A DNA stretch of 62,194 nucleotides, taken from contig NZ_SPMX01000001.1 in the NCBI RefSeq assembly GCF_012940005.1, positions 1 to 62,194 of the forward strand. The letters are read 5' to 3'. The notes under the pieces were generated by a model that was not told where the DNA came from, searched no databases, and worked only from the letters and a program-made list of their open reading frames with translations. The translations under genes were made by a program, and so were the position numbers. This stretch comes from Candidatus Accumulibacter contiguus (GTDB lineage: Bacteria > Pseudomonadota > Gammaproteobacteria > Burkholderiales > Rhodocyclaceae). Below, piece by piece: positions 1 through 62,194 of this stretch; positions within the stretch are counted from its first letter, which is position 1; each line of letters opens with the position of its first letter.

Positions 1-6
1 GGCAGG

Positions 7-219
7 GTGTTCCCCGCAGGCGCGGGGATGAACCGGAAACATAAATGCCGTGATCGACACGGTGATTGTGTTCCCCGCAGGCGCGGGGATGAACCGGGAG
101 TGCTCTCGGTATCGTTCTTCAACATCTCGTGTTCCCCGCAGGCGCGGGGATGAACCGCATCAGCACTCCCAGCCACCATCACCATCAACGTGTTCCCCAT
201 AGGCGCGGGGGATGAATCG
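7..219 (+). CRISPR. Type I-E CRISPR array, leader-distal end (4 repeats, 3 spacers)
   Basis: Four copies of a 29-nt repeat beginning GTGTTCCCCGC and ending GGGGATGAACCG lie at 7-35, 68-96, 129-157 and 190-219. They are separated by three spacers of exactly 32 nt. This repeat/spacer geometry and the GTTCCCC...GGGGAT palindrome are typical of type I-E arrays, read on the + strand. The last copy is degenerate (CAT instead of CAG in the loop, an extra G, and AATCG for AACCG). That marks the leader-distal end, so the leader, the newer spacers and any cas genes should lie to the left, outside the window. No cas gene is present here. Confidence 0.96.
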
Positions 220-432
220 GTTTCGGGCCTAGATGATTCCTGTGGAAGCAGGATCGATATTTCACTGCTAATCGTTGTTTTCAGGTTTAATCATGGTCCC
301 GGAAAGTGAAGCCTGGCCCTTGCCACCAGTCGAGTCCGCAGGCGCCGGTGTCATCCGTTTGTCCTCTACGGCCAATGACGTGTAAATCAGCATTTGCTCG
401 ACCAAATTTTTTCGACCACAAAGGAGTGTTAC

Positions 433-1008
433 ATGGCAATCAGTCTGCAGAAAGGCGGTAACGTCAATCTTAGCAAGGAAGCCCCGTCCCTCAAGAGGAT
501 GATCATCGGCCTCGGGTGGAATGCCCGGGCGACCGATGGCGCGGCCTTCGACCTGGACAGCAGCGCATTCATCCTCAAGAGCGACGGCAAGGTTCGCAAC
601 GACGCCGATTTCATTTTCTACAACAACCTCAAGTCATCCTGCGGTTCGGTCGTTCACAACGGCGACAACCTGACCGGCATTGGCGAGGGGGATGACGAAA
701 CGCTGACGATCGAACTCGGCAAGGTTCCTGCCGAGGTGGACAAAGTCACCATCGCCGTCACGATCCACGAAGCCGAAGCGCGCGGTCAGAATTTCGGCAT
801 GGTGAGCAAAGCCTACATCCGTTGCATCGACGCAGACACCAGCAAGGAGATTGCCCGCTACGACCTCTCCGAAGACAGCTCGATCGAAACGGCGATGGTC
901 TTCGGCGAGATCTACCGGCTCGGCGCGGACTGGAAGTTCAAGGCCGTAGGCCAGGGGTTCAAGGGTGGACTCGCCCCGCTTGCCCGCTCCTTCGGTGTCA
1001 GCACCTAA
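433..1008 (+). CDS. terD: TerD family stress/tellurium-resistance protein
   Basis: A 191-aa protein beginning [16 protein letters not shown], the standard TerD opening. It has the family's GLGW motif, a D-L-D-S-S acidic calcium-binding segment, and [15 protein letters not shown], the conserved second metal site. TerD proteins are cytoplasmic calcium-binding proteins of the Ter envelope/stress system linked to tellurite and phage resistance; their biochemical role is unsettled. The start at 433 is chosen because AAGGAG (421-426) lies 6 nt upstream and the protein then aligns with the family start; the frame is open to 394. The neighbours are an AIM24-like gene 5 nt downstream and a second TerD, a usual ter arrangement. 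Confidence 0.93.
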
Positions 1009-1013
1009 CGGTC

Positions 1014-1731
1014 ATGGCTGTTTTCACGGTAACCGGAGAAGTGGATCCCTTTCTACATGTCTCGCTGAACAGGGGTGAACGAATCTATTGTGAATCGGAC
1101 GCGATGGTGATGATGGAGGCGGCGCTCGATCTCAAGGGGAAGATGACCGGGGGAATTCTCGGGTCGCTGATGCGACGCCTGGCCAACGGCGAGTCGTTTT
1201 TTCAGCAGCACATCGAGGCGTCTCGCGGCGACGGCGACTGCCTGCTTTCTCCGGTTCTGCCCGGCGCGATGCAATTGGTCGATGTCGGGCCGCGACAATA
1301 CCTGCTCAATGACGGCGCATTCGTCGCGGCCGAATCCGGCGTCGATATGCAGGTCCAGATGCAGAACATCGCCAGCGCCCTGTTTGCCCAGTCCGGCGGT
1401 TTTTTTTCTCATGAAGACCGCCGGGACCGGCAAGCTGGCTGTTTCGGGCTTCGGGTCGATGTTTGAGCTTGACGTGATGCCCGGCAAGGAGGTGATCATC
1501 GACAACTCGCATGTCGTCTGCTGGGACAGTTCATTGCACTACGAAATTTCGGTAACCACCGGTGGTGGCGGGGGTGGCATGCTCGGCAATCTGGTCAACA
1601 GCGCCACCAGTGGCGAGGGGGTCGTTCTGCGCTTTTCCGGCCAGGGGAAAGTTTTCATCTGCTCGCGCAACCGGGACGCGTTTCTCGAATGGATGCGCAA
1701 GGAAATGGCTGGACAGCGGAGCAACCGCTGA
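1014..1731 (+). pseudogene. AIM24 / TIGR00266-type protein, frame broken at a T8 run
   Basis: Translation from ATG 1014 gives an AIM24-like N-terminal half (MAVFTVTGEVDPFLHVSL...). It continues past a run of eight T at 1400-1407 into nonsense and stops at 1466. The +1 frame after the run continues as FFLMKTAGTGKLAVSGFG and a glycine-rich segment (TTGGGGGGMLGNLV) to a stop at 1731, which is the expected C-terminal half. Seven T would restore one protein of about 238 aa. AIM24-like proteins commonly sit in ter clusters; their function is unknown. The gene lies between two TerD genes with short gaps, so one operon is likely. The break may be a sequencing error, a true mutation, or a slippage site. 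Confidence 0.8.
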
Positions 1732-1773
1732 GCTTTGGATCGGACTACACTTTTCAACGACAGGAGAATCAAA

Positions 1774-2355
1774 ATGGCGGTGAGCCTGCAAAAGGGTCAG
1801 AAAATTTCGCTCGAAAAAGAGGCTGGAGGTGCGCTCAACCGGGTCGTCATGGGTCTCGGCTGGGATGCCGTAAAGAAAAAGGGATTTTTCGGCTTGGGCG
1901 GGGGGCAGAAGGAGATCGACCTCGATGCCTCGTGCCTTCTTTTCGACGAGAACCGGAGCTTGCTCGACGTGGTCTGGTTCAGGCAGTTGCGCAGCAAGGA
2001 CGGCAGCATCCAGCATTCCGGCGATAATCTTACAGGCGCCGGAGAGGGCGACGATGAGCAGATTATCGTCAATCTCAATGCCGTGCCGGCCAACGTGAAG
2101 TCACTGGTGTTTACGGTCAATTCCTTCACCGGACAGGATTTTTCGCAGGTCAATAACGCTTTCTGCCGGATCGTCGATGGGGCCAACGGCAAGGAGATTG
2201 CGCGCTATGACCTGAGCGTTCAGGGAAGCCACACGGCGCAGATCATGGCCAAGGTGTATCGGCACGCAGGCGAGTGGAAGATGCATGCCATCGGCGAGAA
2301 CGGCAGTGGGGTCACCTTCCAGGATCTGCTGCCGCTGATCGTGCCGCACATCTGA
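1774..2355 (+). CDS. terD: TerD family protein (second paralogue)
   Basis: A 193-aa TerD paralogue starting MAVSLQKGQKISLEKE, with GLGWD, an acidic DLDASCLLFD segment and HSGDNLTGAGEGDDE. Compared with the first TerD it has an inserted loop KKKGFFGLGGGQKE between the first strands, which is common in TerD/TerE-type paralogues. The start is set by CAGGAG (1761-1766), 7 nt upstream. It follows the AIM24-like gene by 42 nt and is probably cotranscribed with it. It ends with a hydrophobic tail (LLPLIVPHI). TerD, TerE and TerZ are hard to separate by sequence alone, so the symbol is generic. Confidence 0.92.
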   Translation: MAVSLQKGQKISLEKEAGGALNRVVMGLGWDAVKKKGFFGLGGGQKEIDLDASCLLFDENRSLLDVVWFRQLRSKDGSIQHSGDNLTGAGEGDDEQIIVNLNAVPANVKSLVFTVNSFTGQDFSQVNNAFCRIVDGANGKEIARYDLSVQGSHTAQIMAKVYRHAGEWKMHAIGENGSGVTFQDLLPLIVPHI

Positions 2356-2431
2356 TCTGTTCCTGCACAGCTGACGGAGTCTTGGTTGCGGCCTGGCAAT
2401 GCCGCGAGATCGATGGGTGTGATTTACTTCT

Positions 2432-3539
2432 TCAGTGATTCCGTAATGAGTGACGCGACAGAAACGATCTCATCGTCTCGTCAAGAAGCCCTTTGCGGTA
2501 CAGCAGTTGTGTCAAATCACAGCCCCCGGTCCCGAAAAGGTTTACTTCGAGAGCCAACGGCCCGTCATTGGACAGTGCGATATCCCACTGCTGAAATCGC
2601 AACTTTGGCAAGGCAAGCGCAGCACCGAGGGTAAAATCAAGAACCTGTAGCCAATCCGGCACGAATAGCGTCTTGAGCAATACGCCGGTATCCGGATGCT
2701 GTTCGACCTCAACCACGTCCAGGCCTGTTCCGTTGATGACTCGAGTAATTTTACCTGTTTCCTGGTCAATTGCCGCTGCCAGATTTCCGGTCTTACCACC
2801 GTTGTAGTTGTCATGAGCATTGCTGCCGGTCGGCAACTTCCAGAAACAGCGATGCAGGATCGGCCCCTGATCTTCATCGCATAAGACGATCATGCGCAAA
2901 CTTGAAACGATTTTTCCAAGGCTGTTAACAAGCCTGGCGTCGGGCTGTATCGGGGTCTGAAAGAGATATCCCAAACGCTCGGTGTCGTGGGACTCCTGGA
3001 TAAAATCAGGAACCTTGACGCGGCTACCGCCCCGGAACAATACACAATCATGCTCCACATCATAGGCATCGGCAAGAAACGCTCCGCGGCCAAATCCACT
3101 AGCGGATGGCTTGGAAAAAAAATGGATAGTTTTCGGGAGTTCTCAACCACGCATGGAGTACGACGGGATCTTCAAGTGCGTCGGCTCCCGCAAGGGGTCG
3201 GAAACGACCCGGCAAATAGATGGCGCGGGTTTCGGGAATACGGAGGTTTATGCTTTGAAACAGTGAATACATCAGCACCTTGTCCAACCCGAGACAATGC
3301 CAGGATCGCTCATTCAGTGCGTCGAGCCGGGATTCTGCCTTCCAGCCAACAAAATTTTCCTTTTCGGCGCTGGGGAGCGACGCTTCAAAAAGACGATAGG
3401 AGTAGTAGTCGCCAGGCCCAATCCGCCCAGGATGGCGTGCGAGGTGAACAATTTCAGCAAGCTGGCGAATGATGGATATGCCGTGGTCAGTACTGACCCG
3501 GCGGGCTTGCTGAACATATGCAGCAATTTTCTTGAGCAT
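2432..3539 (-). pseudogene. Sugar-transfer-associated ATP-grasp protein, frame broken at an A8 run
   Basis: The N-terminal part (from ATG at 3539, MLKKIAAYVQQ) carries RQLAEIVHLARHPGRIGPGDYYSYRLFE, the opening typical of the ATPgrasp_ST family. It stops at 3099, just after a run of eight A at 3115-3122. In the next frame the protein resumes as FFSKPSASGFGRGA (the ATP-grasp nucleotide loop). It runs on through HDNYNGGKTGNLAAAID and ALEVNLFGTGGCDLTQ to a stop at 2432. Seven A would restore about 370 aa, the usual family size. Such enzymes are thought to ligate carboxylates to amines in polysaccharide or peptide biosynthesis; the substrate is unknown. An in-frame ATG at 3656 is an alternative start. 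Confidence 0.75.
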
Positions 3540-4013
3540 TTCGAGCACGCATCCTTTGATGAAAGGTGGGCGAGTGAGGGGCGAGCAAGGCCACGTTCTC
3601 CACTCCCATCGGGCAAGGAACAAGGGCTTGCAGCTCGCTGGATGGATGCTCCTCAATGGCGGTACGGCTGTTCAGAGGATTGTAAGCGAGCAGGGCCATG
3701 GGTTCAAACCTGTTGCCGGCCTGGAACGGATCTTCAGCCGCTTCACGAGATCCTTCCTGGTCATTGCACCAGCTCCAGGGACGAACAAGATCGCTTGAAG
3801 GTGCCAAGATGGCTTCGCATGCTCTCCCCCCGCCATGCCCGGACAACCGCAGCGCAAGGTGGGCCACGCCTGGTCGCCGGCGAGCACTTCAGACAACCTC
3901 TTGCCGTGGAAGCGGACGGGTCGATGCTTGTGGCTGACAGCGGCGACAGCGGTGTGACATAATCCTTTTTCTTGCCCGCCGATGCGGGCCGAACTTCTTC
4001 GGATGATCCATCG
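3540..4013. other. Intergenic stretch, no recognised gene
   Basis: About 470 bases lie between the start of the ATP-grasp gene and leuC. Several overlapping open frames exist on both strands, but none shows a recognisable domain and none has a convincing ribosome-binding site. The divergent promoters for the ATP-grasp gene and for leuC should lie here. A short GC hairpin (GCCCGCCGATGCGGGC, 3974-3989) lies 24 nt before the leuC start. It could be a fragment of leader structure, but no leader peptide was identified. Confidence 0.4.
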
Positions 4014-5438
4014 ATGCCGCAGACCCTGTACGAAAAACTTTGGCAGGACCACCTCGTCCATCAGCAGGCCGATGGGACCGCGCTGATCTATATCGACCGC
4101 CATCTGGTGCACGAAGTGACCAGCCCGCAGGCCTTCGAGGGTCTCAAGCTGGCTGGCCGCAAGCCCTGGCGTGTTTCTTCGATCGTCGCTACCGCCGACC
4201 ACAACACCCCCACCGATCACTGGGATCGGGGCATCGAGGATCCGATTTCGCGCCTGCAGGTCGAAACACTCGACGCCAACATCCGTGCGGTCGGCGCGCT
4301 CGCCTATTTCCCGTTCAGGGATCCTCGCCAGGGAATCGTGCACGTCGTCGGCCCGGAAAGCGGTGCGACCTTGCCGGGCATGACGGTCGTCTGTGGGGAT
4401 TCGCATACCAGCACGCACGGCGCTTTCGCGTGCATGGCACACGGCATCGGCACCTCCGAGGTCGAACATGTTCTGGCCACGCAGTGCCTGCTGCAGAAGC
4501 AGTCGAAAACCATGCTCCTGCAGGTGGATGGGAGGCTCGCCAGGGGAGTGACGGCGAAGGACCTGGCGCTGGCGATCATTGCCCGGATCGGCACCGCTGG
4601 CGGCACCGGTCATGCCATCGAGTTCGCCGGGAGCACGATCCGCGGCTTGTCGATGGAAGGTCGGATGACGCTCTGCAACATGGCCATCGAAGCCGGCGCA
4701 CGCCTGGGTCTGGTGGCGGTCGATGAGGTAACCATCGACTACCTGCGTGGGCGACCTTTTGCGCCCAAGGGCGCGCAGTGGGAGCAGGCCGTTGCCGCCT
4801 GGCGTGGCCTGCACAGCGATGCCGATGCCCGCTTTGATCGCGTCGTCGAGATCACGGCCGAGGACATCCGGCCGCAGGTGACCTGGGGTACCTCGCCGGA
4901 AATGGTGGTGCCCGTCGATGCCTGCGTTCCCGATCCGGCCAATGAAGCCGATCCGGTCAGGCGCGAAGGCATGGAGCGGGCGTTGCGCTACATGGGTCTG
5001 AGCCCCAGGCAGCCGATCCGGGAGATCCGTCTCGACAAGATTTTCATCGGCTCTTGCACCAACTCGCGTATCGAGGACTTGCGGGCTGCTGCCGCGGTGG
5101 TCCAGGGCCGGAAAGTGGCCAGCAACATCCGGCTGGCGCTGGTGGTTCCGGGTTCGGGACTGGTCAAACGGCAGGCGGAGCGCGAAGGGCTGGACGAGAT
5201 TTTTCTTGCTGCCGGTTTCGAGTGGCGCGAGCCCGGCTGTTCGATGTGCCTGGCGATGAATGCCGATCGCCTCGAGGCGGGCGAGCGTTGTGCCTCGACC
5301 TCGAACCGCAACTTCGAGGGGCGACAGGGTGCAGGTGGGCGGACCCACCTGGTGAGTCCGGAAATGGCCGCGGCGGCGGCGATTGCCGGACATTTCTGTG
5401 ATGTTGGCGAGCTGCTTGGCCGCAAGGAGAAGGGATGA
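4014..5438 (+). CDS. leuC: 3-isopropylmalate dehydratase large subunit
   Basis: A 474-aa LeuC, the cytoplasmic aconitase-family subunit that isomerises 2-isopropylmalate to 3-isopropylmalate in leucine synthesis together with LeuD. Visible signatures are [24 protein letters not shown]-type substrate and cluster residues, [13 protein letters not shown] (first iron-sulfur cysteine) and GCSMCLAMN (the two other cluster cysteines). The length is normal for the bacterial family (about 470 aa). The ATG at 4014 gives the usual start [13 protein letters not shown]; the frame is open upstream to 3972. Its TGA overlaps the ATG of the next small gene, so translation is probably coupled. Confidence 0.97.
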
Positions 5439-5563
5439 ACAGGCTGACCTGGATGCTGCTGGTGATCGTTTCGCTGACTTCGCTGGCGTCCTGCAACACC
5501 ATACAAGGGGTGGGCAGGGATATCGAAAAAGGCGGACAGGCCATCGAGAGGGCTGCCAAGTAA
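5435..5563 (+). CDS. Entericidin EcnA/EcnB-type small lipoprotein
   Basis: A 42-aa protein, [25 protein letters not shown]..., ending in GQAIERAAK. It has a lipoprotein signal with lipobox LASC (lipidated Cys at residue 20). The [14 protein letters not shown] tail is characteristic of entericidins, small envelope lipoproteins tied to stress-induced lysis and its antidote in enterobacteria. The start overlaps the leuC stop (ATGA), so it is coupled to leuC and lies between leuC and leuD. This placement inside the leu operon is seen in other betaproteobacteria. Its TAA stop is the first three bases of a dispersed repeat element. Confidence 0.85.
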
Positions 5564-5681
5564 CGGTCATGACTTTTTCAGGCACACCCGATCATGGAAG
5601 TCATGACCGTTTCCCTCTCCCCCGACCCCTCCCCCGCGAGGGGGAGGGGAGACTCGTGAGTCGCATACGCGACTTTCACAT
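5561..5681 (+). repeat. Three-hairpin dispersed intergenic element, copy 1
   Basis: The element starts TAACGGTCATGACTTT. Arm ACGGTCATGACTT (5563-5575) pairs with AAGTCATGACCGT (5598-5610). A second perfect hairpin follows, CCCCTCCCCC-GCGA-GGGGGAGGGG, with a GNRA-type loop. A third stem is AGTCGC...GCGACT, ending in TTTCACAT. Four more copies occur at 28674, 52800 (inverted), 59588 and 61862 (first hairpin only). It lies between the entericidin gene and leuD, inside an apparent operon, so it would be transcribed. No open reading frame or transposase is attached; it behaves like a REP/MITE-class element. Confidence 0.85.
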
Positions 5682-5705
5682 TAAGGCGCCCTGACAAGGA
5701 GGAGT

Positions 5706-6344
5706 ATGGACAAGTTCGTTTGCCTGGAAGGACTGGTGGCGCCACTCGATCGGGCCAATGTCGACACCGATGCGATTATTCCCAAGCAGTTCCTGAAGTC
5801 GATCCAACGTTCGGGTTTCGGTCCGAATCTGTTCGACGAATGGCGTTATCTCGATGCCGGAGAACCCGGCAAGGAAGACTCGTTGCGGCGGCTCAACCCG
5901 GCTTTCGTTCTCAATCAGCCACGCTATCAGGGGGCGCAAATCCTGCTGACGCGCCAGAACTTCGGTTGCGGTAGTTCGCGTGAACACGCGCCCTGGGCTT
6001 TGCTCGACTTCGGTTTTCGCGCGCTGATTGGCGAGAGCTTCGCCGACATTTTTTTCAACAACTGTTTCAAGAACGGTATTCTGCCGATCGTGCTGCCGGC
6101 TGCCGAAATCGACGCGCTGTTTGTGCTGGTCGAGGCCACCCCGGGCTGCCGGCTGGTGGTTGACCTCGAGCAGCAGCAACTGCGCTGTCCGGATGGCAGG
6201 GTGCTATCGTTTGTCGTGGATTCCTTCCGGCGCGAATGTCTGCTCAATGGCTGGGATGATATCGGTCTCACCCTGCGCCATGCCGATCTGATCCGGGCTT
6301 TTGAAGACAAACGGCGTATCGAGCAGCCTTGGCTGTTCGCCTGA
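5706..6344 (+). CDS. leuD: 3-isopropylmalate dehydratase small subunit
   Basis: A 212-aa LeuD, the swivel-domain partner of LeuC. It shows the family features [14 protein letters not shown] near the N-terminus and [15 protein letters not shown], the substrate-recognition loop. It ends normally with ...IEQPWLFA. The ATG at 5706 follows AAGGAGG (5697-5703). The gene is separated from leuC by the entericidin gene and repeat copy 1, but its orientation and spacing to leuB (10 nt) keep it in the leucine operon. A run of seven T at 6049-6055 inside this gene is in frame, so not every long run in the window is miscounted. Confidence 0.97.
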
Positions 6345-6354
6345 GGGAGCGGAA

Positions 6355-7419
6355 ATGAAGATTTGTGTTCTCCCCGGAGACGGCATCGGCCCGGAAATCA
6401 TTGCCGAAGCAGTGCGTGTTCTGCAGGCACTCGCAATCGGCTGCGAGATGGAGGAGGGACTGCTCGGCGGCTGCGCCGTCGATGCCACCGGTGATCCTTA
6501 TCCGCCAGCGACGCAAGCGCTGGCTCAGCAGGCCGACGCGGTGTTGCTGGGTGCCGTCGGCGGCCCGCAATGGGACAATCTGCCGCGCGCGCAGCGCCCG
6601 GAGCGTGGCTTGCTCGGGATTCGCCAGCAGCTTGGCCTGTTTGCCAATCTGCGCCCGGCGATCCTGTATCCGGAACTGGCCAACGCTTCCTCACTCAAGG
6701 CGGAGGTGGTGGCTGGTCTGGACATTCTGATCGTCCGTGAACTGACCGGCGACATTTATTTTGGCCAGCCGCGCGGCATCGAGATGCGGGTCGTGGATGG
6801 TCGGCAGGAACGTTTCGCTTTCAACACCATGCATTACAGCGAAAGCGAGATTCGCCGCATCGTGCGGGTAGCTTTCGAGGCGGCACGCAAACGCAACCGG
6901 AAGCTGTGCTCGGTCGACAAGATGAATGTCCTCGAGACCACCCAGCTCTGGCGTGATGTGGCCAACGAAACGGCGGTCGAGTATCCTGACGTCGATCTCA
7001 GCCACATGCTGGTCGACAATGCCGCGATGCAGCTGGTACGCAATCCTTCACAGTTCGACGTGCTGGTTACTGGTAACCTGTTCGGCGACATTCTGTCGGA
7101 TGAAGCGGCAATGCTCACCGGCTCGATCGGCATGCTGCCTTCGGCGTCGCTGGATGCGAACAACAAGGGCCTGTACGAGCCCTGTCACGGTTCGGCTCCG
7201 GATATCGCCGGTCGCGGGCTGGCCAATCCTTTGGCGACGATTCTTTCGGCAGCAATGATGTTGCGCTACACCTTCGCACAGGAGTCGGCTGCCTTGCGTA
7301 TTGAAAATGCGGTCAGGAAAGTGCTGCAGCAGGGTTACCGAACGGCTGACATTTACGAGCCAGGGATGCAGAAGGTGGGTACACGCGCCATGGGCGATGC
7401 CGTTCTGGCGGCGCTTTGA
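6355..7419 (+). CDS. leuB: 3-isopropylmalate dehydrogenase
   Basis: A 354-aa NAD-dependent beta-decarboxylating dehydrogenase converting 3-isopropylmalate to 2-oxoisocaproate, the third leucine-specific step. It starts [15 protein letters not shown] and has [24 protein letters not shown], the catalytic-lysine region [14 protein letters not shown] and the NAD motif [20 protein letters not shown]. The ATG at 6355 follows GGGAGCGG; the frame is open to 6301 but the family start is at 6355. The gene lies 10 nt after leuD and 22 nt before asd. Confidence 0.97.
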
Positions 7420-7441
7420 GTTGAATGACAGGAGTGCAAGA

Positions 7442-8572
7442 ATGAGGAAGCTGGGTCTGGTGGGTTGGCGCGGCATGGTGGGATCGGTCCTGATGCAGCG
7501 GATGCTCGAAGAGGGGGATTTCGAACAGGTCGATCCGCTCTATTTTTCGACTTCATCGGTCGGAAGCAAGGCGCCCGTGCTGGCCGGCAAGGACGCCGGC
7601 ACATTGCAGGACGCGATGTCGATCGAGGCGCTGAGCCGGATGGACATGATCATCACCTGTCAGGGGGGCGACTACACCAAGGAAATCTTCCCTCGGCTGC
7701 GTGCTGCCGGCTGGCAGGGGCACTGGATTGATGCGGCTTCCACCCTGCGCATGCACGACGACGCGGTGATCATTCTCGATCCGGTGAACCTCGATGTGAT
7801 CAAGGATGCGCTGACCAGGGGCGGTCGCAACTGGATCGGTGGCAACTGCACGGTTTCGCTGATGTTGATGGGCATTGGCGGTCTGTTCCGGCAGGATCTC
7901 GTCGAATGGGTCAGCGCCATGACCTATCAGGCAGCGTCCGGGGCCGGAGCACAGAACATGCGCGAACTGCTGCAGCAGATGGGCGCGCTGCATGACGCGG
8001 TGCGCTCCGATCTGGCCGAGCCGGCCTCGGCGATTCTCGATATTGATCGCAAGGTTGCAAGGAGCATGCGATCGCCGGATTTCCCGACCCGGAACTTTCG
8101 CAACACGGCTCTGGCCGGTAGTCTGATACCGTGGATCGATGTGCCGGTCGAGGGCGGCCAGTCGAAGGAAGAGTGGAAAGGCGGTGCCGAGTGCAACAAG
8201 ATCCTCGGTCGTCCGGCCTTTCGCACGCCGGGCAGCATCCCGGTCGATGGTTTGTGCGTACGTATCGGTGCGATGCGTTGTCATGCGCAGGGTTTGACCA
8301 TCAAGCTCAAGAGTGATGTGCCGTTGACTGATCTGAACGAGATCATTGCCCAGGCCAATCCGTGGGTGAAAGTGGTTCCCAATGAACGCGAGATCACCGA
8401 GCGGGAACTGACGCCGGCCGCGGTTACCGGGACCCTGGCCATTCCGGTGGGTCGTTTGCACAAGCTGGCGATGGGGCCGGAGTATCTCGGCGCTTTCACG
8501 GTCGGGGATCAGTTGCTCTGGGGAGCGGCCGAACCGCTTCGCCGAATGCTCCGTATTCTGATAGAGGACTGA
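7442..8572 (+). CDS. asd: Aspartate-semialdehyde dehydrogenase
   Basis: A 376-aa enzyme that reduces aspartyl phosphate to aspartate semialdehyde for lysine, diaminopimelate, threonine and methionine synthesis. It opens [21 protein letters not shown], the long gammaproteobacterial/betaproteobacterial-type Asd. The active-site cysteine sits in [10 protein letters not shown] second signature is [17 protein letters not shown], followed by [16 protein letters not shown] near the C-terminus. It follows leuB by 22 nt with AGGAG (7430-7434) upstream, so it is probably expressed from the leu operon as in other betaproteobacteria. Confidence 0.97.
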
Positions 8573-8702
8573 TTGAATCATCGGGTCCGGGAAGTCGTTT
8601 CTGACCTTGTCGAGGCCTTTGGACCAGAAGAATGTTTAGCTTGCATGGCTAAGTTCATGATGTTATTTTAATTATTCCGATGTGGACGCTCAGGGATGCG
8701 CC

Positions 8703-11700
8703 GTGGCCAAGAATATGAATGACACAACCGCTAATTTCCGACTACGGGTCTCGGCATGGGCAGTCGCGTCGTCTCTGGCGCTGGCGGCTTTGCCTTTGGC
8801 CGCTGAGGCTGCCGGGCTCGGCAAAATCACCATCTTCTCTGCGCTTGGTCAGCCTTTGCGCGCCGAAATGGAGGTCTTTGCGACCCGCGAAGAACTCGCG
8901 GGAATGAGGGCACAACTCGCCTCTCAGGATGCCTTCAAACAGGCTGGTGTGGATTACGCGCCGGCCTTGTCCGGCATTACGCTCAGACTGGACAAGCGCG
9001 CCAACGGCCAGCCGATCATCCGGCTGACCTCGACCCGGCCGATCAACGATCCATTTGTCGATTTGCTGCTTGAACTCAACTGGCCAAGCGGCCGCTTGAT
9101 CCGCGAGTATACCTTTCTGCTCGATCCGCCCGAGTTCGCTGCCAAGAACGCCGCCGCGGCACCAGCCATTGTCAGGCCGCTCGCAGAAGCAAGTCCGCCG
9201 CTGGAGGACCGGCCAGCGAGGGCATCCTCCAGGTCGCGGGCCAGCGAGCAGGTGCAGAAGCCTGCGGATGGCGGTGCCACCTACGAAGTCAAACGCGGTG
9301 AAACACTGAGCAAGATCGCGAGTGAACTCCGGCCTGAGGGTGTGTCTCTGGACCAGATGCTGCTTGGGCTCTTTCAAGCCAATCAGAATGCCTTCGACGG
9401 TGGTGACATCAACCGCCTGAAGGCTGGCAAGATTCTTTCCGTACCGGACAAGGCGACCCTTGAGACGATTCCGAAAGGAGAAGCCAGGACCGTCATCGTC
9501 GCACAGTCGTCGAACTGGGGCACTTATCGTCGGAAACTCGCAACCGTCGCGGCCGATGCTCCCGGCAGAGAAGAAGGTGCCAGGCAGGCGGCGGCCGGCA
9601 AGGTCACCACCAGGGTCGAAGACCGGGGGGGGCCTGCTGCCGAACCCAAGGATCAACTGAAGGTATCCAAAACCGATCTCCCCGGTAGCAAATCCCTGCC
9701 AGCGTCCAAGCGTACCGACGAGGATCTGATTGCCAAGGAAAAAGCTCTCCGGGACGCCAACGAACGCCTGGCAAGCCTCGAGCGGAATGTTGCGGAACTG
9801 CAGCGCCTGGTGGAACTGAAGAGCCAGAACCTGGCAGATCTGGAGCGGCAGTCTGCTGCCAAGGCCGTGCCCGCGACCGAAGCAAAGAAGGTGCCGGAGG
9901 TCGCTGCCTCGCCTACGCCCGCTGCGGCGCCGCCGCCAGCCAGAGTGGAAGCTGCACCGGCAGCCGTCCCGGCAGTTCCCGCAAAGCCTCTGGAACCACC
10001 GGTGGATGTCAAGCCGGTGGAACCTGTGGCCAAGCCCGAGACCGTCGGACCCAAGCCGGAAGCCGTCAAGGCTGAGGTCAAAGCAGAAGTGCCCCCGGTT
10101 GCGGAGCCGCCAAAGCCGGTCGATCTGCCGAAACCCAAGGCGGTGGTTCCCCCACCGCCTGCAGAGGAGCCCGGTTTTATCGAAGAGTTGCTCAACAGTA
10201 CGGCCTTCCTGGCGGCAGGGGGCATCATCATCGCGCTTCTCGCCGCGTACTGGTTTGCCAAACGTCGTCGCGCCGGCGATGGCGAGGCGCCGCTCGAGGA
10301 CAACAGTACATTGGCGCCAGCCGTGGATGAAAACCTCGCGGCCAAGTCGGTTTTCCGCACTACCGGCGGGCAAACGGTCGATACCACCAATTCAATGCCG
10401 CAAACCGATTTCAGCCAGGCCGGTCCAGGCAGCATCGACACCGATGAAGTGGATCCGGTTGCTGAAGCTGATGTCTACATGGCGTACGGCCGTGACGCAC
10501 AAGCGGAAGAGATTCTCCTCGAGGCAAAACAGAAAGATCCCAGGCGCCACGCCATTCATTTGAAGCTGCTCGAGATTTACGCCAGCCGCAAGGATGTCAA
10601 ACCATTTGGCGTGCTCGCCACCGAACTGTTCAACGCCACCGGTGGGGTTGGCGCGGAATGGGAGAAAGCGGTGGCGATGGGTCTCCAGCTTGATCCCCGG
10701 AATCCGCTCTTTGGCTCTGCCGGGCAGCAGGCTGAAGCAGTGTCTGAGGAAGCTGAAGCACCCGCCACCTCTCCTGAATCCTTGCGGGACACGCTTACCA
10801 AGCCGGAGCAAATATTGGCGATGACGGCTGCTGCTGGTGTGGCTGCTGGCGTGGCCGCAGAGCGGTCGGCAGTGGGACTTGCCGGCGAGGTGCAGGAAGC
10901 GAGGCCGGAGCCGGTCTCTTTGGCGGATCTGGATTTCGATTTCGGCAGCAACAAGCCTCGTTCAGCGGCGCCGGAGGTCACTGATGATGCCTACCTTGAA
11001 GCCACTCTCGCCTACCCGAATCCTGCCAAACGGGACACCCTCGATTTTGATCTGGCCGCCTCCCTGCCGAATGCCGAGCCGCCTCCAGAGGAGGACAGGC
11101 ATGATGTGCAACTGGTGGATGACGCCAGTTCTCTGGAGGTTACCATGCTGGTGGCTGCAGACTCGAAGCCGAGCGCCGGCCTGGATTTCGAGTTTGAGCT
11201 GGGATCCGACTTGCCTGACGAGGCCGGCTGGGATGAACGAACGGTTACGCACGCTGAGCCGGAACAGACCTTCGACATCGGATCGTCGGATACGGAAGCG
11301 CTGGAGTTCGATGTCGCGCTGACGGAGTCGACCGTCCTTGGTGACGCGATGCAGCATGCGGCGTTTGACATGTCGTCGATCAGTCTTGATTTGGCCAGCG
11401 ACGATGCCTTCAACGAAGCCCCCACGGTATTGGTCAGCCGTTCAACGGGTTCTGCCTTCGAGGAGGATCAGGAGGATACCCTGGTGAATCCGGATTTTGC
11501 GATGGAAGAGACCGACACCGGGATAGAATCGCCGCTTGGCTCGCTGACCGATTCGACATTGAGCCCCGAGATCACCTCCAGCGAAGAGGTAGCCACCAAG
11601 ATCGACCTTGCCAAAGCCTATCAGGAAATGGGCGACCTGGAAGGAGCGCGTGAACTCTTGCAGGAGGTTGTCAATGAGGGCGATGTGGCGCAGCGGCAAG

Positions 11701-11735
11701 AGGCGCTCAACCTCCTTGGCGGAATGCGCGAGTAG
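8703..11735 (+). CDS. fimV: FimV/HubP-like polar peptidoglycan-binding protein
   Basis: A protein of about 1010 aa. It has a signal peptide (VASSLALAALPLAAEA) and then the FimV N-terminal signature LGKITIFSALGQPLRAEMEV. A LysM domain follows (TYEVKRGETLSKIASEL...), then a coiled coil, a long Pro/Ala/Glu/Lys-rich linker, one membrane helix (FLAAGGIIIALLAAYWFAKR) and acidic cytoplasmic repeats. The C-terminal FimV TPR motif is DLAKAYQEMGDLEGARELL. FimV organises the cell pole and type IV pilus/twitching functions. The start is uncertain: GTG 8703 has CAGGGA upstream, ATG 8715 is also good, and the frame is open from GTG 8682. Placement between asd and truA matches other betaproteobacteria. Confidence 0.93.
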   Translation: MAKNMNDTTANFRLRVSAWAVASSLALAALPLAAEAAGLGKITIFSALGQPLRAEMEVFATREELAGMRAQLASQDAFKQAGVDYAPALSGITLRLDKRANGQPIIRLTSTRPINDPFVDLLLELNWPSGRLIREYTFLLDPPEFAAKNAAAAPAIVRPLAEASPPLEDRPARASSRSRASEQVQKPADGGATYEVKRGETLSKIASELRPEGVSLDQMLLGLFQANQNAFDGGDINRLKAGKILSVPDKATLETIPKGEARTVIVAQSSNWGTYRRKLATVAADAPGREEGARQAAAGKVTTRVEDRGGPAAEPKDQLKVSKTDLPGSKSLPASKRTDEDLIAKEKALRDANERLASLERNVAELQRLVELKSQNLADLERQSAAKAVPATEAKKVPEVAASPTPAAAPPPARVEAAPAAVPAVPAKPLEPPVDVKPVEPVAKPETVGPKPEAVKAEVKAEVPPVAEPPKPVDLPKPKAVVPPPPAEEPGFIEELLNSTAFLAAGGIIIALLAAYWFAKRRRAGDGEAPLEDNSTLAPAVDENLAAKSVFRTTGGQTVDTTNSMPQTDFSQAGPGSIDTDEVDPVAEADVYMAYGRDAQAEEILLEAKQKDPRRHAIHLKLLEIYASRKDVKPFGVLATELFNATGGVGAEWEKAVAMGLQLDPRNPLFGSAGQQAEAVSEEAEAPATSPESLRDTLTKPEQILAMTAAAGVAAGVAAERSAVGLAGEVQEARPEPVSLADLDFDFGSNKPRSAAPEVTDDAYLEATLAYPNPAKRDTLDFDLAASLPNAEPPPEEDRHDVQLVDDASSLEVTMLVAADSKPSAGLDFEFELGSDLPDEAGWDERTVTHAEPEQTFDIGSSDTEALEFDVALTESTVLGDAMQHAAFDMSSISLDLASDDAFNEAPTVLVSRSTGSAFEEDQEDTLVNPDFAMEETDTGIESPLGSLTDSTLSPEITSSEEVATKIDLAKAYQEMGDLEGARELLQEVVNEGDVAQRQEALNLLGGMRE

Positions 11736-11808
11736 TCGTCGACGATACGGCCCTAGCCACCCAGGGCGATGGTCATCGCTCTCTTGACACGAAAGGTCGG
11801 AAGCTGCT

Positions 11809-12405
11809 GTGCATCCAAGCGCCCGTCTGCTCGTCTGGTTTCTGGTACTGGTGGCGATTCAAGGTCTGGAAGGCCGCCTGCTGCTGGCTGCCCTGCTGGT
11901 CTTGCCACTCTTCGGCAGGCCGGCTCTGCGACGCTGCGGGCAACTCATCCGGGGGGCGCGCTGGCTGTTGCTGTCGGTGTTTGTCATCCTTGCCTGGGGC
12001 GGTGCCGGTGATCCCGCCTGGAGCGGAGTGATGGCTCCCAGTCGTGAGGGGCTGGTTGATGCCTCGACGCATGTCGGACGTTTGCTGCTGATGTTGATGG
12101 CGGTCGCAGTGCTGCGTGAGCGAATGCCTCTGGCTGATTTGTTGACCGCCATACATCGCCTGCTGGAGCCGCTACGACACTGCGGACTCGATACCGAGCG
12201 CGGTCTGGTGCGGCTGCTGCTGGTGTTGCGCTATCTTGAGACGATGCCACGGCCAGGCGACTGGCGCCAGTTGCTTGATGTTCCGGCAAGTGCCAATAGC
12301 GAGGTCTTCGAACTCACGGATCGCCGGCTCTCCAGGCGGGACTACCTGATCATCATGATTGCGCTGGCCAGTATCCTGCCGGTGTTCTACTTTCGGCAGA
12401 CGTGA
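11809..12405 (+). CDS. CbiQ/EcfT-like membrane protein
   Basis: A 198-aa protein with several hydrophobic helices (LLVWFLVLVAIQGL, LLLAALLVLPLF, WLLLSVFVILAW, LLLMLMAVAVL and a C-terminal LIIMIALASILPVF). The middle region (PLADLLTAIHRLLEPLRHCGLDTERGLVRLLLVLRYLE) resembles the cytoplasmic coupling segment of CbiQ/EcfT transmembrane proteins of energy-coupling transporters. No ATPase or substrate-binding subunit is next to it, and it sits between fimV and truA, where an orphan of this kind is found in related genomes. The start is a GTG at 11809. It may not be a transporter at all. It ends 3 nt before truA. Confidence 0.6.
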   Translation: MHPSARLLVWFLVLVAIQGLEGRLLLAALLVLPLFGRPALRRCGQLIRGARWLLLSVFVILAWGGAGDPAWSGVMAPSREGLVDASTHVGRLLLMLMAVAVLRERMPLADLLTAIHRLLEPLRHCGLDTERGLVRLLLVLRYLETMPRPGDWRQLLDVPASANSEVFELTDRRLSRRDYLIIMIALASILPVFYFRQT

Positions 12406-12408
12406 GGG

Positions 12409-13194
12409 ATGAGAATTGCCCTGGCTGTCGAGTATGACGGTAGCGGTTTTCGAGGCTGGCAGACGCAGCCAGGCGGGGGTACCGTTCAGGACGCGCTGCA
12501 GGATGCCTTGCAGCAGTTTGCCACGGTGCCGGTACAGGTGGTTTGCGCCGGGCGTACCGATGCCGGTGTGCATGCGACCGGGCAGGTGGTGCATTTCGAT
12601 ACCGCTCTTGATCGATCCATGTATGCCTGGGTGCGCGGAGCCAACACTTTTCTGCCAGCGGCAGTGGCAGTTCGCTGGGCGCAGGCCGTCACCAGCGATT
12701 TTCATGCGCGGTCTTCGGCGTATTCCCGGCATTATCGCTATCTGCTGATCAACCGGCCACATCGGACGGGCGTCTGGCACGGCAGGGTGGGTTGGTATCA
12801 TCATCCGCTCAATCTGGAGCTGATGCAGGCGGCGGCGGAACAGTTGCTAGGCGAGCATGACTTTTCTGCTTTCCGTGCGGCCGAGTGTCAGGCCAAATCG
12901 CCGGTGAAGATCATGCGCCGAGCCGACATACAACGTTGTGGCGATTTGCTGGTTTTTGACTTCGAGGCTTCGGCCTTCCTGCACCACATGGTGCGCAATC
13001 TGGTCGGCAGTCTGGTGGATGTGGGTCAGGGCAAGCATCCACCGGAATGGATCGCCGAGTTGCTGGCGAAGGGGGATCGTCGTCTGGCTGCGCCGACCTT
13101 TGCTGCTGCCGGTCTGTATCTCGTTACTGTCCGGTATCTACCGCATTGGGGTTTGCCGAGCAGCGATGAGTCGCTGTTCCTGCCCTACCGCTGA
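12409..13194 (+). CDS. truA: tRNA pseudouridine(38-40) synthase
   Basis: A 261-aa TruA that isomerises uridine to pseudouridine at positions 38-40 of the tRNA anticodon arm. It starts MRIALAVEYDGSGFRGWQTQ and contains the catalytic aspartate in CAGRTDAGVHATGQVVHF. The C-terminal motif is HHMVRNLVGSLVDVGQGK. The start is 3 nt after the previous gene's stop, with GAGGG upstream overlapping that stop. Gene order truA-trpF is conserved in betaproteobacteria. Confidence 0.97.
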   Translation: MRIALAVEYDGSGFRGWQTQPGGGTVQDALQDALQQFATVPVQVVCAGRTDAGVHATGQVVHFDTALDRSMYAWVRGANTFLPAAVAVRWAQAVTSDFHARSSAYSRHYRYLLINRPHRTGVWHGRVGWYHHPLNLELMQAAAEQLLGEHDFSAFRAAECQAKSPVKIMRRADIQRCGDLLVFDFEASAFLHHMVRNLVGSLVDVGQGKHPPEWIAELLAKGDRRLAAPTFAAAGLYLVTVRYLPHWGLPSSDESLFLPYR

Positions 13195-13208
13195 GGAGTA
13201 AACGTATC

Positions 13209-13862
13209 TTGCCCATGCCACCGCGTATCAAGATCTGCGGACTGACCCGTAGCGATGACCTGCACTCTGCCGTGCAGGCGGGTGCTGATGCGCTTGGTCT
13301 GGTCTTTTACCCGCCGAGTCCGCGCTGCGTCGATCTGCCGACGGCGGCGCGGCTGGCGCGTGCCGTGCCGCCTTTCGTCAGCATTGTCGGTCTGTTCGTC
13401 AATGCGCATCCGGCCGAGTTGCGGGCAACCCTGGCTGCCGTGCCGATCCACCTGCTGCAATTCCACGGCGATGAGGATGAAGCCTATTGTCGGCAGTTCG
13501 ATCGACCTTACATCAAGGCAGCGCGCGTCAGGCCGGGAATGGATTTGGTACAATACGCGGCTGCCTTCCCTTCGGCGCAGGCCATCCTTCTCGACGCTTT
13601 TGTGGACGGTTATGGCGGCGGCGGCAGGATTTTTGACTGGTCTCTGGTGCCGCCCTCGCTGGGCAAGCCGCTGATTCTCTCCGGTGGTCTGGATGCGGAC
13701 AATGTCGGAGAAGCGGTGCGCCGTCTTCGGCCGGCGGCGGTCGATGTCTCGTCGGGAGTCGAGGCGAGCAAGGGAATCAAGGATGCCGAAAAGATGCGTG
13801 CCTTTGTAGTTGCAGTGCGGGCGGCTGGATCGATGGGTGGCGATGGATGCGACAGGTTTTGA
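13209..13862 (+). CDS. trpF: Phosphoribosylanthranilate isomerase
   Basis: A 217-aa TIM-barrel enzyme performing the Amadori rearrangement in tryptophan synthesis. It carries RIKICGLTRSDD (catalytic Cys), GADALGLVFYPPSPR, LLQFHGDE and the C-terminal phosphate loop SGGLDADNV plus VDVSSGVEASKGIKD. Two starts are possible. TTG at 13209 lies 10 nt from GAGGAG (13193-13198). ATG at 13215 gives a cleaner family start but has a 16-nt gap. The TTG is chosen on spacing. It is followed by a 144-nt gap with no evident gene before trpB. Confidence 0.96.
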   Translation: MPMPPRIKICGLTRSDDLHSAVQAGADALGLVFYPPSPRCVDLPTAARLARAVPPFVSIVGLFVNAHPAELRATLAAVPIHLLQFHGDEDEAYCRQFDRPYIKAARVRPGMDLVQYAAAFPSAQAILLDAFVDGYGGGGRIFDWSLVPPSLGKPLILSGGLDADNVGEAVRRLRPAAVDVSSGVEASKGIKDAEKMRAFVVAVRAAGSMGGDGCDRF

Positions 13863-14006
13863 CGGGATTATCGATGCGCAGGACAACTGCTGGTCGGACG
13901 CGGACTTGCTGGCGGCACTACCTGGCCAAACATACCTGAGGGGGCGGCTCTTGCTTCCATGCAGATGCAGTGCAAGCTGTCCCAACCCGTCGCAAGGAGA
14001 TGATTT

Positions 14007-15206
14007 TTGAATGACTACGATTTGCCAGACGCCAGAGGCCATTTCGGCCCCTACGGTGGCGTCTTTGTCGCCGAGACCCTGATCGCGGCACTCGATGAAC
14101 TCAAGGAGGCGTACGCCGCCGCGCAGCGAGATCCGCAGTTCGTCGCCGAATTCAATGATGAACTCAAGCATTATGTGGGCCGGCCAAGTCCGGTCTATCA
14201 CGCCAGGCGCTGGTCGGAAGCCCTTGGCGGTGCGCAGATTTACCTGAAGCGCGAAGATCTGAACCATACCGGTGCGCACAAGATCAACAACTGCATCGGT
14301 CAGGCCCTGCTGGCGCGGCGCATGCAGAAGCCGCGCGTCATCGCCGAAACGGGAGCCGGTCAGCATGGCGTGGCGACGGCCACCGTGGCCGCGCGCTATG
14401 GCATGGAGTGCGTGGTTTACATGGGTTCGGAAGACATCCGGCGGCAGGCGGCCAATGTGTATCGGATGAAACTGCTGGGGGCCGTGGTGGTACCGGTGGA
14501 AAGCGGTTCCAGGACGCTCAAGGATGCCTTGAATGAAGCGATGCGCGACTGGGTGACCAACGTCTCCGATACCTTCTACATCATCGGCACGGTGGCCGGC
14601 CCGCATCCTTATCCGATGATGGTGCGCGACTTCCAGTCGATCATCGGCCGCGAGTCGATCGTGCAGATGCAGGAACAGTGTGGCCGCCAGCCCGATGCCG
14701 TGATTGCCTGCGTGGGCGGCGGTTCGAATGCGATGGGGATCTTCTATCCCTACATTCCGGTCGCCGGGGTGCGTCTGATTGGCGTCGAGGCGGCGGGTGA
14801 AGGGATTGCCACGGGACAGCACGCTGCCTCATTGACGGCGGGTCGTCCCGGCGTGTTGCACGGCAACCGAACCTATCTGCTGCAGGATGAGAACGGCCAG
14901 ATCACCGAGACGCACTCGATCTCGGCCGGGCTCGATTATCCGGGGGTCGGCCCGGAGCACGCGTGGCTCAAGGATAGTGGCCGGGCCGAGTACGTGAGCA
15001 TCAGCGATGCCGAGGCGCTGCAGGCTTTTCATGACTTGTGCCGTCTCGAAGGTATCATTCCGGCGCTGGAGTCGAGTCATGCCCTGGCGTATGCGACCCG
15101 GCTGGCGCCGACGCTGGCGAAGGAGCAGATCCTGCTGGTCAACCTCTCCGGTCGTGGTGACAAGGATATGCACACCGTTGCCGACCAATCGGGCATCACC
15201 TTCTGA
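14007..15206 (+). CDS. trpB: Tryptophan synthase beta chain
   Basis: A 399-aa TrpB joining indole and serine with pyridoxal phosphate. The PLP lysine lies in [13 protein letters not shown], and the phosphate-binding glycines in [21 protein letters not shown] and [16 protein letters not shown] are family signatures. The start is a TTG at 14007, 7 nt after AAGGAG (13994-13999). No in-frame ATG gives a full N-terminus, so a TTG start is well supported. It is followed by trpA after 2 nt, the usual TrpAB pair. Confidence 0.97.
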
Positions 15207-15208
15207 TC

Positions 15209-16042
15209 ATGACTACTATACAGTCTGTATTCGAGCGTTTGCAGGCACAGGGGCGCAAGGCGCTGATCCCGTTCATCACCGCCGGCGACCCCGATCCGGC
15301 ATGGACCGTGCCCTTGCTGCATGCGCTGGTCCGTGCCGGCGCCGACATCATCGAACTGGGCGTGCCTTTCTCTGACCCGATGGCCGACGGACCGACCATC
15401 CAGCGGGCCTCCGAGCGGGCACTGGCGAAAGGTGTCAGCCTGCGCCAGGTGCTCGAACTGGTCGAGAGCTTCCGCGCCGATGACCAGCAGACACCGATCG
15501 TTCTGATGGGTTACGCCAACCCGATCGAATCGATGGGTGTCGAGGTCTTTGCCGGTGCCGCCTGCGCTGCCGGGGTGAATGGCGTGCTGGTGGTCGATTA
15601 TCCTCCCGAGGAAGGTATTGATTTTGCCCGCATTCTGCATCGCCATGCCCTCGATCCGATCTTCCTGCTGGCGCCGACTTCGAGCGATGCGCGTATCTCG
15701 CAGGTGGGTGCCCTGGCCAGTGGTTACATCTATTATGTCTCCTTGAAGGGGGTCACCGGCTCGGCTGCACTCGACGTCGCTGCCGTCGCCGCGCGCATTC
15801 CGGAAATCCGGGCGCGCACCGGTGTTCCGGTGGGGGTCGGTTTCGGGATTCGTGACGCGGCGACTGCCGCCGCCGTGGCCGGGATTGCCGATGCCGTGGT
15901 GGTTGGTAGCCGGATCATCGAAGAAATCGAGCAATCGGCACCCGATCAGGCCTGCGCGAAGGTGCTGGCGCTGGTCGCCGATATCCGGCGCGGGATGGAT
16001 GCGGCAACGAATGCCTCGGGAGGAACGACATGGGCTCGCTGA
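15209..16042 (+). CDS. trpA: Tryptophan synthase alpha chain
   Basis: A 277-aa TIM-barrel subunit that releases indole from indole-3-glycerol phosphate and passes it to TrpB. It has [12 protein letters not shown], the catalytic region [15 protein letters not shown] (Glu and Asp) and [21 protein letters not shown] and the phosphate loop VGVGFGIRD are also present. It starts 2 nt after the trpB stop and overlaps the accD start by 13 nt, so all three are likely translated from one message. Confidence 0.97.
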
Positions 16043-16902
16043 ACAAACTGCTGCCGCCAAAAATCAAGCGTAACGACAGCGGTGTCGCACGCCGATCATC
16101 CTTGCCGGAAGGCCTGTGGAGCAAGTGTCCGGCCTGTGAAGCCGTGCTCTACGCGACCGATCTGGCGAACAACTGCAATGTCTGTCCCAAGTGTGCCCAT
16201 CACAAGCGTCTCGAGTCGCGTGCCCGCGTCGATCTCCTGCTTGACGCCGATGGACGTTCCGAGATCGCTTCGGAGGTACTGCCGGTCGATTCGCTGTCGT
16301 TCAAGGACAGTCGCCGCTATCCCGAGCGCTTGCAGGATGCCACCGAGGCCACCGGCGAGACCGACGCACTGGTCGTCCTGAGCGGTTCGATCAATACCCT
16401 GCCGGTGGTCCTGGCCGTTTTCGAGTTCGATTTCATGGGCGGTTCGATGGGCTCGGTGCTTGGCGAACGCTTCGTGCGCGGTGTTCGGGCAGCGATCGAG
16501 CAGGCGCGGCCGTTCATCTGCGTCACCGCTTCGGGGGGTGCGCGCATGCAGGAGGGACTGTTTTCACTGATGCAGATGGCCAAGACGACGGCCATATTGA
16601 CCCGCCTTTCGCAAGCCAGGCTGCCCTTCATTTCGATTCTGACGGATCCGACGATGGGTGGTGTGTCGGCGTCTTTCGCCTTTCTCGGCGATGTGGTGAT
16701 TGCCGAACCCGGCGCCCTGATCGGTTTCGCCGGTCCGCGCGTCATCGAGCAGACCGTCCGTGAAACCCTGCCGGAGGGTTTCCAGCGATCCGAGTTCCTG
16801 CTCGAAAAGGGCGCGATCGACATGATCGTCGACCGCCGGGAAATGAAAGCGCGCGTTGCCGGTTTGCTGACCCTGCTGCAGAAGCGGCCGGCATTGCCGT
16901 GA
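16030..16902 (+). CDS. accD: Acetyl-CoA carboxylase carboxyltransferase subunit beta
   Basis: A 290-aa AccD, the zinc-ribbon half of the carboxyltransferase that makes malonyl-CoA. The four zinc cysteines are in KCPACEAVL and [10 protein letters not shown]. The carboxyltransferase core shows [24 protein letters not shown] and [12 protein letters not shown]. The ATG at 16030 lies inside the trpA end, giving a 13-nt overlap, and the protein starts [14 protein letters not shown] as usual. folC follows after 10 nt; accD-folC-dedD-cvpA-purF is a conserved proteobacterial cluster. Confidence 0.97.
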
Positions 16903-16912
16903 GCAGCGCGGC

Positions 16913-18271
16913 GTGAGCAGCCAGGAGGGCAGGCCGCCGGCAGCCGCCGCGATTCCTGACCTCTCGCTGGAACTCTGGCTGGCCCACCTCGAAAGTCTCC
17001 ACCCGCGCGGGCAGGCGGGAATCGAGCTGGGGCTGGAACGGGTCCGGCGCGTCAAGGAGGAGTTGGGTCAGCATCCGCAATGCCCGCTGATCACTGTCGG
17101 CGGCACCAACGGCAAGGGTTCGACCTGCGCCTATCTCGAAGCGATCTACCGCTTTGCCGGTTACCGCGTGGCCTGCTATACCTCGCCGCATCTCCTGGAG
17201 TACAAGGAGCGGGTGCGCATTGATCGAATCCCGGTAGAAGACGCCGATCTGTGCGAGGCCTTTGCCCGGGTTGAGGCGGCGCGACAGGCGGCTGGCGCTG
17301 TCGCACTGACTTATTTCGAGTTTGGTACTTTGGCCGCCATCGAGGTCTTCCGCGTCCGTGAGGTCGAAGTCATGATTCTCGAAGTCGGGCTGGGCGGGCG
17401 CCTCGATGCGGTCAATGCCTACGATCCCGATTGTGCCGTGGTGACCAGTGTCGCCCTCGATCATACCGACTGGCTCGGTCCGACACGCGAGAGCATCGGC
17501 TTCGAGAAGGCCGGCATTTTTCGTGCGGGCAGACCGGCAGTGTGTGCGGACCCCGATCCACCGTCATCGCTGCTGGCGCATGCGCAGGAGCTGGGCGCCG
17601 AACTGCACCTGCTGGGTCGTGATTTCGGCCATTTCGGAGACCGGCTGCAATGGACCTTCTGGCGGCATGGCGGCCGGCGGCGTGGTGGCCTGGCGAATCC
17701 AGGTTTGCGTGGCGCCTGCCAGCTACGCAATGCCTCGGCGGCGCTCACAGTCGTCGACCTGCTTGGACAGCGTTTGCCGGTTTCGATGCAGGCGATACGG
17801 CGCGGGCTGATCGAACTGGATTTGCCAGGGCGTTTTCAGGTGTTGCCGGGCCGCCCGGCAATCATCCTCGATGTGGCGCACAATCCACAGGCGGTGAGTG
17901 CCCTGGCAGACAATCTGCGCGACATGGCTTTCTTCACCAGGACGATTGCCGTCGTCGGCATGCTTGCCGACAAGGACATTGCCGGCTCGCTGGCACCCTT
18001 GGCCGGCATGGTTGACACCTGGCTGCTGGCCGACCTCGATGTGCCGCGTGGCGCGTCGGCGGCAGTCCTGGCGACTGCCATCAACGGCGCTGGCCTCGCT
18101 GGCCACGTCGAATGCTTTGCCTCACCGGCGCAAGCCTTCGCGCGTTCTCCCGAGCTGGCCGGGGAAAATGGTAGAATTATCGTCTTTGGATCGTTCTACA
18201 CGGTCGCGGCCATCCTGCACAGCATGCATTTGGTCGATGATCGAAGCGACGCGAGTGGACTCCACCGATGA
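16913..18271 (+). CDS. folC: Bifunctional dihydrofolate/folylpolyglutamate synthase
   Basis: A 452-aa Mur-ligase-family enzyme that adds glutamate to dihydropteroate and to folates. The ATP-binding loop is VGGTNGKGSTCAYLE. Other signatures are YTSPHLLEYKERVRI, LEVGLGGRLDAVN, and the C-terminal VAHNPQAV. The start appears to be the GTG at 16913; another GTG at 16899, overlapping the accD stop, is out of the preferred frame. The gene overlaps dedD by 4 nt (ATGA), which suggests coupled translation. Confidence 0.95.
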   Translation: MSSQEGRPPAAAAIPDLSLELWLAHLESLHPRGQAGIELGLERVRRVKEELGQHPQCPLITVGGTNGKGSTCAYLEAIYRFAGYRVACYTSPHLLEYKERVRIDRIPVEDADLCEAFARVEAARQAAGAVALTYFEFGTLAAIEVFRVREVEVMILEVGLGGRLDAVNAYDPDCAVVTSVALDHTDWLGPTRESIGFEKAGIFRAGRPAVCADPDPPSSLLAHAQELGAELHLLGRDFGHFGDRLQWTFWRHGGRRRGGLANPGLRGACQLRNASAALTVVDLLGQRLPVSMQAIRRGLIELDLPGRFQVLPGRPAIILDVAHNPQAVSALADNLRDMAFFTRTIAVVGMLADKDIAGSLAPLAGMVDTWLLADLDVPRGASAAVLATAINGAGLAGHVECFASPAQAFARSPELAGENGRIIVFGSFYTVAAILHSMHLVDDRSDASGLHR

Positions 18272-19285
18272 CTGAATCACCTGACCCGCAACTGCAACTC
18301 AAGAAACGGGCTCGCCGCCGCCTCGTGGGTGCGGTCGCGTTTGCAGGACTGGCTGCCGTGATTCTGCCGATGGTCCTGGACGAGGAACCGAAGCAGTCGG
18401 TGCAGGACGTGCCGATACGCATCCCCGGTCAGGAGCAGTTGCCTTACCAACCCAAGGAACTGGCTGCCAGGGCAGCAGCCCCCGCAGCGGTTGCCGCTGG
18501 CGAGCCGCAGATGGCGGCGGGTGGCGCGTCTCCGCAATCGCCAGTGGCCGTGCCGCTTGCCAGGCCGGCTGCTGCTCCCGCCGCTGCCCCGGTCGTCAAG
18601 CCCGTCGAGAAAAGCGGCGACAAGGCTGTCCATGTCGCCAAACCGACGGAGAAAGTACCAGAGAAAGCGGCCGACAAGAAAGTCATCAAGCCGGCAGAGA
18701 AGGTGCCGGAGAAGACGGTCGACAAGAAATCCGACAAACTGGCGGAGACCTCGCCGGACAAGGCGGCCAAAACCGCTAAGCCTGTTGAAAAGGCGATCGA
18801 AAAGGCGCCTGAAAAGCCGATCGAAAAGAAAGTCGAAAAGAAGGTCGAAAAAAACTGCCGACAAGCTGCCTGAAAAGGCGATCGAGAAAACGGCCGAGAA
18901 GCCGCCTGAAAAAGCGCCGGTCAAGAAGGTCGACAAACCCGCCGAGAAAACGTCCGAGACCGCTTCCGAAGACGCCGTCAAACCTTCTGCCGACGATGCC
19001 TCGCATACGGCGCCAGCCGGCAAACCGCCTGAAGCCGCAGCAGCAAAATCTGGCGGGCAGCGGGTGATTCTGATCGGGGCTTTTGTCAATGCCGAAAACG
19101 TCAAGCAGTTGCAGAGCAAGATCAGCGCAGCCGGTGTCAATAGCTATACCGAAGTTCTTGATTCACCGGACGGCAAGAAAACGCGCGTGCGCGCCGGCCC
19201 TTTCCCAAATCGAGAAGCCGCCGAGAGGGCTCTCGAACAACTGAAGAAAATTGGCGTCACTGGAGTCGTCGCCGGTCGGCAATGA
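18268..19285 (+). pseudogene. dedD: DedD-like SPOR-domain cell-division protein, frame broken at an A7 run
   Basis: The first frame gives a short cytoplasmic N-terminus, one membrane helix (LVGAVAFAGLAAVILPMVL) and a Pro/Ala linker. A long lysine/glutamate-rich repeat (EKVPEK, EKAIEK units) follows. It stops at 18873, shortly after seven A at 18848-18854. The next frame continues the same KxxEK repeat (KTADKLPEKAIEKTAEK) and ends in a SPOR domain (QRVILIGAFVNAENVKQLQ to VRAGPFPNREAAERALEQL), which binds denuded septal peptidoglycan. Six A would give one protein of about 338 aa. The position between folC and cvpA is the conserved dedD locus. It overlaps both neighbours by 4 nt. Confidence 0.85.
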
Positions 19286-19769
19286 CAGTCTTCGACTACC
19301 TTGTGCTGCTGATCGTCGCAACTTCCCTGTTGCTGGGCATGTGGCGTGGCGTGGTGGGCGAGATCATTGCCCTGGTCGCCTGGGTGCTGGCTTTCTTCGC
19401 GGCGAAGTGGTGGGGGACACCGCTTGCCCATTGGTTCACGGCCATTTCCGATCCGACGCTACGCATCGTTGCCGGCTGGGTGGCGGTGTTCATGGCCACG
19501 CTGGTCATCATGGCGCTTCTTCGCCTGACCGTGCGTAGCCTGATCAAGGCGCTGGGAATGACTCTGAGCGATCGCCTCCTGGGACTCCTCTTCGGTGTTG
19601 CCCGTGGCCTGGCGATCGTTCTGCTCCTGGTTGCCGTTGGCGGCATGACGCGTTGCCGAAAGAGAAGTGGTGGAGTGAGGCGTATTTCGCTGCCCCGCTC
19701 GAAACGGCCGTTCTGGCCAGCAAGCCCTGGTTGCCATCCGATGTGGCGAAACGAATCAGGTTTGGGTAG
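19282..19769 (+). CDS. cvpA: CvpA-family membrane protein with a late frameshift
   Basis: A four-helix inner-membrane protein starting MTVFDYLVLLIVATSLLLGMWRG, as in CvpA (colicin V production, also linked to envelope stress). After VAVGGMTR (about 19650) the open frame turns basic and runs to 19836 inside purF. One base inserted near ACGCG restores LPKEKWWSEAYFAAPLETAV and AKRIRFG, the expected CvpA tail, with a stop at 19769, 11 nt before purF. The coordinates given here are for the restored gene; the uncorrected frame ends at 19836. Gene order dedD-cvpA-purF is standard. Confidence 0.85.
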
Positions 19770-19780
19770 GGAAAAAGACT

Positions 19781-21307
19781 ATGTGCGGAATTCTCGGGGT
19801 TGTCGCAACTACGCCGGTGAACCAGTTGCTTTATGATGGACTCATGGTCCTGCAGCATCGCGGACAGGACGCCGCCGGCATCGTCACCGCCGAGAACGAC
19901 GCTTTTCACATGCACAAGGGGTCTGGGCTGGTGCGCGACGTTTTTCGCACCCGCAACATGCGGGCTCTGCCGGGCAACATGGGGATCGCCCATTGTCGCT
20001 ACCCGACCGCCGGTTCGGCTTTCGACGCAGCCCTCTCGCAACCCTTTTATGTGAACTCGCCGTTCGGGATCGTTCTCGGGCACAACGGCAACCTGACCAA
20101 CGCCGAGCACCTCAAGGAAGAGATGTTCTGTCAGGATCTGCGGCACATCAATACCAGTTCGGATTCGGAGGTGCTGCTGAACACGCTGGCGCACGAACTG
20201 CAGGCGACAGCCAAGGGATGTCGCCTGGATCTCGATACCATCTTTGCTGCGGTGGCGGCCGTGCATCGTCGTTGCCGGGGTGCCTACGCGGTGATAGCGA
20301 TGATCGCCGGTCACGGCCTGCTCGCGTTCCGTGATCCCTTCGGCATTCGGCCGCTGATTTTCGGAACCAACGAGACCCCAGAGGGTACCGAATACCTGTT
20401 TGCTTCCGAGTCGGTTGCGCTCGATACTCTGGGTTTCCAGGTCCTTCGCGACGTCGACCCCGGCGAGGCAATCTTCATCGATCTCGATCACCGTATGCAT
20501 CAGCGCCAGTGTGCGCAGCATGCGGCACTGTCCCCCTGCATTTTCGAATTCGTCTATCTGGCGCGGCCGGACTCGGTGATCGACGGGGTCTCGGTTTATG
20601 AAGCACGCTTGAGTATGGGTGAGCATCTCGCTGACAAACTGCTCAAACACATTCCCGTCGATCAGATCGACGTGGTCATCCCGATTCCCGATTCGAGTCG
20701 CCCTTCGGCGATGCAACTGGCACAGCGCATCGGCGTCCCGTACCGCGAAGGTTTTGTCAAGAACCGCTACATCGGCCGCACTTTCATCATGCCCGGCCAG
20801 GCGACGCGGGCGCGCTCGGTTCGCCAGAAACTGAACACCGTGGCGCAGGAATTCAAGGGCAAGCGCGTCCTGCTGGTCGATGACTCGATTGTGCGCGGCA
20901 CGACCAGCCGCGAGATCGTCGAGATGGCGCGAGCAGCCGGAGCATTGAAGGTCTATTTCGCATCCGCTTCGCCGCCGGTGCGTTACCCGAATGTTTACGG
21001 AATCGACATGCCGACGCGTAGCGAGCTGATCGCGACCGGCCGCACCGGCGAGGAGATTGCCCGTGAAATCGGTGCCGACGCCTTGGTCTATCAGGATCTG
21101 GATGCACTCAAGGCTTCGATCCGTGAATTGAAACCGTCGCTTTGCCATTTCGATACTTCGTGCTTTGATGGTTGTTACGTGACCGGCGATGTCAGTGCAG
21201 AGTACCTGACGGCCATCGAGATGGCCCGTGAGGGTCACCACCCAACGACGAAGGAAGAGCGCTGGGCGTCAAAACAGTTGCATCTCAACCTGCTGTCGGC
21301 AGGCTGA
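19781..21307 (+). CDS. purF: Amidophosphoribosyltransferase
   Basis: A 508-aa enzyme making phosphoribosylamine from PRPP and glutamine, the first purine-specific step. The N-terminal nucleophile cysteine is residue 2 (MCGILGVV), followed by the Ntn glutaminase domain (LQHRGQDAAGIVT, GHNGNLTNA, SSDSEVLLNTLA). The PRPP loop is KRVLLVDDSIVRGTTSREIV. There is no long propeptide, as in the E. coli-type enzyme. The ATG at 19781 follows AGGGAAAAAG, and the gene sits 2 nt before metZ. Confidence 0.97.
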   Translation: MCGILGVVATTPVNQLLYDGLMVLQHRGQDAAGIVTAENDAFHMHKGSGLVRDVFRTRNMRALPGNMGIAHCRYPTAGSAFDAALSQPFYVNSPFGIVLGHNGNLTNAEHLKEEMFCQDLRHINTSSDSEVLLNTLAHELQATAKGCRLDLDTIFAAVAAVHRRCRGAYAVIAMIAGHGLLAFRDPFGIRPLIFGTNETPEGTEYLFASESVALDTLGFQVLRDVDPGEAIFIDLDHRMHQRQCAQHAALSPCIFEFVYLARPDSVIDGVSVYEARLSMGEHLADKLLKHIPVDQIDVVIPIPDSSRPSAMQLAQRIGVPYREGFVKNRYIGRTFIMPGQATRARSVRQKLNTVAQEFKGKRVLLVDDSIVRGTTSREIVEMARAAGALKVYFASASPPVRYPNVYGIDMPTRSELIATGRTGEEIAREIGADALVYQDLDALKASIRELKPSLCHFDTSCFDGCYVTGDVSAEYLTAIEMAREGHHPTTKEERWASKQLHLNLLSAG

Positions 21308-21309
21308 GC

Positions 21310-22506
21310 ATGATGGAGAACAGCATGGAGAGCAAGCGCAGACCTTCCCTGGAGACGCTGGCGGTGCGAGCGGGTCAGGAGCGTAGCCAGTTCAACGAGC
21401 ACAGTGAAGCGCTCTACCTGACCTCGAGTTTTGTCTTCACTTCTGCTGCAGAGGCAGCCGCCCGTTTTTCCGGTGAGCAAGAAGGCAATGTGTACTCGCG
21501 CTTCACCAATCCGACAGTCGCTGTTTTCCAGGATCGCCTCGCCGCCCTGGAAGGTGCAGAGGCGTGTATTGCCACCGCCTCCGGGATGTCGGCGATCCTC
21601 TCGCTGGTGATGGCGCTCTGCAGCAGCGGCGATCACATCGTCGCCTCAACGGGTTTGTTCGGGGCCACGCAGCAGTTGCTCGGTACCATCATGCCGCGCT
21701 TCGGGATCCAGACCAGCTTTGTCGCCCAGACCGATGTCGCGGCCTGGCATGCCGCGATGCGGCCGGAAACGAAGCTGTTCTTCCTCGAAACCCCGTCGAA
21801 TCCGCTGACCGAGATTGCCGACATTGCTGCTCTGGTAGGCATTGCGCACGCGCAGGGCGTGCTGGTGGCGGTCGATAACTGTTTCTGTACGCCGATTCTC
21901 CAGAGCCCGCTTGACCTCGGAGCGGATCTGGTCGTTCATTCGGCGACCAAATTTCTCGATGGGCAGGGCCGGGTTCTCGGTGGCGCGGTCGCCGGGCCGA
22001 GGAAACTGACCGATGAAGTGTTCAAGTTCCTGCGCACCGCCGGTCCGACGCTCTCCGCGTTCAACGCCTGGGTGTTGCTGAAAGGGATGGAGACGCTGCA
22101 GATTCGCCTCGAGGCGCAGTCGTCAAAGGCGCTGCAGTTGGCGCGATGGCTGGAAGATCATCCGCGGGTGGCGCGCGTCTACTATCCCGGCCTGCCTTCT
22201 CATCCGCAGTTCGAACTCGCGCAACGCCAGCAGAAAGGCGGTGGTGCCATTGTTTCCTTCGAAGTCAAGGGAGCCCGTGCAGAAGCCTGGAAGATCGTGG
22301 ATCGCTGCCGCTTGCTGTCGATCACGGCCAATCTCGGCGACACCAAAACCACCCTGACGCACCCATCCTCGACCACGCACGGCCGTATCACGCCGGAGCA
22401 GCGGGCGGCGGCTGGCATCACCGAGGGCTTGTTGCGCATCGCCGTGGGTCTCGAAGCCGTCGTCGATCTGCAGGACGACCTCGAAACCGGGTTGTCGTTG
22501 ATTTAG
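21310..22506 (+). CDS. metZ: O-succinylhomoserine sulfhydrylase
   Basis: A 398-aa PLP enzyme of the Cys/Met-metabolism family. It has RFTNPTVAVFQDRLAALEGAE, TASGMSAILS, VDNCFCTPILQ and the PLP-lysine motif VHSATKFLDGQGRVLGG. The length and the purF-metZ order match betaproteobacterial MetZ, which makes homocysteine directly from O-succinylhomoserine and sulfide. Cystathionine gamma-synthase is a less likely alternative. ATG codons at 21310, 21313 and 21325 are possible starts; the first two abut purF. The stop overlaps the convergent gene at 22503 by 4 nt and no terminator is visible. Confidence 0.93.
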   Translation: MMENSMESKRRPSLETLAVRAGQERSQFNEHSEALYLTSSFVFTSAAEAAARFSGEQEGNVYSRFTNPTVAVFQDRLAALEGAEACIATASGMSAILSLVMALCSSGDHIVASTGLFGATQQLLGTIMPRFGIQTSFVAQTDVAAWHAAMRPETKLFFLETPSNPLTEIADIAALVGIAHAQGVLVAVDNCFCTPILQSPLDLGADLVVHSATKFLDGQGRVLGGAVAGPRKLTDEVFKFLRTAGPTLSAFNAWVLLKGMETLQIRLEAQSSKALQLARWLEDHPRVARVYYPGLPSHPQFELAQRQQKGGGAIVSFEVKGARAEAWKIVDRCRLLSITANLGDTKTTLTHPSSTTHGRITPEQRAAAGITEGLLRIAVGLEAVVDLQDDLETGLSLI

Positions 22507-22805
22507 CGGTCGTTGCCGACAACAGGTTCCCTGCGTTTTGGCCGAGCCAGGTCTTCGCGCTCGCTGGCGGCTTTTCTGAGCGCCTCCTTGACCGCTTCCG
22601 GCATCATCGCGTAGGTCATCAGGCTGGAGCCGATGCAGACCAGCCAGAAGAGCAGGAAGCCCGTCGAGTAGGTCGCTATTGCCGACCATTGCACCAGTTC
22701 GCCAAACAGGTATAACTGTGCCGGATCGATCATCGTGAAGAAGATCACCTCGGCGATTCCCGCGGCGATGAACGCAGGCCACAGTACCCAGATCACGTGT
22801 TTCAT
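22503..22805 (-). CDS. Small two-helix membrane protein of unknown function
   Basis: A 100-aa protein, MKHVIWVLWPAFIAAGIAEVIFFTMIDP..., with two hydrophobic segments (about residues 4-24 and 44-64) and a charged C-terminal tail rich in Lys, Arg and Glu. The ATG at 22805 is preferred because GGAG lies 7 nt upstream; an in-frame ATG at 22817 would add MEKS. It resembles the short uncharacterised membrane proteins found near metZ in betaproteobacteria. It converges on metZ with a 4-nt overlap and follows the M23 peptidase on the same strand. Confidence 0.7.
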   Translation of the reverse strand: MKHVIWVLWPAFIAAGIAEVIFFTMIDPAQLYLFGELVQWSAIATYSTGFLLFWLVCIGSSLMTYAMMPEAVKEALRKAASEREDLARPKRREPVVGNDR

Positions 22806-22871
22806 GCTTTTCTCCATAAGTGCGCTTGCATGCAAGCGCCAATCGATTTCCCGACGCTGCAAGGGCCAGCG

Positions 22872-23745
22872 TCAGCGCATTCTGCCTGGACTGGCCACGA
22901 ACAACTGCGGGTCGACCATCGCCCCGTTGAGAATCACGCTCCAGTGCAGGTGTGGACCGGTGGCGCGGCCGCTCATTCCGGACAGGCCGAGCCGCTGGCC
23001 CTTGCCAACCGTCTCGCCGGTCTGCACATCGATGCGCTCGAGGTGGCAGTACATGCTGATCAGGCCGTTGCCGTGGTCGACAAACACGGTCTGGCCGTTG
23101 AAAAAAATAATCACCGGTGGCGAGCACGATGCCGTGGGCATTAGCCTTGACGGCGCCGCCGCGTGGCGAGGCGATGTCGAAGCCCGCATGTGGCGAACGT
23201 GCCTCACCGTTGAAAAAGCGCCGCACACCGAAGCGGCCGGTGAGTCGACCCGCCGCCGGCAGGATGAAGTCGGTGTCGGTATCGTCGGCATCGCGCCAAT
23301 GGCGCTTGATGCCCTGGATGGCGGCGATTTCGCCCTCGACGCGCGCTAGATCACTGGCCGAGAGCTGCACCTTGCTGCTGTCCTTGAGCGTGATTCGTTG
23401 TTCCGGATAGTCCTTGGCGCTGACATGAAAATGCACGCGGCGCGATTTTCCCTGTTCAGTCGCCTGGTCCTTTTCCTCCACCCGCAGTGCGTACGTTCCG
23501 GGGGGAGTGTCCAGCGCCAGACCGACCACGCCGACCCATTGACCGGCGTCGGCAGCGACCAGCACCGGCTGTTCACCGAGCCAGGCGCGTGGCGGTCTGG
23601 CGCCAGTCGCGACCGGGCCGAGCGAAACCACCGCCACGCCGCCGGGGACGCTGGCTGCCCTGGGCAAGGCGGCGTGCGTGAGCGAGGGTAACAGCAGGGG
23701 AAGCAAGAATCGCAGGCACAGGGCGACACGCTGGCGGAGCGTCAT
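22872..23745 (-). pseudogene. M23-family peptidoglycan endopeptidase, frame broken at an A7 run
   Basis: The frame from ATG 23745 encodes a signal peptide (FLLPLLLPSLTHA), an N-terminal beta domain and the start of an M23 LytM domain (GRLTGRFGVRRFFNGE, PHAGFDIASPRG). It loses the frame after GDYFF at a run of seven A (23101-23107). The shifted frame supplies NGQTVFVDHGNGLISMYCHL and GLSGMSGRATGPHLHWSV, the HLH/HxH zinc and active-site region, to a stop at 22872. Six A would give one exported protein of about 290 aa that cleaves peptidoglycan cross-links or regulates amidases. The initial H-x(3)-D zinc ligands are in HAGFD. Confidence 0.85.
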
Positions 23746-23758
23746 GGCATCCACCCCG

Positions 23759-24616
23759 CTACAGCGACGCAGCGCTGAAAGTGTCGCACTGGCGGACGTC
23801 GCCGCTGTCCATACCCCGCTTGAACCAGCGTACGCGTTGTTCGGAAGTGCCGTGGGTGAAGGATTCGGGGACGATCTGGCCCTGCGTCTGGCGTTGCAGG
23901 CGGTCGTCGCCAATCGCTGACGCTGCGGTCAGCGCCTGTTCGGTCTCTCCCGGTTCGAGGATTTTCTGCATGCTGTCGGCGCGATGGCCCCAGACGCCGG
24001 CAAAGCAGTCGGCCTGCAGTTCGAGCCGCACGGACAGCGCATTGGCGGCGGCCCGGTTGCCGCTTTTCTGCTGTGCCGCATGCACCTTGTCGGAAATGCC
24101 CAGCAGGTGCTGTACGTGATGACCGACTTCGTGTGCGATCACGTACGCCTGGGCGAACTCGCCGGGTGCGTGAAAGCGTTCTCTGAGATCGCGGTAGAAC
24201 GCCAGGTCGATGTAGACCTTCTGATCGGCCGGACAATAAAAAGGACCCATGGCAGACTTGCCCGTGCCGCATGCGGTCGGTGTGGCGCCGGCGAACAGCA
24301 CCAGTTTTGGTTCCTGGTAACGGCGTCCGGCCTCACGAAAAACCGTCTGCCAGGTCGCTTCGGTGCTGCCGAGTACCTTGGCGACAAAGCTCGCCATTTC
24401 ATCATTGGCCGGGGGCTTCGCTGCCGGGCGTGCTGCGGACGAAGTGTTGTGGCTGCTGTTCGAAACCAGTCCAAGGATCACCGCCGGGTCGATGCCGAAA
24501 AAATAGCCGGCGGCGAGGGCGACCAGCAGTGTCCCGATGCCGACGCTGCCGGCCACGACGCCGCCACCTCGCCGGTCTTCGACGTTCTGACTCTCGCTCT
24601 GATCATCCAGGCGCAT
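23759..24616 (-). CDS. YpfJ-type neutral zinc metallopeptidase
   Basis: A 285-aa protein of the zinc metallopeptidase family PF04228. It starts MRLDDQSESQNVEDRRGG, the family's opening. One membrane helix follows (VAGSVGIGTLLVALAAGYFFG), then a protease domain with the zinc motif AYVIAHEVGHHVQHLLG and the conserved LQADCFAGVWGH. The family is widespread and its physiological substrates are unknown. The ATG at 24616 is the family start; the frame is open to 24634. It ends 13 nt before the M23 peptidase on the same strand. Confidence 0.92.
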   Translation of the reverse strand: MRLDDQSESQNVEDRRGGGVVAGSVGIGTLLVALAAGYFFGIDPAVILGLVSNSSHNTSSAARPAAKPPANDEMASFVAKVLGSTEATWQTVFREAGRRYQEPKLVLFAGATPTACGTGKSAMGPFYCPADQKVYIDLAFYRDLRERFHAPGEFAQAYVIAHEVGHHVQHLLGISDKVHAAQQKSGNRAAANALSVRLELQADCFAGVWGHRADSMQKILEPGETEQALTAASAIGDDRLQRQTQGQIVPESFTHGTSEQRVRWFKRGMDSGDVRQCDTFSAASL

Positions 24617-24771
24617 GGTTTGTCCCTGAGACACACTTGCAATGCTGCCGATGTTAACAGAACGTGGGCAAGATTACATCGCTGAAAGGCACTGTCAAAA
24701 TAGGGGTTGTATTTCGCGACGGGAAGGCCTACAGTGGCTTCGCCAATGTCGGCAGCCACAAGGAGAAGCGT

Positions 24772-24903
24772 ATGGGGAAACTAACCGCCGGCCTGTTGGC
24801 CGTGGCGCTGGCGCTATCAAGTGCACATGCTGTCGCCTGCTCGGCTGAAAAAGCCAAGGATGGGCAAACCGAAATGAGCACTCCGGCCAAACCCAAGACC
24901 TGA
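24772..24903 (+). CDS. Small exported peptide of unknown function
   Basis: A 43-aa ORF, MGKLTAGLLAVALALSSAHAVACSAEKAKDG..., preceded at good distance by AAGGAG (24760-24765). It has a clear signal peptide (residues 1 to about 20). The mature part is only some 20 residues, charged, with one cysteine and ending PAKPKT. The sequence around the cysteine (AVACS) could be a lipobox-like site, but the consensus is weak. No family is recognised. An upstream in-frame GTG would lengthen it to 79 aa but lacks a ribosome-binding site. Confidence 0.6.
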   Translation: MGKLTAGLLAVALALSSAHAVACSAEKAKDGQTEMSTPAKPKT

Positions 24904-25002
24904 CTTGTCGGTGTATGCAACACGCGCGGCGCGTACCTCTGGTATCGCGCCGCGTTACGTTTCAGCTCATTGTCGTCCGGCCACGGGCGAGGGATATTCA
25001 GC

Positions 25003-26193
25003 ATGGCCCAACTCGTTCTTTTGCCCGGCAAGGATCGCTCGCTTGCTCGTCGCCACCCCTGGATTTTTGCGGCCGCGGTAGAGAAGCTCAGCGGTCGCGC
25101 GCGACCGGGCGATACCGTCGATGTCGTCGCTGCCAATGGGCGTCCTCTGGCGAAAGCGGCGTGGAGCCCGGAATCGAAAATCCGCGCCCGCGTGTGGACC
25201 TTCAACCCCGACGAGATCGTCGACGATGCCTTCTTCAAACGCCATATCCAGGCCGCCGTCGAACGCCGTCAGCTGACACCGGAATTGCGCGGGCAGGACG
25301 GTCTGCGGCTGGTTCATGGCGAGTCCGATGGCCTGCCGGGCCTGATTGCCGATCGCTACGGCGACACCGTCGTGCTGCAACTGACGGCGACCGGCCCCGA
25401 GAAATGGCGGCAGGCGATCATCCATGCACTGCAGCGTGCGACTGTCTGTGCGCGCATCTACGAGCGTTCGGATTCACATGTTCGTCGCCTCGAAGGGTTG
25501 CCGCCGGTGACCGGCTGGGTGTTCGGTGCGGCACCCGCAGAAAGACTCTGCATCGTCGAAAACGGCGTGCGCATGCAGGTCGACGTCGTTGCCGGCCACA
25601 AGACCGGTTTCTATCTCGACCAGCGTGACAACCGCCTGCTGACGCGCACCCTGGCCGCCGACCGCGCGACGCTCAATTGTTTCTGCTACACCGGTGGATT
25701 TTCGCTGCAGGCGCTCGCCGGCGGCGCCAGCAGCGTGCTTTCGATCGACTCGTCAGGGCCGGCGCTGGCTACGGCCATCGACAACCTGGCGCTCAACCCG
25801 CAGCTCGACGCGAACCGGGCCGAGTGGCGCGAGGCCGATGTGTTCACCGAATTGCGCGCGCTGAAGAGCGCCGGGCAGCATTTCGACCTGATCATTCTCG
25901 ACCCGCCCAAGTTCGCCCCGTCGGCCGCGCATGCCGAGCGCGCTGCACGCGCCTACCGGGACATCAATGCTTATGCCTTCCGTCTGCTCAATCGCGGTGG
26001 CCTGCTGATGAGCTACTCGTGTTCGGGGGGCATCAGCAGCGAGTACTTTCAGCGCATTGTCGCCGATGCCGCCGTCGATGCCGGCCGTGACGCGCGCATC
26101 CTGCGCCGTCTCGCCGCGCCGCCGGATCATCCGGTAGCGCTGCATTTCAGCGAAGGGGAATATCTCAAGGGCCTGCTCTGTCAGGTCGATTGA
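25003..26193 (+). CDS. rlmI: 23S rRNA (cytosine-5) methyltransferase RlmI-like
   Basis: A 396-aa SAM-dependent methyltransferase of the RlmI/YccW group that methylates C1962 of 23S rRNA. The N-terminal PUA domain is seen in GKDRSLARRHPWIFAAAVEKLSG. The Rossmann fold shows LNCFCYTGGFSLQALAGG (SAM motif I), LIILDPPKFAPS (motif IV) and MSYSCSGGIS. The start at 25003 gives MAQLVLLPGKDRS, the common family start; the frame is open from 24970. No operon partner is apparent. Confidence 0.93.
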   Translation: MAQLVLLPGKDRSLARRHPWIFAAAVEKLSGRARPGDTVDVVAANGRPLAKAAWSPESKIRARVWTFNPDEIVDDAFFKRHIQAAVERRQLTPELRGQDGLRLVHGESDGLPGLIADRYGDTVVLQLTATGPEKWRQAIIHALQRATVCARIYERSDSHVRRLEGLPPVTGWVFGAAPAERLCIVENGVRMQVDVVAGHKTGFYLDQRDNRLLTRTLAADRATLNCFCYTGGFSLQALAGGASSVLSIDSSGPALATAIDNLALNPQLDANRAEWREADVFTELRALKSAGQHFDLIILDPPKFAPSAAHAERAARAYRDINAYAFRLLNRGGLLMSYSCSGGISSEYFQRIVADAAVDAGRDARILRRLAAPPDHPVALHFSEGEYLKGLLCQVD

Positions 26194-26202
26194 GCCAGTG
26201 CG

Positions 26203-26814
26203 CTAACCACCTCCCCAGACCTGCTTGACGCGCGCGTCGCGGCCGCAACTCTGACGGTAATAGGTATAGCGGATCGGGTTTTTCTTGTAGTAGTCCTGGT
26301 GATACTCCTCGGCCGGATAGAAAGCGGCAGCGGCGGCGATTTCGGTCTCGATGCGCGGCAGCTTGCCACTTGCCAGCAGGGCGTCACGGCTGCTTTCGGC
26401 GGCCTTGCGCTCGGCCTCGTTCTGCCAGTAGATGCCGCTGCGGTATTGCGTGCCAATGTCGCAGAACTGCCGGTTCTTGACGGTCGGATCGATGTGCCGC
26501 CAGAAATAGTCGAGGAGTTGTGGATAGCTGACCTTCTGCGGGTCGTAGCTGACGCGGATGGCTTCGGTGTGTCCGGTGTTGCCTGCACTGACCTGTTCGT
26601 AGCTCGGGTTGACCGTCTGACCACCGGTATAGCCGGACTCGGCGCCGAGCACGCCCGGCAGTTTCTCGAAATCCGCCTCGATACACCAGAAGCAGCCGCC
26701 AGCAAAAATCGCCGTTCTGGTTTCGGCTCTCTTGTCGGCGGCTGGCTCGGCAGCGCCGGCGCCACCGCCAAGCGCCAGCAGCCACAACGCTGCCATGAGC
26801 AGGCGCGTGCTCAT
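26203..26814 (-). CDS. msrA: Exported peptide-methionine (S)-S-oxide reductase
   Basis: A 203-aa MsrA with the catalytic cysteine in IFAGGCFWCIEADFEK, then SGYTGG, the substrate region GNTGHTEAIRV and FYPAEEYHQDYY near the end. The N-terminus (MSTRLLMAALWLLALGGGAGAA) is a signal peptide, so it should repair oxidised methionine in the periplasm. The ATG at 26814 overlaps the stop of msrB by 3 nt, indicating translational coupling of the two reductases. Confidence 0.95.
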   Translation of the reverse strand: MSTRLLMAALWLLALGGGAGAAEPAADKRAETRTAIFAGGCFWCIEADFEKLPGVLGAESGYTGGQTVNPSYEQVSAGNTGHTEAIRVSYDPQKVSYPQLLDYFWRHIDPTVKNRQFCDIGTQYRSGIYWQNEAERKAAESSRDALLASGKLPRIETEIAAAAAFYPAEEYHQDYYKKNPIRYTYYRQSCGRDARVKQVWGGG

Positions 26815-27323
26815 GTCCGCAATGCCGGTAGTGGCTCGGCGCGCGGCACGAATTGCAGGGCCACGCCGTTGTTGCAGTAGCGCTTGCCGGTGGGCTTGGG
26901 ACCGTCGTTGAAAACGTGCCCCTGATGGCCGCTGCAGCGGGTGCAGTGGTACTCGGTGCGCGGATAGATCAACTTGAAGTCGGTTTTGGTGGCTACCGCT
27001 TCTGGCAGGGGTTGCCAGAAGCTGGGCCAGCCAGTACCGCTCTCGTATTTTGCCGAACTGTCGAAGAGTGGCAGGTAGCAAGCGGCACAGATGAAGGTGC
27101 CGTCGCGTTTCTCCTGGTTCAGCGGGCTTGTTCCGGCACGTTCGGTATCTTCCTCGAAGAGCACGCGATAAGCGGGCAGTGGCAGCAGGGTGGCCCATTC
27201 GGCTTGCGATTTCCGCAATTTATTGCCAGCGGCCTCGCTGGCCCAACCCGGGCCGGGGGCGGCTACAGGCAGGATGAAGGCGGATATGCCGCCCAGCCAT
27301 TTCAGTGATTGACGACGATCCAT
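26811..27323 (-). CDS. msrB: Exported peptide-methionine (R)-S-oxide reductase
   Basis: A 170-aa MsrB. Zinc cysteines are in FICAACYLPLF and YHCTRCSGHQGHVF, SGTGWPSFW is the substrate loop, and the catalytic cysteine is in GKRYCNNGVALQF. The N-terminus MDRRQSLKWLGG has a twin-arginine-like motif followed by a hydrophobic stretch ending WAS, so export by Tat is plausible. With the coupled MsrA it forms a periplasmic system covering both methionine sulfoxide epimers. Transcription is divergent from the Fur-family gene, with about 300 nt between the two starts. Confidence 0.94.
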   Translation of the reverse strand: MDRRQSLKWLGGISAFILPVAAPGPGWASEAAGNKLRKSQAEWATLLPLPAYRVLFEEDTERAGTSPLNQEKRDGTFICAACYLPLFDSSAKYESGTGWPSFWQPLPEAVATKTDFKLIYPRTEYHCTRCSGHQGHVFNDGPKPTGKRYCNNGVALQFVPRAEPLPALRT

Positions 27324-27619
27324 GATGTTCTCCAGTAAAAACGGTTTGCGAATTCCCGCTGGCCAGGCTCAGTCGGGCATCAGTAACATTCGGCCGAAAA
27401 GCGCCGTGTCAGTTCCCCAAGCCAGCGATCCGCCGGCAGACGCCTGGCCGGGCAGGGCAGGGCACCGAGGCCTTTCCTGGCGAAGGTTTGCTCTATGGTC
27501 GTTGACCGGAGAAGAAAACTTACGTCTTTCTTCGCATCGCCAATCCTTGTCCTGCGGGTGAATCCCGACATTCGCAACTGTGTAGCATCTATGGGCGGGC
27601 TGTGATTAAATTCGCAGCC
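27324..27619. other. Divergent intergenic region between msrB and a Fur-family gene
   Basis: About 300 bases with no gene. It must carry the promoters for msrB-msrA (leftward) and the Fur-family regulator (rightward). There is an imperfect run of short GC inverted repeats near 27420-27480. No clear Fur or Zur box, riboswitch or terminator was recognised by eye. Confidence 0.4.
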
Positions 27620-28075
27620 ATGATGCTTCCCCATGCCACCCCTGTCGAGACCGCTGCAGAAGCGGAAACCGCCGTCTTGCTGATTCGCCGCACGGGTGCG
27701 CGCGCCACCCCGGCACGGCTGCGGGTCCTGCGGCTGCTGCGCGCTGCGCCGGCGGCGCTGACCCACCACCAGATCGAGCAGGCGCTCGGTGATCTGGCCA
27801 TCGATCGGGTGACGCTCTATCGGGTGCTCGACTGGCTGGTCGAGAGCGGACTCGCGCGCCGCACGACCGATGCACAGCGGACGTTCCGCTATTCGCTTGC
27901 CGCTGGCGGTGAGCATGCCGCACATACCCATTTCCGCTGCGAAGACTGCGGGCGGGTGTTCTGCCTCGACGCTGCGCCGCCGGTGCCGCCCAGTCTGCCG
28001 GAAGGCTTCTGCCTGTCGCGCATCGAACTCGATCTGTGTGGCCGCTGTGCCGAGTGTACCGGCGAACGCCGATGA
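27620..28075 (+). CDS. Fur-family metal-responsive repressor
   Basis: A 151-aa Fur/Zur/PerR-type protein. A winged helix comes first (TPARLRVLRLLRAAPAALTHHQIEQAL, then VTLYRVLDWLVESGLARR). The metal/dimerisation domain has HTHFRCEDCGRVFCLD, and a C-terminal zinc pair lies in LCGRCAEC. The DNA-reading helix has the family's TLYR. It lacks the long HHDH motif of classical Fur, and the metal specificity cannot be set from sequence; Zur is possible. ATG 27620 and 27623 are adjacent candidates. It is 19 nt from the DOMON-like gene. Confidence 0.85.
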   Translation: MMLPHATPVETAAEAETAVLLIRRTGARATPARLRVLRLLRAAPAALTHHQIEQALGDLAIDRVTLYRVLDWLVESGLARRTTDAQRTFRYSLAAGGEHAAHTHFRCEDCGRVFCLDAAPPVPPSLPEGFCLSRIELDLCGRCAECTGERR

Positions 28076-28094
28076 ACCCTGTTGCATCCCTTCG

Positions 28095-28676
28095 ATGTTT
28101 CCAGGCGAATTCACGCTGACCCTGCGTCGCCATCCGGCAACACCTGCCCCGGTGGTGCGCACGATCGAAGTGCATGCGGCGCGTGCCGCCGGTGGAGGCA
28201 TTGCCCTGGCCTACTGCCTGCGCGGTGACATGGCCCGCCTGCGGATTCCGGCGCCACAGCCACCCGAACCTGCCGATGGACTCTGGGAACACAGTTGTTT
28301 CGAAGCCTTTGTCGGCGTCCTTGGCGAGGCCGGCTACCACGAGTTCAACTTTTCGCCGTCGGGTCAATGGGCGGCGTATGCGTTTTCCGGCTACCGCCAG
28401 CGCGACGACAGTCGGGTCCTGCTGGTGCCGCCGCAGATCACCGCCAAGCTGTTCGCCGGCAGGCTGGAACTCGAAGCCGTCATTGCCGCCGCCGTGCTGC
28501 CACCGCGAGCCGCCACGGCAACATTGCAGATCGGTCTGTCCGCCGTTGTCGAAGCCGCCGACATCATCGACGGCAGCCATAGCTACTGGGCCTTGCATCA
28601 TCCGGCGGCCTTGCCCGATTTTCACCACCGCGACGGCTTTGCCCTCGAACTGGCGCCAGCGCACGAGTCAAGCTAA
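28095..28676 (+). CDS. DOMON-like domain protein
   Basis: A 193-aa beta-sandwich protein of the DOMON-like group. Recognisable parts are LAYCLRGDMARLRIPAP, LWEHSCFEAFVG, the YHEFNFSPSGQWAAYAFSGYR core and a C-terminal SYWALHHP...PDFHHRDGF segment. These uncharacterised proteins are common in proteobacteria and are thought to bind sugars or haem. There is no signal peptide. Its stop codon TAA (28674-28676) is the first trinucleotide of dispersed element copy 2. Confidence 0.82.
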   Translation: MFPGEFTLTLRRHPATPAPVVRTIEVHAARAAGGGIALAYCLRGDMARLRIPAPQPPEPADGLWEHSCFEAFVGVLGEAGYHEFNFSPSGQWAAYAFSGYRQRDDSRVLLVPPQITAKLFAGRLELEAVIAAAVLPPRAATATLQIGLSAVVEAADIIDGSHSYWALHHPAALPDFHHRDGFALELAPAHESS

Positions 28677-28873
28677 CGGTCATGACTTTTCCAGGCACCC
28701 CCCGATCATGAAAGTCATGACCGTTTCCCTCCCTTGCAGGGCGCATTCCGGCTTGCACGCCGGAATCGTTCGATGGGCGCAGAGCATGCTCTGCGAATTC
28801 CCCATCTCACCCCCGACCCCTCCCCCACGAGTGGGGAGGGGAGATTCGTGAGTCGCTGACGCGACTTGCAGAT
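28674..28873 (+). repeat. Three-hairpin dispersed element, copy 2, with an inserted block
   Basis: It begins TAACGGTCATGACTTTTCC and pairs with AAAGTCATGACCGT at 28701-28714. The C/G-rich second hairpin and the AGTCGC...GCGACT stem follow. Unlike the other copies, about 70 nt are inserted between hairpins 1 and 2. The insert has its own stems: ATTCCGGC...GCCGGAAT and the perfect palindrome GCAGAGCATGCTCTGC. The element lies between the DOMON-like gene and namZ. Confidence 0.85.
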
Positions 28874-28887
28874 TGAAGGAATCCAGA

Positions 28888-30099
28888 ATGCCCGCCCTGC
28901 AATTCGGACTCGATCGCCTGCTCACCGACCCGGCCTTGCGCCGGCCCCTGCGCGGCCGTCGTCTGGCCCTGCTGGCGCATCCGGCGTCGGTCAGCGCCGA
29001 TCTGAGGCATGCCCTCGACGCCCTGGCCGCTTTGCCCGATCTGCACCTCACCGCAGCCTTCGGCCCGCAGCATGGCTTGCGCGGCGACAAGCAGGACAAC
29101 ATGGTCGAGTCGCCCGAGTTTCTCGACCCGCTGCACCACATTCCGGTGTTCAGCCTGTACGGCGCCGTGCGGCGGCCGACGCCGGCGATGATGGCGACTT
29201 TCGACGTGCTGCTGGTCGACCTGCAGGACCTCGGCTGCCGCATCTACACTTTCATCACCACCTTGCGCTACGTGCTCGAAGCTGCTGCCGAGCACGGCAA
29301 GGCGGTATGGATCCTCGATCGCCCCAATCCGGCGGGACGTCCGCTGGAGGGACTGCTGCTGCGTCCCGGCTGGGAGAGCTTCGTCGGCGCCGGGCCACTG
29401 CCGATGCGGCACGGTCTGACCATGGGCGAACTCGCCGGCTGGTTCATCAGCCGCCTTGCTCTCGACCTGGACTGGACGCTGATCCCCATGCAGGGCTGGC
29501 TTCCCGAGGCGGCGCCCGGCTATGGCTGGCCGCTCGGCGAGCGCTGCTGGATCAACCCCAGCCCGAACGCCCCGAACCTGTCGATGGCGCGTTGTTATGC
29601 CGGCACGGTGATGCTCGAAGGCAGCACGCTCTCCGAAGGCCGTGGCACGACGCGCCCGCTGGAGCTTTTTGGCGCGCCGGACATCGACGCGCGCCAGCTG
29701 CTGCTGAGCATGGACGCGCTCGCAGCGCACTGGCTGCAGGGCTGCCGACTGCGCGAATGCTGGTTCGAACCGACTTTCCACAAACACGCCGGGCAGCTCT
29801 GCCACGGCGTGCAGATCCATGTCGACGATGGCTGCTACCGACCCGCCAGTTTCCGCCCCTGGCGCCTGCAGAGCCTGGCTTTCAAGGCGCTGCGGCAACT
29901 GCAGCCGGACTATCCGCTGTGGCGCGATTTTGCCTACGAATACGAATTCGATCGCCGGGCCATCGACCTGATCAACGGTTCGCCCTTGCTGCGCGAGTGG
30001 GTCGATGACCCGACCGCGACGCCGGCCGACCTCGACGCCCTGTGCCGCAGCGACGAGGAGGCCTGGGCGCAGGCGCGTCAGGAATTCCTGCGGTATTGA
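28888..30099 (+). CDS. namZ: DUF1343 / NamZ-type exo-beta-N-acetylmuramidase
   Basis: A 403-aa member of the DUF1343 family (PF07075), whose characterised members (NamZ) release N-acetylmuramic acid from peptidoglycan fragments. Family landmarks are [52 protein letters not shown] and [11 protein letters not shown]. The central motif is [34 protein letters not shown]. No signal peptide is seen, so it may act on recycled muropeptides in the cytoplasm. The ATG at 28888 is 8 nt after GAAGGA; the frame opens at 28873. Confidence 0.9.
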   Translation: [403 protein letters not shown]

Positions 30100-30820
30100 A
30101 CCGGGTCGCTCGCCGACTGGTCGCCGTCAACTGCTGCTGGTCGAGGACGACGACGCGATCGCCGCCGCGCTGCGTCTGCACCTCGAAGAGGCCGGCTATC
30201 GCCTGCATCGCGAGTCCGACGGCTTGCAGGCGATGGCGGCGATCGATCGCCAGCGCTGGGACATGGTTCTGCTCGACCTGATGCTGCCCGGCGCCGACGG
30301 TTGGGACGTCTGCCGTCACCTGCGGGCGCAGCACGCGGATGTGCCGGTGATCATGCTCAGCGCCCGTTCGGCCGAGGCACACCGTATTCTGGGCCTCGAA
30401 CTCGGGGCCGACGATTACCTCGCCAAGCCGTTCTCGATGCTCGAACTGGTGGCGCGCGTGCGGGCACTCCTGCGACGTATCGAGCAATTGCGTTCGTCGC
30501 CGGCGCCGGCATCGGAATTGCGCTTTGGCCCCTTCCGGCTCGATACCCTTCGCCGCGAGCTGCTGCGTGGCGCCGAAGCCGTTCCACTGACCCTTCGTGA
30601 ATTCGACCTGCTGTACTTCCTGGTCCGTCATCCGGGCCGGGCCTTCAGTCGCAGCGAACTTCTGCAGCGCGTCTGGGGCGCCGCTTTCGACGGTTACGAA
30701 CACACCGTGAATTTGCATATCAACCGCCTGCGGACCAAGATCGAAGATGACCCGCGCGACCCGCGCCGGATCGTCACCGTCTGGGGCGTCGGCTACCGCT
30801 TTGAAGAGACGCCCGCGTGA
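30095..30820 (+). CDS. OmpR/PhoB-family response regulator, start codon unclear
   Basis: A receiver domain (QLLLVEDDDAIAAALRLHL; phospho-acceptor Asp in VLLDLMLPGADGWDV; Lys in YLAKPFSMLE) is followed by a winged-helix DNA-binding domain (LTLREFDLLYFLVRHPGRAFSR...HINRLRTKIE...TVWGVGYRF). The receiver begins right after the namZ stop, but no ATG, GTG or TTG in this frame lies between 30098 and the domain. The choices are a rare ATT at 30095, overlapping the namZ stop, or the ATG at 30005 well inside namZ. A start codon may have been lost. It overlaps the histidine kinase by 4 nt. Confidence 0.85.
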   Translation: MEPGRSPTGRRQLLLVEDDDAIAAALRLHLEEAGYRLHRESDGLQAMAAIDRQRWDMVLLDLMLPGADGWDVCRHLRAQHADVPVIMLSARSAEAHRILGLELGADDYLAKPFSMLELVARVRALLRRIEQLRSSPAPASELRFGPFRLDTLRRELLRGAEAVPLTLREFDLLYFLVRHPGRAFSRSELLQRVWGAAFDGYEHTVNLHINRLRTKIEDDPRDPRRIVTVWGVGYRFEETPA

Positions 30821-31515
30821 TCGCTGCCCGCTCCTTCACCACCCGCCTGACGCTGCCCCTGCATCGCCTGGCTGGCCGCATGCGCGACTACTCGCTGCGG
30901 ACGCTGTACGCCGCCGACGCCCGGCGCGACCGCTCGCCGACCAGCGGCGACGAAGTCAGCGCCATTGCCGCGGCCTTTGCCGAGATGACGCAGCGTATCG
31001 AGGCGCAGACGGCGCGCGAACAACAGCAGGCAAGCGCGCACCGCGAGATGATGGCCAGCGTCGCGCACGATCTGCGGACGCCCCTGACGGCGCTGCACGG
31101 CCATCTCGAAGCGATGGCCGGCAAGACACCCGCCGAACCGGGGCGGTGCGCTCGCCTGCTGGCCGCGGCGCTGGCGCAGAGCGACAAGGTACGCCGCCTG
31201 TCGCAGCAGTTGTTCGAGCTGGCGGCGCTGCAGTCCACCGACCAGGTGCTGCACTGCGAGCGTTTCCGGCTCGACGAACTGGTCACCGATGCCGTGCAGA
31301 AGTTCGATCTCGTCGTGGGCAGCGGCCTTGAGGACGGTGGTCTGGGTGTCGGTGAGTTTGGCTTGGGTGGTCATGATGATTGCCGGTGGTTAATGGGCGT
31401 CGTCACTCGTCGTCACTCGCCGTCGCCGCCGAGGATCGCCAGCAACTCGTCCAGCCCGGCCTCTACCCGCCCGAGGTTGCCAACGAGGCCCCAATGGATG
31501 GCATCGGGGTCGTGA
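30817..31515 (+). pseudogene. Sensor histidine kinase with internal deletion and truncated C-terminus
   Basis: It starts MIAARSFTTRLTLPL, a kinase N-terminus, but jumps at once to a HAMP-like linker (HRLAGRMRDYSLRTLYA...DEVSAIAAAFAEM) with no membrane helices or sensor domain. The phospho-histidine is in MMASVAHDLRTPLTALHGHLE. The protein loses homology after AVQKFDL (about 31311), before any ATPase domain, and then reads antisense sequence of the adjacent island to 31515. It cannot be an active kinase. It follows the response regulator with a 4-nt overlap, so this was a normal two-component operon. Confidence 0.85.
31315..31374 (-). pseudogene. N-terminal fragment of a DUF3489-like protein
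   Basis: Only about 19 codons remain, MTTQAKLTDTQTTVLKAAA, which matches the usual opening of DUF3489 proteins. The sequence then becomes the antisense of the truncated histidine kinase. The fragment marks the left boundary of the restriction island at about 31308-31320. It lies 38 nt downstream of the 67-aa gene on the same strand. Confidence 0.6.
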
Positions 31516-31616
31516 CCGAGGTGGTCGTCAGCGAGTTGCTGGAATCGTTCCAACTTGGCGTGGATAGCTGCAGTGCGGGCGAGATAGGCGTCCAGGGTGG
31601 TTTGCTTGGTGTCCAT
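31413..31616 (-). CDS. Small helical protein of unknown function
   Basis: A 67-aa acidic protein, MDTKQTTLDAYLARTAAIHAKLERFQQL..., ending ELLAILGGDGE. It is predicted helical by eye and has no signal or membrane segment. It resembles small proteins encoded next to DUF3489 genes on mobile islands, but no function is known. The start at 31616 has GAGCCAACG upstream, only a weak ribosome-binding site. It is divergent from the HTH regulator of the restriction operon. Confidence 0.5.
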   Translation of the reverse strand: MDTKQTTLDAYLARTAAIHAKLERFQQLADDHLGHDPDAIHWGLVGNLGRVEAGLDELLAILGGDGE

Positions 31617-31763
31617 CGTTGGCTCCGTGATGTGATTGGCGACACCAGCATGAACGCGCTGTTCGATCAGGAAGCCTGGCTGAATGACGCGATAACGCGA
31701 GGAATTGTTGGGGCGATCAACTATGCAATCGGGCTGCCCCCTGTCTTGTCGACCCAAGAGTTG

Positions 31764-31823
31764 GTAAAGTGTCGGCTTTACGACTTGATTCGACTGTGAC
31801 CAACTGTCTTTAAGGCAATTGGT
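31764..31823 (+). promoter_or_regulatory. Candidate operator inverted repeats upstream of the HTH gene
   Basis: Two inverted repeats lie in the divergent region: GTAAAG (31764-31769) with CTTTAC (31776-31781), and ACCAA (31799-31803) with TTGGT (31819-31823). They precede the HTH regulator gene at 31837 and could be its autoregulatory sites or promoter elements. No clear -35/-10 pair was seen. Confidence 0.3.
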
Positions 31824-31836
31824 GCGGGAACTGCCG

Positions 31837-32136
31837 ATGAACGAGCATTGGGTGTCTGTTGAGCAGGTCGCCGAGCATCTCGGCGTAGTCCGGGATTCCA
31901 TTTATCGATGGATTGACGCCAAAGGGCTTCCAGCCCACAAGATTGGCCGGCTTTGGAAGTTCAAGTTGTCTGAGGTGGATGACTGGGTGCGCGGTGGTGG
32001 TGCGCAGGACGACAACGACAAGCGACCGGCGATGAAACCCCAAAAGGACGCGGTCAGGAAAACAAAAAAATGCGACCGTGAAATCTGCGGTCCGACAGGA
32101 CGATTGAATGGCACGGTTATCACTCGCCAAACTTGA
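31837..32136 (+). CDS. Excisionase-like helix-turn-helix regulator of the restriction operon
   Basis: A helix-turn-helix of the excisionase/MerR type ([47 protein letters not shown]) occupies the first 55 residues; a lysine-rich tail follows. As written it ends at 32136, 29 nt inside hsdM. A run of seven A at 32064-32070 splits the tail. With six A the protein would end [15 protein letters not shown], with its TGA (32105-32107) directly abutting the hsdM ATG at 32108, a more natural end. It probably controls the restriction operon. In-frame starts at 31819 (TTG) and 31822 (GTG) are alternatives. Confidence 0.8.
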
Positions 32137-34762
32137 ACGGCATCTCTACGCTGCTGCAGACATTCTGCGCAGCAAGATGGATGCGTCGGAATACAAGGAC
32201 TTCATCTTCGGCATGCTGTTCCTCAAGCGCTGCTCGGACGTCTTTGAGGCCGAGCGGGAGAAAGTCGTCGCCGACCACGGCGAGGCGTTTGCCTACGACC
32301 CGATGTTCTACGACAGCTTCTTCGTCCCATCGGAATCACGCTGGCAATATCTGATCGACAACCTCAATGCCGACCGTTACGCGACACTGCTCAACACTGC
32401 GCTGACCAAGCTTGGTGAACACAACGGTCCGCTGGAAGGTGTGCTCGACCATATCGATTTCATGAAGCAGGTCGGCAACAAGCGCGTCATCAACGACGAA
32501 GACTGCCGGGCACTTGCGCGACACTTCAACCGTTACCGCTTCCGCAATGGCGACTTCCAGTTCTCCGATCTGCTCGGTGCCGCCTACGAATTCCTGATCA
32601 ACATGTTCGCCGAATCGGCGGGCAAGAAAGGTGGGGATTTCTACACGCCGCGCGACGTGGTACGTCTGATGGTGCGACTGCTCAAGCCGGGACAAGGCAT
32701 GAGCGTATATGACCCGACCTGCGGGTCGGGCGGCATGCTCATCCTGTCCAAGGAGTACGTGGAACAGTGCGGTGGCAACAGTGCCGATATGCGCCTCGCC
32801 GGGCAGGTGCTCGACGTGTCCGCGTGGACCATCTGCAAGCTCAACATGATTCTGCATGGCATCCCCGACGCCCATATCGAGCGCGAAGACACCCTGCTGC
32901 ACCCCCTGCACCGTGAGGCCGGCGAACTGGAGCGCTTCGACCGGGTGATCGCCAATCCGCCATTCAGCCAGAACTATTCTCGCACCAACATGGAATTCCC
33001 CGAGCGCTTCCGCTGGGGGTGGTGTCCGACGACCGGCAAGAAGGGCGACCTGATGTTCGCCCAGCACATGCTGGCAGTGTGCAAGCCGACCGGCATGGTC
33101 GCCACCGTCATGCCCCACGGGGTGCTGTTCCGGGGCGGCGAGGAAAGAAAGATTCGCCAGAAGTGGATCGAGCAGGACTTGGTCGAGGCCGTCATCGGGC
33201 TACCGCAGAACCTTTTCTACGGCGCCACCATCCCCGCCGGCATCCTGGTGCTGCGCCCGGAGTCCAACCGAAAGCCGGCCGGCCGGCGCGGGCAGGTGTT
33301 GTTCATCAATGCCGACGCCGAATATCACGCCGGGCGCGCCCAGAACTACCTCAAGCCCGAACACGTGGAAAAGATCGTCTCCACCTTCGAGCGCTTCGAG
33401 AATGTGCCCGCCTATGCCCGTGCCGTGAGCGTGCAGGAACTCGCCGACAACGACTACAACCTCAACATCCGCCGCTACGTGGACAACGCCCCGCCACCGG
33501 AGCCCCACGACGTCAGGGCGCACCTGCAAGGTGGTATCCCGGTTGCGGAAATCGAAGCCAAGCGTTCGCTATTCGAGGCGGTCGGGCTGAACCCGGAGCA
33601 TCTATTCACGTTTCGCAACGGGCCATCTGCCAGCAGTGCGCACAGCGCGCCGGGTGTTCGCGAACCATCGGCGCATTATCTCGCGGCCCAAACAAGCTAT
33701 GCGGATTTTGCCGACATACTGGATAGCCGTGCCGACATCCGCCGGTTAATCGAGGCCGACACCGGCATCCGCGACCGGCGCGAACAGATATTCGCGGCCT
33801 GCGACGATTGGTGGGCTACCCACAGCCACCAGCTGGCTGATCTGCCCAATCGCCGTGACCTCAATGGGGTGCGCAGCGAGTTCCTGGAAACCTTTGGCGT
33901 TGCACTGTCGCCGATTGGCGCGCTGGATCGCTTCCAGCTTGCCGGCGTGGTGGCCGGCTGGTGGAGCGACAGCCTGCCCGACCTCAAGACGCTGATGGAG
34001 CGTGGCTTCGCCGGCGTCATCGAGGGCTGGCTGGATGCCATCGCCGATGCGCTGGAGGACGACGAAAGCAGTGGTCCGATCTTCGACCCGTTCACCCATC
34101 CGCTGGTGCTGAGCACCATGCAGGATTACCTGGCGCGCATCGAGGCCGAGCGCCAGGAGATCACCCGCCTGCGGGCCGAGAAGGAGGCATGGGAAGCCGA
34201 GAACCCGCCCGAGGACGAGGAGGAGGCCGAGGGCTGGAACTACGCCAGGAACCTGGAACGCCGCATCAAGGAACTCAAGGACAGCATCCGTGAAGACCTG
34301 AAGCGCTTCAAGGAACTGGAAAAGAAGCTCGGCATGAAGAAGTACGCCGGCAATACGGCGTTCGCCGCCGAGCACGCGGGCATCAAAGCTCAGCTCGCGC
34401 CGACGCTCGAGCAGATCGCGGCGCTGCAAGCGGAACTCGAACCCTATGAAACCATCACAGCCGATCTGGCCGCTACCCGTGCTCGCTATCGGGAACTGCT
34501 AAATCAATTCCTCGATACGCTCACCAAGCGGTGCAACGACATGAGTGGTGAGCAAACTGCCACGATGGTGCTGCGACTCTTGGAAGAGCGGGTACAAGCA
34601 GCACTGGATGGAGCCATTGCGAGAAGACGGCAGGTATTGATTTCTTGCATCGAACGACTTTGGGACAAGTACAGCGTCACGTTGCATCAGATGCAGCGAA
34701 CGCAGCAAGCGCTGCGGGGCAGCGTCGGTCAGTTGCTTCAAGGATTGGGCTATGTGCTCTGA
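32108..34762 (+). CDS. hsdM: Type I restriction-modification DNA methyltransferase subunit
   Basis: An 884-aa N6-adenine methyltransferase. The HsdM N-terminal helical domain ([34 protein letters not shown]) is followed by the catalytic domain. That domain has [18 protein letters not shown], the SAM motif [11 protein letters not shown] and the catalytic NPPFSQN. It is much longer than the roughly 500-aa EcoKI type. The extra C-terminal part holds a charged coiled coil ([22 protein letters not shown] and onward), as in the long HsdM subfamily. It overlaps the HTH gene upstream and hsdS downstream by 11 nt. Confidence 0.96.
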
Positions 34763-36071
34763 AGCCTTGCCGATGGATTCACCCTCACCTGTAGAACTGC
34801 CCGTCGGCTGGAGGGAGGTGCCGCTGCGTGCCGTGGCAGACACGAAATTCAGTAATGTCGACAAGCTCACCAAGTCCGGAGAACAGGCGGTACGACTGTG
34901 CAATTACGTTGACGTCTACAACAACGATTATATCACCGAAGCCATCGAGTTCATGGAAGCCACCGCATCGCAGCCCGAGATCGACAGGTTCCACCTTCAG
35001 GTCGGCGATGTGATCATCACCAAGGATTCCGAGACTCCCTACGATATCGGGACTCCAGCACGGGTGGACTACGCGACCGACGACTTGGTTTGCGGCTATC
35101 ACCTCGCATTGCTGCGCCCTGATCAGGATGCTGTTGATTCCGACTATCTGAGCAAGCAGATTGGGCATTCTCGGCTGGCCGGATACTTTGCGCGGATGGC
35201 GAACGGCCTCACTCGATATGGGCTATCAGTTGGCGCCATCAGCAGCGCCCCTGTCTGGCTTCCCCCTCTGAACGAGCAGCGACAGATTGGTCGAGCCTTG
35301 AGGGAGATTGATACCGCCATCGAGCAAGCCGAAGCGCTGATCGCCAAGCTCAAGCAGGTGCGGGCGGGATTGCTGCATGACCTGCTGATAAGAGGAATCA
35401 ATGACAACGGCGAAATTCGCGATCCCATCGCGCATCCCGAACAGTTCCAGAACTCCCCTCTTGGGTTGATTCCATGCGGCTGGACAATCGAGACGCTCGT
35501 CAGTCGTATCGCGCTTCCGCAGGGCCAAGTTGATCCTCGACTCGCGCCGTATTGCGATTGGATCCTCGTTGCGCCAGACCACGTCGAATCAGTGACGGGG
35601 CGGCTGCTTGCGAGTGTCACTGCGGCTGAGCAAGGTGCCATATCCGGAAAGTATGTGTTTGGCCCTGGCGACGTCATCTACAGCAAGATTCGCCCGTATC
35701 TTCGGAAAGCTGTTCTGGCCTCTGGTGAGGGTCTATGCAGTGCCGATATGTATCCCCTTCGCCCCAATGACGGAGTCCATCCGCGATTCCTACTTGCAGT
35801 TATCTTGGGCGAGCCATTCTCAAGATTCGCTTCCGCCGTTTCAATGCGTAGCGGATTTCCCAAGATCAACAGAGAAGAGTTGGCCGAGTTCGTTACGAGC
35901 TGGCCACCGTTCGATGAACAGCAGCGCATCGCAAGCGCCATCGAATTGTGTGACCGCGAGCAGGACGCGATTGAGAACGAACTGACAAAGTTGCATCTTT
36001 TAAAATCCGGCCTGATGGCCGATCTGCTCAGCGGCCGCGTCCGCGTACCAGCCGGCCTGGAGGTGGCCTGA
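34752..36071 (+). CDS. hsdS: Type I restriction-modification specificity subunit
   Basis: A 439-aa HsdS with two target-recognition domains and two conserved helical regions. The first TRD starts at [15 protein letters not shown] and ends with [43 protein letters not shown]. The second starts [16 protein letters not shown] and ends [45 protein letters not shown]. Each TRD reads one half of a bipartite target. Both repeats are complete, so it looks functional. It overlaps hsdM by 11 nt and the next small ORF by 1 nt. Confidence 0.95.
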
Positions 36072-36289
36072 TGCCCCCTCTGCACAAACTCCTCGCTGAT
36101 TTCCCGTCCAACCACCCCGACGACGGCAGGCGCGAACAGACTCTGCCCGAGCGCATCGCCGAACTCGAAGCGGAAAACGCGCACCTGCGCGCCGCGCTGG
36201 AGCAAATCGCCGGGTTTCCTCACGCGCCGGACGCCTGGATCGTCGCCCGCTCGGCATTGCAGCCGCTGAAGGAAAAGCCCGAGCGATGA
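36071..36289 (+). CDS. Small coiled-coil protein between hsdS and fic
   Basis: A 72-aa protein with a short predicted coiled coil (LPERIAELEAENAHLRAALEQIAG, about residues 25-48), then a proline-containing helix and a basic end. It overlaps hsdS by 1 nt (TGATG) and the Fic gene by 4 nt, so it is translated as part of the operon. No family is recognised. The position immediately before fic suggests it could be the Fic partner or antitoxin, but this Fic already carries its own inhibitory motif. Confidence 0.65.
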   Translation: MPPLHKLLADFPSNHPDDGRREQTLPERIAELEAENAHLRAALEQIAGFPHAPDAWIVARSALQPLKEKPER

Positions 36290-37482
36290 GCTTCTCACCT
36301 CGCTTCGCCTATTCCCATGCGATGGTGCGCAACCTCGGCCTCATCGAGTCCGCTCGCGCCGTGGTGGATGTGCTGCCCCTGCCGCCGGATCAGGAGCTGC
36401 GCCTGAAGCAGGCGGCCCGGCAGCGGGCGACGCGCCATTCCACGCGCATCGAAGGCAACACCCTGAACTCGGAGCAAGTGGGGCAGGCGGTGATGGCGGT
36501 GGGCAAGAGTCAGACCGAAATGCAGCAGGAGGTGCGCAACTACTGGCGCGCGCTGGAGTGGATCGAGGAGCAGTTGGAGGCCAATCGGCACCCGTCCGAG
36601 GAATTCATCCGCGAGTTGCATAGCATCATCCTGGTGCGCGGCATGGGCCGGCGGGGCCTGCGCAGCGACTATCGCAGGGAGGAATGTCCGGTGGTGGATT
36701 TGGCTACCCGCCGCATCGACTACGCTCCGCCGACGCCCGCCGACGTGCCGGTATTGATGCGGGAACTGGTGGCCTGGTGGCAAGGCGAAGCGGCGGCTGC
36801 GCTGCCTGGCCCGGTGCGCGCCGGCCTGCTGGCGCACCGTTTCGTCAGCATCCATCCCTTCGGCGACGGGAACGGTCGCACGGCCCGTGCCCTGGCGACG
36901 GCCGAGTTGTGGCGCAGCGGCTACGAGATGCGCGGCTTCCTGTCGCTGGAGGAACACTACACGGCAGACCTCGGCGCCTATTACGACCATCTTCAGATGG
37001 GTCTGCCGGTGAATTTCTACGACGGGCGCCATGACCCGGACCACGGCCAGTGGCTGGAGTTTTTCCTGGCCACGATGGCGCGTGCGGCGGACGATCTGCG
37101 CCGTCAGGCCGTCGACCTTTATGCGCCCCATCGCCGTCGGGCGCCGCCTTGGGAATCGCTACGCCGGGTGCAGCAACAACTCCTGACGCGCCTGCTGATG
37201 CGTGGTTTGGAAACCGGTTCGGAAGGCCTCGCGTTCACCCCCTCCGACATGGTCGAGTGGTTCGGTATTTCCGCCAACACCGGACGGGAATGGCTGGACC
37301 GCTGGCGCGGTGAGGGATTCGTGGAGCCGGCCAGGGCCGGAGTTCAGCGCGTTCGAGCGTATGTGCTGAGCTCCAAGTGGCACAGCCTGTTACGTGAGGC
37401 TATTGCGTTTAGCGCAAGCGTTAACACAAGCAAAACCAGCAAAAAAATGACCGAGTGCAAAGCTAAATCAAATGGTTGTTGA
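36286..37482 (+). CDS. Fic-domain AMP-transferase with intramolecular inhibitory helix
   Basis: A 398-aa Fic protein. The catalytic loop HPFGDGNGRTAR starts at His190. The inhibitory motif S-T-R-I-E-G-N at residues 52-58 fits [S/T]xxxE[G/N] on the N-terminal side, so this is a class II, self-inhibited Fic. The C-terminus carries a winged-helix-like segment (MVEWFGISANTGREWLDRWRGEGFVE). Fic enzymes AMPylate target proteins. Its place between hsdS and hsdR, overlapping the small ORF by 4 nt, ties it to the restriction operon, a recurrent arrangement in mobile type I systems. The tail after residue 385 is lysine-rich and low in complexity. Confidence 0.93.
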   Translation: MSFSPRFAYSHAMVRNLGLIESARAVVDVLPLPPDQELRLKQAARQRATRHSTRIEGNTLNSEQVGQAVMAVGKSQTEMQQEVRNYWRALEWIEEQLEANRHPSEEFIRELHSIILVRGMGRRGLRSDYRREECPVVDLATRRIDYAPPTPADVPVLMRELVAWWQGEAAAALPGPVRAGLLAHRFVSIHPFGDGNGRTARALATAELWRSGYEMRGFLSLEEHYTADLGAYYDHLQMGLPVNFYDGRHDPDHGQWLEFFLATMARAADDLRRQAVDLYAPHRRRAPPWESLRRVQQQLLTRLLMRGLETGSEGLAFTPSDMVEWFGISANTGREWLDRWRGEGFVEPARAGVQRVRAYVLSSKWHSLLREAIAFSASVNTSKTSKKMTECKAKSNGC

Positions 37483-37543
37483 CGTATCCACCAAGAAATA
37501 ACACAAGCCTGCGGACGCGGATAAGGGACTTTGGGGAGGCGAC

Positions 37544-40500
37544 ATGAGCGATTCGGTTGCTCCGTACGTGGGGTGCAAGATCGAATGGGAGGGACTGCTG
37601 GTCGAGCAGCCCTTCTGCCAGCAACTCGAAAAGATGGGCTGGGAGTGGCTGACCGGTGACACCGATGTCCCCGAACTCACCGAGCGAGCAAATTTCCGTG
37701 AGGTGCTGCTGAAGGATCGGCTGACCAAGGCGCTGCACAAGATCAACCTTGGCCCGGACGGAGTAAACGGAGCGCAGCCCTGGCTGGATGAAGCGCGCAT
37801 CGAGCGTGTGATTCACCAACTGGAGCTGACCGCCGGCTTGCGCCTGATGGAGGCCAACCGGCAGCTCACCGAGCTGCTGCTCAAGGGTACGGTGACCGAT
37901 GGTTTGCCCGGATGGGACGCCGGCCGCCAGCAACCGCTGCGCTATATCGACTTCGATGACTGGAAGAACAACGATTTTCTGGTGATCAACCAGTTCAAGG
38001 TGCAACTGACCAGCGGGCGGGGACACATCATTCCCGATGCAGTCCTGTTCGTGAACGGCATTCCGTTGGTAGTGGCGGAATTCAAGAGCCCCGGCATCGA
38101 GGCACCCATTGCTCAGGCGATCAACCAGTTGCTCCGCTACACCAATCAGCGCAAGGAACTCTACCCTGAGCAGTACACCGAAGATGAAGGGACCGAGCGG
38201 CTGTTCCATTCCAACCAATTGCTGATCGCCAGCAATTTCTTCGAGGCCCGTGCAGCCACTATCGGTGCACCGCCCGAGGTCTATCTGGAATGGGCGGACA
38301 CCAGCCCGCTGCCGATGTCGCAGGTAGGCGAGGAAGTCGGGCTGATTCCGCGCACACAGGACATTGCCGAAGCCGAAGAGGTGGCGTCCGCTGAACTGCG
38401 TGCGCTGGGGCCGGAGCAGGCGGATCGGGCAGGGACGCCGTTGTTCTATCGGCAGAAGGCCATCGAGGTATCGTCTGATACCGCGCAATCGGCAGTACCT
38501 TCCGCCACCGGCAAGGGACTGGCGAGCCAGCAGATTCTGGTTGCTGGCATGTTGCGCCCTGATCATCTATTGGACGTGATGCGCAATTTCACTTTGTACC
38601 AATCGGGTGAAGGCAAGACGCGCAAGGTGGTGGCACGCTACCAGCAGTTCCGCGCCGTTCACAAGGCCATCGAGCGCCTGAAAACCGGCCGCAGTCGGAA
38701 AGCAGGCGCGGAGCGGGACGAACGTGGCGGCATCGTCTGGCATACACAAGGCTCGGGCAAGAGCCTGACAATGGTGTTCCTGGTGCGCAAGATGCGCACG
38801 CTGGGCGATCTCAGAAAGTTCAAGATCGTTGTGGTCACGGATCGCAGCGACCTGGAGAAGCAGCTACGCGAAACAGCCTCGCTTACCGGCGAGACTGTGC
38901 GCCCGTCCGAAAGTGACAAGCAACGCAGGGAATCGGCGACCGCCGCAACGCAGCGGATTCTGGCCGAGAAATCCCCGGACATCGTGTTCGCCATGATCCA
39001 GAAATATCAGGATCAAGTGGCGCGGCGCGAGGCAGACAAGATCAAATTGACCATCGCCCGTAAGGAAATCCGCGTCGCCGAGCAGGGAGTGAACAAGGTT
39101 CCCAAACGTGTCGAGGAAATCAAACAGGTCACCTTCGAGGAAACCATCCAGTTCGAACGGTTCCCGGAGCTGAACGACTCCGAGAACATCCTGGTGCTGG
39201 TCGATGAGGCGCACCGTTCCCATACCCGGACGCTGCATCGGAATTTGCACAAGGCATTGCCGAACGCCGCCATCATCGGCTTTACCGGCACGCCCATTCT
39301 GTCCAAGGAAAAGACGGAGACGCGGAAAATCTTCGGCGACTACATCGACCGATATCTGCTACAGGACGCAGAGATGGACGGCGCCACCGTGCCCATTCTC
39401 TACGAGGGCCGCACCGCCGATGGCATGGTGAAAGACGCGACCAGTCTCGATCAGGTGTTCGAGGACTTGTTCCGTGGATACACCGATACCGAACTCGCCA
39501 TCATCAAGGCCAAGTACGCCACTCAGGGGGACGTGCTTGAGGCACCACTGCTGATCGAGAAGAAGGCGGCGGACATGCTTCGGCACTACGTGAGCGTGGT
39601 GTTGCCGGAGGGGTACAAGGGCCAGGTAGTCGCCACCAGCCGCAATGCAGCGGTGATCTATTACGAGAAGCTCGCGGCAGCCAAGGGCGCTCTCGTGGCA
39701 CAGCTGGAAGCCTTGTCAACGGCCATTCTTGCCCTGTCCGAAGATGACCAGGCCAAGCTGGATGCCGAAACGCGATTCTTGATCGACGCGCATCCGAAGC
39801 TTGACCTGATTCGAGCACTCGAATTCGCCGTAGTCATGTCCGGCAACCACAACGACCCCGAATCGTGGAAGAAGTGGACGGACAAGGAAAAACAGGAAGG
39901 ACTGGTCGAGCGCTTCAAGCGACGCCTGGCGCCGGCCAAGTCGGACAAGACCGACCCCTTGGGCCTCCTGATCGTTACCAATATGCTGCTGACGGGCTTT
40001 GATGCTCCGGTCGAGCAGGTGATGTATCTCGACCGCAGAATCATTGCGCATGACTTGCTGCAGGCCATTGCTCGCGTGAACCGTACCAGTGGCCGTAAGC
40101 CGCGCGGCTATGTGGTGGATTACATCGGCGTGGCCCGTCATCTGAATGATGCCTTGGGCGATTACGACGCCGATGATCTCAAGGGCATCGGCCTCGACAT
40201 CAACAACGAACTGCCGAAGCTACGCGACCGCCACGCCCGGGTGATGGCGGTGTTCTCGGACCGGGGAATTACGGACTTGCTCGAAGGTGTCCAGGCTGCG
40301 GTCGATTTGCTCGCCGACCTGAAAATTCGTGCCGACTTCATCAACAAGCTGCGTCTCTTCTACGAAACGCTGAGCATCCTCGAACACCGTCCGGAGGTAA
40401 CGCCGGAAATGTTCCGCGATGCCAAGTTGCTGGGCTTCATCAACAAGGTCGCCGCCAATCTCTATCGAGACTCGACGCTGAATTTGCTCGGCGTGCCGGA

Positions 40501-41125
40501 ACGTGTGCGCGCATTGATCGACAAACACGTCGCAGCCAGGGGCGTAGATCCCAAGATTCCACCGATCACGATTACCGATACGGACTTCGAGAAGGTGGTG
40601 GCAGGTCAGAAATCGTCGAAGACCCGGGCGGCCGAAATGCAGCACGCAGCGCGCTACCATATCGTCAGCTTTGAACTCCAGAACCCTGCCTACGCCAAGA
40701 AGATGAGCGAGAAGCTGGAGGATATTCTCAAATCATTCAAGGACAACTGGGAGGCGCTGGAGCAGGCGCTGAAGCAGTTCATCAAGGAGCTGAAGGAAGG
40801 CGACCGCAACGATTTCCCAGGGCTCGATCCGGATGTCCAGGTTCCGTTTGTACGGCTGGTTCTGGAAGTGGCATCCAAGAATGCGGCGTCCGACACGACA
40901 CGGGAGCAACAACTGGTTGGCATGACCGTCGACCTCGTCGACCATATCCGGCAGGAGATCAAACGTGTCGGATTCTGGAAGAATGCTCACGCCCGCGACA
41001 TGCTGACCAAACATCTGGTGCGCCAGTTGATGACCACGGGCGGACTGCAAGCCCAAGCTGCCCGGGATCTCGCCTTCCAGTTGGTGGCGCTGGCGAAACA
41101 CAATCATGAGGTACTGGCGGGATGA
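37544..41125 (+). CDS. hsdR: Type I restriction endonuclease subunit R
   Basis: A 1193-aa HsdR. The N-terminal PD-(D/E)xK nuclease is seen as IIPDAVLFVNGIPLVVAEFKS. The SF2 translocase shows WHTQGSGKSLTM (Walker A), LVLVDEAHRSHT (DEAH), GFTGTPIL, MLLTGFDAP and AIARVNRTSGRKPRGYVVDY. The C-terminal part, which binds the methylase core, is long and helical. All motifs are intact, so it should cut DNA when paired with HsdM/HsdS. It starts after a 61-nt gap from fic, with GGGGAGG upstream, and overlaps the next gene by 4 nt. Confidence 0.96.
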   Translation: MSDSVAPYVGCKIEWEGLLVEQPFCQQLEKMGWEWLTGDTDVPELTERANFREVLLKDRLTKALHKINLGPDGVNGAQPWLDEARIERVIHQLELTAGLRLMEANRQLTELLLKGTVTDGLPGWDAGRQQPLRYIDFDDWKNNDFLVINQFKVQLTSGRGHIIPDAVLFVNGIPLVVAEFKSPGIEAPIAQAINQLLRYTNQRKELYPEQYTEDEGTERLFHSNQLLIASNFFEARAATIGAPPEVYLEWADTSPLPMSQVGEEVGLIPRTQDIAEAEEVASAELRALGPEQADRAGTPLFYRQKAIEVSSDTAQSAVPSATGKGLASQQILVAGMLRPDHLLDVMRNFTLYQSGEGKTRKVVARYQQFRAVHKAIERLKTGRSRKAGAERDERGGIVWHTQGSGKSLTMVFLVRKMRTLGDLRKFKIVVVTDRSDLEKQLRETASLTGETVRPSESDKQRRESATAATQRILAEKSPDIVFAMIQKYQDQVARREADKIKLTIARKEIRVAEQGVNKVPKRVEEIKQVTFEETIQFERFPELNDSENILVLVDEAHRSHTRTLHRNLHKALPNAAIIGFTGTPILSKEKTETRKIFGDYIDRYLLQDAEMDGATVPILYEGRTADGMVKDATSLDQVFEDLFRGYTDTELAIIKAKYATQGDVLEAPLLIEKKAADMLRHYVSVVLPEGYKGQVVATSRNAAVIYYEKLAAAKGALVAQLEALSTAILALSEDDQAKLDAETRFLIDAHPKLDLIRALEFAVVMSGNHNDPESWKKWTDKEKQEGLVERFKRRLAPAKSDKTDPLGLLIVTNMLLTGFDAPVEQVMYLDRRIIAHDLLQAIARVNRTSGRKPRGYVVDYIGVARHLNDALGDYDADDLKGIGLDINNELPKLRDRHARVMAVFSDRGITDLLEGVQAAVDLLADLKIRADFINKLRLFYETLSILEHRPEVTPEMFRDAKLLGFINKVAANLYRDSTLNLLGVPERVRALIDKHVAARGVDPKIPPITITDTDFEKVVAGQKSSKTRAAEMQHAARYHIVSFELQNPAYAKKMSEKLEDILKSFKDNWEALEQALKQFIKELKEGDRNDFPGLDPDVQVPFVRLVLEVASKNAASDTTREQQLVGMTVDLVDHIRQEIKRVGFWKNAHARDMLTKHLVRQLMTTGGLQAQAARDLAFQLVALAKHNHEVLAG

Positions 41126-41823
41126 GCGCGGAAACGCTCTCGGTTGGTGATCTGCTATTCGAGGTTCAGCGCAGCAGCCGGCGCAAAACCCTAGGGCTGA
41201 CAGTTGATCGATCCGGCGAGCTGAAACTCTACGCTCCGGAGGCCACGCCTCGTGAGCAACTGGAAAAATGGGCGAAGAGTCGCCAGCTCTGGGTGTATCA
41301 GAAGCTTGCCATTAAGGAGGCATCCCGGCCGATCCCTCGCCCAGCAGGGTATATGAGCGGCGACGCCGTTTTCTACCTTGGCCGTAGTTACCGTGTTCGT
41401 TTCGTTACAGACCAGGAGGGGGCGGTACATTGCAGGACAGGATGGCTGGAACTGAGACTGTCGGATAAGACCGACGCCGAGGCACGGATCAGGGAGTGGT
41501 TTCAGGCGACGGGCGGGCACTGGATCAAGGAACGGGTGAAGTTGCTGTCTGACCGGTATGGACTTGTGCCGAGCACAGTCGAGATTCTCGACCTGGGCAA
41601 CCGCTGGGGCTCCTGTAGCGCAGCCGGCCGACTGAATTTCAATTGGCGCCTCCTCCAGTTTCCAATCCGACTGATCGACTACGTGATCACCCATGAGCTG
41701 GTCCACCTCGTGGAGCCACATCACAACGACGATTACTGGCGCCGGCTGGAAGGGCTGATGCCTGATTACGCAGACCGAAAGGCGAAACTTCTGGAGACTA
41801 CGAGAGAGTATGACCGGGTGTAA
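41122..41823 (+). CDS. YgjP-like zinc metallopeptidase
   Basis: A 233-aa protein of the YgjP/DUF45 family. It has YLGRSYRVRF in the N-terminal half, LGNRWGSCSAAGRLNFNWRL, and the zinc motif VITHELVHLVEPHH (HExxH with a third histidine). Related genes are often the last gene of type I restriction operons and look like SprT/WLM-type proteases. Overlap with hsdR (ATGA, 4 nt) shows it belongs to the operon. Its target is unknown; processing of stalled DNA-protein complexes is one possibility, not shown. Confidence 0.88.
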   Translation: MSAETLSVGDLLFEVQRSSRRKTLGLTVDRSGELKLYAPEATPREQLEKWAKSRQLWVYQKLAIKEASRPIPRPAGYMSGDAVFYLGRSYRVRFVTDQEGAVHCRTGWLELRLSDKTDAEARIREWFQATGGHWIKERVKLLSDRYGLVPSTVEILDLGNRWGSCSAAGRLNFNWRLLQFPIRLIDYVITHELVHLVEPHHNDDYWRRLEGLMPDYADRKAKLLETTREYDRV

Positions 41824-41937
41824 TCTGGTCGATATGAAGACTGGCCTAAGCATTGGTGGTGCCCCGTGGTTTGTTGGCTGGTAATGCTCCGCAGGACTAC
41901 GCTCTATTGCTCATTGGCCCCTTCGCCGCGGCTTCGA

Positions 41938-42027
41938 TAGGTTGGGCTGAGGAACGAAGCCCAACAAACAGCACGTCTTTGGCTGCGCCCTTGGGCGGTT
42001 GGGCTTCGCAGGCTCAGCCCAACCTAC
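41938..42027 (+). repeat. Pair of palindromic REP-like repeats
   Basis: Two palindromic units face each other. The first is TAGGTTGGGCTGAGG...AGCCCAAC (41938-41965). The second is GTTGGGCT...AGCCCAACCTAC (41998-42027). Each unit can form a hairpin with GTTGGGCT/AGCCCAAC arms (8 bp). The outer ends TAGGTTGGG and CCCAACCTA are also complementary. This 'gttgggct' motif resembles intergenic repeats common in betaproteobacteria. The pair lies just outside the restriction operon, and the region 41824-42030 otherwise holds no gene. Confidence 0.7.
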
Positions 42028-42035
42028 AAGTCAGC

Positions 42036-42965
42036 GACGATTGCGACAGCCCATGGAAAGAAGCCGTCGAGCACTACTTTCCTGAATTCATGGCCTTCTA
42101 TTTCCCGGCCGCGTATCCCGCATCGACTGGTTTGCGGGCCACGAATTCCTTGATCAGGAACTCCGCGCCGTGGTGCAGGACGCTGAACTCGGTAAGCGCC
42201 TGGTCGACAAACTGGTCCGCGTCACCCGTCTGTCGGGAACAGAAGACTGGATCTACCTCCACATCAAAGTGCAGGGCAGCCCGCAGGCGGAATTCGCCGA
42301 ACGGATGTTCGTTTACAACTACCGCCTGTTTGACCGCTACCACCGCCCAGTCGCCAGCATGGCCTTGCTCGCCGACCAATCCGAAGGCTGGCACCCGAGT
42401 TCGTTTGGCTTCGAGGTGCTCGGTTGCGAACATATGCTGAAGTTTCCAACCACCAAGCTATTGAACTTGACGGGCCGCGAAGCTGAACTGCAAGCGGAAC
42501 CGAATCCCTTCGCGCTGGTGACTCTGGCCCATGACGCGCCAGGACATGGCAGCTCGCTTTGCCGCCAAGTGGAAGCGGATCCAGTTGCTCTACCAGCGAC
42601 GCTGGGAAAAACAGCGCATCATTGACCTGTTTGTCGTCCTTGACTGGATGATGCGGCTGCCCGAACATCTTGCGCAGGAGCTGTGGCAGAATATCGACCT
42701 GCTTGAGGAGCAAGAACAAATGCGCTACGTGTCGTCGGTTGAACGAATCGGTATCGAGAAAGGCCGCGAGCAGGGCCGCGAGCAAGGCCTGCAGCAAGGT
42801 GAGGCCTTGGCACTTCAGCGCCTGCTGCGCAAACGGTTCGGCGCCATCCCGTCGGAGATCAGCGCCCGGATTGCGGCCGCGTCGCTGTCAGAAATCGAAG
42901 GCTGGTTCGACCAAGCCATCGAAGCGGGTCGGATCGACGACGTCTTCGGGCCGACCGCACACTGA
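42036..42965 (+). pseudogene. DUF4351/Rpn-type PD-(D/E)xK family protein, two frameshifts
   Basis: Three frames join into one protein. DSPWKEAVEHYFPEFMAFYFPAAYP comes first (to about 42118). RIDWFAGHEFLDQELRAVVQDAELGKRLVDKLVRVTR through WIYLHIKVQGSPQAEFAERMFVYNYRLFDRY follows, to about 42530. MTRQDMAARFAAKWKRIQLLYQRRW through a Gln/Gly/Arg-rich linker and GEALALQRLLRKRFGAIPSEI ends at 42965. The HIKVQGS region and the C-terminal DUF4351-like tail fit transposase-related Rpn-like nucleases. Two single-base deletions, neither in a long run, indicate a genuine pseudogene. It sits at the right side of the restriction island. Confidence 0.75.
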
Positions 42966-43075
42966 AGCCGGCGCCTTGTCCGGGTCGCTGCCTTCGTCGT
43001 TGCCGATGGGGTAAGTTCCTGCTTCGATGGCGACCAGCGGCGGCAGGCCGGGAAAAATAGTCACCTTCAGGTCGG
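42966..43075 (-). pseudogene. Fragment resembling a formylglycine-generating-enzyme (SUMF1) domain
   Basis: The minus strand reads ADLKVTIFPGLPPLVAIEAG and continues TYPIGNDEGSDPDKAPA. This closely resembles the start of FGE/SUMF1-type domains (VxIPxGxFxMGsxxgdxDExP). It ends abruptly against the Rpn-like pseudogene and has no start of its own. It is best read as debris from a larger gene removed during island formation. Confidence 0.4.
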
Positions 43076-43095
43076 CTTGCCGTCGCCTGGCGCTG

Positions 43096-43821
43096 TTACC
43101 AACTCAGCAACCACGGGGTTACCAGCGGCAGCAGCAGCGCCGTCATCAGACCATTGAGACCCATCGCCAGCGCGGCAAAGGCCCCCGTCTGCTCATTTTC
43201 CTGAAAAGCGCGCGCGGTACCGATGCCGTGTGCAGCGATTCCCATGGCGAAACCGCGCACGGCGTCATCTTCGATATGCAGGGCGCGATAGACGTAGCGC
43301 GCGCCGATGGCGCCGACGATTCCCGTGATGATCACCAGTACCGCGGTAAGCGACGGCAGGCCGCCGATGCGCTCGGCGACGCCCATGGCAATCGGTGTGG
43401 TCACCGACTTCGGAGCCAGCGAGAGCAGTGTCACCCGGCTGGCGCCAAACAGGCTGCCGATGGCGACGGCAGACAGGGCGGCGCTCAGGGAGCCGACCAG
43501 CAGCGCGACCAGCAAGGGTAGCGCCAGACGCTTCAGGCGCCCAAACTGGGCGTAGAGCGGAATGGCCAGCGCCACGGTGGCCGGCCCGAGCAGAAAGTGT
43601 ACGAACTGCGCGCCGTCGAAGTAGGTGCGGTAGGACGTGTCGGTCAGCGACAGCAAGGCGACCAGCGTCGCGACCGCGAGCAGGACCGGGTTGGCCAGTG
43701 GATGCCCGCGGCAACGCTTGTGCACCCAGGTGGCGCCCTGGTAGGCGAGCAAGGTCAGCGTCAGGCCAAGCAGCGGCGACGCCGCAAGATATACCCAGAC
43801 TTCACTGATGCGTGGCGTCAT
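43096..43821 (-). CDS. lrgB: LrgB/CidB-family membrane protein
   Basis: A 241-aa protein with about eight hydrophobic helices. The family core includes LLGPATVALAIPLYAQFGRLKR, SLAPKSVTTPIAMGVAERIGG and GFAMGIAAHGIGTARAF. LrgB/CidB/YohK proteins act with LrgA/CidA holin-like partners and are linked to murein hydrolase control, glycolate or pyruvate export and lysis. The ATG at 43821 overlaps the lrgA stop by 4 nt. Confidence 0.93.
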   Translation of the reverse strand: MTPRISEVWVYLAASPLLGLTLTLLAYQGATWVHKRCRGHPLANPVLLAVATLVALLSLTDTSYRTYFDGAQFVHFLLGPATVALAIPLYAQFGRLKRLALPLLVALLVGSLSAALSAVAIGSLFGASRVTLLSLAPKSVTTPIAMGVAERIGGLPSLTAVLVIITGIVGAIGARYVYRALHIEDDAVRGFAMGIAAHGIGTARAFQENEQTGAFAALAMGLNGLMTALLLPLVTPWLLSW

Positions 43822-44177
43822 GGTGTCTCCTGCGGGAGGTCGCGGCGGCGACTCAGGAAGCGCAACACCAGGGCTGTCACGGCGATGGTGATCAGCGTGC
43901 TGGCGACCAGGGAGATGAGCAGCGGCAGCCATTCGTCGGACATCCGCTGGAAGTGCAGCATGACGCCGGTACCGGCGGGAATGAACAGCAGGGAGAGATG
44001 CTGCAACATGTCCTGCGCGGTCTTGCGCAGGTCGGTCGCGGGACCGCCTCGCACGGCGAGCGCGGCGAAAAGCAGGGCCATGCCGATCACCGGCCCCGGG
44101 ATGGGCAAGGCCAGGCCGCGGGCGATGACCTCGCCGAGAAGCTGGAAAACGAGGAGCAGGGTGATGGCGCCGATCAT
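43818..44177 (-). CDS. lrgA: LrgA/CidA-family holin-like membrane protein
   Basis: A 119-aa protein with four hydrophobic helices. The family segment LLVFQLLGEVIARGLALPIPGPVIGMALLF lies at residues 8-37, LSLLFIPAGTGVMLHF in the middle, and a short basic tail ends the protein. It overlaps lrgB by 4 nt and is first in this leftward pair. The LrgAB/CidAB pair is the usual arrangement. Confidence 0.93.
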   Translation of the reverse strand: MIGAITLLLVFQLLGEVIARGLALPIPGPVIGMALLFAALAVRGGPATDLRKTAQDMLQHLSLLFIPAGTGVMLHFQRMSDEWLPLLISLVASTLITIAVTALVLRFLSRRRDLPQETP

Positions 44178-44586
44178 GTTTGGTCCGGTCGGGGTGGCCG
44201 AAATGGAGGGCTATGGGGCTGTCGAGTATAGAGGAATTGGCGAGGGGGGTGGCGACGTAGCAAGCGCTCGGGCCGTTGCTTGACGGCTGTAGGGTGGTGT
44301 TCCTCAAGTGGATATGCTAAGCACTAACATATTGATTAAAAAATACTATATGGGGTTCAAATCGACGTCTGGAGCACTCCCCTCTGCTGCGCTTTCCCCG
44401 CCATTTCTTCCGTCCAAAAGACGCAAGTAGTCGAGCAGGGCAGATCCATAAAAACATTTATATCATAATGGTTTTAATTCTGGAATTGCTGCTGCTCGCG
44501 GCGGCCGGCACGTCTGGCGTACGCGAGCCGCTATAATGGACGGTGATCGCTGTTGCAGCGCCGTTGCGCCGGACGAGGAGAAGAAC
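44178..44586 (+). promoter_or_regulatory. Intergenic region with a consensus -10 box before the CBS gene
   Basis: About 400 bases between the divergent lrgA and CBS genes. It includes an AT-rich block (44320-44355 and 44440-44480) unlike the surrounding GC-rich DNA. TATAAT at 44532-44537 is a perfect -10 hexamer placed 50 nt before the CBS gene start. A matching -35 is not obvious 17 nt upstream. No open reading frame is supported. Confidence 0.4.
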
Positions 44587-45198
44587 GTGTTTGCGGTCTA
44601 TGGCTTGAGTGGTCCAATTTTCCAGGGTACGTTCGAAGGCCTCAAGGATGTCGCCGGAATTCATCGGGGCTCCGCTGTCCGACCCATTGCCGAGGGCGAG
44701 CCGGCACCCGTCTTCAACGCTCCCGCGGCGCAGGCCGTGAGCGCTTACCGGGAAATGCTGCGCAGCGACCCTGAGCGGGGTCCGCTGTACCATGCCTATC
44801 AGATCATGCAACGGCAGATCGTCTCGGTGACCAGCAGCGATCCCGTCGAGCGGGCCTGGCGGATACTGCTCGAACGCCGCATCCACCAGGCGCCGGTGCT
44901 CGACCCGACTCATCGGCTGGTGGGCATCGTCAGTGAGCGCGACCTGCTGACCGTGGTCAACGTCGAAGACGGGCGCGTGCGCGATGTGCTGGCGAGGAAG
45001 GTGAGCGACGTGATGACGACGCCCGTGGTCAGCGCCGACCCGATCACCGACATCCGGCGGATCGCCTGGGTGATGCTCGAACACCAGGTCGATGGCGTGC
45101 CGATCGTCAATGAAACGCAGGCGCTGGTCGGTTTCGTGTCGCGCAGCGACATCCTGCGTGCGATCATCACCGATCCGCCGCTGAGCCTGTGGCGCTAG
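44587..45198 (+). CDS. CBS-domain protein
   Basis: A 203-aa protein starting MFAVYGLSGPIFQGTFEGL at GTG 44587, with GAGGAG (44575-44580) 6 nt upstream. Two CBS domains follow: YQIMQRQIVSVTSSDPVERAWRILLERRIHQAPVLD...LVGIVSERDLL, then VSDVMTTPVVSADPITDIRRIAWVMLEHQVDGVPIVNE...LVGFVSRSDILRAI. CBS pairs bind adenine nucleotides and act as energy or redox sensors. The N-terminal 80 residues have no known domain. An upstream ATG at 44536 lacks a ribosome-binding site. It is the only gene in its transcript before arsC. Confidence 0.88.
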   Translation: MFAVYGLSGPIFQGTFEGLKDVAGIHRGSAVRPIAEGEPAPVFNAPAAQAVSAYREMLRSDPERGPLYHAYQIMQRQIVSVTSSDPVERAWRILLERRIHQAPVLDPTHRLVGIVSERDLLTVVNVEDGRVRDVLARKVSDVMTTPVVSADPITDIRRIAWVMLEHQVDGVPIVNETQALVGFVSRSDILRAIITDPPLSLWR

Positions 45199-45255
45199 GA
45201 GGCTGCCTGCCTGCGGCGTTACCATTCGCGATCGTCCTTTGCCTGAGGAAAGCAG

Positions 45256-45609
45256 ATGAGCCATGCGTCCGTCCGCATCTACCACAACAACCGCTGTTCG
45301 AAGAGTCGCGCAGCGTGCCAGCTGATTGCCGAAAAGGGTGTCGATGCCGAGATCGTCGACTACCTGAAGACGCCGCCGAGCCACGAAGAACTGCGCGAAC
45401 TCCTGCGAAAACTCGGCATGCGGCCATCGGAACTTGTGCGTCGCGGTGAAGCGGTGTTCAAGGAGCATTACGCCGGACGCTCCCTGAGCGACGACGAATG
45501 GCTGCAGGCGCTGCTAACGCACCCGATCCTGATCGAGCGTCCGATCGTCGTGCGCGGTGACCGGGCGGTGCTCGGTCGACCGCCGGAGAAGGTGCTCGAG
45601 CTGCTGTAG
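45256..45609 (+). CDS. arsC: ArsC/Spx-family arsenate reductase (glutaredoxin type)
   Basis: A 117-aa thioredoxin-fold protein. The catalytic cysteine is residue 14 in IYHNNRCSKSRAA, followed by IVDYLKTPPSHEEL and the C-terminal LLTHPILIERPIVVRGDRAVLGRPPEKVLEL (IERP motif), all standard for glutaredoxin-dependent ArsC. No arsR or arsB is nearby, so it may be a general YfgD/ArsC-like reductase rather than a dedicated arsenic gene. AGGAAAG precedes the ATG. Confidence 0.92.
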   Translation: MSHASVRIYHNNRCSKSRAACQLIAEKGVDAEIVDYLKTPPSHEELRELLRKLGMRPSELVRRGEAVFKEHYAGRSLSDDEWLQALLTHPILIERPIVVRGDRAVLGRPPEKVLELL

Positions 45610-45663
45610 CAAGCGCTCGGGATTCTTCCGCAAAGGCCATTCGCGGCGAAGTTCGACATGGTC

Positions 45664-45839
45664 GGCGAGCCGAATCTGATCGGTCCTGCGCGTTCAGCAA
45701 AGCGACGATCAGGTCTCGCTGATCAGACTCCAGTGATTGTCCAGGGCCATCGGCTGCGGCCATGGCAGGGCAACGGGTTTGAGCCGCGGGTGACTGCGCG
45801 CCAGTCCCAGGGCCGTTGCGACGAGGACGCCGCCGGACG
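45664..45839 (+). repeat. 176-bp direct repeat, copy A
   Basis: This stretch repeats 46871-47046 almost exactly, with a handful of substitutions. It starts GGCGAGCCGAATCTGATCGG in both places. It contains the last 124 nt of the DUF1513 gene (antisense) plus 45 nt beyond its stop. The two copies are 1207 bp apart and bracket the solute-binding-protein gene. Copy A is a dead 3' fragment. Confidence 0.9.
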
Positions 45840-45867
45840 GGCAAACATAGGGCCTTTCCGTGCTGCG

Positions 45868-45907
45868 TGGTCTGACCCCCGGTTTCCTGGTCTGACCCCC
45901 GGTTTCC
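45868..45907 (+). repeat. Perfect 20-bp tandem duplication
   Basis: TGGTCTGACCCCCGGTTTCC occurs twice without a gap at 45868-45887 and 45888-45907. It lies in the non-coding stretch between repeat copy A and the end of the solute-binding-protein gene. It may be a replication-slippage product or the core of a larger variable-number repeat. Confidence 0.8.
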
Positions 45908-45954
45908 CCTGCAACGCCAGCTGGACGCCGCCCTGCCGCCCGCCTGAAAATCCT

Positions 45955-46806
45955 TCAGTCCGGCAGGCTGTTGAGCATGAACATCGCCTGCAGCACCTCG
46001 CCGGGTTCGCCCAGCGGCTCGAACCAGCGCTGCAGGATCTGCCCGATATCGCCGCTGCGATAGAGGCGTGACAAGGAACGATCGACAAGCAGCCGGAATT
46101 CAGCATCACGGCGCATCATCAGGCCGTAGGGCTCGTAGGTGAACTGGGTCTCCGAGACCTCGTAGGAACGCTCTTCGCCCTTCACGACGGCGATCGTCAC
46201 CAGCACGGTGCGATCCGCCGCATAGGCCGTGGCGGTTCTGTCCTGCAGCGCCTTCAGGGCGGCATCGTGGTCGGCGACCTTGAGCAGGCGGATACCGATT
46301 TTCTCCATCGCTACCAGTGCGTCGAAGACCTTTTCGGTCGTCGTGCCCGCAACGACGGCGACGCGCTGGCCGTTGATCTCTACCAGGGACTTCGGTTTCT
46401 CGCCCTTCAGGAAGAGCAGGCTGGCGCCATCGACGTAGGTCATCACGCTGAAGTCGAAGTCGGCACGGCGCGACAGGGTCTGTGTGGTGTTGCCGCACTC
46501 CAGATCGATCTTGCCGCTTTTCAGCGACTCGAAACGGCTCTGCGCCGTGACCGGCACCCAGCGCACCTGGAGATTCGGCATGTTCAGCTGTTTGGCCACG
46601 TCTTTGGTAACGATCTCGCACAAATCGATGCTGTAGCCGCGCGGCTTGCTGTCGCCGGCAATGAACGAGAACGGCATGGAGTTCTCGCGGTAGCCGAGCT
46701 TGAGGACGCCGCTTTGCTTGATTTTCGCCAGGGTGGGTTCGGCGGCAGCCGCGGGCAAGGCAATGGCCAGGCTCGCGGCAAGGATGGCAACGATCAGCTT
46801 GCGCAT
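45955..46806 (-). CDS. Periplasmic amino-acid-type ABC transporter solute-binding protein
   Basis: A 283-aa family 3 solute-binding protein. A signal peptide (MRKLIVAILAASLAIALPAAAA) precedes LAKIKQSGVLKLGYRENSMPFSF, GYSIDLCEIVTKDVAK, VTAQSRFESLKSGKIDLECGNTTQT and FSVMTYVDGASLLFLKG. This resembles glutamate/aspartate-type (GltI-like) binding proteins. No permease or ATPase gene accompanies it; it is last on the minus strand after the DUF1513 gene. It is bracketed by the 176-bp repeats, so it may have been brought in as a unit. Confidence 0.92.
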   Translation of the reverse strand: MRKLIVAILAASLAIALPAAAAEPTLAKIKQSGVLKLGYRENSMPFSFIAGDSKPRGYSIDLCEIVTKDVAKQLNMPNLQVRWVPVTAQSRFESLKSGKIDLECGNTTQTLSRRADFDFSVMTYVDGASLLFLKGEKPKSLVEINGQRVAVVAGTTTEKVFDALVAMEKIGIRLLKVADHDAALKALQDRTATAYAADRTVLVTIAVVKGEERSYEVSETQFTYEPYGLMMRRDAEFRLLVDRSLSRLYRSGDIGQILQRWFEPLGEPGEVLQAMFMLNSLPD

Positions 46807-46870
46807 GGTGGTTTTCTCCTTGGGGTGGGAACGGAAGTAAGTGTAGCGCGAGTCGGTCCGCTTGCGTTAA

Positions 46871-47046
46871 GGCGAGCCGAATCTGATCGGTCCTGCGCGT
46901 TCAGCAAAGCGACGATCAGGTCTCGCTGATCAGACTCCAGTGATTGTCCAGCGCCATCGGCTGCGGCCATGGCAGGGCAACGGGTTTGAGCTGCGGGTGA
47001 CTGCGCACCAGTCCCAGGCCCGTTGCGACGAGGACGCCGCCGGACG
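46871..47046 (+). repeat. 176-bp direct repeat, copy B
   Basis: This is the intact counterpart of copy A. It overlaps the real 3' end of the DUF1513 gene (stop at 46916) and the 45 nt after it. Differences from copy A are a few point changes, so the duplication is fairly recent. Confidence 0.9.
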
Positions 47047-48049
47047 ATCCGGCGCCCCGCCATGAAGTCAGGGCGTAAGCCTCCTTCATCCTGACCAGCG
47101 GCGTCATGCGTTCGCCAGCAGCAGGGTGCCAGAGGTGGGCGAGGCCGATCTGGTTGCTCGACAATACGAAGCCGCCGTCCCAGGCGGCAGCAATGTCGCC
47201 GGCGTAGCCGATGCCGTCGTTGGCCCGGGTCGGCACGAACAGGCGGTCGCCGTCGAGGACGGCGAGGATGGGGGCCTGTGCGCGCTCCTCGCTGCGCTCA
47301 TGCTCGGCCTGGATGGCGATGCCGAGATAGGCCTCATCGTCGACCGGCGAGTGGCTCCACGCGATATGCCGCAGGCTGAGGCGCGGGTCGTCCAATCGCC
47401 ACTGGCGCAATAGCTTGCCGCTGGTGGTGTCCAGGCGGACGAGCGAGGACTCCATGCGCTGCAGATCATGCTTCTTGTCGGCCAGCGTTCTCGGCACGCC
47501 GCCGTTGGCGACGATCAACTGGCCAGCGGCGTCGAGCGCGAGCTGGTGCGGATCGATGCCGTGCGTATCCCATTCGTCGAGCTTCTGCAGCGTTCGCCGG
47601 TCGCGCACGCCGATGCGGCCACGTCCCTTGCCGTACTCCGTTTCGGTGGTCAGCAGCACCTCGCCGTTGGCGGCGACGACGGCGTGGCCGCAGAAACGCA
47701 GCGCCGACGATTCCTCCAGCGATACCTGCTGCTGCACCTTGCCCTGCGCGTCGCACCGCATCAGCCAGGCGCCGGGGCGCGCCGCCACGACCAGCATGCC
47801 GCCATCGGCCTCCGGCAGGAGGCCGTGTGGTCGCGATGGCAGTGGCACGGCGTGGCGGATGTCGAGCTTGCGGGTTTCCCAGTCGGCGACCAGGGCGCCG
47901 GCGAAGTAGGGATCGCCCTGGTTCGGACCGCGCCAGGCGGCGGCCACGACGGCCTGCCGGGGAGTCGTGGCCAAGACAATACCCGGAAGAGCACTGCCGG
48001 CGACGCCGGCAGCAACAGCGGCAATGAACTGCCGGCGATTCGTCGTCAT
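46916..48049 (-). CDS. Tat-exported DUF1513 protein
   Basis: A 377-aa protein with a twin-arginine signal (MTTNRRQFIAAVAAGVAGSALPG) and a propeller-like body of WD-type repeats typical of DUF1513 (HAVPLPSRPHGLLPE, HAVVAANGEVLLTTETEYGKGRG, GIDPHQLALDAAGQLIVANGG). The family often sits with iron-uptake lipoproteins and imelysin-like genes. Here it directly follows a TonB-dependent siderophore receptor (11 nt), supporting an iron-acquisition role in the periplasm. The function is not established. Confidence 0.9.
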   Translation of the reverse strand: MTTNRRQFIAAVAAGVAGSALPGIVLATTPRQAVVAAAWRGPNQGDPYFAGALVADWETRKLDIRHAVPLPSRPHGLLPEADGGMLVVAARPGAWLMRCDAQGKVQQQVSLEESSALRFCGHAVVAANGEVLLTTETEYGKGRGRIGVRDRRTLQKLDEWDTHGIDPHQLALDAAGQLIVANGGVPRTLADKKHDLQRMESSLVRLDTTSGKLLRQWRLDDPRLSLRHIAWSHSPVDDEAYLGIAIQAEHERSEERAQAPILAVLDGDRLFVPTRANDGIGYAGDIAAAWDGGFVLSSNQIGLAHLWHPAAGERMTPLVRMKEAYALTSWRGAGSSGGVLVATGLGLVRSHPQLKPVALPWPQPMALDNHWSLISET

Positions 48050-48060
48050 GCCTTCCTTCC

Positions 48061-50268
48061 TCAGAACTTCAGCTCGCCAGTGAGGATTGCGGCACGTCGC
48101 GTACCCGGTACCGTGAAGCCGCCGTTGTCGTAGATCGAGTCGTAGTAGAGCCTGTCGAATACATTCTTGATGTTCAGGCGCACGGCCCAGTGCTTCTCTT
48201 CATAGGCGACCATGGCATCCCAGCGCTGATAGGCTTCTGCCGTGTTCGGGGTGAACTGTCCGTTGACGAAAGCGCCGCTGACCGCCTGTTGCGGCTGATA
48301 AGCGAAGCGCCTGCCCTTGGCCTCGATGCCGCCGCCGATCTTCCAGTGGCCGGTCAGCATGTAGGTTGACCACAGGTTGAAGGTATAGACCGGTGCATTG
48401 CGCGCGCGCTCGCCGACGAGACGTGGGTCGCCCTGGGTGACGGTGCCGGTCGCGGCGTTCACGTTGATCGCGGTTTCGAGAATCGTGGCGTTCATCAACG
48501 CAAGGCCGGAGAAGACTTCCCAGCGCTCGCTCAGGCGGCCGGCGAGCTCGATTTCGAAGCCATCGGTACGGCGCTTCCTGGTCAGGATGGCGGCCGTGGA
48601 TTCAAGATCGGTATTCCGTTCCCAGGCCTTGTTGGCACGGTAGAGGGCCGTGCGCAGCGCGAGGTCGCCGCCGAGCAGCAGCCACTTGGCGCCGAGTTCG
48701 GTGACCTGACTGCGCTCGGCCGGCATCGGCGTGACCGTCAACTGATAGAGGTCGGCCGTCGGACTGAAGGAGTCGCTCCAGGCGAGGTAGTAATTCGCTT
48801 CCTCCTGCGGCTGCCAGGACAGCGCGGCCCGCGTGCTCCATTCGCCGTACTTCAGGCTTGGCGAGGTGGTGCTGGAATATTTTGCATCCATCTCGTCACG
48901 GCGCAGGCCGATGGTGGCCTTCCAGTGCGGGATGAATTCGATGCTGTCCTGCAGGTAAAGTGCGTAGGAGTCGCTGGTGAATTTCGTCGGTGTGCCGGCC
49001 AGCGCTTCCTGGTAGGGATGGAACAGCGGCGGGTTGGCATTGGTCGTGCCACCGAAGTTCTGCAGGCCGTGGCGGAAGCTGTCCTCCTTCAGGTATTCCA
49101 TGCCGGCCAGGAATTCGTGGCCCATGCCACCGGTCTTGAAGCGCGTCGAGTAGTCGGACTGCAGCGTCACCGTCTCGTAATGGGACGAGCGTGTGACGTT
49201 GCCGCCGTTGACGCCGTTGGCGCTCGGCGGCAGGGTCAGGTTCGGCGTCTTCGCCCAGTAGCTGCGCTGATAGTCGGCAACACGGACCTGCGTGCGCAGC
49301 ATCGATTCGGGGTCGAAGAGATATTCGTTGACCAGCGTCGTGATCGTCGTGTCGCTGTCGTCGAGGGTCTTGTCGGTGCCCCAGTACGCCCGCGCCGGGA
49401 AGCGTTCGTTCGGGCGGCGCGTGACGCCGTCGAAGGAGATGCCGTAGTCGGGGTTGTCGCGGGTCTTCAGGTAATAATGGTTGAGCCAGAAGCGGTTGTG
49501 CGAATTCTGGTTGAGCGCGAGGCTGATCGCAGCACCCTGGCGGTGCACTTCCGGCTCGTCGCCGTTGGCGAGATTTTCGCGCCAGCTTCCCTCGTCACGA
49601 TTCATCAGGTTCACGCGCAGGCCGACATCGGCGCTGAAGCGCTTGTTCAGGTCGGCGGTCAGCTCGCGGTAGCCGTAGGTGCCGATGCTGCCGGTCAGCC
49701 TGTATTTGTCTATCTGCAGGGGAGTCTTGCTCACCTGGTTGATGACGCCGCCGGCCTGGCCGCGGCCGAAGAGCATCGAACCGGCGCCGCGCAGTACGTC
49801 GATCTGTTCGTCGTTGAAGGTTTCGCGGTTGTACTGGGCCGTGTCGCGGATGCCATCGAGATATATGTCGCCGAAGGTATAGAAGCCGCGCAGATTCATG
49901 TTGTCGCCCGAGCGGCCGCCCTCGGCGGCGTTGAAAGTGATCCCGGAGACGTTGCGCATCGCCTCGCGCAGCGAGCCGACCTGCTGTTCTTCCATCAGTG
50001 CACTGGTCACCGTGGTGATGGCCTGCGGAATCCTGTGCGGATCCTGTTCCACCTTGCCGACGCGCGTGCGCGTGGCAAGGTAGCCATCGGGCTGGCGCTC
50101 GGCGGTGTCGGTGACGACGACCGGTGCCATCGTCTGTTCACCGGCGGTTTGCGCGCCGGCAGCGAAGGAGAGGGCCATCAGTGCGGCCAGTGGCAGCCGG
50201 CGGGGCAGGGAAGGGGTCGGTGCGCAGGAGCGCGGGCGGGCGGTCTGGCGAGAGGCGTCAGCAGGCAT
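48061..50268 (-). CDS. TonB-dependent siderophore receptor
   Basis: A 735-aa outer-membrane receptor. The signal peptide is residues about 20-40 (LPLAALMALSFAAGAQ), followed by a plug domain (IPQAITTVTSALMEEQQVGSLREAMRNVSGITF, NMNLRGFYTFGDIYLDGIRD, IDVLRGAGSMLFGRGQAGGVIN). The barrel ends ILTGELKF with the terminal phenylalanine expected of outer-membrane proteins. The plug resembles catecholate or ferrichrome receptors (Fiu/FhuE group); the ligand cannot be told. It sits after exbD with a 120-nt gap and before DUF1513, within the iron module. Confidence 0.94.
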   Translation of the reverse strand: MPADASRQTARPRSCAPTPSLPRRLPLAALMALSFAAGAQTAGEQTMAPVVVTDTAERQPDGYLATRTRVGKVEQDPHRIPQAITTVTSALMEEQQVGSLREAMRNVSGITFNAAEGGRSGDNMNLRGFYTFGDIYLDGIRDTAQYNRETFNDEQIDVLRGAGSMLFGRGQAGGVINQVSKTPLQIDKYRLTGSIGTYGYRELTADLNKRFSADVGLRVNLMNRDEGSWRENLANGDEPEVHRQGAAISLALNQNSHNRFWLNHYYLKTRDNPDYGISFDGVTRRPNERFPARAYWGTDKTLDDSDTTITTLVNEYLFDPESMLRTQVRVADYQRSYWAKTPNLTLPPSANGVNGGNVTRSSHYETVTLQSDYSTRFKTGGMGHEFLAGMEYLKEDSFRHGLQNFGGTTNANPPLFHPYQEALAGTPTKFTSDSYALYLQDSIEFIPHWKATIGLRRDEMDAKYSSTTSPSLKYGEWSTRAALSWQPQEEANYYLAWSDSFSPTADLYQLTVTPMPAERSQVTELGAKWLLLGGDLALRTALYRANKAWERNTDLESTAAILTRKRRTDGFEIELAGRLSERWEVFSGLALMNATILETAINVNAATGTVTQGDPRLVGERARNAPVYTFNLWSTYMLTGHWKIGGGIEAKGRRFAYQPQQAVSGAFVNGQFTPNTAEAYQRWDAMVAYEEKHWAVRLNIKNVFDRLYYDSIYDNGGFTVPGTRRAAILTGELKF

Positions 50269-50388
50269 ACAAATCTCCGTGGGGTGAGGTTTTGTGGCTG
50301 GCTGAACGGCATCGCGTCTGGCTGGCTAGTCAATTGGTGTCGCCTTGTTTCTTTTTGAAAGTCATGAACATTCGGATGAGCTGCTCCG

Positions 50389-50811
50389 TCAGCGCGCTCC
50401 GGACGGATCGGTAATGAACCCGATGCGCAACAGGCCGACTCTTGCGGCTTCCGACATGACCTGCGCAACTTTCTCGTACGGCGTCGTGCGCTCGGCGCGG
50501 ATGTGCATTTCCGGCTGCGGCTGCATGGCGCTAACGGCCTGCAGTCGTTCGGCAAGCCCGGCGGCATCGATCGGCTCGCCGTTCCAGAACACCTGGCTGG
50601 TGGCGTCGATGGCGAGCTGCACGTTATCCGGCCTGGTCTGGTTGACCGAGGACGAAGCCTTCGGCAGGTCGACCTTGACGGCATGCGTGAGCAGGGGGGC
50701 AGTGACGATGAAGATGATCAGCAGGACGAGCATCACGTCGATCAGTGGCACCATGTTGATTCCGGTCAGCAGCGCGTCGTCGTCGCCGGATTCCATGCTG
50801 GCGAAGGCCAT
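50389..50811 (-). CDS. exbD: Biopolymer transport protein ExbD
   Basis: A 140-aa protein with one N-terminal helix (NMVPLIDVMLVLLIIFIVTAP) carrying the conserved aspartate in PLIDVMLVLL, and a periplasmic domain ending ARVGLLRIGFITDP. ExbD with ExbB converts proton flow into TonB motion. It follows exbB after 12 nt on the minus strand. Confidence 0.95.
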   Translation of the reverse strand: MAFASMESGDDDALLTGINMVPLIDVMLVLLIIFIVTAPLLTHAVKVDLPKASSSVNQTRPDNVQLAIDATSQVFWNGEPIDAAGLAERLQAVSAMQPQPEMHIRAERTTPYEKVAQVMSEAARVGLLRIGFITDPSGAR

Positions 50812-50823
50812 GTTCCGTCCTCC

Positions 50824-51639
50824 TCAGCGAACGGCCAGGCCGGGGTGGGCCGACTGACGTTCTGCACCGGCAGCGACGCCCTGTGCGCGCGCCATGGCGA
50901 TCACCTTCTCGCTCGTCGTGCGGGCATCGGTGAGCATTGGCGAGGTCTTGACACCTGTGGCGAGGAAGGCAAACACGTCGTAGGCGAAGGAGTTGAGCTG
51001 CGACAGCGTACTGCGGTTCTCGCGGGCGAAATGGTTGTAGGCGACGGCGGCCGGTATGGCGACGGCAAGGCCGATGCCGGTCATGATCAGTGCTTCGCCG
51101 ACCGGGCCGGCGACCTTGTCGAGCGTGCCCTGTCCGGACATGCCGATGGCGATCAGCGCATGGTAGATGCCCCAGACCGTGCCGAAGAGGCCGACGAAGG
51201 GCGCGGACGATGCGACCGTGGCAAGGAAGGTCTGGCCGAATTCGAGGCTCGCCTTGTCTTCGTCGATGGCACGCTTCAACGCACGGGTGAGCAGGTCTTC
51301 CGGGTTGCCGGCGTTGACCAGGTTGGCGGTGCTGCACTCGCCACCGTTCTTGCAGCGGTTGTGCTGCTCGATGGCGGTAAAACCGTGGTGTACCAGATGC
51401 GAGAAGGGTTCGGTCGTGCCCTTCTCGCGGATGCGGGCGGCAACGGCTTCGAGGTTGGGTGCTTTCCAGAATGCGGCGAGAAATTCAGCACTGCGGCGGC
51501 GCATGCGCAGCCCGCGGATGCCCTTGCTGGCGATCAGGTACCAGGTGCCGATCGACGCGATCAGCATCAGGCAGAGCACGATGCGGGCGACGATGTCGGT
51601 GTGGGCGAGGAAGTGGGCAAAGCCCAGCGGATTTTCCAT
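50824..51639 (-). CDS. exbB: Biopolymer transport protein ExbB
   Basis: A 271-aa MotA/TolQ/ExbB-family protein with three membrane helices. They are VLCLMLIASIGTWYLI, TFLATVASSAPFVGLFGTVWGIYHAL (with the signature GLFGTVWGI), and GLAVAIPAAVAYNHF. It forms the proton-channel pentamer around ExbD. It starts 10 nt after the tonB stop on the minus strand. Confidence 0.95.
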   Translation of the reverse strand: MENPLGFAHFLAHTDIVARIVLCLMLIASIGTWYLIASKGIRGLRMRRRSAEFLAAFWKAPNLEAVAARIREKGTTEPFSHLVHHGFTAIEQHNRCKNGGECSTANLVNAGNPEDLLTRALKRAIDEDKASLEFGQTFLATVASSAPFVGLFGTVWGIYHALIAIGMSGQGTLDKVAGPVGEALIMTGIGLAVAIPAAVAYNHFARENRSTLSQLNSFAYDVFAFLATGVKTSPMLTDARTTSEKVIAMARAQGVAAGAERQSAHPGLAVR

Positions 51640-51648
51640 GACGACCTT

Positions 51649-52339
51649 TCAGTTTTTCAGGTGGAATGTGATGGGGACCAGAACCCACGCGGCGAGGGCT
51701 TCCTCGCCCCGTTTGGCCGGAACGAACCGCCAGTGCCAGACGGCGTCCAGTGCCGCCTGGTCGAGACGTGGGGAGCCGCTCGATTTCCTGACTTCAATTT
51801 GCGACGGTCGACCGCTGGTCTCGACATGAACCCGCAGCACGACCTGTCCTTCTTCGCCCATGCGGCGAGAAAGGGGGGGGGTAGGCGGGTGCGGGATTGG
51901 AGAGGTAATCGGCGGCGAAGCGGGGCTGGCTGATGGTGGCCGGTGCTGGCGGGGCGGGTAGGTCTGGCAGGGTGGGTGGAGGTGGGTCCCTGACGATCGT
52001 CGTTTCTGAAAAGGCGGCAGGCGAATTGGTCTGCGCGGCCAGCATCTGCTGCGGTACAGGGGCTGTCTGGCGTCGCGGCTTTGCTTCGACGGGTGTCGGC
52101 TTCGGCAGTTCCGGCGTCCTGTCGACGGGCAACTCCGGGCGGAGGATATCAACCATCAGTGTGCTGACGCTGGTCGGCATCGGCACGACATCCATCTTGG
52201 TGAGCAAGACAAGAATGCCCGCGTGCATCGCAGCGATCAATGTCACGGCGCACAGGGACAGCCTGGGCGCGTACGTGGCGTATGGATTGGCGGCGTGAGT
52301 GATGGTATTCATCTTCTTTGGCGGCACCTTCTGTTCCAT
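51649..52339 (-). pseudogene. tonB: TonB, frame broken at a G9/C9 run
   Basis: The N-terminal frame encodes a cytoplasmic start, one helix (LSLCAVTLIAAMHAGILVLL), a proline-rich linker (DPPPPTLPDLPAPPAPAT) and SNPAPAYPP. It then leaves the frame at a run of nine G (51873-51881, nine C in coding sense) and stops at 51794. The alternate frame supplies LSRRMGEEGQVVLRVHVETSGRPSQIEV and ALDAVWHWRFVPAKRG to 51649, a normal TonB C-terminal domain. Seven or ten C would restore about 225 aa. ATG 52312 is an alternative start. It lies first after hemP in the exb operon. Confidence 0.85.
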
Positions 52340-52419
52340 TCGTCCAGTGCGCAGACATGTGGCTGGCGGGAACGAGCGAAAGATGCGGTGGTCGATCGCT
52401 ACGCAGAGATGCAGGGTGC

Positions 52420-52623
52420 TTACTTGGTCAGGATCAGCTTGTTGTCCCTGGTGAGGCGTAGTGTGTAGCGCTGCTCGCCATGGGTGATCTCGACCGTCTT
52501 CTGGCCGCGGAATATCTGGCCGCTGTTCAGGCTCGACGGTAGATCCGGCTGTGCCGTCGCAGTTGCCTGCGTCGGCAAGTGCGACGAATGCGGGGTCGGG
52601 GTCATGTCGGGATCCGTAGTCAT
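52420..52623 (-). CDS. hemP: Hemin uptake protein HemP family
   Basis: A 67-aa protein whose second half, IFRGQKTVEITHGEQRYTLRLTRDNKLILTK, is the HemP signature (ending in LRLTRxNKLILTK). HemP proteins are small Fur-regulated factors associated with haem or siderophore receptor expression. The first half is low-complexity and Pro/Thr-rich. It is the first gene of the leftward iron module, 26 nt from the Fur box. Confidence 0.93.
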   Translation of the reverse strand: MTTDPDMTPTPHSSHLPTQATATAQPDLPSSLNSGQIFRGQKTVEITHGEQRYTLRLTRDNKLILTK

Positions 52624-52649
52624 GGCGTGGGCTGTACTTTATGAGTAAT

Positions 52650-52668
52650 AATGAGAACCATTCTCATT
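52650..52668 (-). promoter_or_regulatory. Fur box upstream of hemP-tonB-exbBD
   Basis: AATGAGAACCATTCTCATT is a perfect inverted repeat (AATGAGAA / TTCTCATT) around a 3-nt centre. It closely resembles the 19-bp Fur consensus. It lies 27-45 nt upstream of the hemP start, where it would overlap the promoter, so iron-loaded Fur should repress the whole module. The AT-rich flanks (TAATA, TCTATAGAATTC) fit a promoter. Confidence 0.9.
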
Positions 52669-53039
52669 CTATAGAATTCGGTCGGAGCGTCAAGCGAATT
52701 TTCGTCCCGCCGGATTCCCGCTTCCCAGCACTGCATTCCCGTCGTGGCGGGGTAGCGAACCCAAAGCGATATAATTTCGGCTTTTCGTAAAGGCTTACCA
52801 TGAAAGTCGCGTCAGCGACTCACGAATCTCTCCTCCCCACTTGCGGGGGAGGGGTTGGGGGAGAGGGAAACGGTCATGACTTTCTTTCATGATCGGGGGT
52901 GCCTGGAAAAGTCATGACCGTTAGGGGCGTGCCTACTCGGAGTCACCGTTCACCGGGTACTACCCCGAACCAGGCTGGGTGGAATCAGGCGTTGGCACGT
53001 TCCAAGGCCTGGGCACTCGATGACGAGTGAGCGGCACCC
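52669..53039. other. Intergenic region between hemP and glpD
   Basis: About 370 bases without a gene. It contains inverted element copy 3 (52800-52923). A TATAAT hexamer at 52770-52775 points toward glpD, but no good -35 was seen. Confidence 0.5.
52800..52923 (-). repeat. Three-hairpin dispersed element, copy 3 (inverted)
   Basis: Read on the minus strand it starts TAACGGTCATGACTTTTCC, forms the 14-bp first hairpin, the C/G-rich second hairpin and the AGTCGC...GCGACT stem, and ends GCGACTTTCAT. Copies 1, 2 and 4 are in plus orientation; only this one is inverted. It lies upstream of glpD. Confidence 0.85.
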
Positions 53040-54663
53040 ATGAATCTACGTGACAGCAATATCGGCAAGCTGGATCAGCGCGTCTACGACGTGCTGATCA
53101 TTGGCGGCGGCATCAACGGCGCGGTGTCTGCTGCCGCCCTGTCGGGCAAGGGCGCGGCCGTGGCCTTGATCGACAAGCGTGATTTTGCCGGTTTCAGCAG
53201 CCAGCAGTCATCGAACCTGGCCTGGGGGGGGCATCAAGTATCTCGAAAGCGGCGATTACACGCTGGTCAGAAAGCTGTGTCTGAGCCGCAATCATCTGAT
53301 TCGCCACTATCCATCGCGAGTCAAGGAGATTCGCTTCTTTGCCACGATAGAAAAGGGTTTCCGCTTTCATCCCCTGATTCTCTGGGCGGGTACCTGGGTG
53401 TACTGGCTGTTCGGGAACGGTTTCACCAGGATGCCGCGCCGCTTTTCGAGGCAGGCCATCGCGCACGAAGAACCGCTGGTCGACACGCGCTACGCCGCGG
53501 GCGGCTGCGAATATTCAGACGCCTACCTGCACGACAACGACTCCCGCTTTGTTTTTCAGTTCGTTCGCTCGGCAATGGACCGCGGCTGCATCGCGGCCAA
53601 TTACGTGGAATCGCTCGGCGCCCGCCGTGCAGGCGGGTACTGGCGGACCAGGGTGCGCGATGTGATCAATGGGCGGACCCTCGAAATCTGCTCGAAGGTG
53701 CTGATTAACGCTGCCGGTCCGTTTGTGGACGAGCACAATGCACTGACTGGCGAAGAAACGGATCATCATCATCTGTTTTCCAAGGGCATCCACCTGATCG
53801 TGCCGCAGATCACTCCGAAGCAGCGAATCCTGACCTTTTTCGCCGACGACGGGCGCCTGTTTTTCGTCATCCCGATGGGCGTTCGCACCTGCATCGGCAC
53901 CACCGACACACGGGTGGACTCGCCGTTCACCGAGGTGACCGACGAAGATCGTCAGTTCGTTCTCGACAACATCAACAAGCGCCTCAAGATCGCGCGGCCA
54001 CTGAGCCGCGCCGACATCATCGCCGAGCGTTGCGGGGTGCGCCCGCTGGTGGTCAAGGCGAGAGGCGACGGCGGGCTCCGGGACTGGATGCAGTTGTCGC
54101 GCAAGCACGAGATCGATGTCAATTGGGCCACGGCTCATCTGAGCATCTTTGGCGGCAAGCTGACCGACTGCGTCAACGTGGGTGACGAGGTATCAAAGAT
54201 CGTCACCCGGCTTGGTGTCGCGCTGCCGTACCGGCAATACAAGTGGTATGGCGAACCGCACCCTTCGGTACGCGAGGAATACATGCATCAGGCCAGGCTG
54301 ATGAATCTCGACAGCTATACCTCGCCGGAGTCGATCGAGAGCCTGAGCAGTCGGCTATGGCGGCGCTACGACCAGCAGGCACTGGCCCTGCTTGCCGAAA
54401 TCCGCGAGAACCCGAGGCAGGCGGAAGTCTTGATCAAGGGTACCGACTACATTCGTTGCGAGATTCGGCTGGCCAGACATCAGGAAATGATCGTCAAGCT
54501 CGAAGATTTCCTGCGGCGCCGCTCCAAGATCGCCCTGGTGGTGCGCCGGGAAGACATCAGAAACGCCAACGGGCTGATGGAGGCGTGTGAAATCCTGTTC
54601 GGCGATCAGGCCAGGGAGAAATACGACGAGTATTTCCTGGAGCGATCAGACGCTGGGGGATAG
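53040..54663 (+). pseudogene. glpD: Aerobic glycerol-3-phosphate dehydrogenase, frame broken at a G8 run
   Basis: The first frame has the FAD Rossmann motif (VYDVLIIGGGINGAVSAAALSGKG) and SSNLAWGG. It is lost at eight G (53224-53231). The next frame continues IKYLESGDYTLVRKL and then HLIVPQITPKQRILTFFADDGRLFFVIPMG, GTTDTRVDSP and FGGKLTDCVNVGDEV to a stop at 54663. Seven G would give one intact protein of about 540 aa that oxidises glycerol-3-phosphate to dihydroxyacetone phosphate at the membrane. The last 365 bp are duplicated at 59052. No glp regulator or transporter is nearby. Confidence 0.88.
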
Positions 54664-54758
54664 CCCACCCTCGAGCTTCCCGAAGACCCGCCCTTGCCGA
54701 GAAACAGGCAAGGCGCACAACGACGTCGAGGAGAACTCGGTGACCCGCTTCTTGGCGA
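54294..54758 (+). repeat. 465-bp duplicated segment, copy A (end of glpD plus 95 nt)
   Basis: This segment is repeated at 59052-59517 in the same orientation, 4758 bp away, with only about seven substitutions and one inserted base. It comprises the last 370 nt of glpD and the spacer after it. The two copies bracket the IS and restriction remnants and the ATPase/DUF4276 pair. Confidence 0.92.
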
Positions 54759-54767
54759 AGTTCTGGA

Positions 54768-54928
54768 TGCACGAAGCAGCACGCGCGCTCGGCTTCCGGA
54801 CCGGCGTCGTCGCACCGGCAGACGTCGATTGGCAGAAGCTGCCACCGCCGGCCACCAGGAAACAGCCGACCCTCACGATCTCATCTGCGCGCACAAGTCC
54901 TTCGGTTTTGACTGGTTCGTTCCCGAAC
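54768..54928 (+). pseudogene. Internally deleted fragment of the type I secretion ABC transporter
   Basis: The stretch beginning TGCACGAAGCAGCACGCG matches 59866-60225 of the ABC transporter gene (HEAARALGFRTGVVA then TADPHDL-CA-K-FGFDWFVPE). About 190 nt are missing between the CAGAAGCTGCC and GCCACCGCC borders. It sits right after duplicated glpD sequence. Copy A therefore preserves the order glpD end then transporter start, with deletions. Confidence 0.85.
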
Positions 54929-55114
54929 GGTTGAAGATCTCTATGTGCAGGGAGGCGCCCATTCCGATAGAATTTTGGGTTGTTATTCCGTGAGGATATG
55001 GCCCGATGCTCCACCTGGGCTTCTTCCAGTTCGTGCACAACGCCAGAATCCGTGGCAAAGGCTTGCTGAAACATCTCCTCAATGCCCTCTTGGCCTAGCC
55101 GTCCGAAACGCATA

Positions 55115-55285
55115 AAGAGCCAAAAAAAAGACCTCGAACCGCGTTTGGCTCAGGCGGAACAGGGTCAGCGAGCCGTGTTCTTCGTAGACGCGGCGCACTT
55201 TGTCCTTGGTGCCTTCATGTCGGTGGTGTGGTGCTTGACTCGGGTCTGGATCAGGGCGCCCTCGGGCAGGCAGCGCTTCCCTGCC
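55115..55285 (+). mobile_element. IS630-family transposase fragment
   Basis: A single frame reads [52 protein letters not shown]. This matches the DDE core of IS630-type transposases (FVDAAHF-hydrophobic-W, with APSGRxRFNVLGA expected next). Both ends are missing and it runs straight into an IS91-type fragment at about 55285, so it is a dead remnant. Confidence 0.8.
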
Positions 55286-55287
55286 CG

Positions 55288-56286
55288 GCGGCGGGTTCCG
55301 ATGCCCGGATCGGGGCGCTTGCCTTCATTCACCGCTTTGGCGCGCTGCTCAATCCGCATGAGCACTTCCACTGCATCGTCATCGAAGGCGTCTTCGAGGC
55401 GGACGCTTCAGGAACGGCGACGTTTCAGGAAAGCAGTGCCCCCGACCGGAAATTGCTCGACGAAGTGCAGGCCAAGGTCCGCCGCCGTCTGCTGCGCGCG
55501 CTGACCCGGCGCGGTGTGCTTGAGCCGGAAGATGCCGAGACGATGGCAAGCTGGGAGCACGAGGGTGGCTTCTCGGTCGACGCCAGCGTGCGCGTCGAAG
55601 GGGCCGACCGCCTGGGCCTGGAACGGCTGCTACGGTATTGCGCTCGACCGGCCTTTGCGCTGGAACGTTTGCGTGAACTCGACGCCGAACACCGGGTCTA
55701 TGAGCGCGTCAAGCCGGGTCCCTGCGACAGCGTCCGCTGGATGCTCACGCCGCTCAAACGGTTCGAGCGTCTGGCGGCGCTGATTCCACCCCCGCGCCGT
55801 CCTCGACATCGGTACTACGGCGTACTGGCGCCCAACGCACCGCTACGCGCACAGGTCACCGCGCTTGCCGGCGTGCCAGAGCGTCCGACCGCGCCGCTGG
55901 TTACAGCGACTGAGACGGAGACTGAGCCAATCGCGGCGCCAATCACCGCCCCAGGCGCGTCGTCCGACAGCGAGGAGCAGGCAGAGGAAGCGCCCCTGCG
56001 TCGTGCGACCGGCTACGTCTGGGCGCTGCTGCTCACGCGGATCGATGAGGTCTTTCCGCTCGTCTGCCCACGCTGCGGCGGTGAGATGCGAATCATCGCC
56101 TTCATCACCGACGCCGGCGCGGTGCGCGACATCCTGACCCATCTGGGCGAGCCAACATCGCCGCCACGCCTGATGCCCGCCCGTGCACCGCCGCTCTGGG
56201 AGATGCAGGGCGCCACCATGGGCGAGGACGACCCACAGGCTCAACCGGCACCTGAGTACGAATTCGACCAGCGTATCGCCTGGTAG
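55288..56286 (+). mobile_element. IS91-family transposase, 5'-truncated
   Basis: About 332 codons of an IS91-type (HUH) transposase remain. It has [29 protein letters not shown] (His-hydrophobic-His motif), [53 protein letters not shown], and a C-terminal zinc motif [14 protein letters not shown]. The N-terminal zinc-binding part is missing, replaced by the IS630 fragment. A 15-bp perfect hairpin lies 79 nt downstream and may be the element's terminus. Confidence 0.88.
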
Positions 56287-56364
56287 GTGCGGGTTGGAAG
56301 TATCCATGCGCAAAGGTCCAGACTGAAGCCAGACGAGCTGCCATCGCCCGTCGTGGGACGACTC

Positions 56365-56408
56365 GTGCCTGTGTTCATCGGCCCGGCCGGGCGGATGAAC
56401 ACAGGCAC
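56365..56408 (+). terminator. Perfect 15-bp hairpin after the IS91-type ORF
   Basis: GTGCCTGTGTTCATC (56365-56379) pairs perfectly with GATGAACACAGGCAC (56394-56408). The 14-nt loop between them is itself palindromic (CCCGGCCGGG). It could be the 3' subterminal hairpin typical of IS91-like rolling-circle elements, or simply an intrinsic hairpin. There is no T-run after it, which argues against a Rho-independent terminator. Confidence 0.5.
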
Positions 56409-56469
56409 TGGGCGAGGCGGGATTCGGATGACTTTTCATGGGTTCCTGGGACCCAATCCGAGATTGACG

Positions 56470-56730
56470 CCCGTTGATGAAGGCTCATATACTCCATATA
56501 CTCTCGATGGTGCCGTTGGATTTCCTATCCTTGGCCATCAGCGTGCGCTAGTCGCATCGATTCTAGACGTCGGAGTTGTAGATCCCCCCTCGTCTGTTAT
56601 CGCGGCTTTCGATCAGCGTGTCGACGGCTTGCTGGCTCGAACGTTTGAGTGTCGACGCGAAACCTGCACCCTCACCAACCTGCGTGACACCCTCCTGCCC
56701 AAGCCGATCTCCGGTGAATGCTGCGTGTGA
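56470..56730 (+). pseudogene. C-terminal fragment of a type I specificity subunit (HsdS)
   Basis: The frame reads [19 protein letters not shown], then [22 protein letters not shown]. This is the conserved end of many HsdS proteins ([16 protein letters not shown]). Everything upstream of about 56470 is lost at the IS91 border. It marks the former hsdS gene of a second type I restriction locus whose hsdR start lies at 58652. Confidence 0.75.
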
Positions 56731-56761
56731 AGGATGCCGAGAAGCGAATCGAGGAGATCAC

Positions 56762-58003
56762 ATGAAACCGTCCGATGTACGACCCGGCGCCCCGGCGCGC
56801 ATCGAGTACCTGAAGGTACAGAACTTCCGCGCCTTGCGCGAGGTCGAGTTCAAGGAACTGACGCCCTTGACGGTGCTTCTCGGCCCCAACGGCAGCGGCA
56901 AGTCCACCGTCTTCGACGTGTTCGCTTTCCTGGCCGAGTGCTTCGAAGTGGGGCTCCGTCGAGCCTGGGACAAGCGCGGCAGGGCCAAGGAACTCAAGAC
57001 TCGCGGCGGCGAGGGGCCGGTATCGATCGAGATCAAGTACCGCGAGCGGGGTTATCCGCTGATTACCTATCACCTGGCCGTGGACGAGCGCGCTGGCAGG
57101 CCGGTGGTGATCGAGGAGTGGTTGCGCTGGAAGCGCGGTAGCCACGGGCAACCGTTTCGCTTTCTCGACTACCGCGAGGGTCTAGGCCGCGCCGTCAGCG
57201 GCGAACAGCCCGATGCACAGGACCGGCGCATCGAGGTGCCGCTGAAGTCCTCCGACTTGCTGGCGGTGAACGCGCTGGGTCAATTCGCCGAGCATCCTCG
57301 TGTCGCCGCCTTGCGGGAGTTCATCACTGGCTGGTACGTGTCCTATCTGTCGGCAGACAGCGCACGTGGCCAGCCTGAGGCCGGTCCGCGCGAGCGCTTG
57401 AGCAAGACCGGCGACAATCTCGCCAACGTGATCCAGTACCTGGCCGAGCAGCACGAGGGACAGCTCGAACGAATCTTTGCCGTGCTGCGTAGCCGCGTGC
57501 CACGAATCGAACGTGTACTCGCCGAGACCATGCCGGACGGCCGCCTGCTGCTGCAGATCAAGGATGCGCCGTTCAGCCATCCGGTACTCGCGCGCTTTGC
57601 CTCCGACGGTACGCTGAAGATGCTCGCCTATCTGGTGCTGCTTTACGACCCGGTGCCACCTCCCTTCATCGGCATCGAAGAGCCCGAGAACTTCCTGCAC
57701 CCGCGCCTGCTGCCGGAACTCGCCGAGGAATGCCGAACCGCCAGCGGGCGTACGCAGTTGCTGGTGACTACACATTCTCCCTTCTTTCTCAATGCACTAC
57801 GGCCGACAGAGGTGCGCGTGCTGTGGCGCGACGAGCAGGGTTACACGCAGACGCAGCGCGCGTCGGACTTGCCCGGTGTGCCCGAGTTTGTCGAACACGG
57901 CGCCTTGCTTGGCCATCTCTGGATGGAGGGCCAGCTTGGCGTCGGCGATCCGCTGGTCAATCAGGGAGCGCCAACTCGCCCCCTGCGAGCGCGCAAGCCA
58001 TGA
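56762..58003 (+). CDS. AAA_21/OLD-like ATPase (candidate defence ATPase)
   Basis: A 413-aa ABC/SMC-type AAA ATPase. The Walker [10 protein letters not shown] is residues 41-49 after [17 protein letters not shown]. The signature-like [19 protein letters not shown], the Walker [14 protein letters not shown] and the H-loop [14 protein letters not shown] follow. There is no nuclease domain of its own. It overlaps the DUF4276 gene by 4 nt (ATGA). Pairs of such ATPases with a TOPRIM-like partner are a common architecture of anti-phage systems (OLD, Gabija, PARIS). It lies between hsdS and hsdR fragments. Start ATG 56762; the frame is open upstream. Confidence 0.88.
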
Positions 58004-58617
58004 CGGCAATGCATCTGGAATTCCTGGTCGAGGAGCCGTCGATGGAGGCCTTCCTGCGCGCCCTGTTGCCGCGCCTGCTGCCCAGCGATCGCAGCTTCGA
58101 GGTGCATCCATTCCAGGGCAAGAGCGACCTCCTGAGCAAGTTGCTGGATCGTCTGCGCGGCTATGCGCAGTGGTTGCCGGAAGACTGGCGCATCGTCGTG
58201 GTGGTCGACCGCGACGACGACGACTGCGCGAAACTGAAGACAAAGCTTGAAGCGATGGCCGAGGCAGCCGGATTGATGACGCGATCACGCGCCGCTGGGC
58301 GACGGTGGCAACTCGTCAACCGCATCGCGATCGAGGAACTCGAAGCGTGGTACTTTGGCGATTGGCAGGCAGTCTGCCGCGCCTATCCGCGAGTGTCGCC
58401 CAACCTTCCGAAGCAGGCAGCCTTTCGCGATCCCGATGGCATCCGCGGTGGCACATGGGAAGCCTTCGAGCGCGTCCTACAGCGGCAGGGTTATTTCAGG
58501 ACTGGCTTGCGAAAGATCGAGGCCGCGCGAACCTTCGGGACTCAGCTCGATGCCGATCGCAGCCATTCGCGGAGTTTCGTGACGTTCCGCGCGGCGATTG
58601 CCGAGGCGATCGCATGA
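58000..58617 (+). CDS. DUF4276 protein with TOPRIM-like motifs (partner of the ATPase)
   Basis: A 205-aa DUF4276 member. The first strand ends in [19 protein letters not shown] (acidic residues E11/E12) and a second ends in [14 protein letters not shown] (D70/D72). This E...DxD layout is what a TOPRIM nuclease domain would show. Further family landmarks are [24 protein letters not shown] and [17 protein letters not shown]. It overlaps the ATPase by 4 nt. The inferred role is the nuclease or effector of the pair; this is not demonstrated. Its codon use is like the neighbours. Confidence 0.85.
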
Positions 58618-58651
58618 ATCATCGACCCCCTGCGACCGAGTTGAGCCATTC

Positions 58652-59059
58652 ATGGCCAGCTTCACCGAATCCCTCGTCGAAGACGCCGCCCTCGCCTGGT
58701 TCGAAGCCCTGGGCTACACGGTGCTGCACGGACCGGCCATCGCCGTCAGTCAACCTGGCGCCGAGCGCAGCGACCCGAACTACCACGACGCGATGCTTGA
58801 CGGGCGGCTCCGCCAGGCACTCGTCAGCCTGAATCCCGACCTACCGCACGCAGCGCTGGAAGACGCCTTTAGAAAGCTGACGCGCAGCGATGTGTTATCG
58901 CTAATCGAGCGCAACCGCGCGGTGCCCCGGATGCTCCTCGACGGCGCCACGGTCGCGTACCGCCGCCAGGATGGCTCGATCGCGGGCGCGCAGGCGCGCG
59001 TCATCGACTTCGACACGCCGGAGAACAACGACTGGCTGGCCGTCAACCAGTCAGGCTGA
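58652..59059 (+). pseudogene. N-terminal fragment of a type I restriction subunit HsdR
   Basis: About 134 codons of an HsdR start remain: [53 protein letters not shown], and [15 protein letters not shown], where the nuclease domain should begin. It breaks off at about 59051, where duplicated glpD sequence starts, and hits a TGA at 59057. With the hsdS tail at 56730 it shows that the ATPase/DUF4276 pair was located between hsdS and hsdR. Confidence 0.85.
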
Positions 59060-59421
59060 TGAATCTCGACAGCTATACCTCGCCGGAGTCGATCGAGAGC
59101 CTGAGCAGTCGGCTGTGGCGGCGCTACGACCAGCAGGCACTGGCCCTGCTCGCCGAGATCCGCGAGAACCCGAGACAGGCGGAAGTCTTGATCAAGGGTA
59201 CCGACTACATTCGTTGCGAGATTCGGCTGGCCAGACATCAGGAAATGATCGTCAAGCTCGAAGATTTCCTGCGGCGCCGCTCCAAGATCGCCTTGGTGGT
59301 GCGCCGGGAAGACATCAGAAACGCCGACGGGCTGATGGAGGCGTGTGAAATCCTGTTCGGCGATCAGGCCAGGGAGAAATACGACGAGTATTTCCTGGAG
59401 CGATCAGACGCTGGGGGATAG
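59052..59421 (+). pseudogene. Duplicated 3' fragment of glpD
   Basis: It repeats the last 370 nt of glpD (codons from [20 protein letters not shown] to the end, YDEYFLERSDAGG) with a few changes. An ATG at 59059 leaves a 120-aa open frame, but nothing suggests it is expressed. The homology with copy A continues past the stop to 59517. Confidence 0.9.
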
Positions 59422-59732
59422 CCCACCCTCAAGCTTCCCGAAGACCCGCCCTTGTCGAGAAACAGGCAAGGCGCACAACGACGTCGAGGAGAACTCGGTG
59501 AACCCGCTTCTTGGCGAAGCCCTGGGGATGAGCTCGGAAGTGGTCTGTTGACTGGTGATCAAATGAACAGTAGAGTGGCCCGCATCCTGACGGTCATGAC
59601 TTTCCCGGCCACTGATCATGAAAGTCATCATCGTTTCCCTCTCCCCTGACCCCTCCACTGCGAGGGAGAAGAGAGATTCGTGAGTCGCTGACGCGACTTT
59701 CACATGAAGGGCGGAACGGAAGCATAACAATC
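59422..59732. other. Spacer with duplicated sequence and element copy 4
   Basis: 59422-59517 still matches copy A (54664-54758). A unique stretch, 59518-59587, then leads into the dispersed element copy 4 and the transporter start. No gene is seen. Confidence 0.6.
59588..59705 (+). repeat. Three-hairpin dispersed element, copy 4
   Basis: It starts TGACGGTCATGACTTTCCC and pairs with a slightly decayed right arm (AAAGTCATCATCGT). A weakened second hairpin (several substitutions) and an intact GAGTCGC...GCGACTTTCACAT stem follow. It lies 28 nt before the ABC transporter start, the same placement as copies 1 and 2 before leuD and namZ. Confidence 0.85.
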
Positions 59733-61853
59733 ATGTCTCGAGTGGAGGGGGTGAGGCACGAGGACGTCATCTGGCTTCTGGGCAGCCTCAGCGCACTGTA
59801 CCGCTTGCCGTTCGAAGCGAGTCTGATCGAGCAGGAGTTTCCGCCGCCGTACACCCTCGCCACCCTGCACGAAGCAGCACGCGCGCTCGGCTTCCGGACC
59901 GGCGTCGTCGCGCAGGCAGACGTCGATTGGCAGAAGCTGCCGCTGCCGGCCATTGCGTTTCTGCAGACTGCGGCTGTCCCGGAAGGGCCACCGCCGGTCT
60001 GCCACCCGGTTCTGATCGTAAACACCGATGGTCAGTCGCTGCTCTGCTTCGCAGCCGGCAAGCAAACTCCCGAAACACTGCCGATTGCCGAAGCGCACCG
60101 GCGTTTCGAAGCGGAAGTCATTCTGCTTGCCAGAAACGCCACCGCCGGCCACCAGGAAACGGCCGACCCTCACGATCTCGTCTGCGCGCGCAAGCCCTTC
60201 GGTTTTGACTGGTTTGTTCCTGAACTCGTCAAGCACCGGTCGATCTGGCGCGACGTGTTGCTTGCCAGTCTGGCGATCCAGTTCGTCGGCCTGGCAACGC
60301 CTCTGTTCACCCAGGTGATCATCGACAAGGTGGTCGTCCATCAGACGCACGGCACGCTGATCGTACTGGGTGTCGCACTGCTGATGTTCATGCTCTTTTT
60401 CGGCAGCATGACCTGGTTGCGCCAGTATCTCATCCTGCACACCGGCAACCGCATCGATGCCGTCCTCGGCGCCCAGGTCTTCCGGCACCTGCTGCAACTG
60501 CCGCTTCCCTACTTCGAACATCGCCCGACCGGCACGCTGGTCGCGCGTCTGCAGGGGATCGAAACCATTCGCGAGTTCGTCTCGGGCGCGTCCGTCACCC
60601 TGATTCTCGATCTTCCCTTTCTGCTGCTGTTTCTGGCGGTGATGTTCGCCTATAGCTGGCAGCTCTCACTGATCGCCATCGTCCTGCTCGGGGCGATCGC
60701 CGTCATCAGTCTCCTGGTCGCACCGCTGTTTCGCACCAGACTCAACCGGCAATTCCTGCTCGGCGCCCGCAACCAGGCATTCCTGACCGAGTACCTTGCG
60801 GGCATGGCGACCGTCAAGTCGCTGCAGATGGAACCCGACATCGATCGTAAATATGGCGATTACCTGGCCCAGTACCTTGCTGCCGGCTTCGCGACCCGAC
60901 AGGTTGGCAATACCTACAACGTGGTGGCCAACGGACTCGAACAGTTGATGACCCTCGCCATCCTGATCGTCGGCGCGCTGCTGGTGATGCAGAACGAGGG
61001 CTTCACTGTCGGCATGCTGGTCGCCTTCCAGATGTTCGCCAGCCGCATGAGCCAGCCTCTGCTGCGAATCGTCGGTCTGTGGCAGGAGTTCCAGCAAGCC
61101 AGCATCGCCGTCAAGCGGCTCGGCGACATCCTCGACATGCCGCGCGAGCCGCACACGCTGGTTCCGCATCGCCAGAAGCTCGATGAAGCTCTGCTGACCA
61201 TCGACAAGCTTGCTTTCCGCTACTCCGAACAGCATCCCTGGCTATTCAGAAATCTCGACCTGGCTTTCCCACCGGGTCAGCTGACCGTCGTCACTGGTCC
61301 TTCAGGCTGCGGCAAGAGCACGCTGGCGAAACTGCTGCTCGGCTTCTATCAGCCGGTGGAAGGTCACATTGCGCTTGACGGCAAGGACATCCGTCATCTC
61401 GCCGCCAACGAACTGAGAGCGACTTTCGGAGTGGTACCGCAGGAGACCGTGCTGTTTTCCGGCACGCTCTACGACAATCTGCTCATGGCGCACCCGCATG
61501 CCGGTTTCGAGGAGATCGTCGCCGCCTGCAAGGCCGCCGAGATTCACGAAGTCATCGAACGGTTACCGAAAGGCTATCAGACCGAGATCGGCGAACGCGG
61601 CACCGGGCTTTCCGGCGGACAGCGGCAGCGCATCGCCATTGCCCGGGCACTGCTCAAGCGCCCGCGCATCCTGATTTTCGACGAAGCCGTGTCCAACCTC
61701 GACCCGCAAACGGCCGGACACCTTGCGTCAACGATCAACCAGCTGAAGGGGAGGGTGACGATGATCTTCATTACCCACCAGGTTCCGGCCGGCCTGCAGG
61801 TCGATGAGGTATTCGCTTTTCACGGCACGCCGGGCGCAGTTTCGGTCAAATAA
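59733..61853 (+). CDS. Type I secretion ABC transporter (HlyB/LapB-like) with inactive C39-like domain
   Basis: A 706-aa permease-ATPase. The N-terminal 130 residues resemble the C39 peptidase fold but lack the catalytic cysteine (WLLGSLSALYRLPFEASL at the Cys position), as in HlyB-type chaperone domains. A six-helix membrane domain follows (SIWRDVLLASLAIQFVGLATPLFTQVIIDKVV onward). The ATPase has GPSGCGKST, LSGGQRQRIAIARALL and ILIFDEAVSNLDPQT. It should export RTX-like or adhesin substrates with an HlyD adaptor and TolC. No adaptor or substrate follows within the window. Its first part is duplicated at 54768. Confidence 0.93.
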   Translation: MSRVEGVRHEDVIWLLGSLSALYRLPFEASLIEQEFPPPYTLATLHEAARALGFRTGVVAQADVDWQKLPLPAIAFLQTAAVPEGPPPVCHPVLIVNTDGQSLLCFAAGKQTPETLPIAEAHRRFEAEVILLARNATAGHQETADPHDLVCARKPFGFDWFVPELVKHRSIWRDVLLASLAIQFVGLATPLFTQVIIDKVVVHQTHGTLIVLGVALLMFMLFFGSMTWLRQYLILHTGNRIDAVLGAQVFRHLLQLPLPYFEHRPTGTLVARLQGIETIREFVSGASVTLILDLPFLLLFLAVMFAYSWQLSLIAIVLLGAIAVISLLVAPLFRTRLNRQFLLGARNQAFLTEYLAGMATVKSLQMEPDIDRKYGDYLAQYLAAGFATRQVGNTYNVVANGLEQLMTLAILIVGALLVMQNEGFTVGMLVAFQMFASRMSQPLLRIVGLWQEFQQASIAVKRLGDILDMPREPHTLVPHRQKLDEALLTIDKLAFRYSEQHPWLFRNLDLAFPPGQLTVVTGPSGCGKSTLAKLLLGFYQPVEGHIALDGKDIRHLAANELRATFGVVPQETVLFSGTLYDNLLMAHPHAGFEEIVAACKAAEIHEVIERLPKGYQTEIGERGTGLSGGQRQRIAIARALLKRPRILIFDEAVSNLDPQTAGHLASTINQLKGRVTMIFITHQVPAGLQVDEVFAFHGTPGAVSVK

Positions 61854-61861
61854 AGCGCTGC

Positions 61862-61916
61862 TAACGGTCATGACTTTTCCAGGCACCCCCGATCATGAAA
61901 GTCATGACCGTTTCCC
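61862..61916 (+). repeat. Dispersed element, copy 5 (first hairpin only)
   Basis: TAACGGTCATGACTTTTCC and AAAGTCATGACCGTTTCCC match the first hairpin of the other copies exactly. The C/G-rich and third hairpins are absent, and unrelated sequence follows. It lies 8 nt after the ABC transporter stop, where the strong hairpin could act as a 3' mRNA end structure. Confidence 0.85.
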
Positions 61917-61998
61917 TTGTATGCTTCGTTTTGTGGTTTTTCGTTCGTTCAAGAGAGGAGATGAAGTCATGGCTGGAAGGGTGTCAAGAGGACCGTGG

Positions 61999-62194
61999 AA
62001 TAAATGCGAGAGAGGTATTTTTCTCTTGCGTTTATGCCGCGAAAGCCTCTTGACATCCTGTAAGCCAAGTACACTTGAGGCAGGGGCTGGGGAGGGGTTG
62101 ATCATCCCCGGCCGCTGCCTCACGGCGAGTGCGGGGTTTGGGGCAGAGCCCCAAGGTTTAGGTCGTAGAGTGCCACGGAGGTGTGGTGGAAACG
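61999..62194 (+). ncRNA. Strongly structured segment, possible HEARO/omega-type RNA
   Basis: No gene is seen in the last 280 bases, but complex secondary structure is. TAAATGCGAGAGA pairs with TCTCTTGCGTTTA (62001-62034). GAGGCA (62077-62082) pairs with TGCCTC (62116-62121), enclosing GGCTGGGGA with TCCCCGGCC. TTGGGGC-AGA-GCCCCAA (62138-62154) is a perfect stem. Nested GC stems followed by a short purine-rich run look like the RNA preceding IscB/HNH-endonuclease genes (HEARO, omega RNA). Such a gene would start just beyond the window. The resemblance is from memory of the general form and is unproven; the window ends inside the structure. Confidence 0.4.

Follow-up and report, generated by a model that had tools for sequence, protein, structure and literature searches.

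What is an intact pair of genes, encoding an ATPase and a DUF4276 protein, doing between the broken remains of two type I restriction genes? The question is raised by a 62,194-nucleotide stretch of Candidatus Accumulibacter contiguus DNA, the whole of which is referred to here as the window. An initial annotation had read the pair as a distinct two-gene defence module, carried as internal cargo of a type I restriction locus and possibly able to sense restriction failure or anti-restriction proteins. The pair is real and is well linked to type I restriction. It probably represents a split nuclease of the OLD family, an ATPase-gated TOPRIM defence module that rides in type I operons and can outlive them.

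Two overlapping genes of a listed candidate system

The ATPase gene (56762-58003, forward strand, 413 aa) and the DUF4276 gene (58000-58617, forward strand, 205 aa) overlap by 4 nt, and each reads as an open frame without an internal stop. Their first assignment, as an AAA_21-type ATPase followed by a DUF4276 protein, agrees with Pfam, which matches AAA_21 at 2.7e-31 and the DUF4276 family at 3.9e-29. The PADLOC models for HEC-01 (Hma-embedded candidate 01) cover both proteins over nearly their full length, the HEC-01A model PDLC04182 matching residues 12-396 of the 413 in the ATPase at 2.8e-162 and the HEC-01B model PDLC04202 matching residues 4-204 of the 205 in its partner at 2.9e-89. The PADLOC model for AriA also matches the ATPase, at 3.9e-31, far more weakly than HEC-01A. 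The pair is already listed, then, as the candidate defence system HEC-01. A new, unlisted system is ruled out by these matches, and the pair is not distinct in the sense first proposed; a two-gene cargo with an ATPase, lying between hsdS and hsdR, has, moreover, already been published, as excerpts of PMC12255303 indicate. HEC-01 takes its name, according to excerpts of work citing its description, from embedding in Hma, whereas the embedding considered here is in a type I operon.

The ATPase carries a Walker A motif, GPNGSGKS, at residues 41-48, a Walker B region, IGIEEPEN, at 303-310, and the triplet THS at 337-339. In a structure search its model matched the SMC/Rad50 head fold, and the best explanation is that it is an ABC ATPase of a predicted SMC/Rad50/PtuA-like type; the absence of OLD and PARIS chains among the 50 matches listed for this model excludes nothing. 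The main motifs of both proteins have been kept between the broken hsd genes that flank them.

A predicted OLD-like active site in the DUF4276 protein

The initial annotation had also proposed that the DUF4276 protein is TOPRIM-like, and comparison of predicted structures bears this out. When the top 1000 chains from Foldseek were re-aligned, the predicted DUF4276 structure matched the TOPRIM plus helical fold of the OLD type. Plain Foldseek with the same model gave no match at E <= 0.001 (the best being 6.2e-3), and a sequence-profile search of the PDB with DUF4276 gave no TOPRIM relative, its top rows being designed helical proteins.

The likely catalytic residues, judged from conservation, are Glu11, Asp70, Asp72, Glu113, Glu115 and Lys172. 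Glu11 is Glu in all 82 close relatives and in 13 of 14 distant ones (the other having a gap), and Asp70 and Asp72 are Asp in all 96 relatives, close and distant together. Glu12, for which the same conservation had been claimed, is an acidic position but not an invariant Glu, with 81 Glu and one Asp among the close relatives, and seven Glu, six Asp and one gap among the distant ones. A two-metal set comprising a Glu, a DxD motif, a Glu in the helical domain and a Lys is recognised here by conservation, order and spacing rather than by residue-level superposition. The likeness to the Class 2 OLD nucleases likewise lies in the predicted fold and in the order and rough spacing of the active-site residues, as compared without superposition; the difference is that OLD nucleases are single polypeptides, whereas the pair consists of two ORFs with a 4-nt overlap. 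The best explanation is that the DUF4276 protein is a free-standing catalytic unit, of TOPRIM plus helical domains, with a predicted OLD-like two-metal site.

Apparent remains of a type I operon in the window

On the upstream side of the pair lies the 3' stump of an hsdS gene (56569-56730, forward strand), encoding about 50 C-terminal residues in a frame that ends before the ATPase start, with no overlap. This tail occupies residues about 95-146 of an ORF at 56287-56730, which gave no Pfam match but is matched by the PADLOC model Specificity_I at 1.6e-10. On the downstream side, 34 bases after the DUF4276 stop, begins the 5' stump of hsdR (58652-59051, forward strand, 133 residues), within an ORF at 58652-59056 that matches Pfam HSDR_N at 1.9e-14 and PADLOC REase_I at 3.8e-13. 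An HsdS tail before the pair and an HsdR head after it had been noted from the start, and both identifications hold.

The hsdR gene is cut at 59051/59052 by the second copy of a glpD-like 3' end. The two copies, at 54294-54766 and 59052-59525, both on the forward strand, form a direct repeat (474 alignment columns, 97.7% identical) that flanks the whole insert, the right copy abutting the hsdR stump and matching Pfam DAO_C; apart from this DAO_C end, the identity as glpD is our assumption. Pieces of the next gene, at 59866-59952 and 60094-60225, are repeated at 54768-54928. The glpD-like frame itself is split over overlapping ORFs at 53040-53708 and 53179-54663, in what looks like a frame change. 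Between the left repeat and the hsdS stump is an ORF for an IS91/ISCR-like Y2 transposase (55228-56286, forward strand), and DNA related to this element, found on several other contigs of the genome, reaches about 56532-56560, beside the stump. A 44-base palindrome (56365-56408, 95% self-complementary), which lies between the transposase ORF and the stump and recurs on contig C102 near a related element, is possibly one end of the IS91/ISCR-like element. The window pair is apparently what survives intact of a type I restriction operon that has broken up, with hsdS shortened to a stump beside the IS91-like element and hsdR to one beside the duplicated glpD-like end. Its description as internal cargo of a type I locus is borne out by the operons of relatives, but the window itself shows only hsd stumps.

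The window contains a second type I system, at 32564-38260, with N6_Mtase at 32564, Methylase_S at 34926-35987 and HSDR_N at 37601; the hsdR head of this system and the stump at 58652 share 33% identity. Contig C95 of the same genome (L143) carries a further type I operon, in which hsdS, a PDDEXK_3 gene (7597-8019) and hsdR lie in line; the PDDEXK_3 gene and hsdR overlap by 4 nt, and the hsdR head is 51% identical to the window stump. The genome also has a second, distant ATPase-DUF4276 pair (L038, G000:C120; DUF4276 at ~3913-4413), 38% and 29% identical to the window proteins.

Distribution and pairing of the two genes

Relatives of the DUF4276 protein occur in 18 of 399 genomes of the window's order, the window's own genome included. 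A contig scan confirmed at least 565 relatives, and the 80 loci discussed below are the best-scoring of these, drawn from many phyla and from methanogens. All 98 of the longer loci (96 once L022 and L023, which repeat L063 and L062, are discounted) have a matching ATPase gene directly upstream of DUF4276; in L045, L070, L079 and L102 only its 3' end is present because the contig begins there. The junction between the genes is overlapping or close (0-20 nt) in 80 of 83 cases. In all 91 comparisons the ATPase is better conserved than DUF4276, the median identities being 76% versus 63% for 77 close pairs and 42% versus 34% for 14 distant ones, which is not as expected of a fast-evolving phage sensor.

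The pair gave no match at E <= 1e-3 in 50,697 phage records. Two loci at 25-32% identity (one peptide pattern) were found in IMG/VR, and three of 72,556 plasmids had a match, one of them the Meiothermus operon described below. On these counts, phage-borne cargo was rejected as an account of the pair.

Embedding in type I operons

How general is the association with restriction genes? The hsd families were defined by ORF clustering and then by models built from the clusters; Pfam confirms hsdS and hsdR in L041, L061 and L067, and hsdM in L041, L061 and L053. Among the best 80 of at least 565 relatives, hsdS and/or hsdR is in the embedding position in 27, a figure that describes the near relatives and not the family. 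Both genes are on their correct sides in 19 of these loci, hsdS alone in five and hsdR alone in three, leaving 53 with neither; for the 72 of the 80 whose contigs extend 300 bp or more in both directions, the corresponding numbers are 19, 4, 1 and 48. One locus, L065, is counted on a weak hsdS tail (E 0.003), and three of the 53 have weak or outlying signals that were not counted: an hsdS-like match (57 bits) 6.8 kb upstream in L044, an hsdM-like match (36 bits) downstream in L083, and a type I operon upstream on the opposite strand in L104. The 14 distant relatives from the window's order all lack an hsd signal in the embedding position. With 53 of the best 80 lacking type I genes there, the pair seems able to do without a type I partner in cis.

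The placement itself is not a matter of chance, for an hsdS tail is present in 21 of 77 350-bp windows immediately upstream of the ATPase, compared with 3 of 1387 farther windows in the same loci, and two of those three sit at hsdS genes of embedding operons. For hsdR, the background of 122 HSDR_N matches in about 176 Mb (40 of the genomes) predicts that about 0.05 of 40 loci would have one on the pair's strand no farther than 3.5 kb downstream; an hsdR signal was observed there in 11 of the 40, seven of them long, an order-of-magnitude comparison because detection differs (our own models versus Pfam). The count of co-location that the initial annotation had suggested is, for hsdS and hsdR, far above background. 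Tail and head signals within 3 kb are all on the strand of the pair. Two of them lie on the wrong side, L042 having a short hsdS tail downstream and L093 an hsdR head upstream. The latter was found by cleaner head models too; these models did not repeat the hsdR signals seen ahead of the ATPase in L021, L050 and L113, which were set aside, as they probably come from alternate-frame residues in the first hsdR model.

On the ATPase tree, hsd-linked and unlinked sequences are mixed. The 'none' label changes 15 times, at least seven of these changes being forced by well-supported branches, and a single insertion into one restriction lineage is rejected on this basis. The label is also clustered, since 0 of 500 shuffles gave as few as 15 changes. 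The tree was made by a quick method without bootstrap, has 31 weak inner branches of 81, and omits 11 of the 14 distant sequences and two sequences under 150 aa; L045, L102 and L109 were assigned by hand to the 'full' group.

The window is not alone in its condition. Ten further loci have an hsd signal but lack full-length hsdS and hsdR (L042, L049, L050, L054, L058, L065, L071, L074, L093 and L113), with L042, L071 and L093 limited by contig ends and L065 being the weak case (E 0.003). Both genes of the pair pass the length cut in nine of these 11 stump loci, window included; the exceptions are L042, with a stop inside DUF4276, and L093, with an ATPase of 376 aa against a cut of 380.

Junctions and other cargo in the hsdS-hsdR slot

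The pair belongs, in a large minority of its close relatives, to a type I operon, hsdM-hsdS-ATPase-DUF4276-hsdR, often with 4-nt start/stop overlaps. Among 21 hsdS tails found no more than 350 bp upstream, 15 share 4 nt with a possible start codon of the ATPase (a GTG in one case), the window not being among them. Of the hsdR heads that directly follow the pair, 17 counting that of the window, seven have a start codon overlapping the DUF4276 stop by 4 nt and one by 1 nt. On an annotated plasmid of Meiothermus taiwanensis the genes run from methyltransferase through DUF262, hsdS, DUF4433, macro domain, ATPase and DUF4276 to hsdR, and DUF4276 overlaps each of its neighbours by 4 nt; we take DUF4433 with a macro domain to be the DarT/DarG arrangement.

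Other cargo in or beside the slot includes PDDEXK_3, Fic, Mrr_cat with DUF3644, TIR, an AAA_15 protein, DUF5131, DUF4143, KwaB-like, RhuM, DUF1828/1829 and DUF4268. In L084 (3997-8630), hsdS is separated from the pair by an AAA_15 ATPase, TIR, one gene without a Pfam match and DUF5131. In L021, L110 and L093 an additional short hsdS tail, with 70-73% DNA identity to the first, stands between that first tail and the ATPase, and L045 has two hsdR heads; the doubled ends may reflect an exchange of cargo by recombination at the hsdS end and the hsdR start. In excerpts of PMC12255303 the space between hsdS and hsdR is reported as occupied by DarTG2 or by a cluster of two genes, one of them for an AAA-like ATPase, and the site is described as a potential recombination hotspot.

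Relation to known systems

RloA is an ATPase and RloB is TOPRIM-like. The DUF4276 protein has no RloB-family match at E <= 1 in Pfam/NCBIfam, which we take to include an RloB model. PARIS resembles the pair in having a separate OLD/SMC-type ATPase gene and differs in its effector, AriB, which is a DUF4435 protein; at E <= 1 in Pfam the DUF4276 protein matched DUF4276 and gave one weak unrelated match, but not DUF4435. In excerpts of PMC10568477 the PARIS ATPase and TOPRIM are separate genes and possibly their own OLD class. Gabija shares an OLD-type ATPase and TOPRIM, but there the two are fused in GajA, and GajB is an SF2 helicase (PMC12839542, in excerpt), whereas the window pair consists of two separate ORFs and its immediate neighbours are the hsdS stump, the hsdR stump and the Y2 transposase, with no helicase beside it. 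The separation from PARIS and Gabija drawn by the initial annotation is upheld.

The rloA/rloB genes of C. jejuni, as passages of PMC2928727 describe them, overlap slightly and lie within an hsd locus of type I. The ATPase cluster of the RptR island, found in four genomes, shares the hsdS-hsdR slot, and its partner is called a putative RNA-binding protein in the excerpts of PMC12255303. TOPRIM-linked OLD-ABC systems were described in a 2020 survey, according to part of PMC12839542, and several HECs including HEC-06 are active according to excerpts of work citing Payne 2024, which do not name HEC-01. A literature search for DUF4276 by name found no paper. The partial texts consulted contained no description of an OLD-like DUF4276 site, of the start/stop overlaps with hsdS and hsdR, or of the stumps; some of these may be described in the preprint defining HEC-01 or in the 2020 survey of ABC ATPases.

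What might the pair do?

Could the pair be a guard of the restriction enzyme, monitoring it and firing upon its inhibition or loss, as PrrC (EcoprrI) or PARIS (Ocr) does? The precedents of PARIS and PrrC make the idea reasonable: both are described as guardians of restriction-modification in excerpts of PMC12707154, where PrrC, whose gene sits within a type I locus, responds to inhibition of the type I enzyme, and AriA detects Ocr, activating AriB (PMC12839542, in part). Sensing of restriction failure by the pair is plausible by analogy, and the position between hsdS and hsdR, with overlaps of 4 nt at the junctions, speaks for it. Against it stand the 53 of the best 80 of at least 565 relatives, and the 14 of 14 distant ones, in which the embedding position gave no hsd signal, and the window itself, where the pair is intact and the hsd genes beside it are stumps; unrelated cargo (PDDEXK_3, KwaB-like, Fic, Mrr_cat, TIR, DUF4433 with macro) shares the same slot, so that position need not mean function. 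We consider a guard role possible but rather unlikely. Less likely again is a broader proposal, that the hsdS-hsdR junction is a docking slot wiring backup nucleases into translation of the restriction enzyme, where the pair starts from the hsdS end, senses failure of the enzyme and persists with the stumps after its loss, many 'orphan' pairs being fossils of restriction operons.

Retention of the pair after loss of the hsd genes could be due to chance. It could also reflect a stability cassette of the toxin-antitoxin style, with the DUF4276 nuclease as toxin and the ATPase as keeper, which would persist regardless of phages since its loss is costly. Pairing in 98 of 98 longer loci, the overlapping or close junctions in 80 of 83, and the survival of both genes over the length cut in nine of 11 stump loci, window included, are in keeping with such a cassette. 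The keeper is usually the faster-evolving partner, however, whereas in all 91 comparisons it is the ATPase that is better conserved, and we judge this reading improbable. A DNA-maintenance pair of a RecF/SMC-like ATPase and a nuclease, outside defence and near restriction genes by chance, we judge very improbable: the SMC/Rad50 head fold of the ATPase model, the wide spread over phyla and into archaea, and the cell-cycle role of one archaeal ATPase of the OLD family (PMC12796447, in excerpt) would suit it, but the distribution is patchy (counting the window's own genome, 18 of 399 from the order), the linkage to hsdS and hsdR is far above background, and PADLOC lists the pair as a defence candidate.

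The split OLD-family nuclease remains our preferred reading. We infer that the ATPase would bind the nuclease and hold DUF4276 inactive, and that a signal of infection, through the state of ATP or nucleic acid or through a phage protein, would free or activate it. The activated nuclease may then cut nucleic acid, either phage DNA or host tRNA in the manner of AriB, which cuts host tRNAs in the excerpts of PMC12839542 and PMC12409363, and the infected cell would be stopped by this action. Of the systems whose mechanism has been worked out, PARIS comes closest to this model. Where the pair lies in a type I operon with overlapping starts and stops, its production would be coupled to that of the restriction enzyme, adding a second layer.

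This provides a concrete biochemical model for the listed HEC-01, as a split OLD enzyme with a predicted two-metal TOPRIM site. About a third of its closest relatives (27 of the best 80 of at least 565) lie in or beside type I genes, and some pairs are intact beside broken ones. The pair would be a case of layered immunity, and such a module could explain why these genes are found both inside restriction operons and alone.
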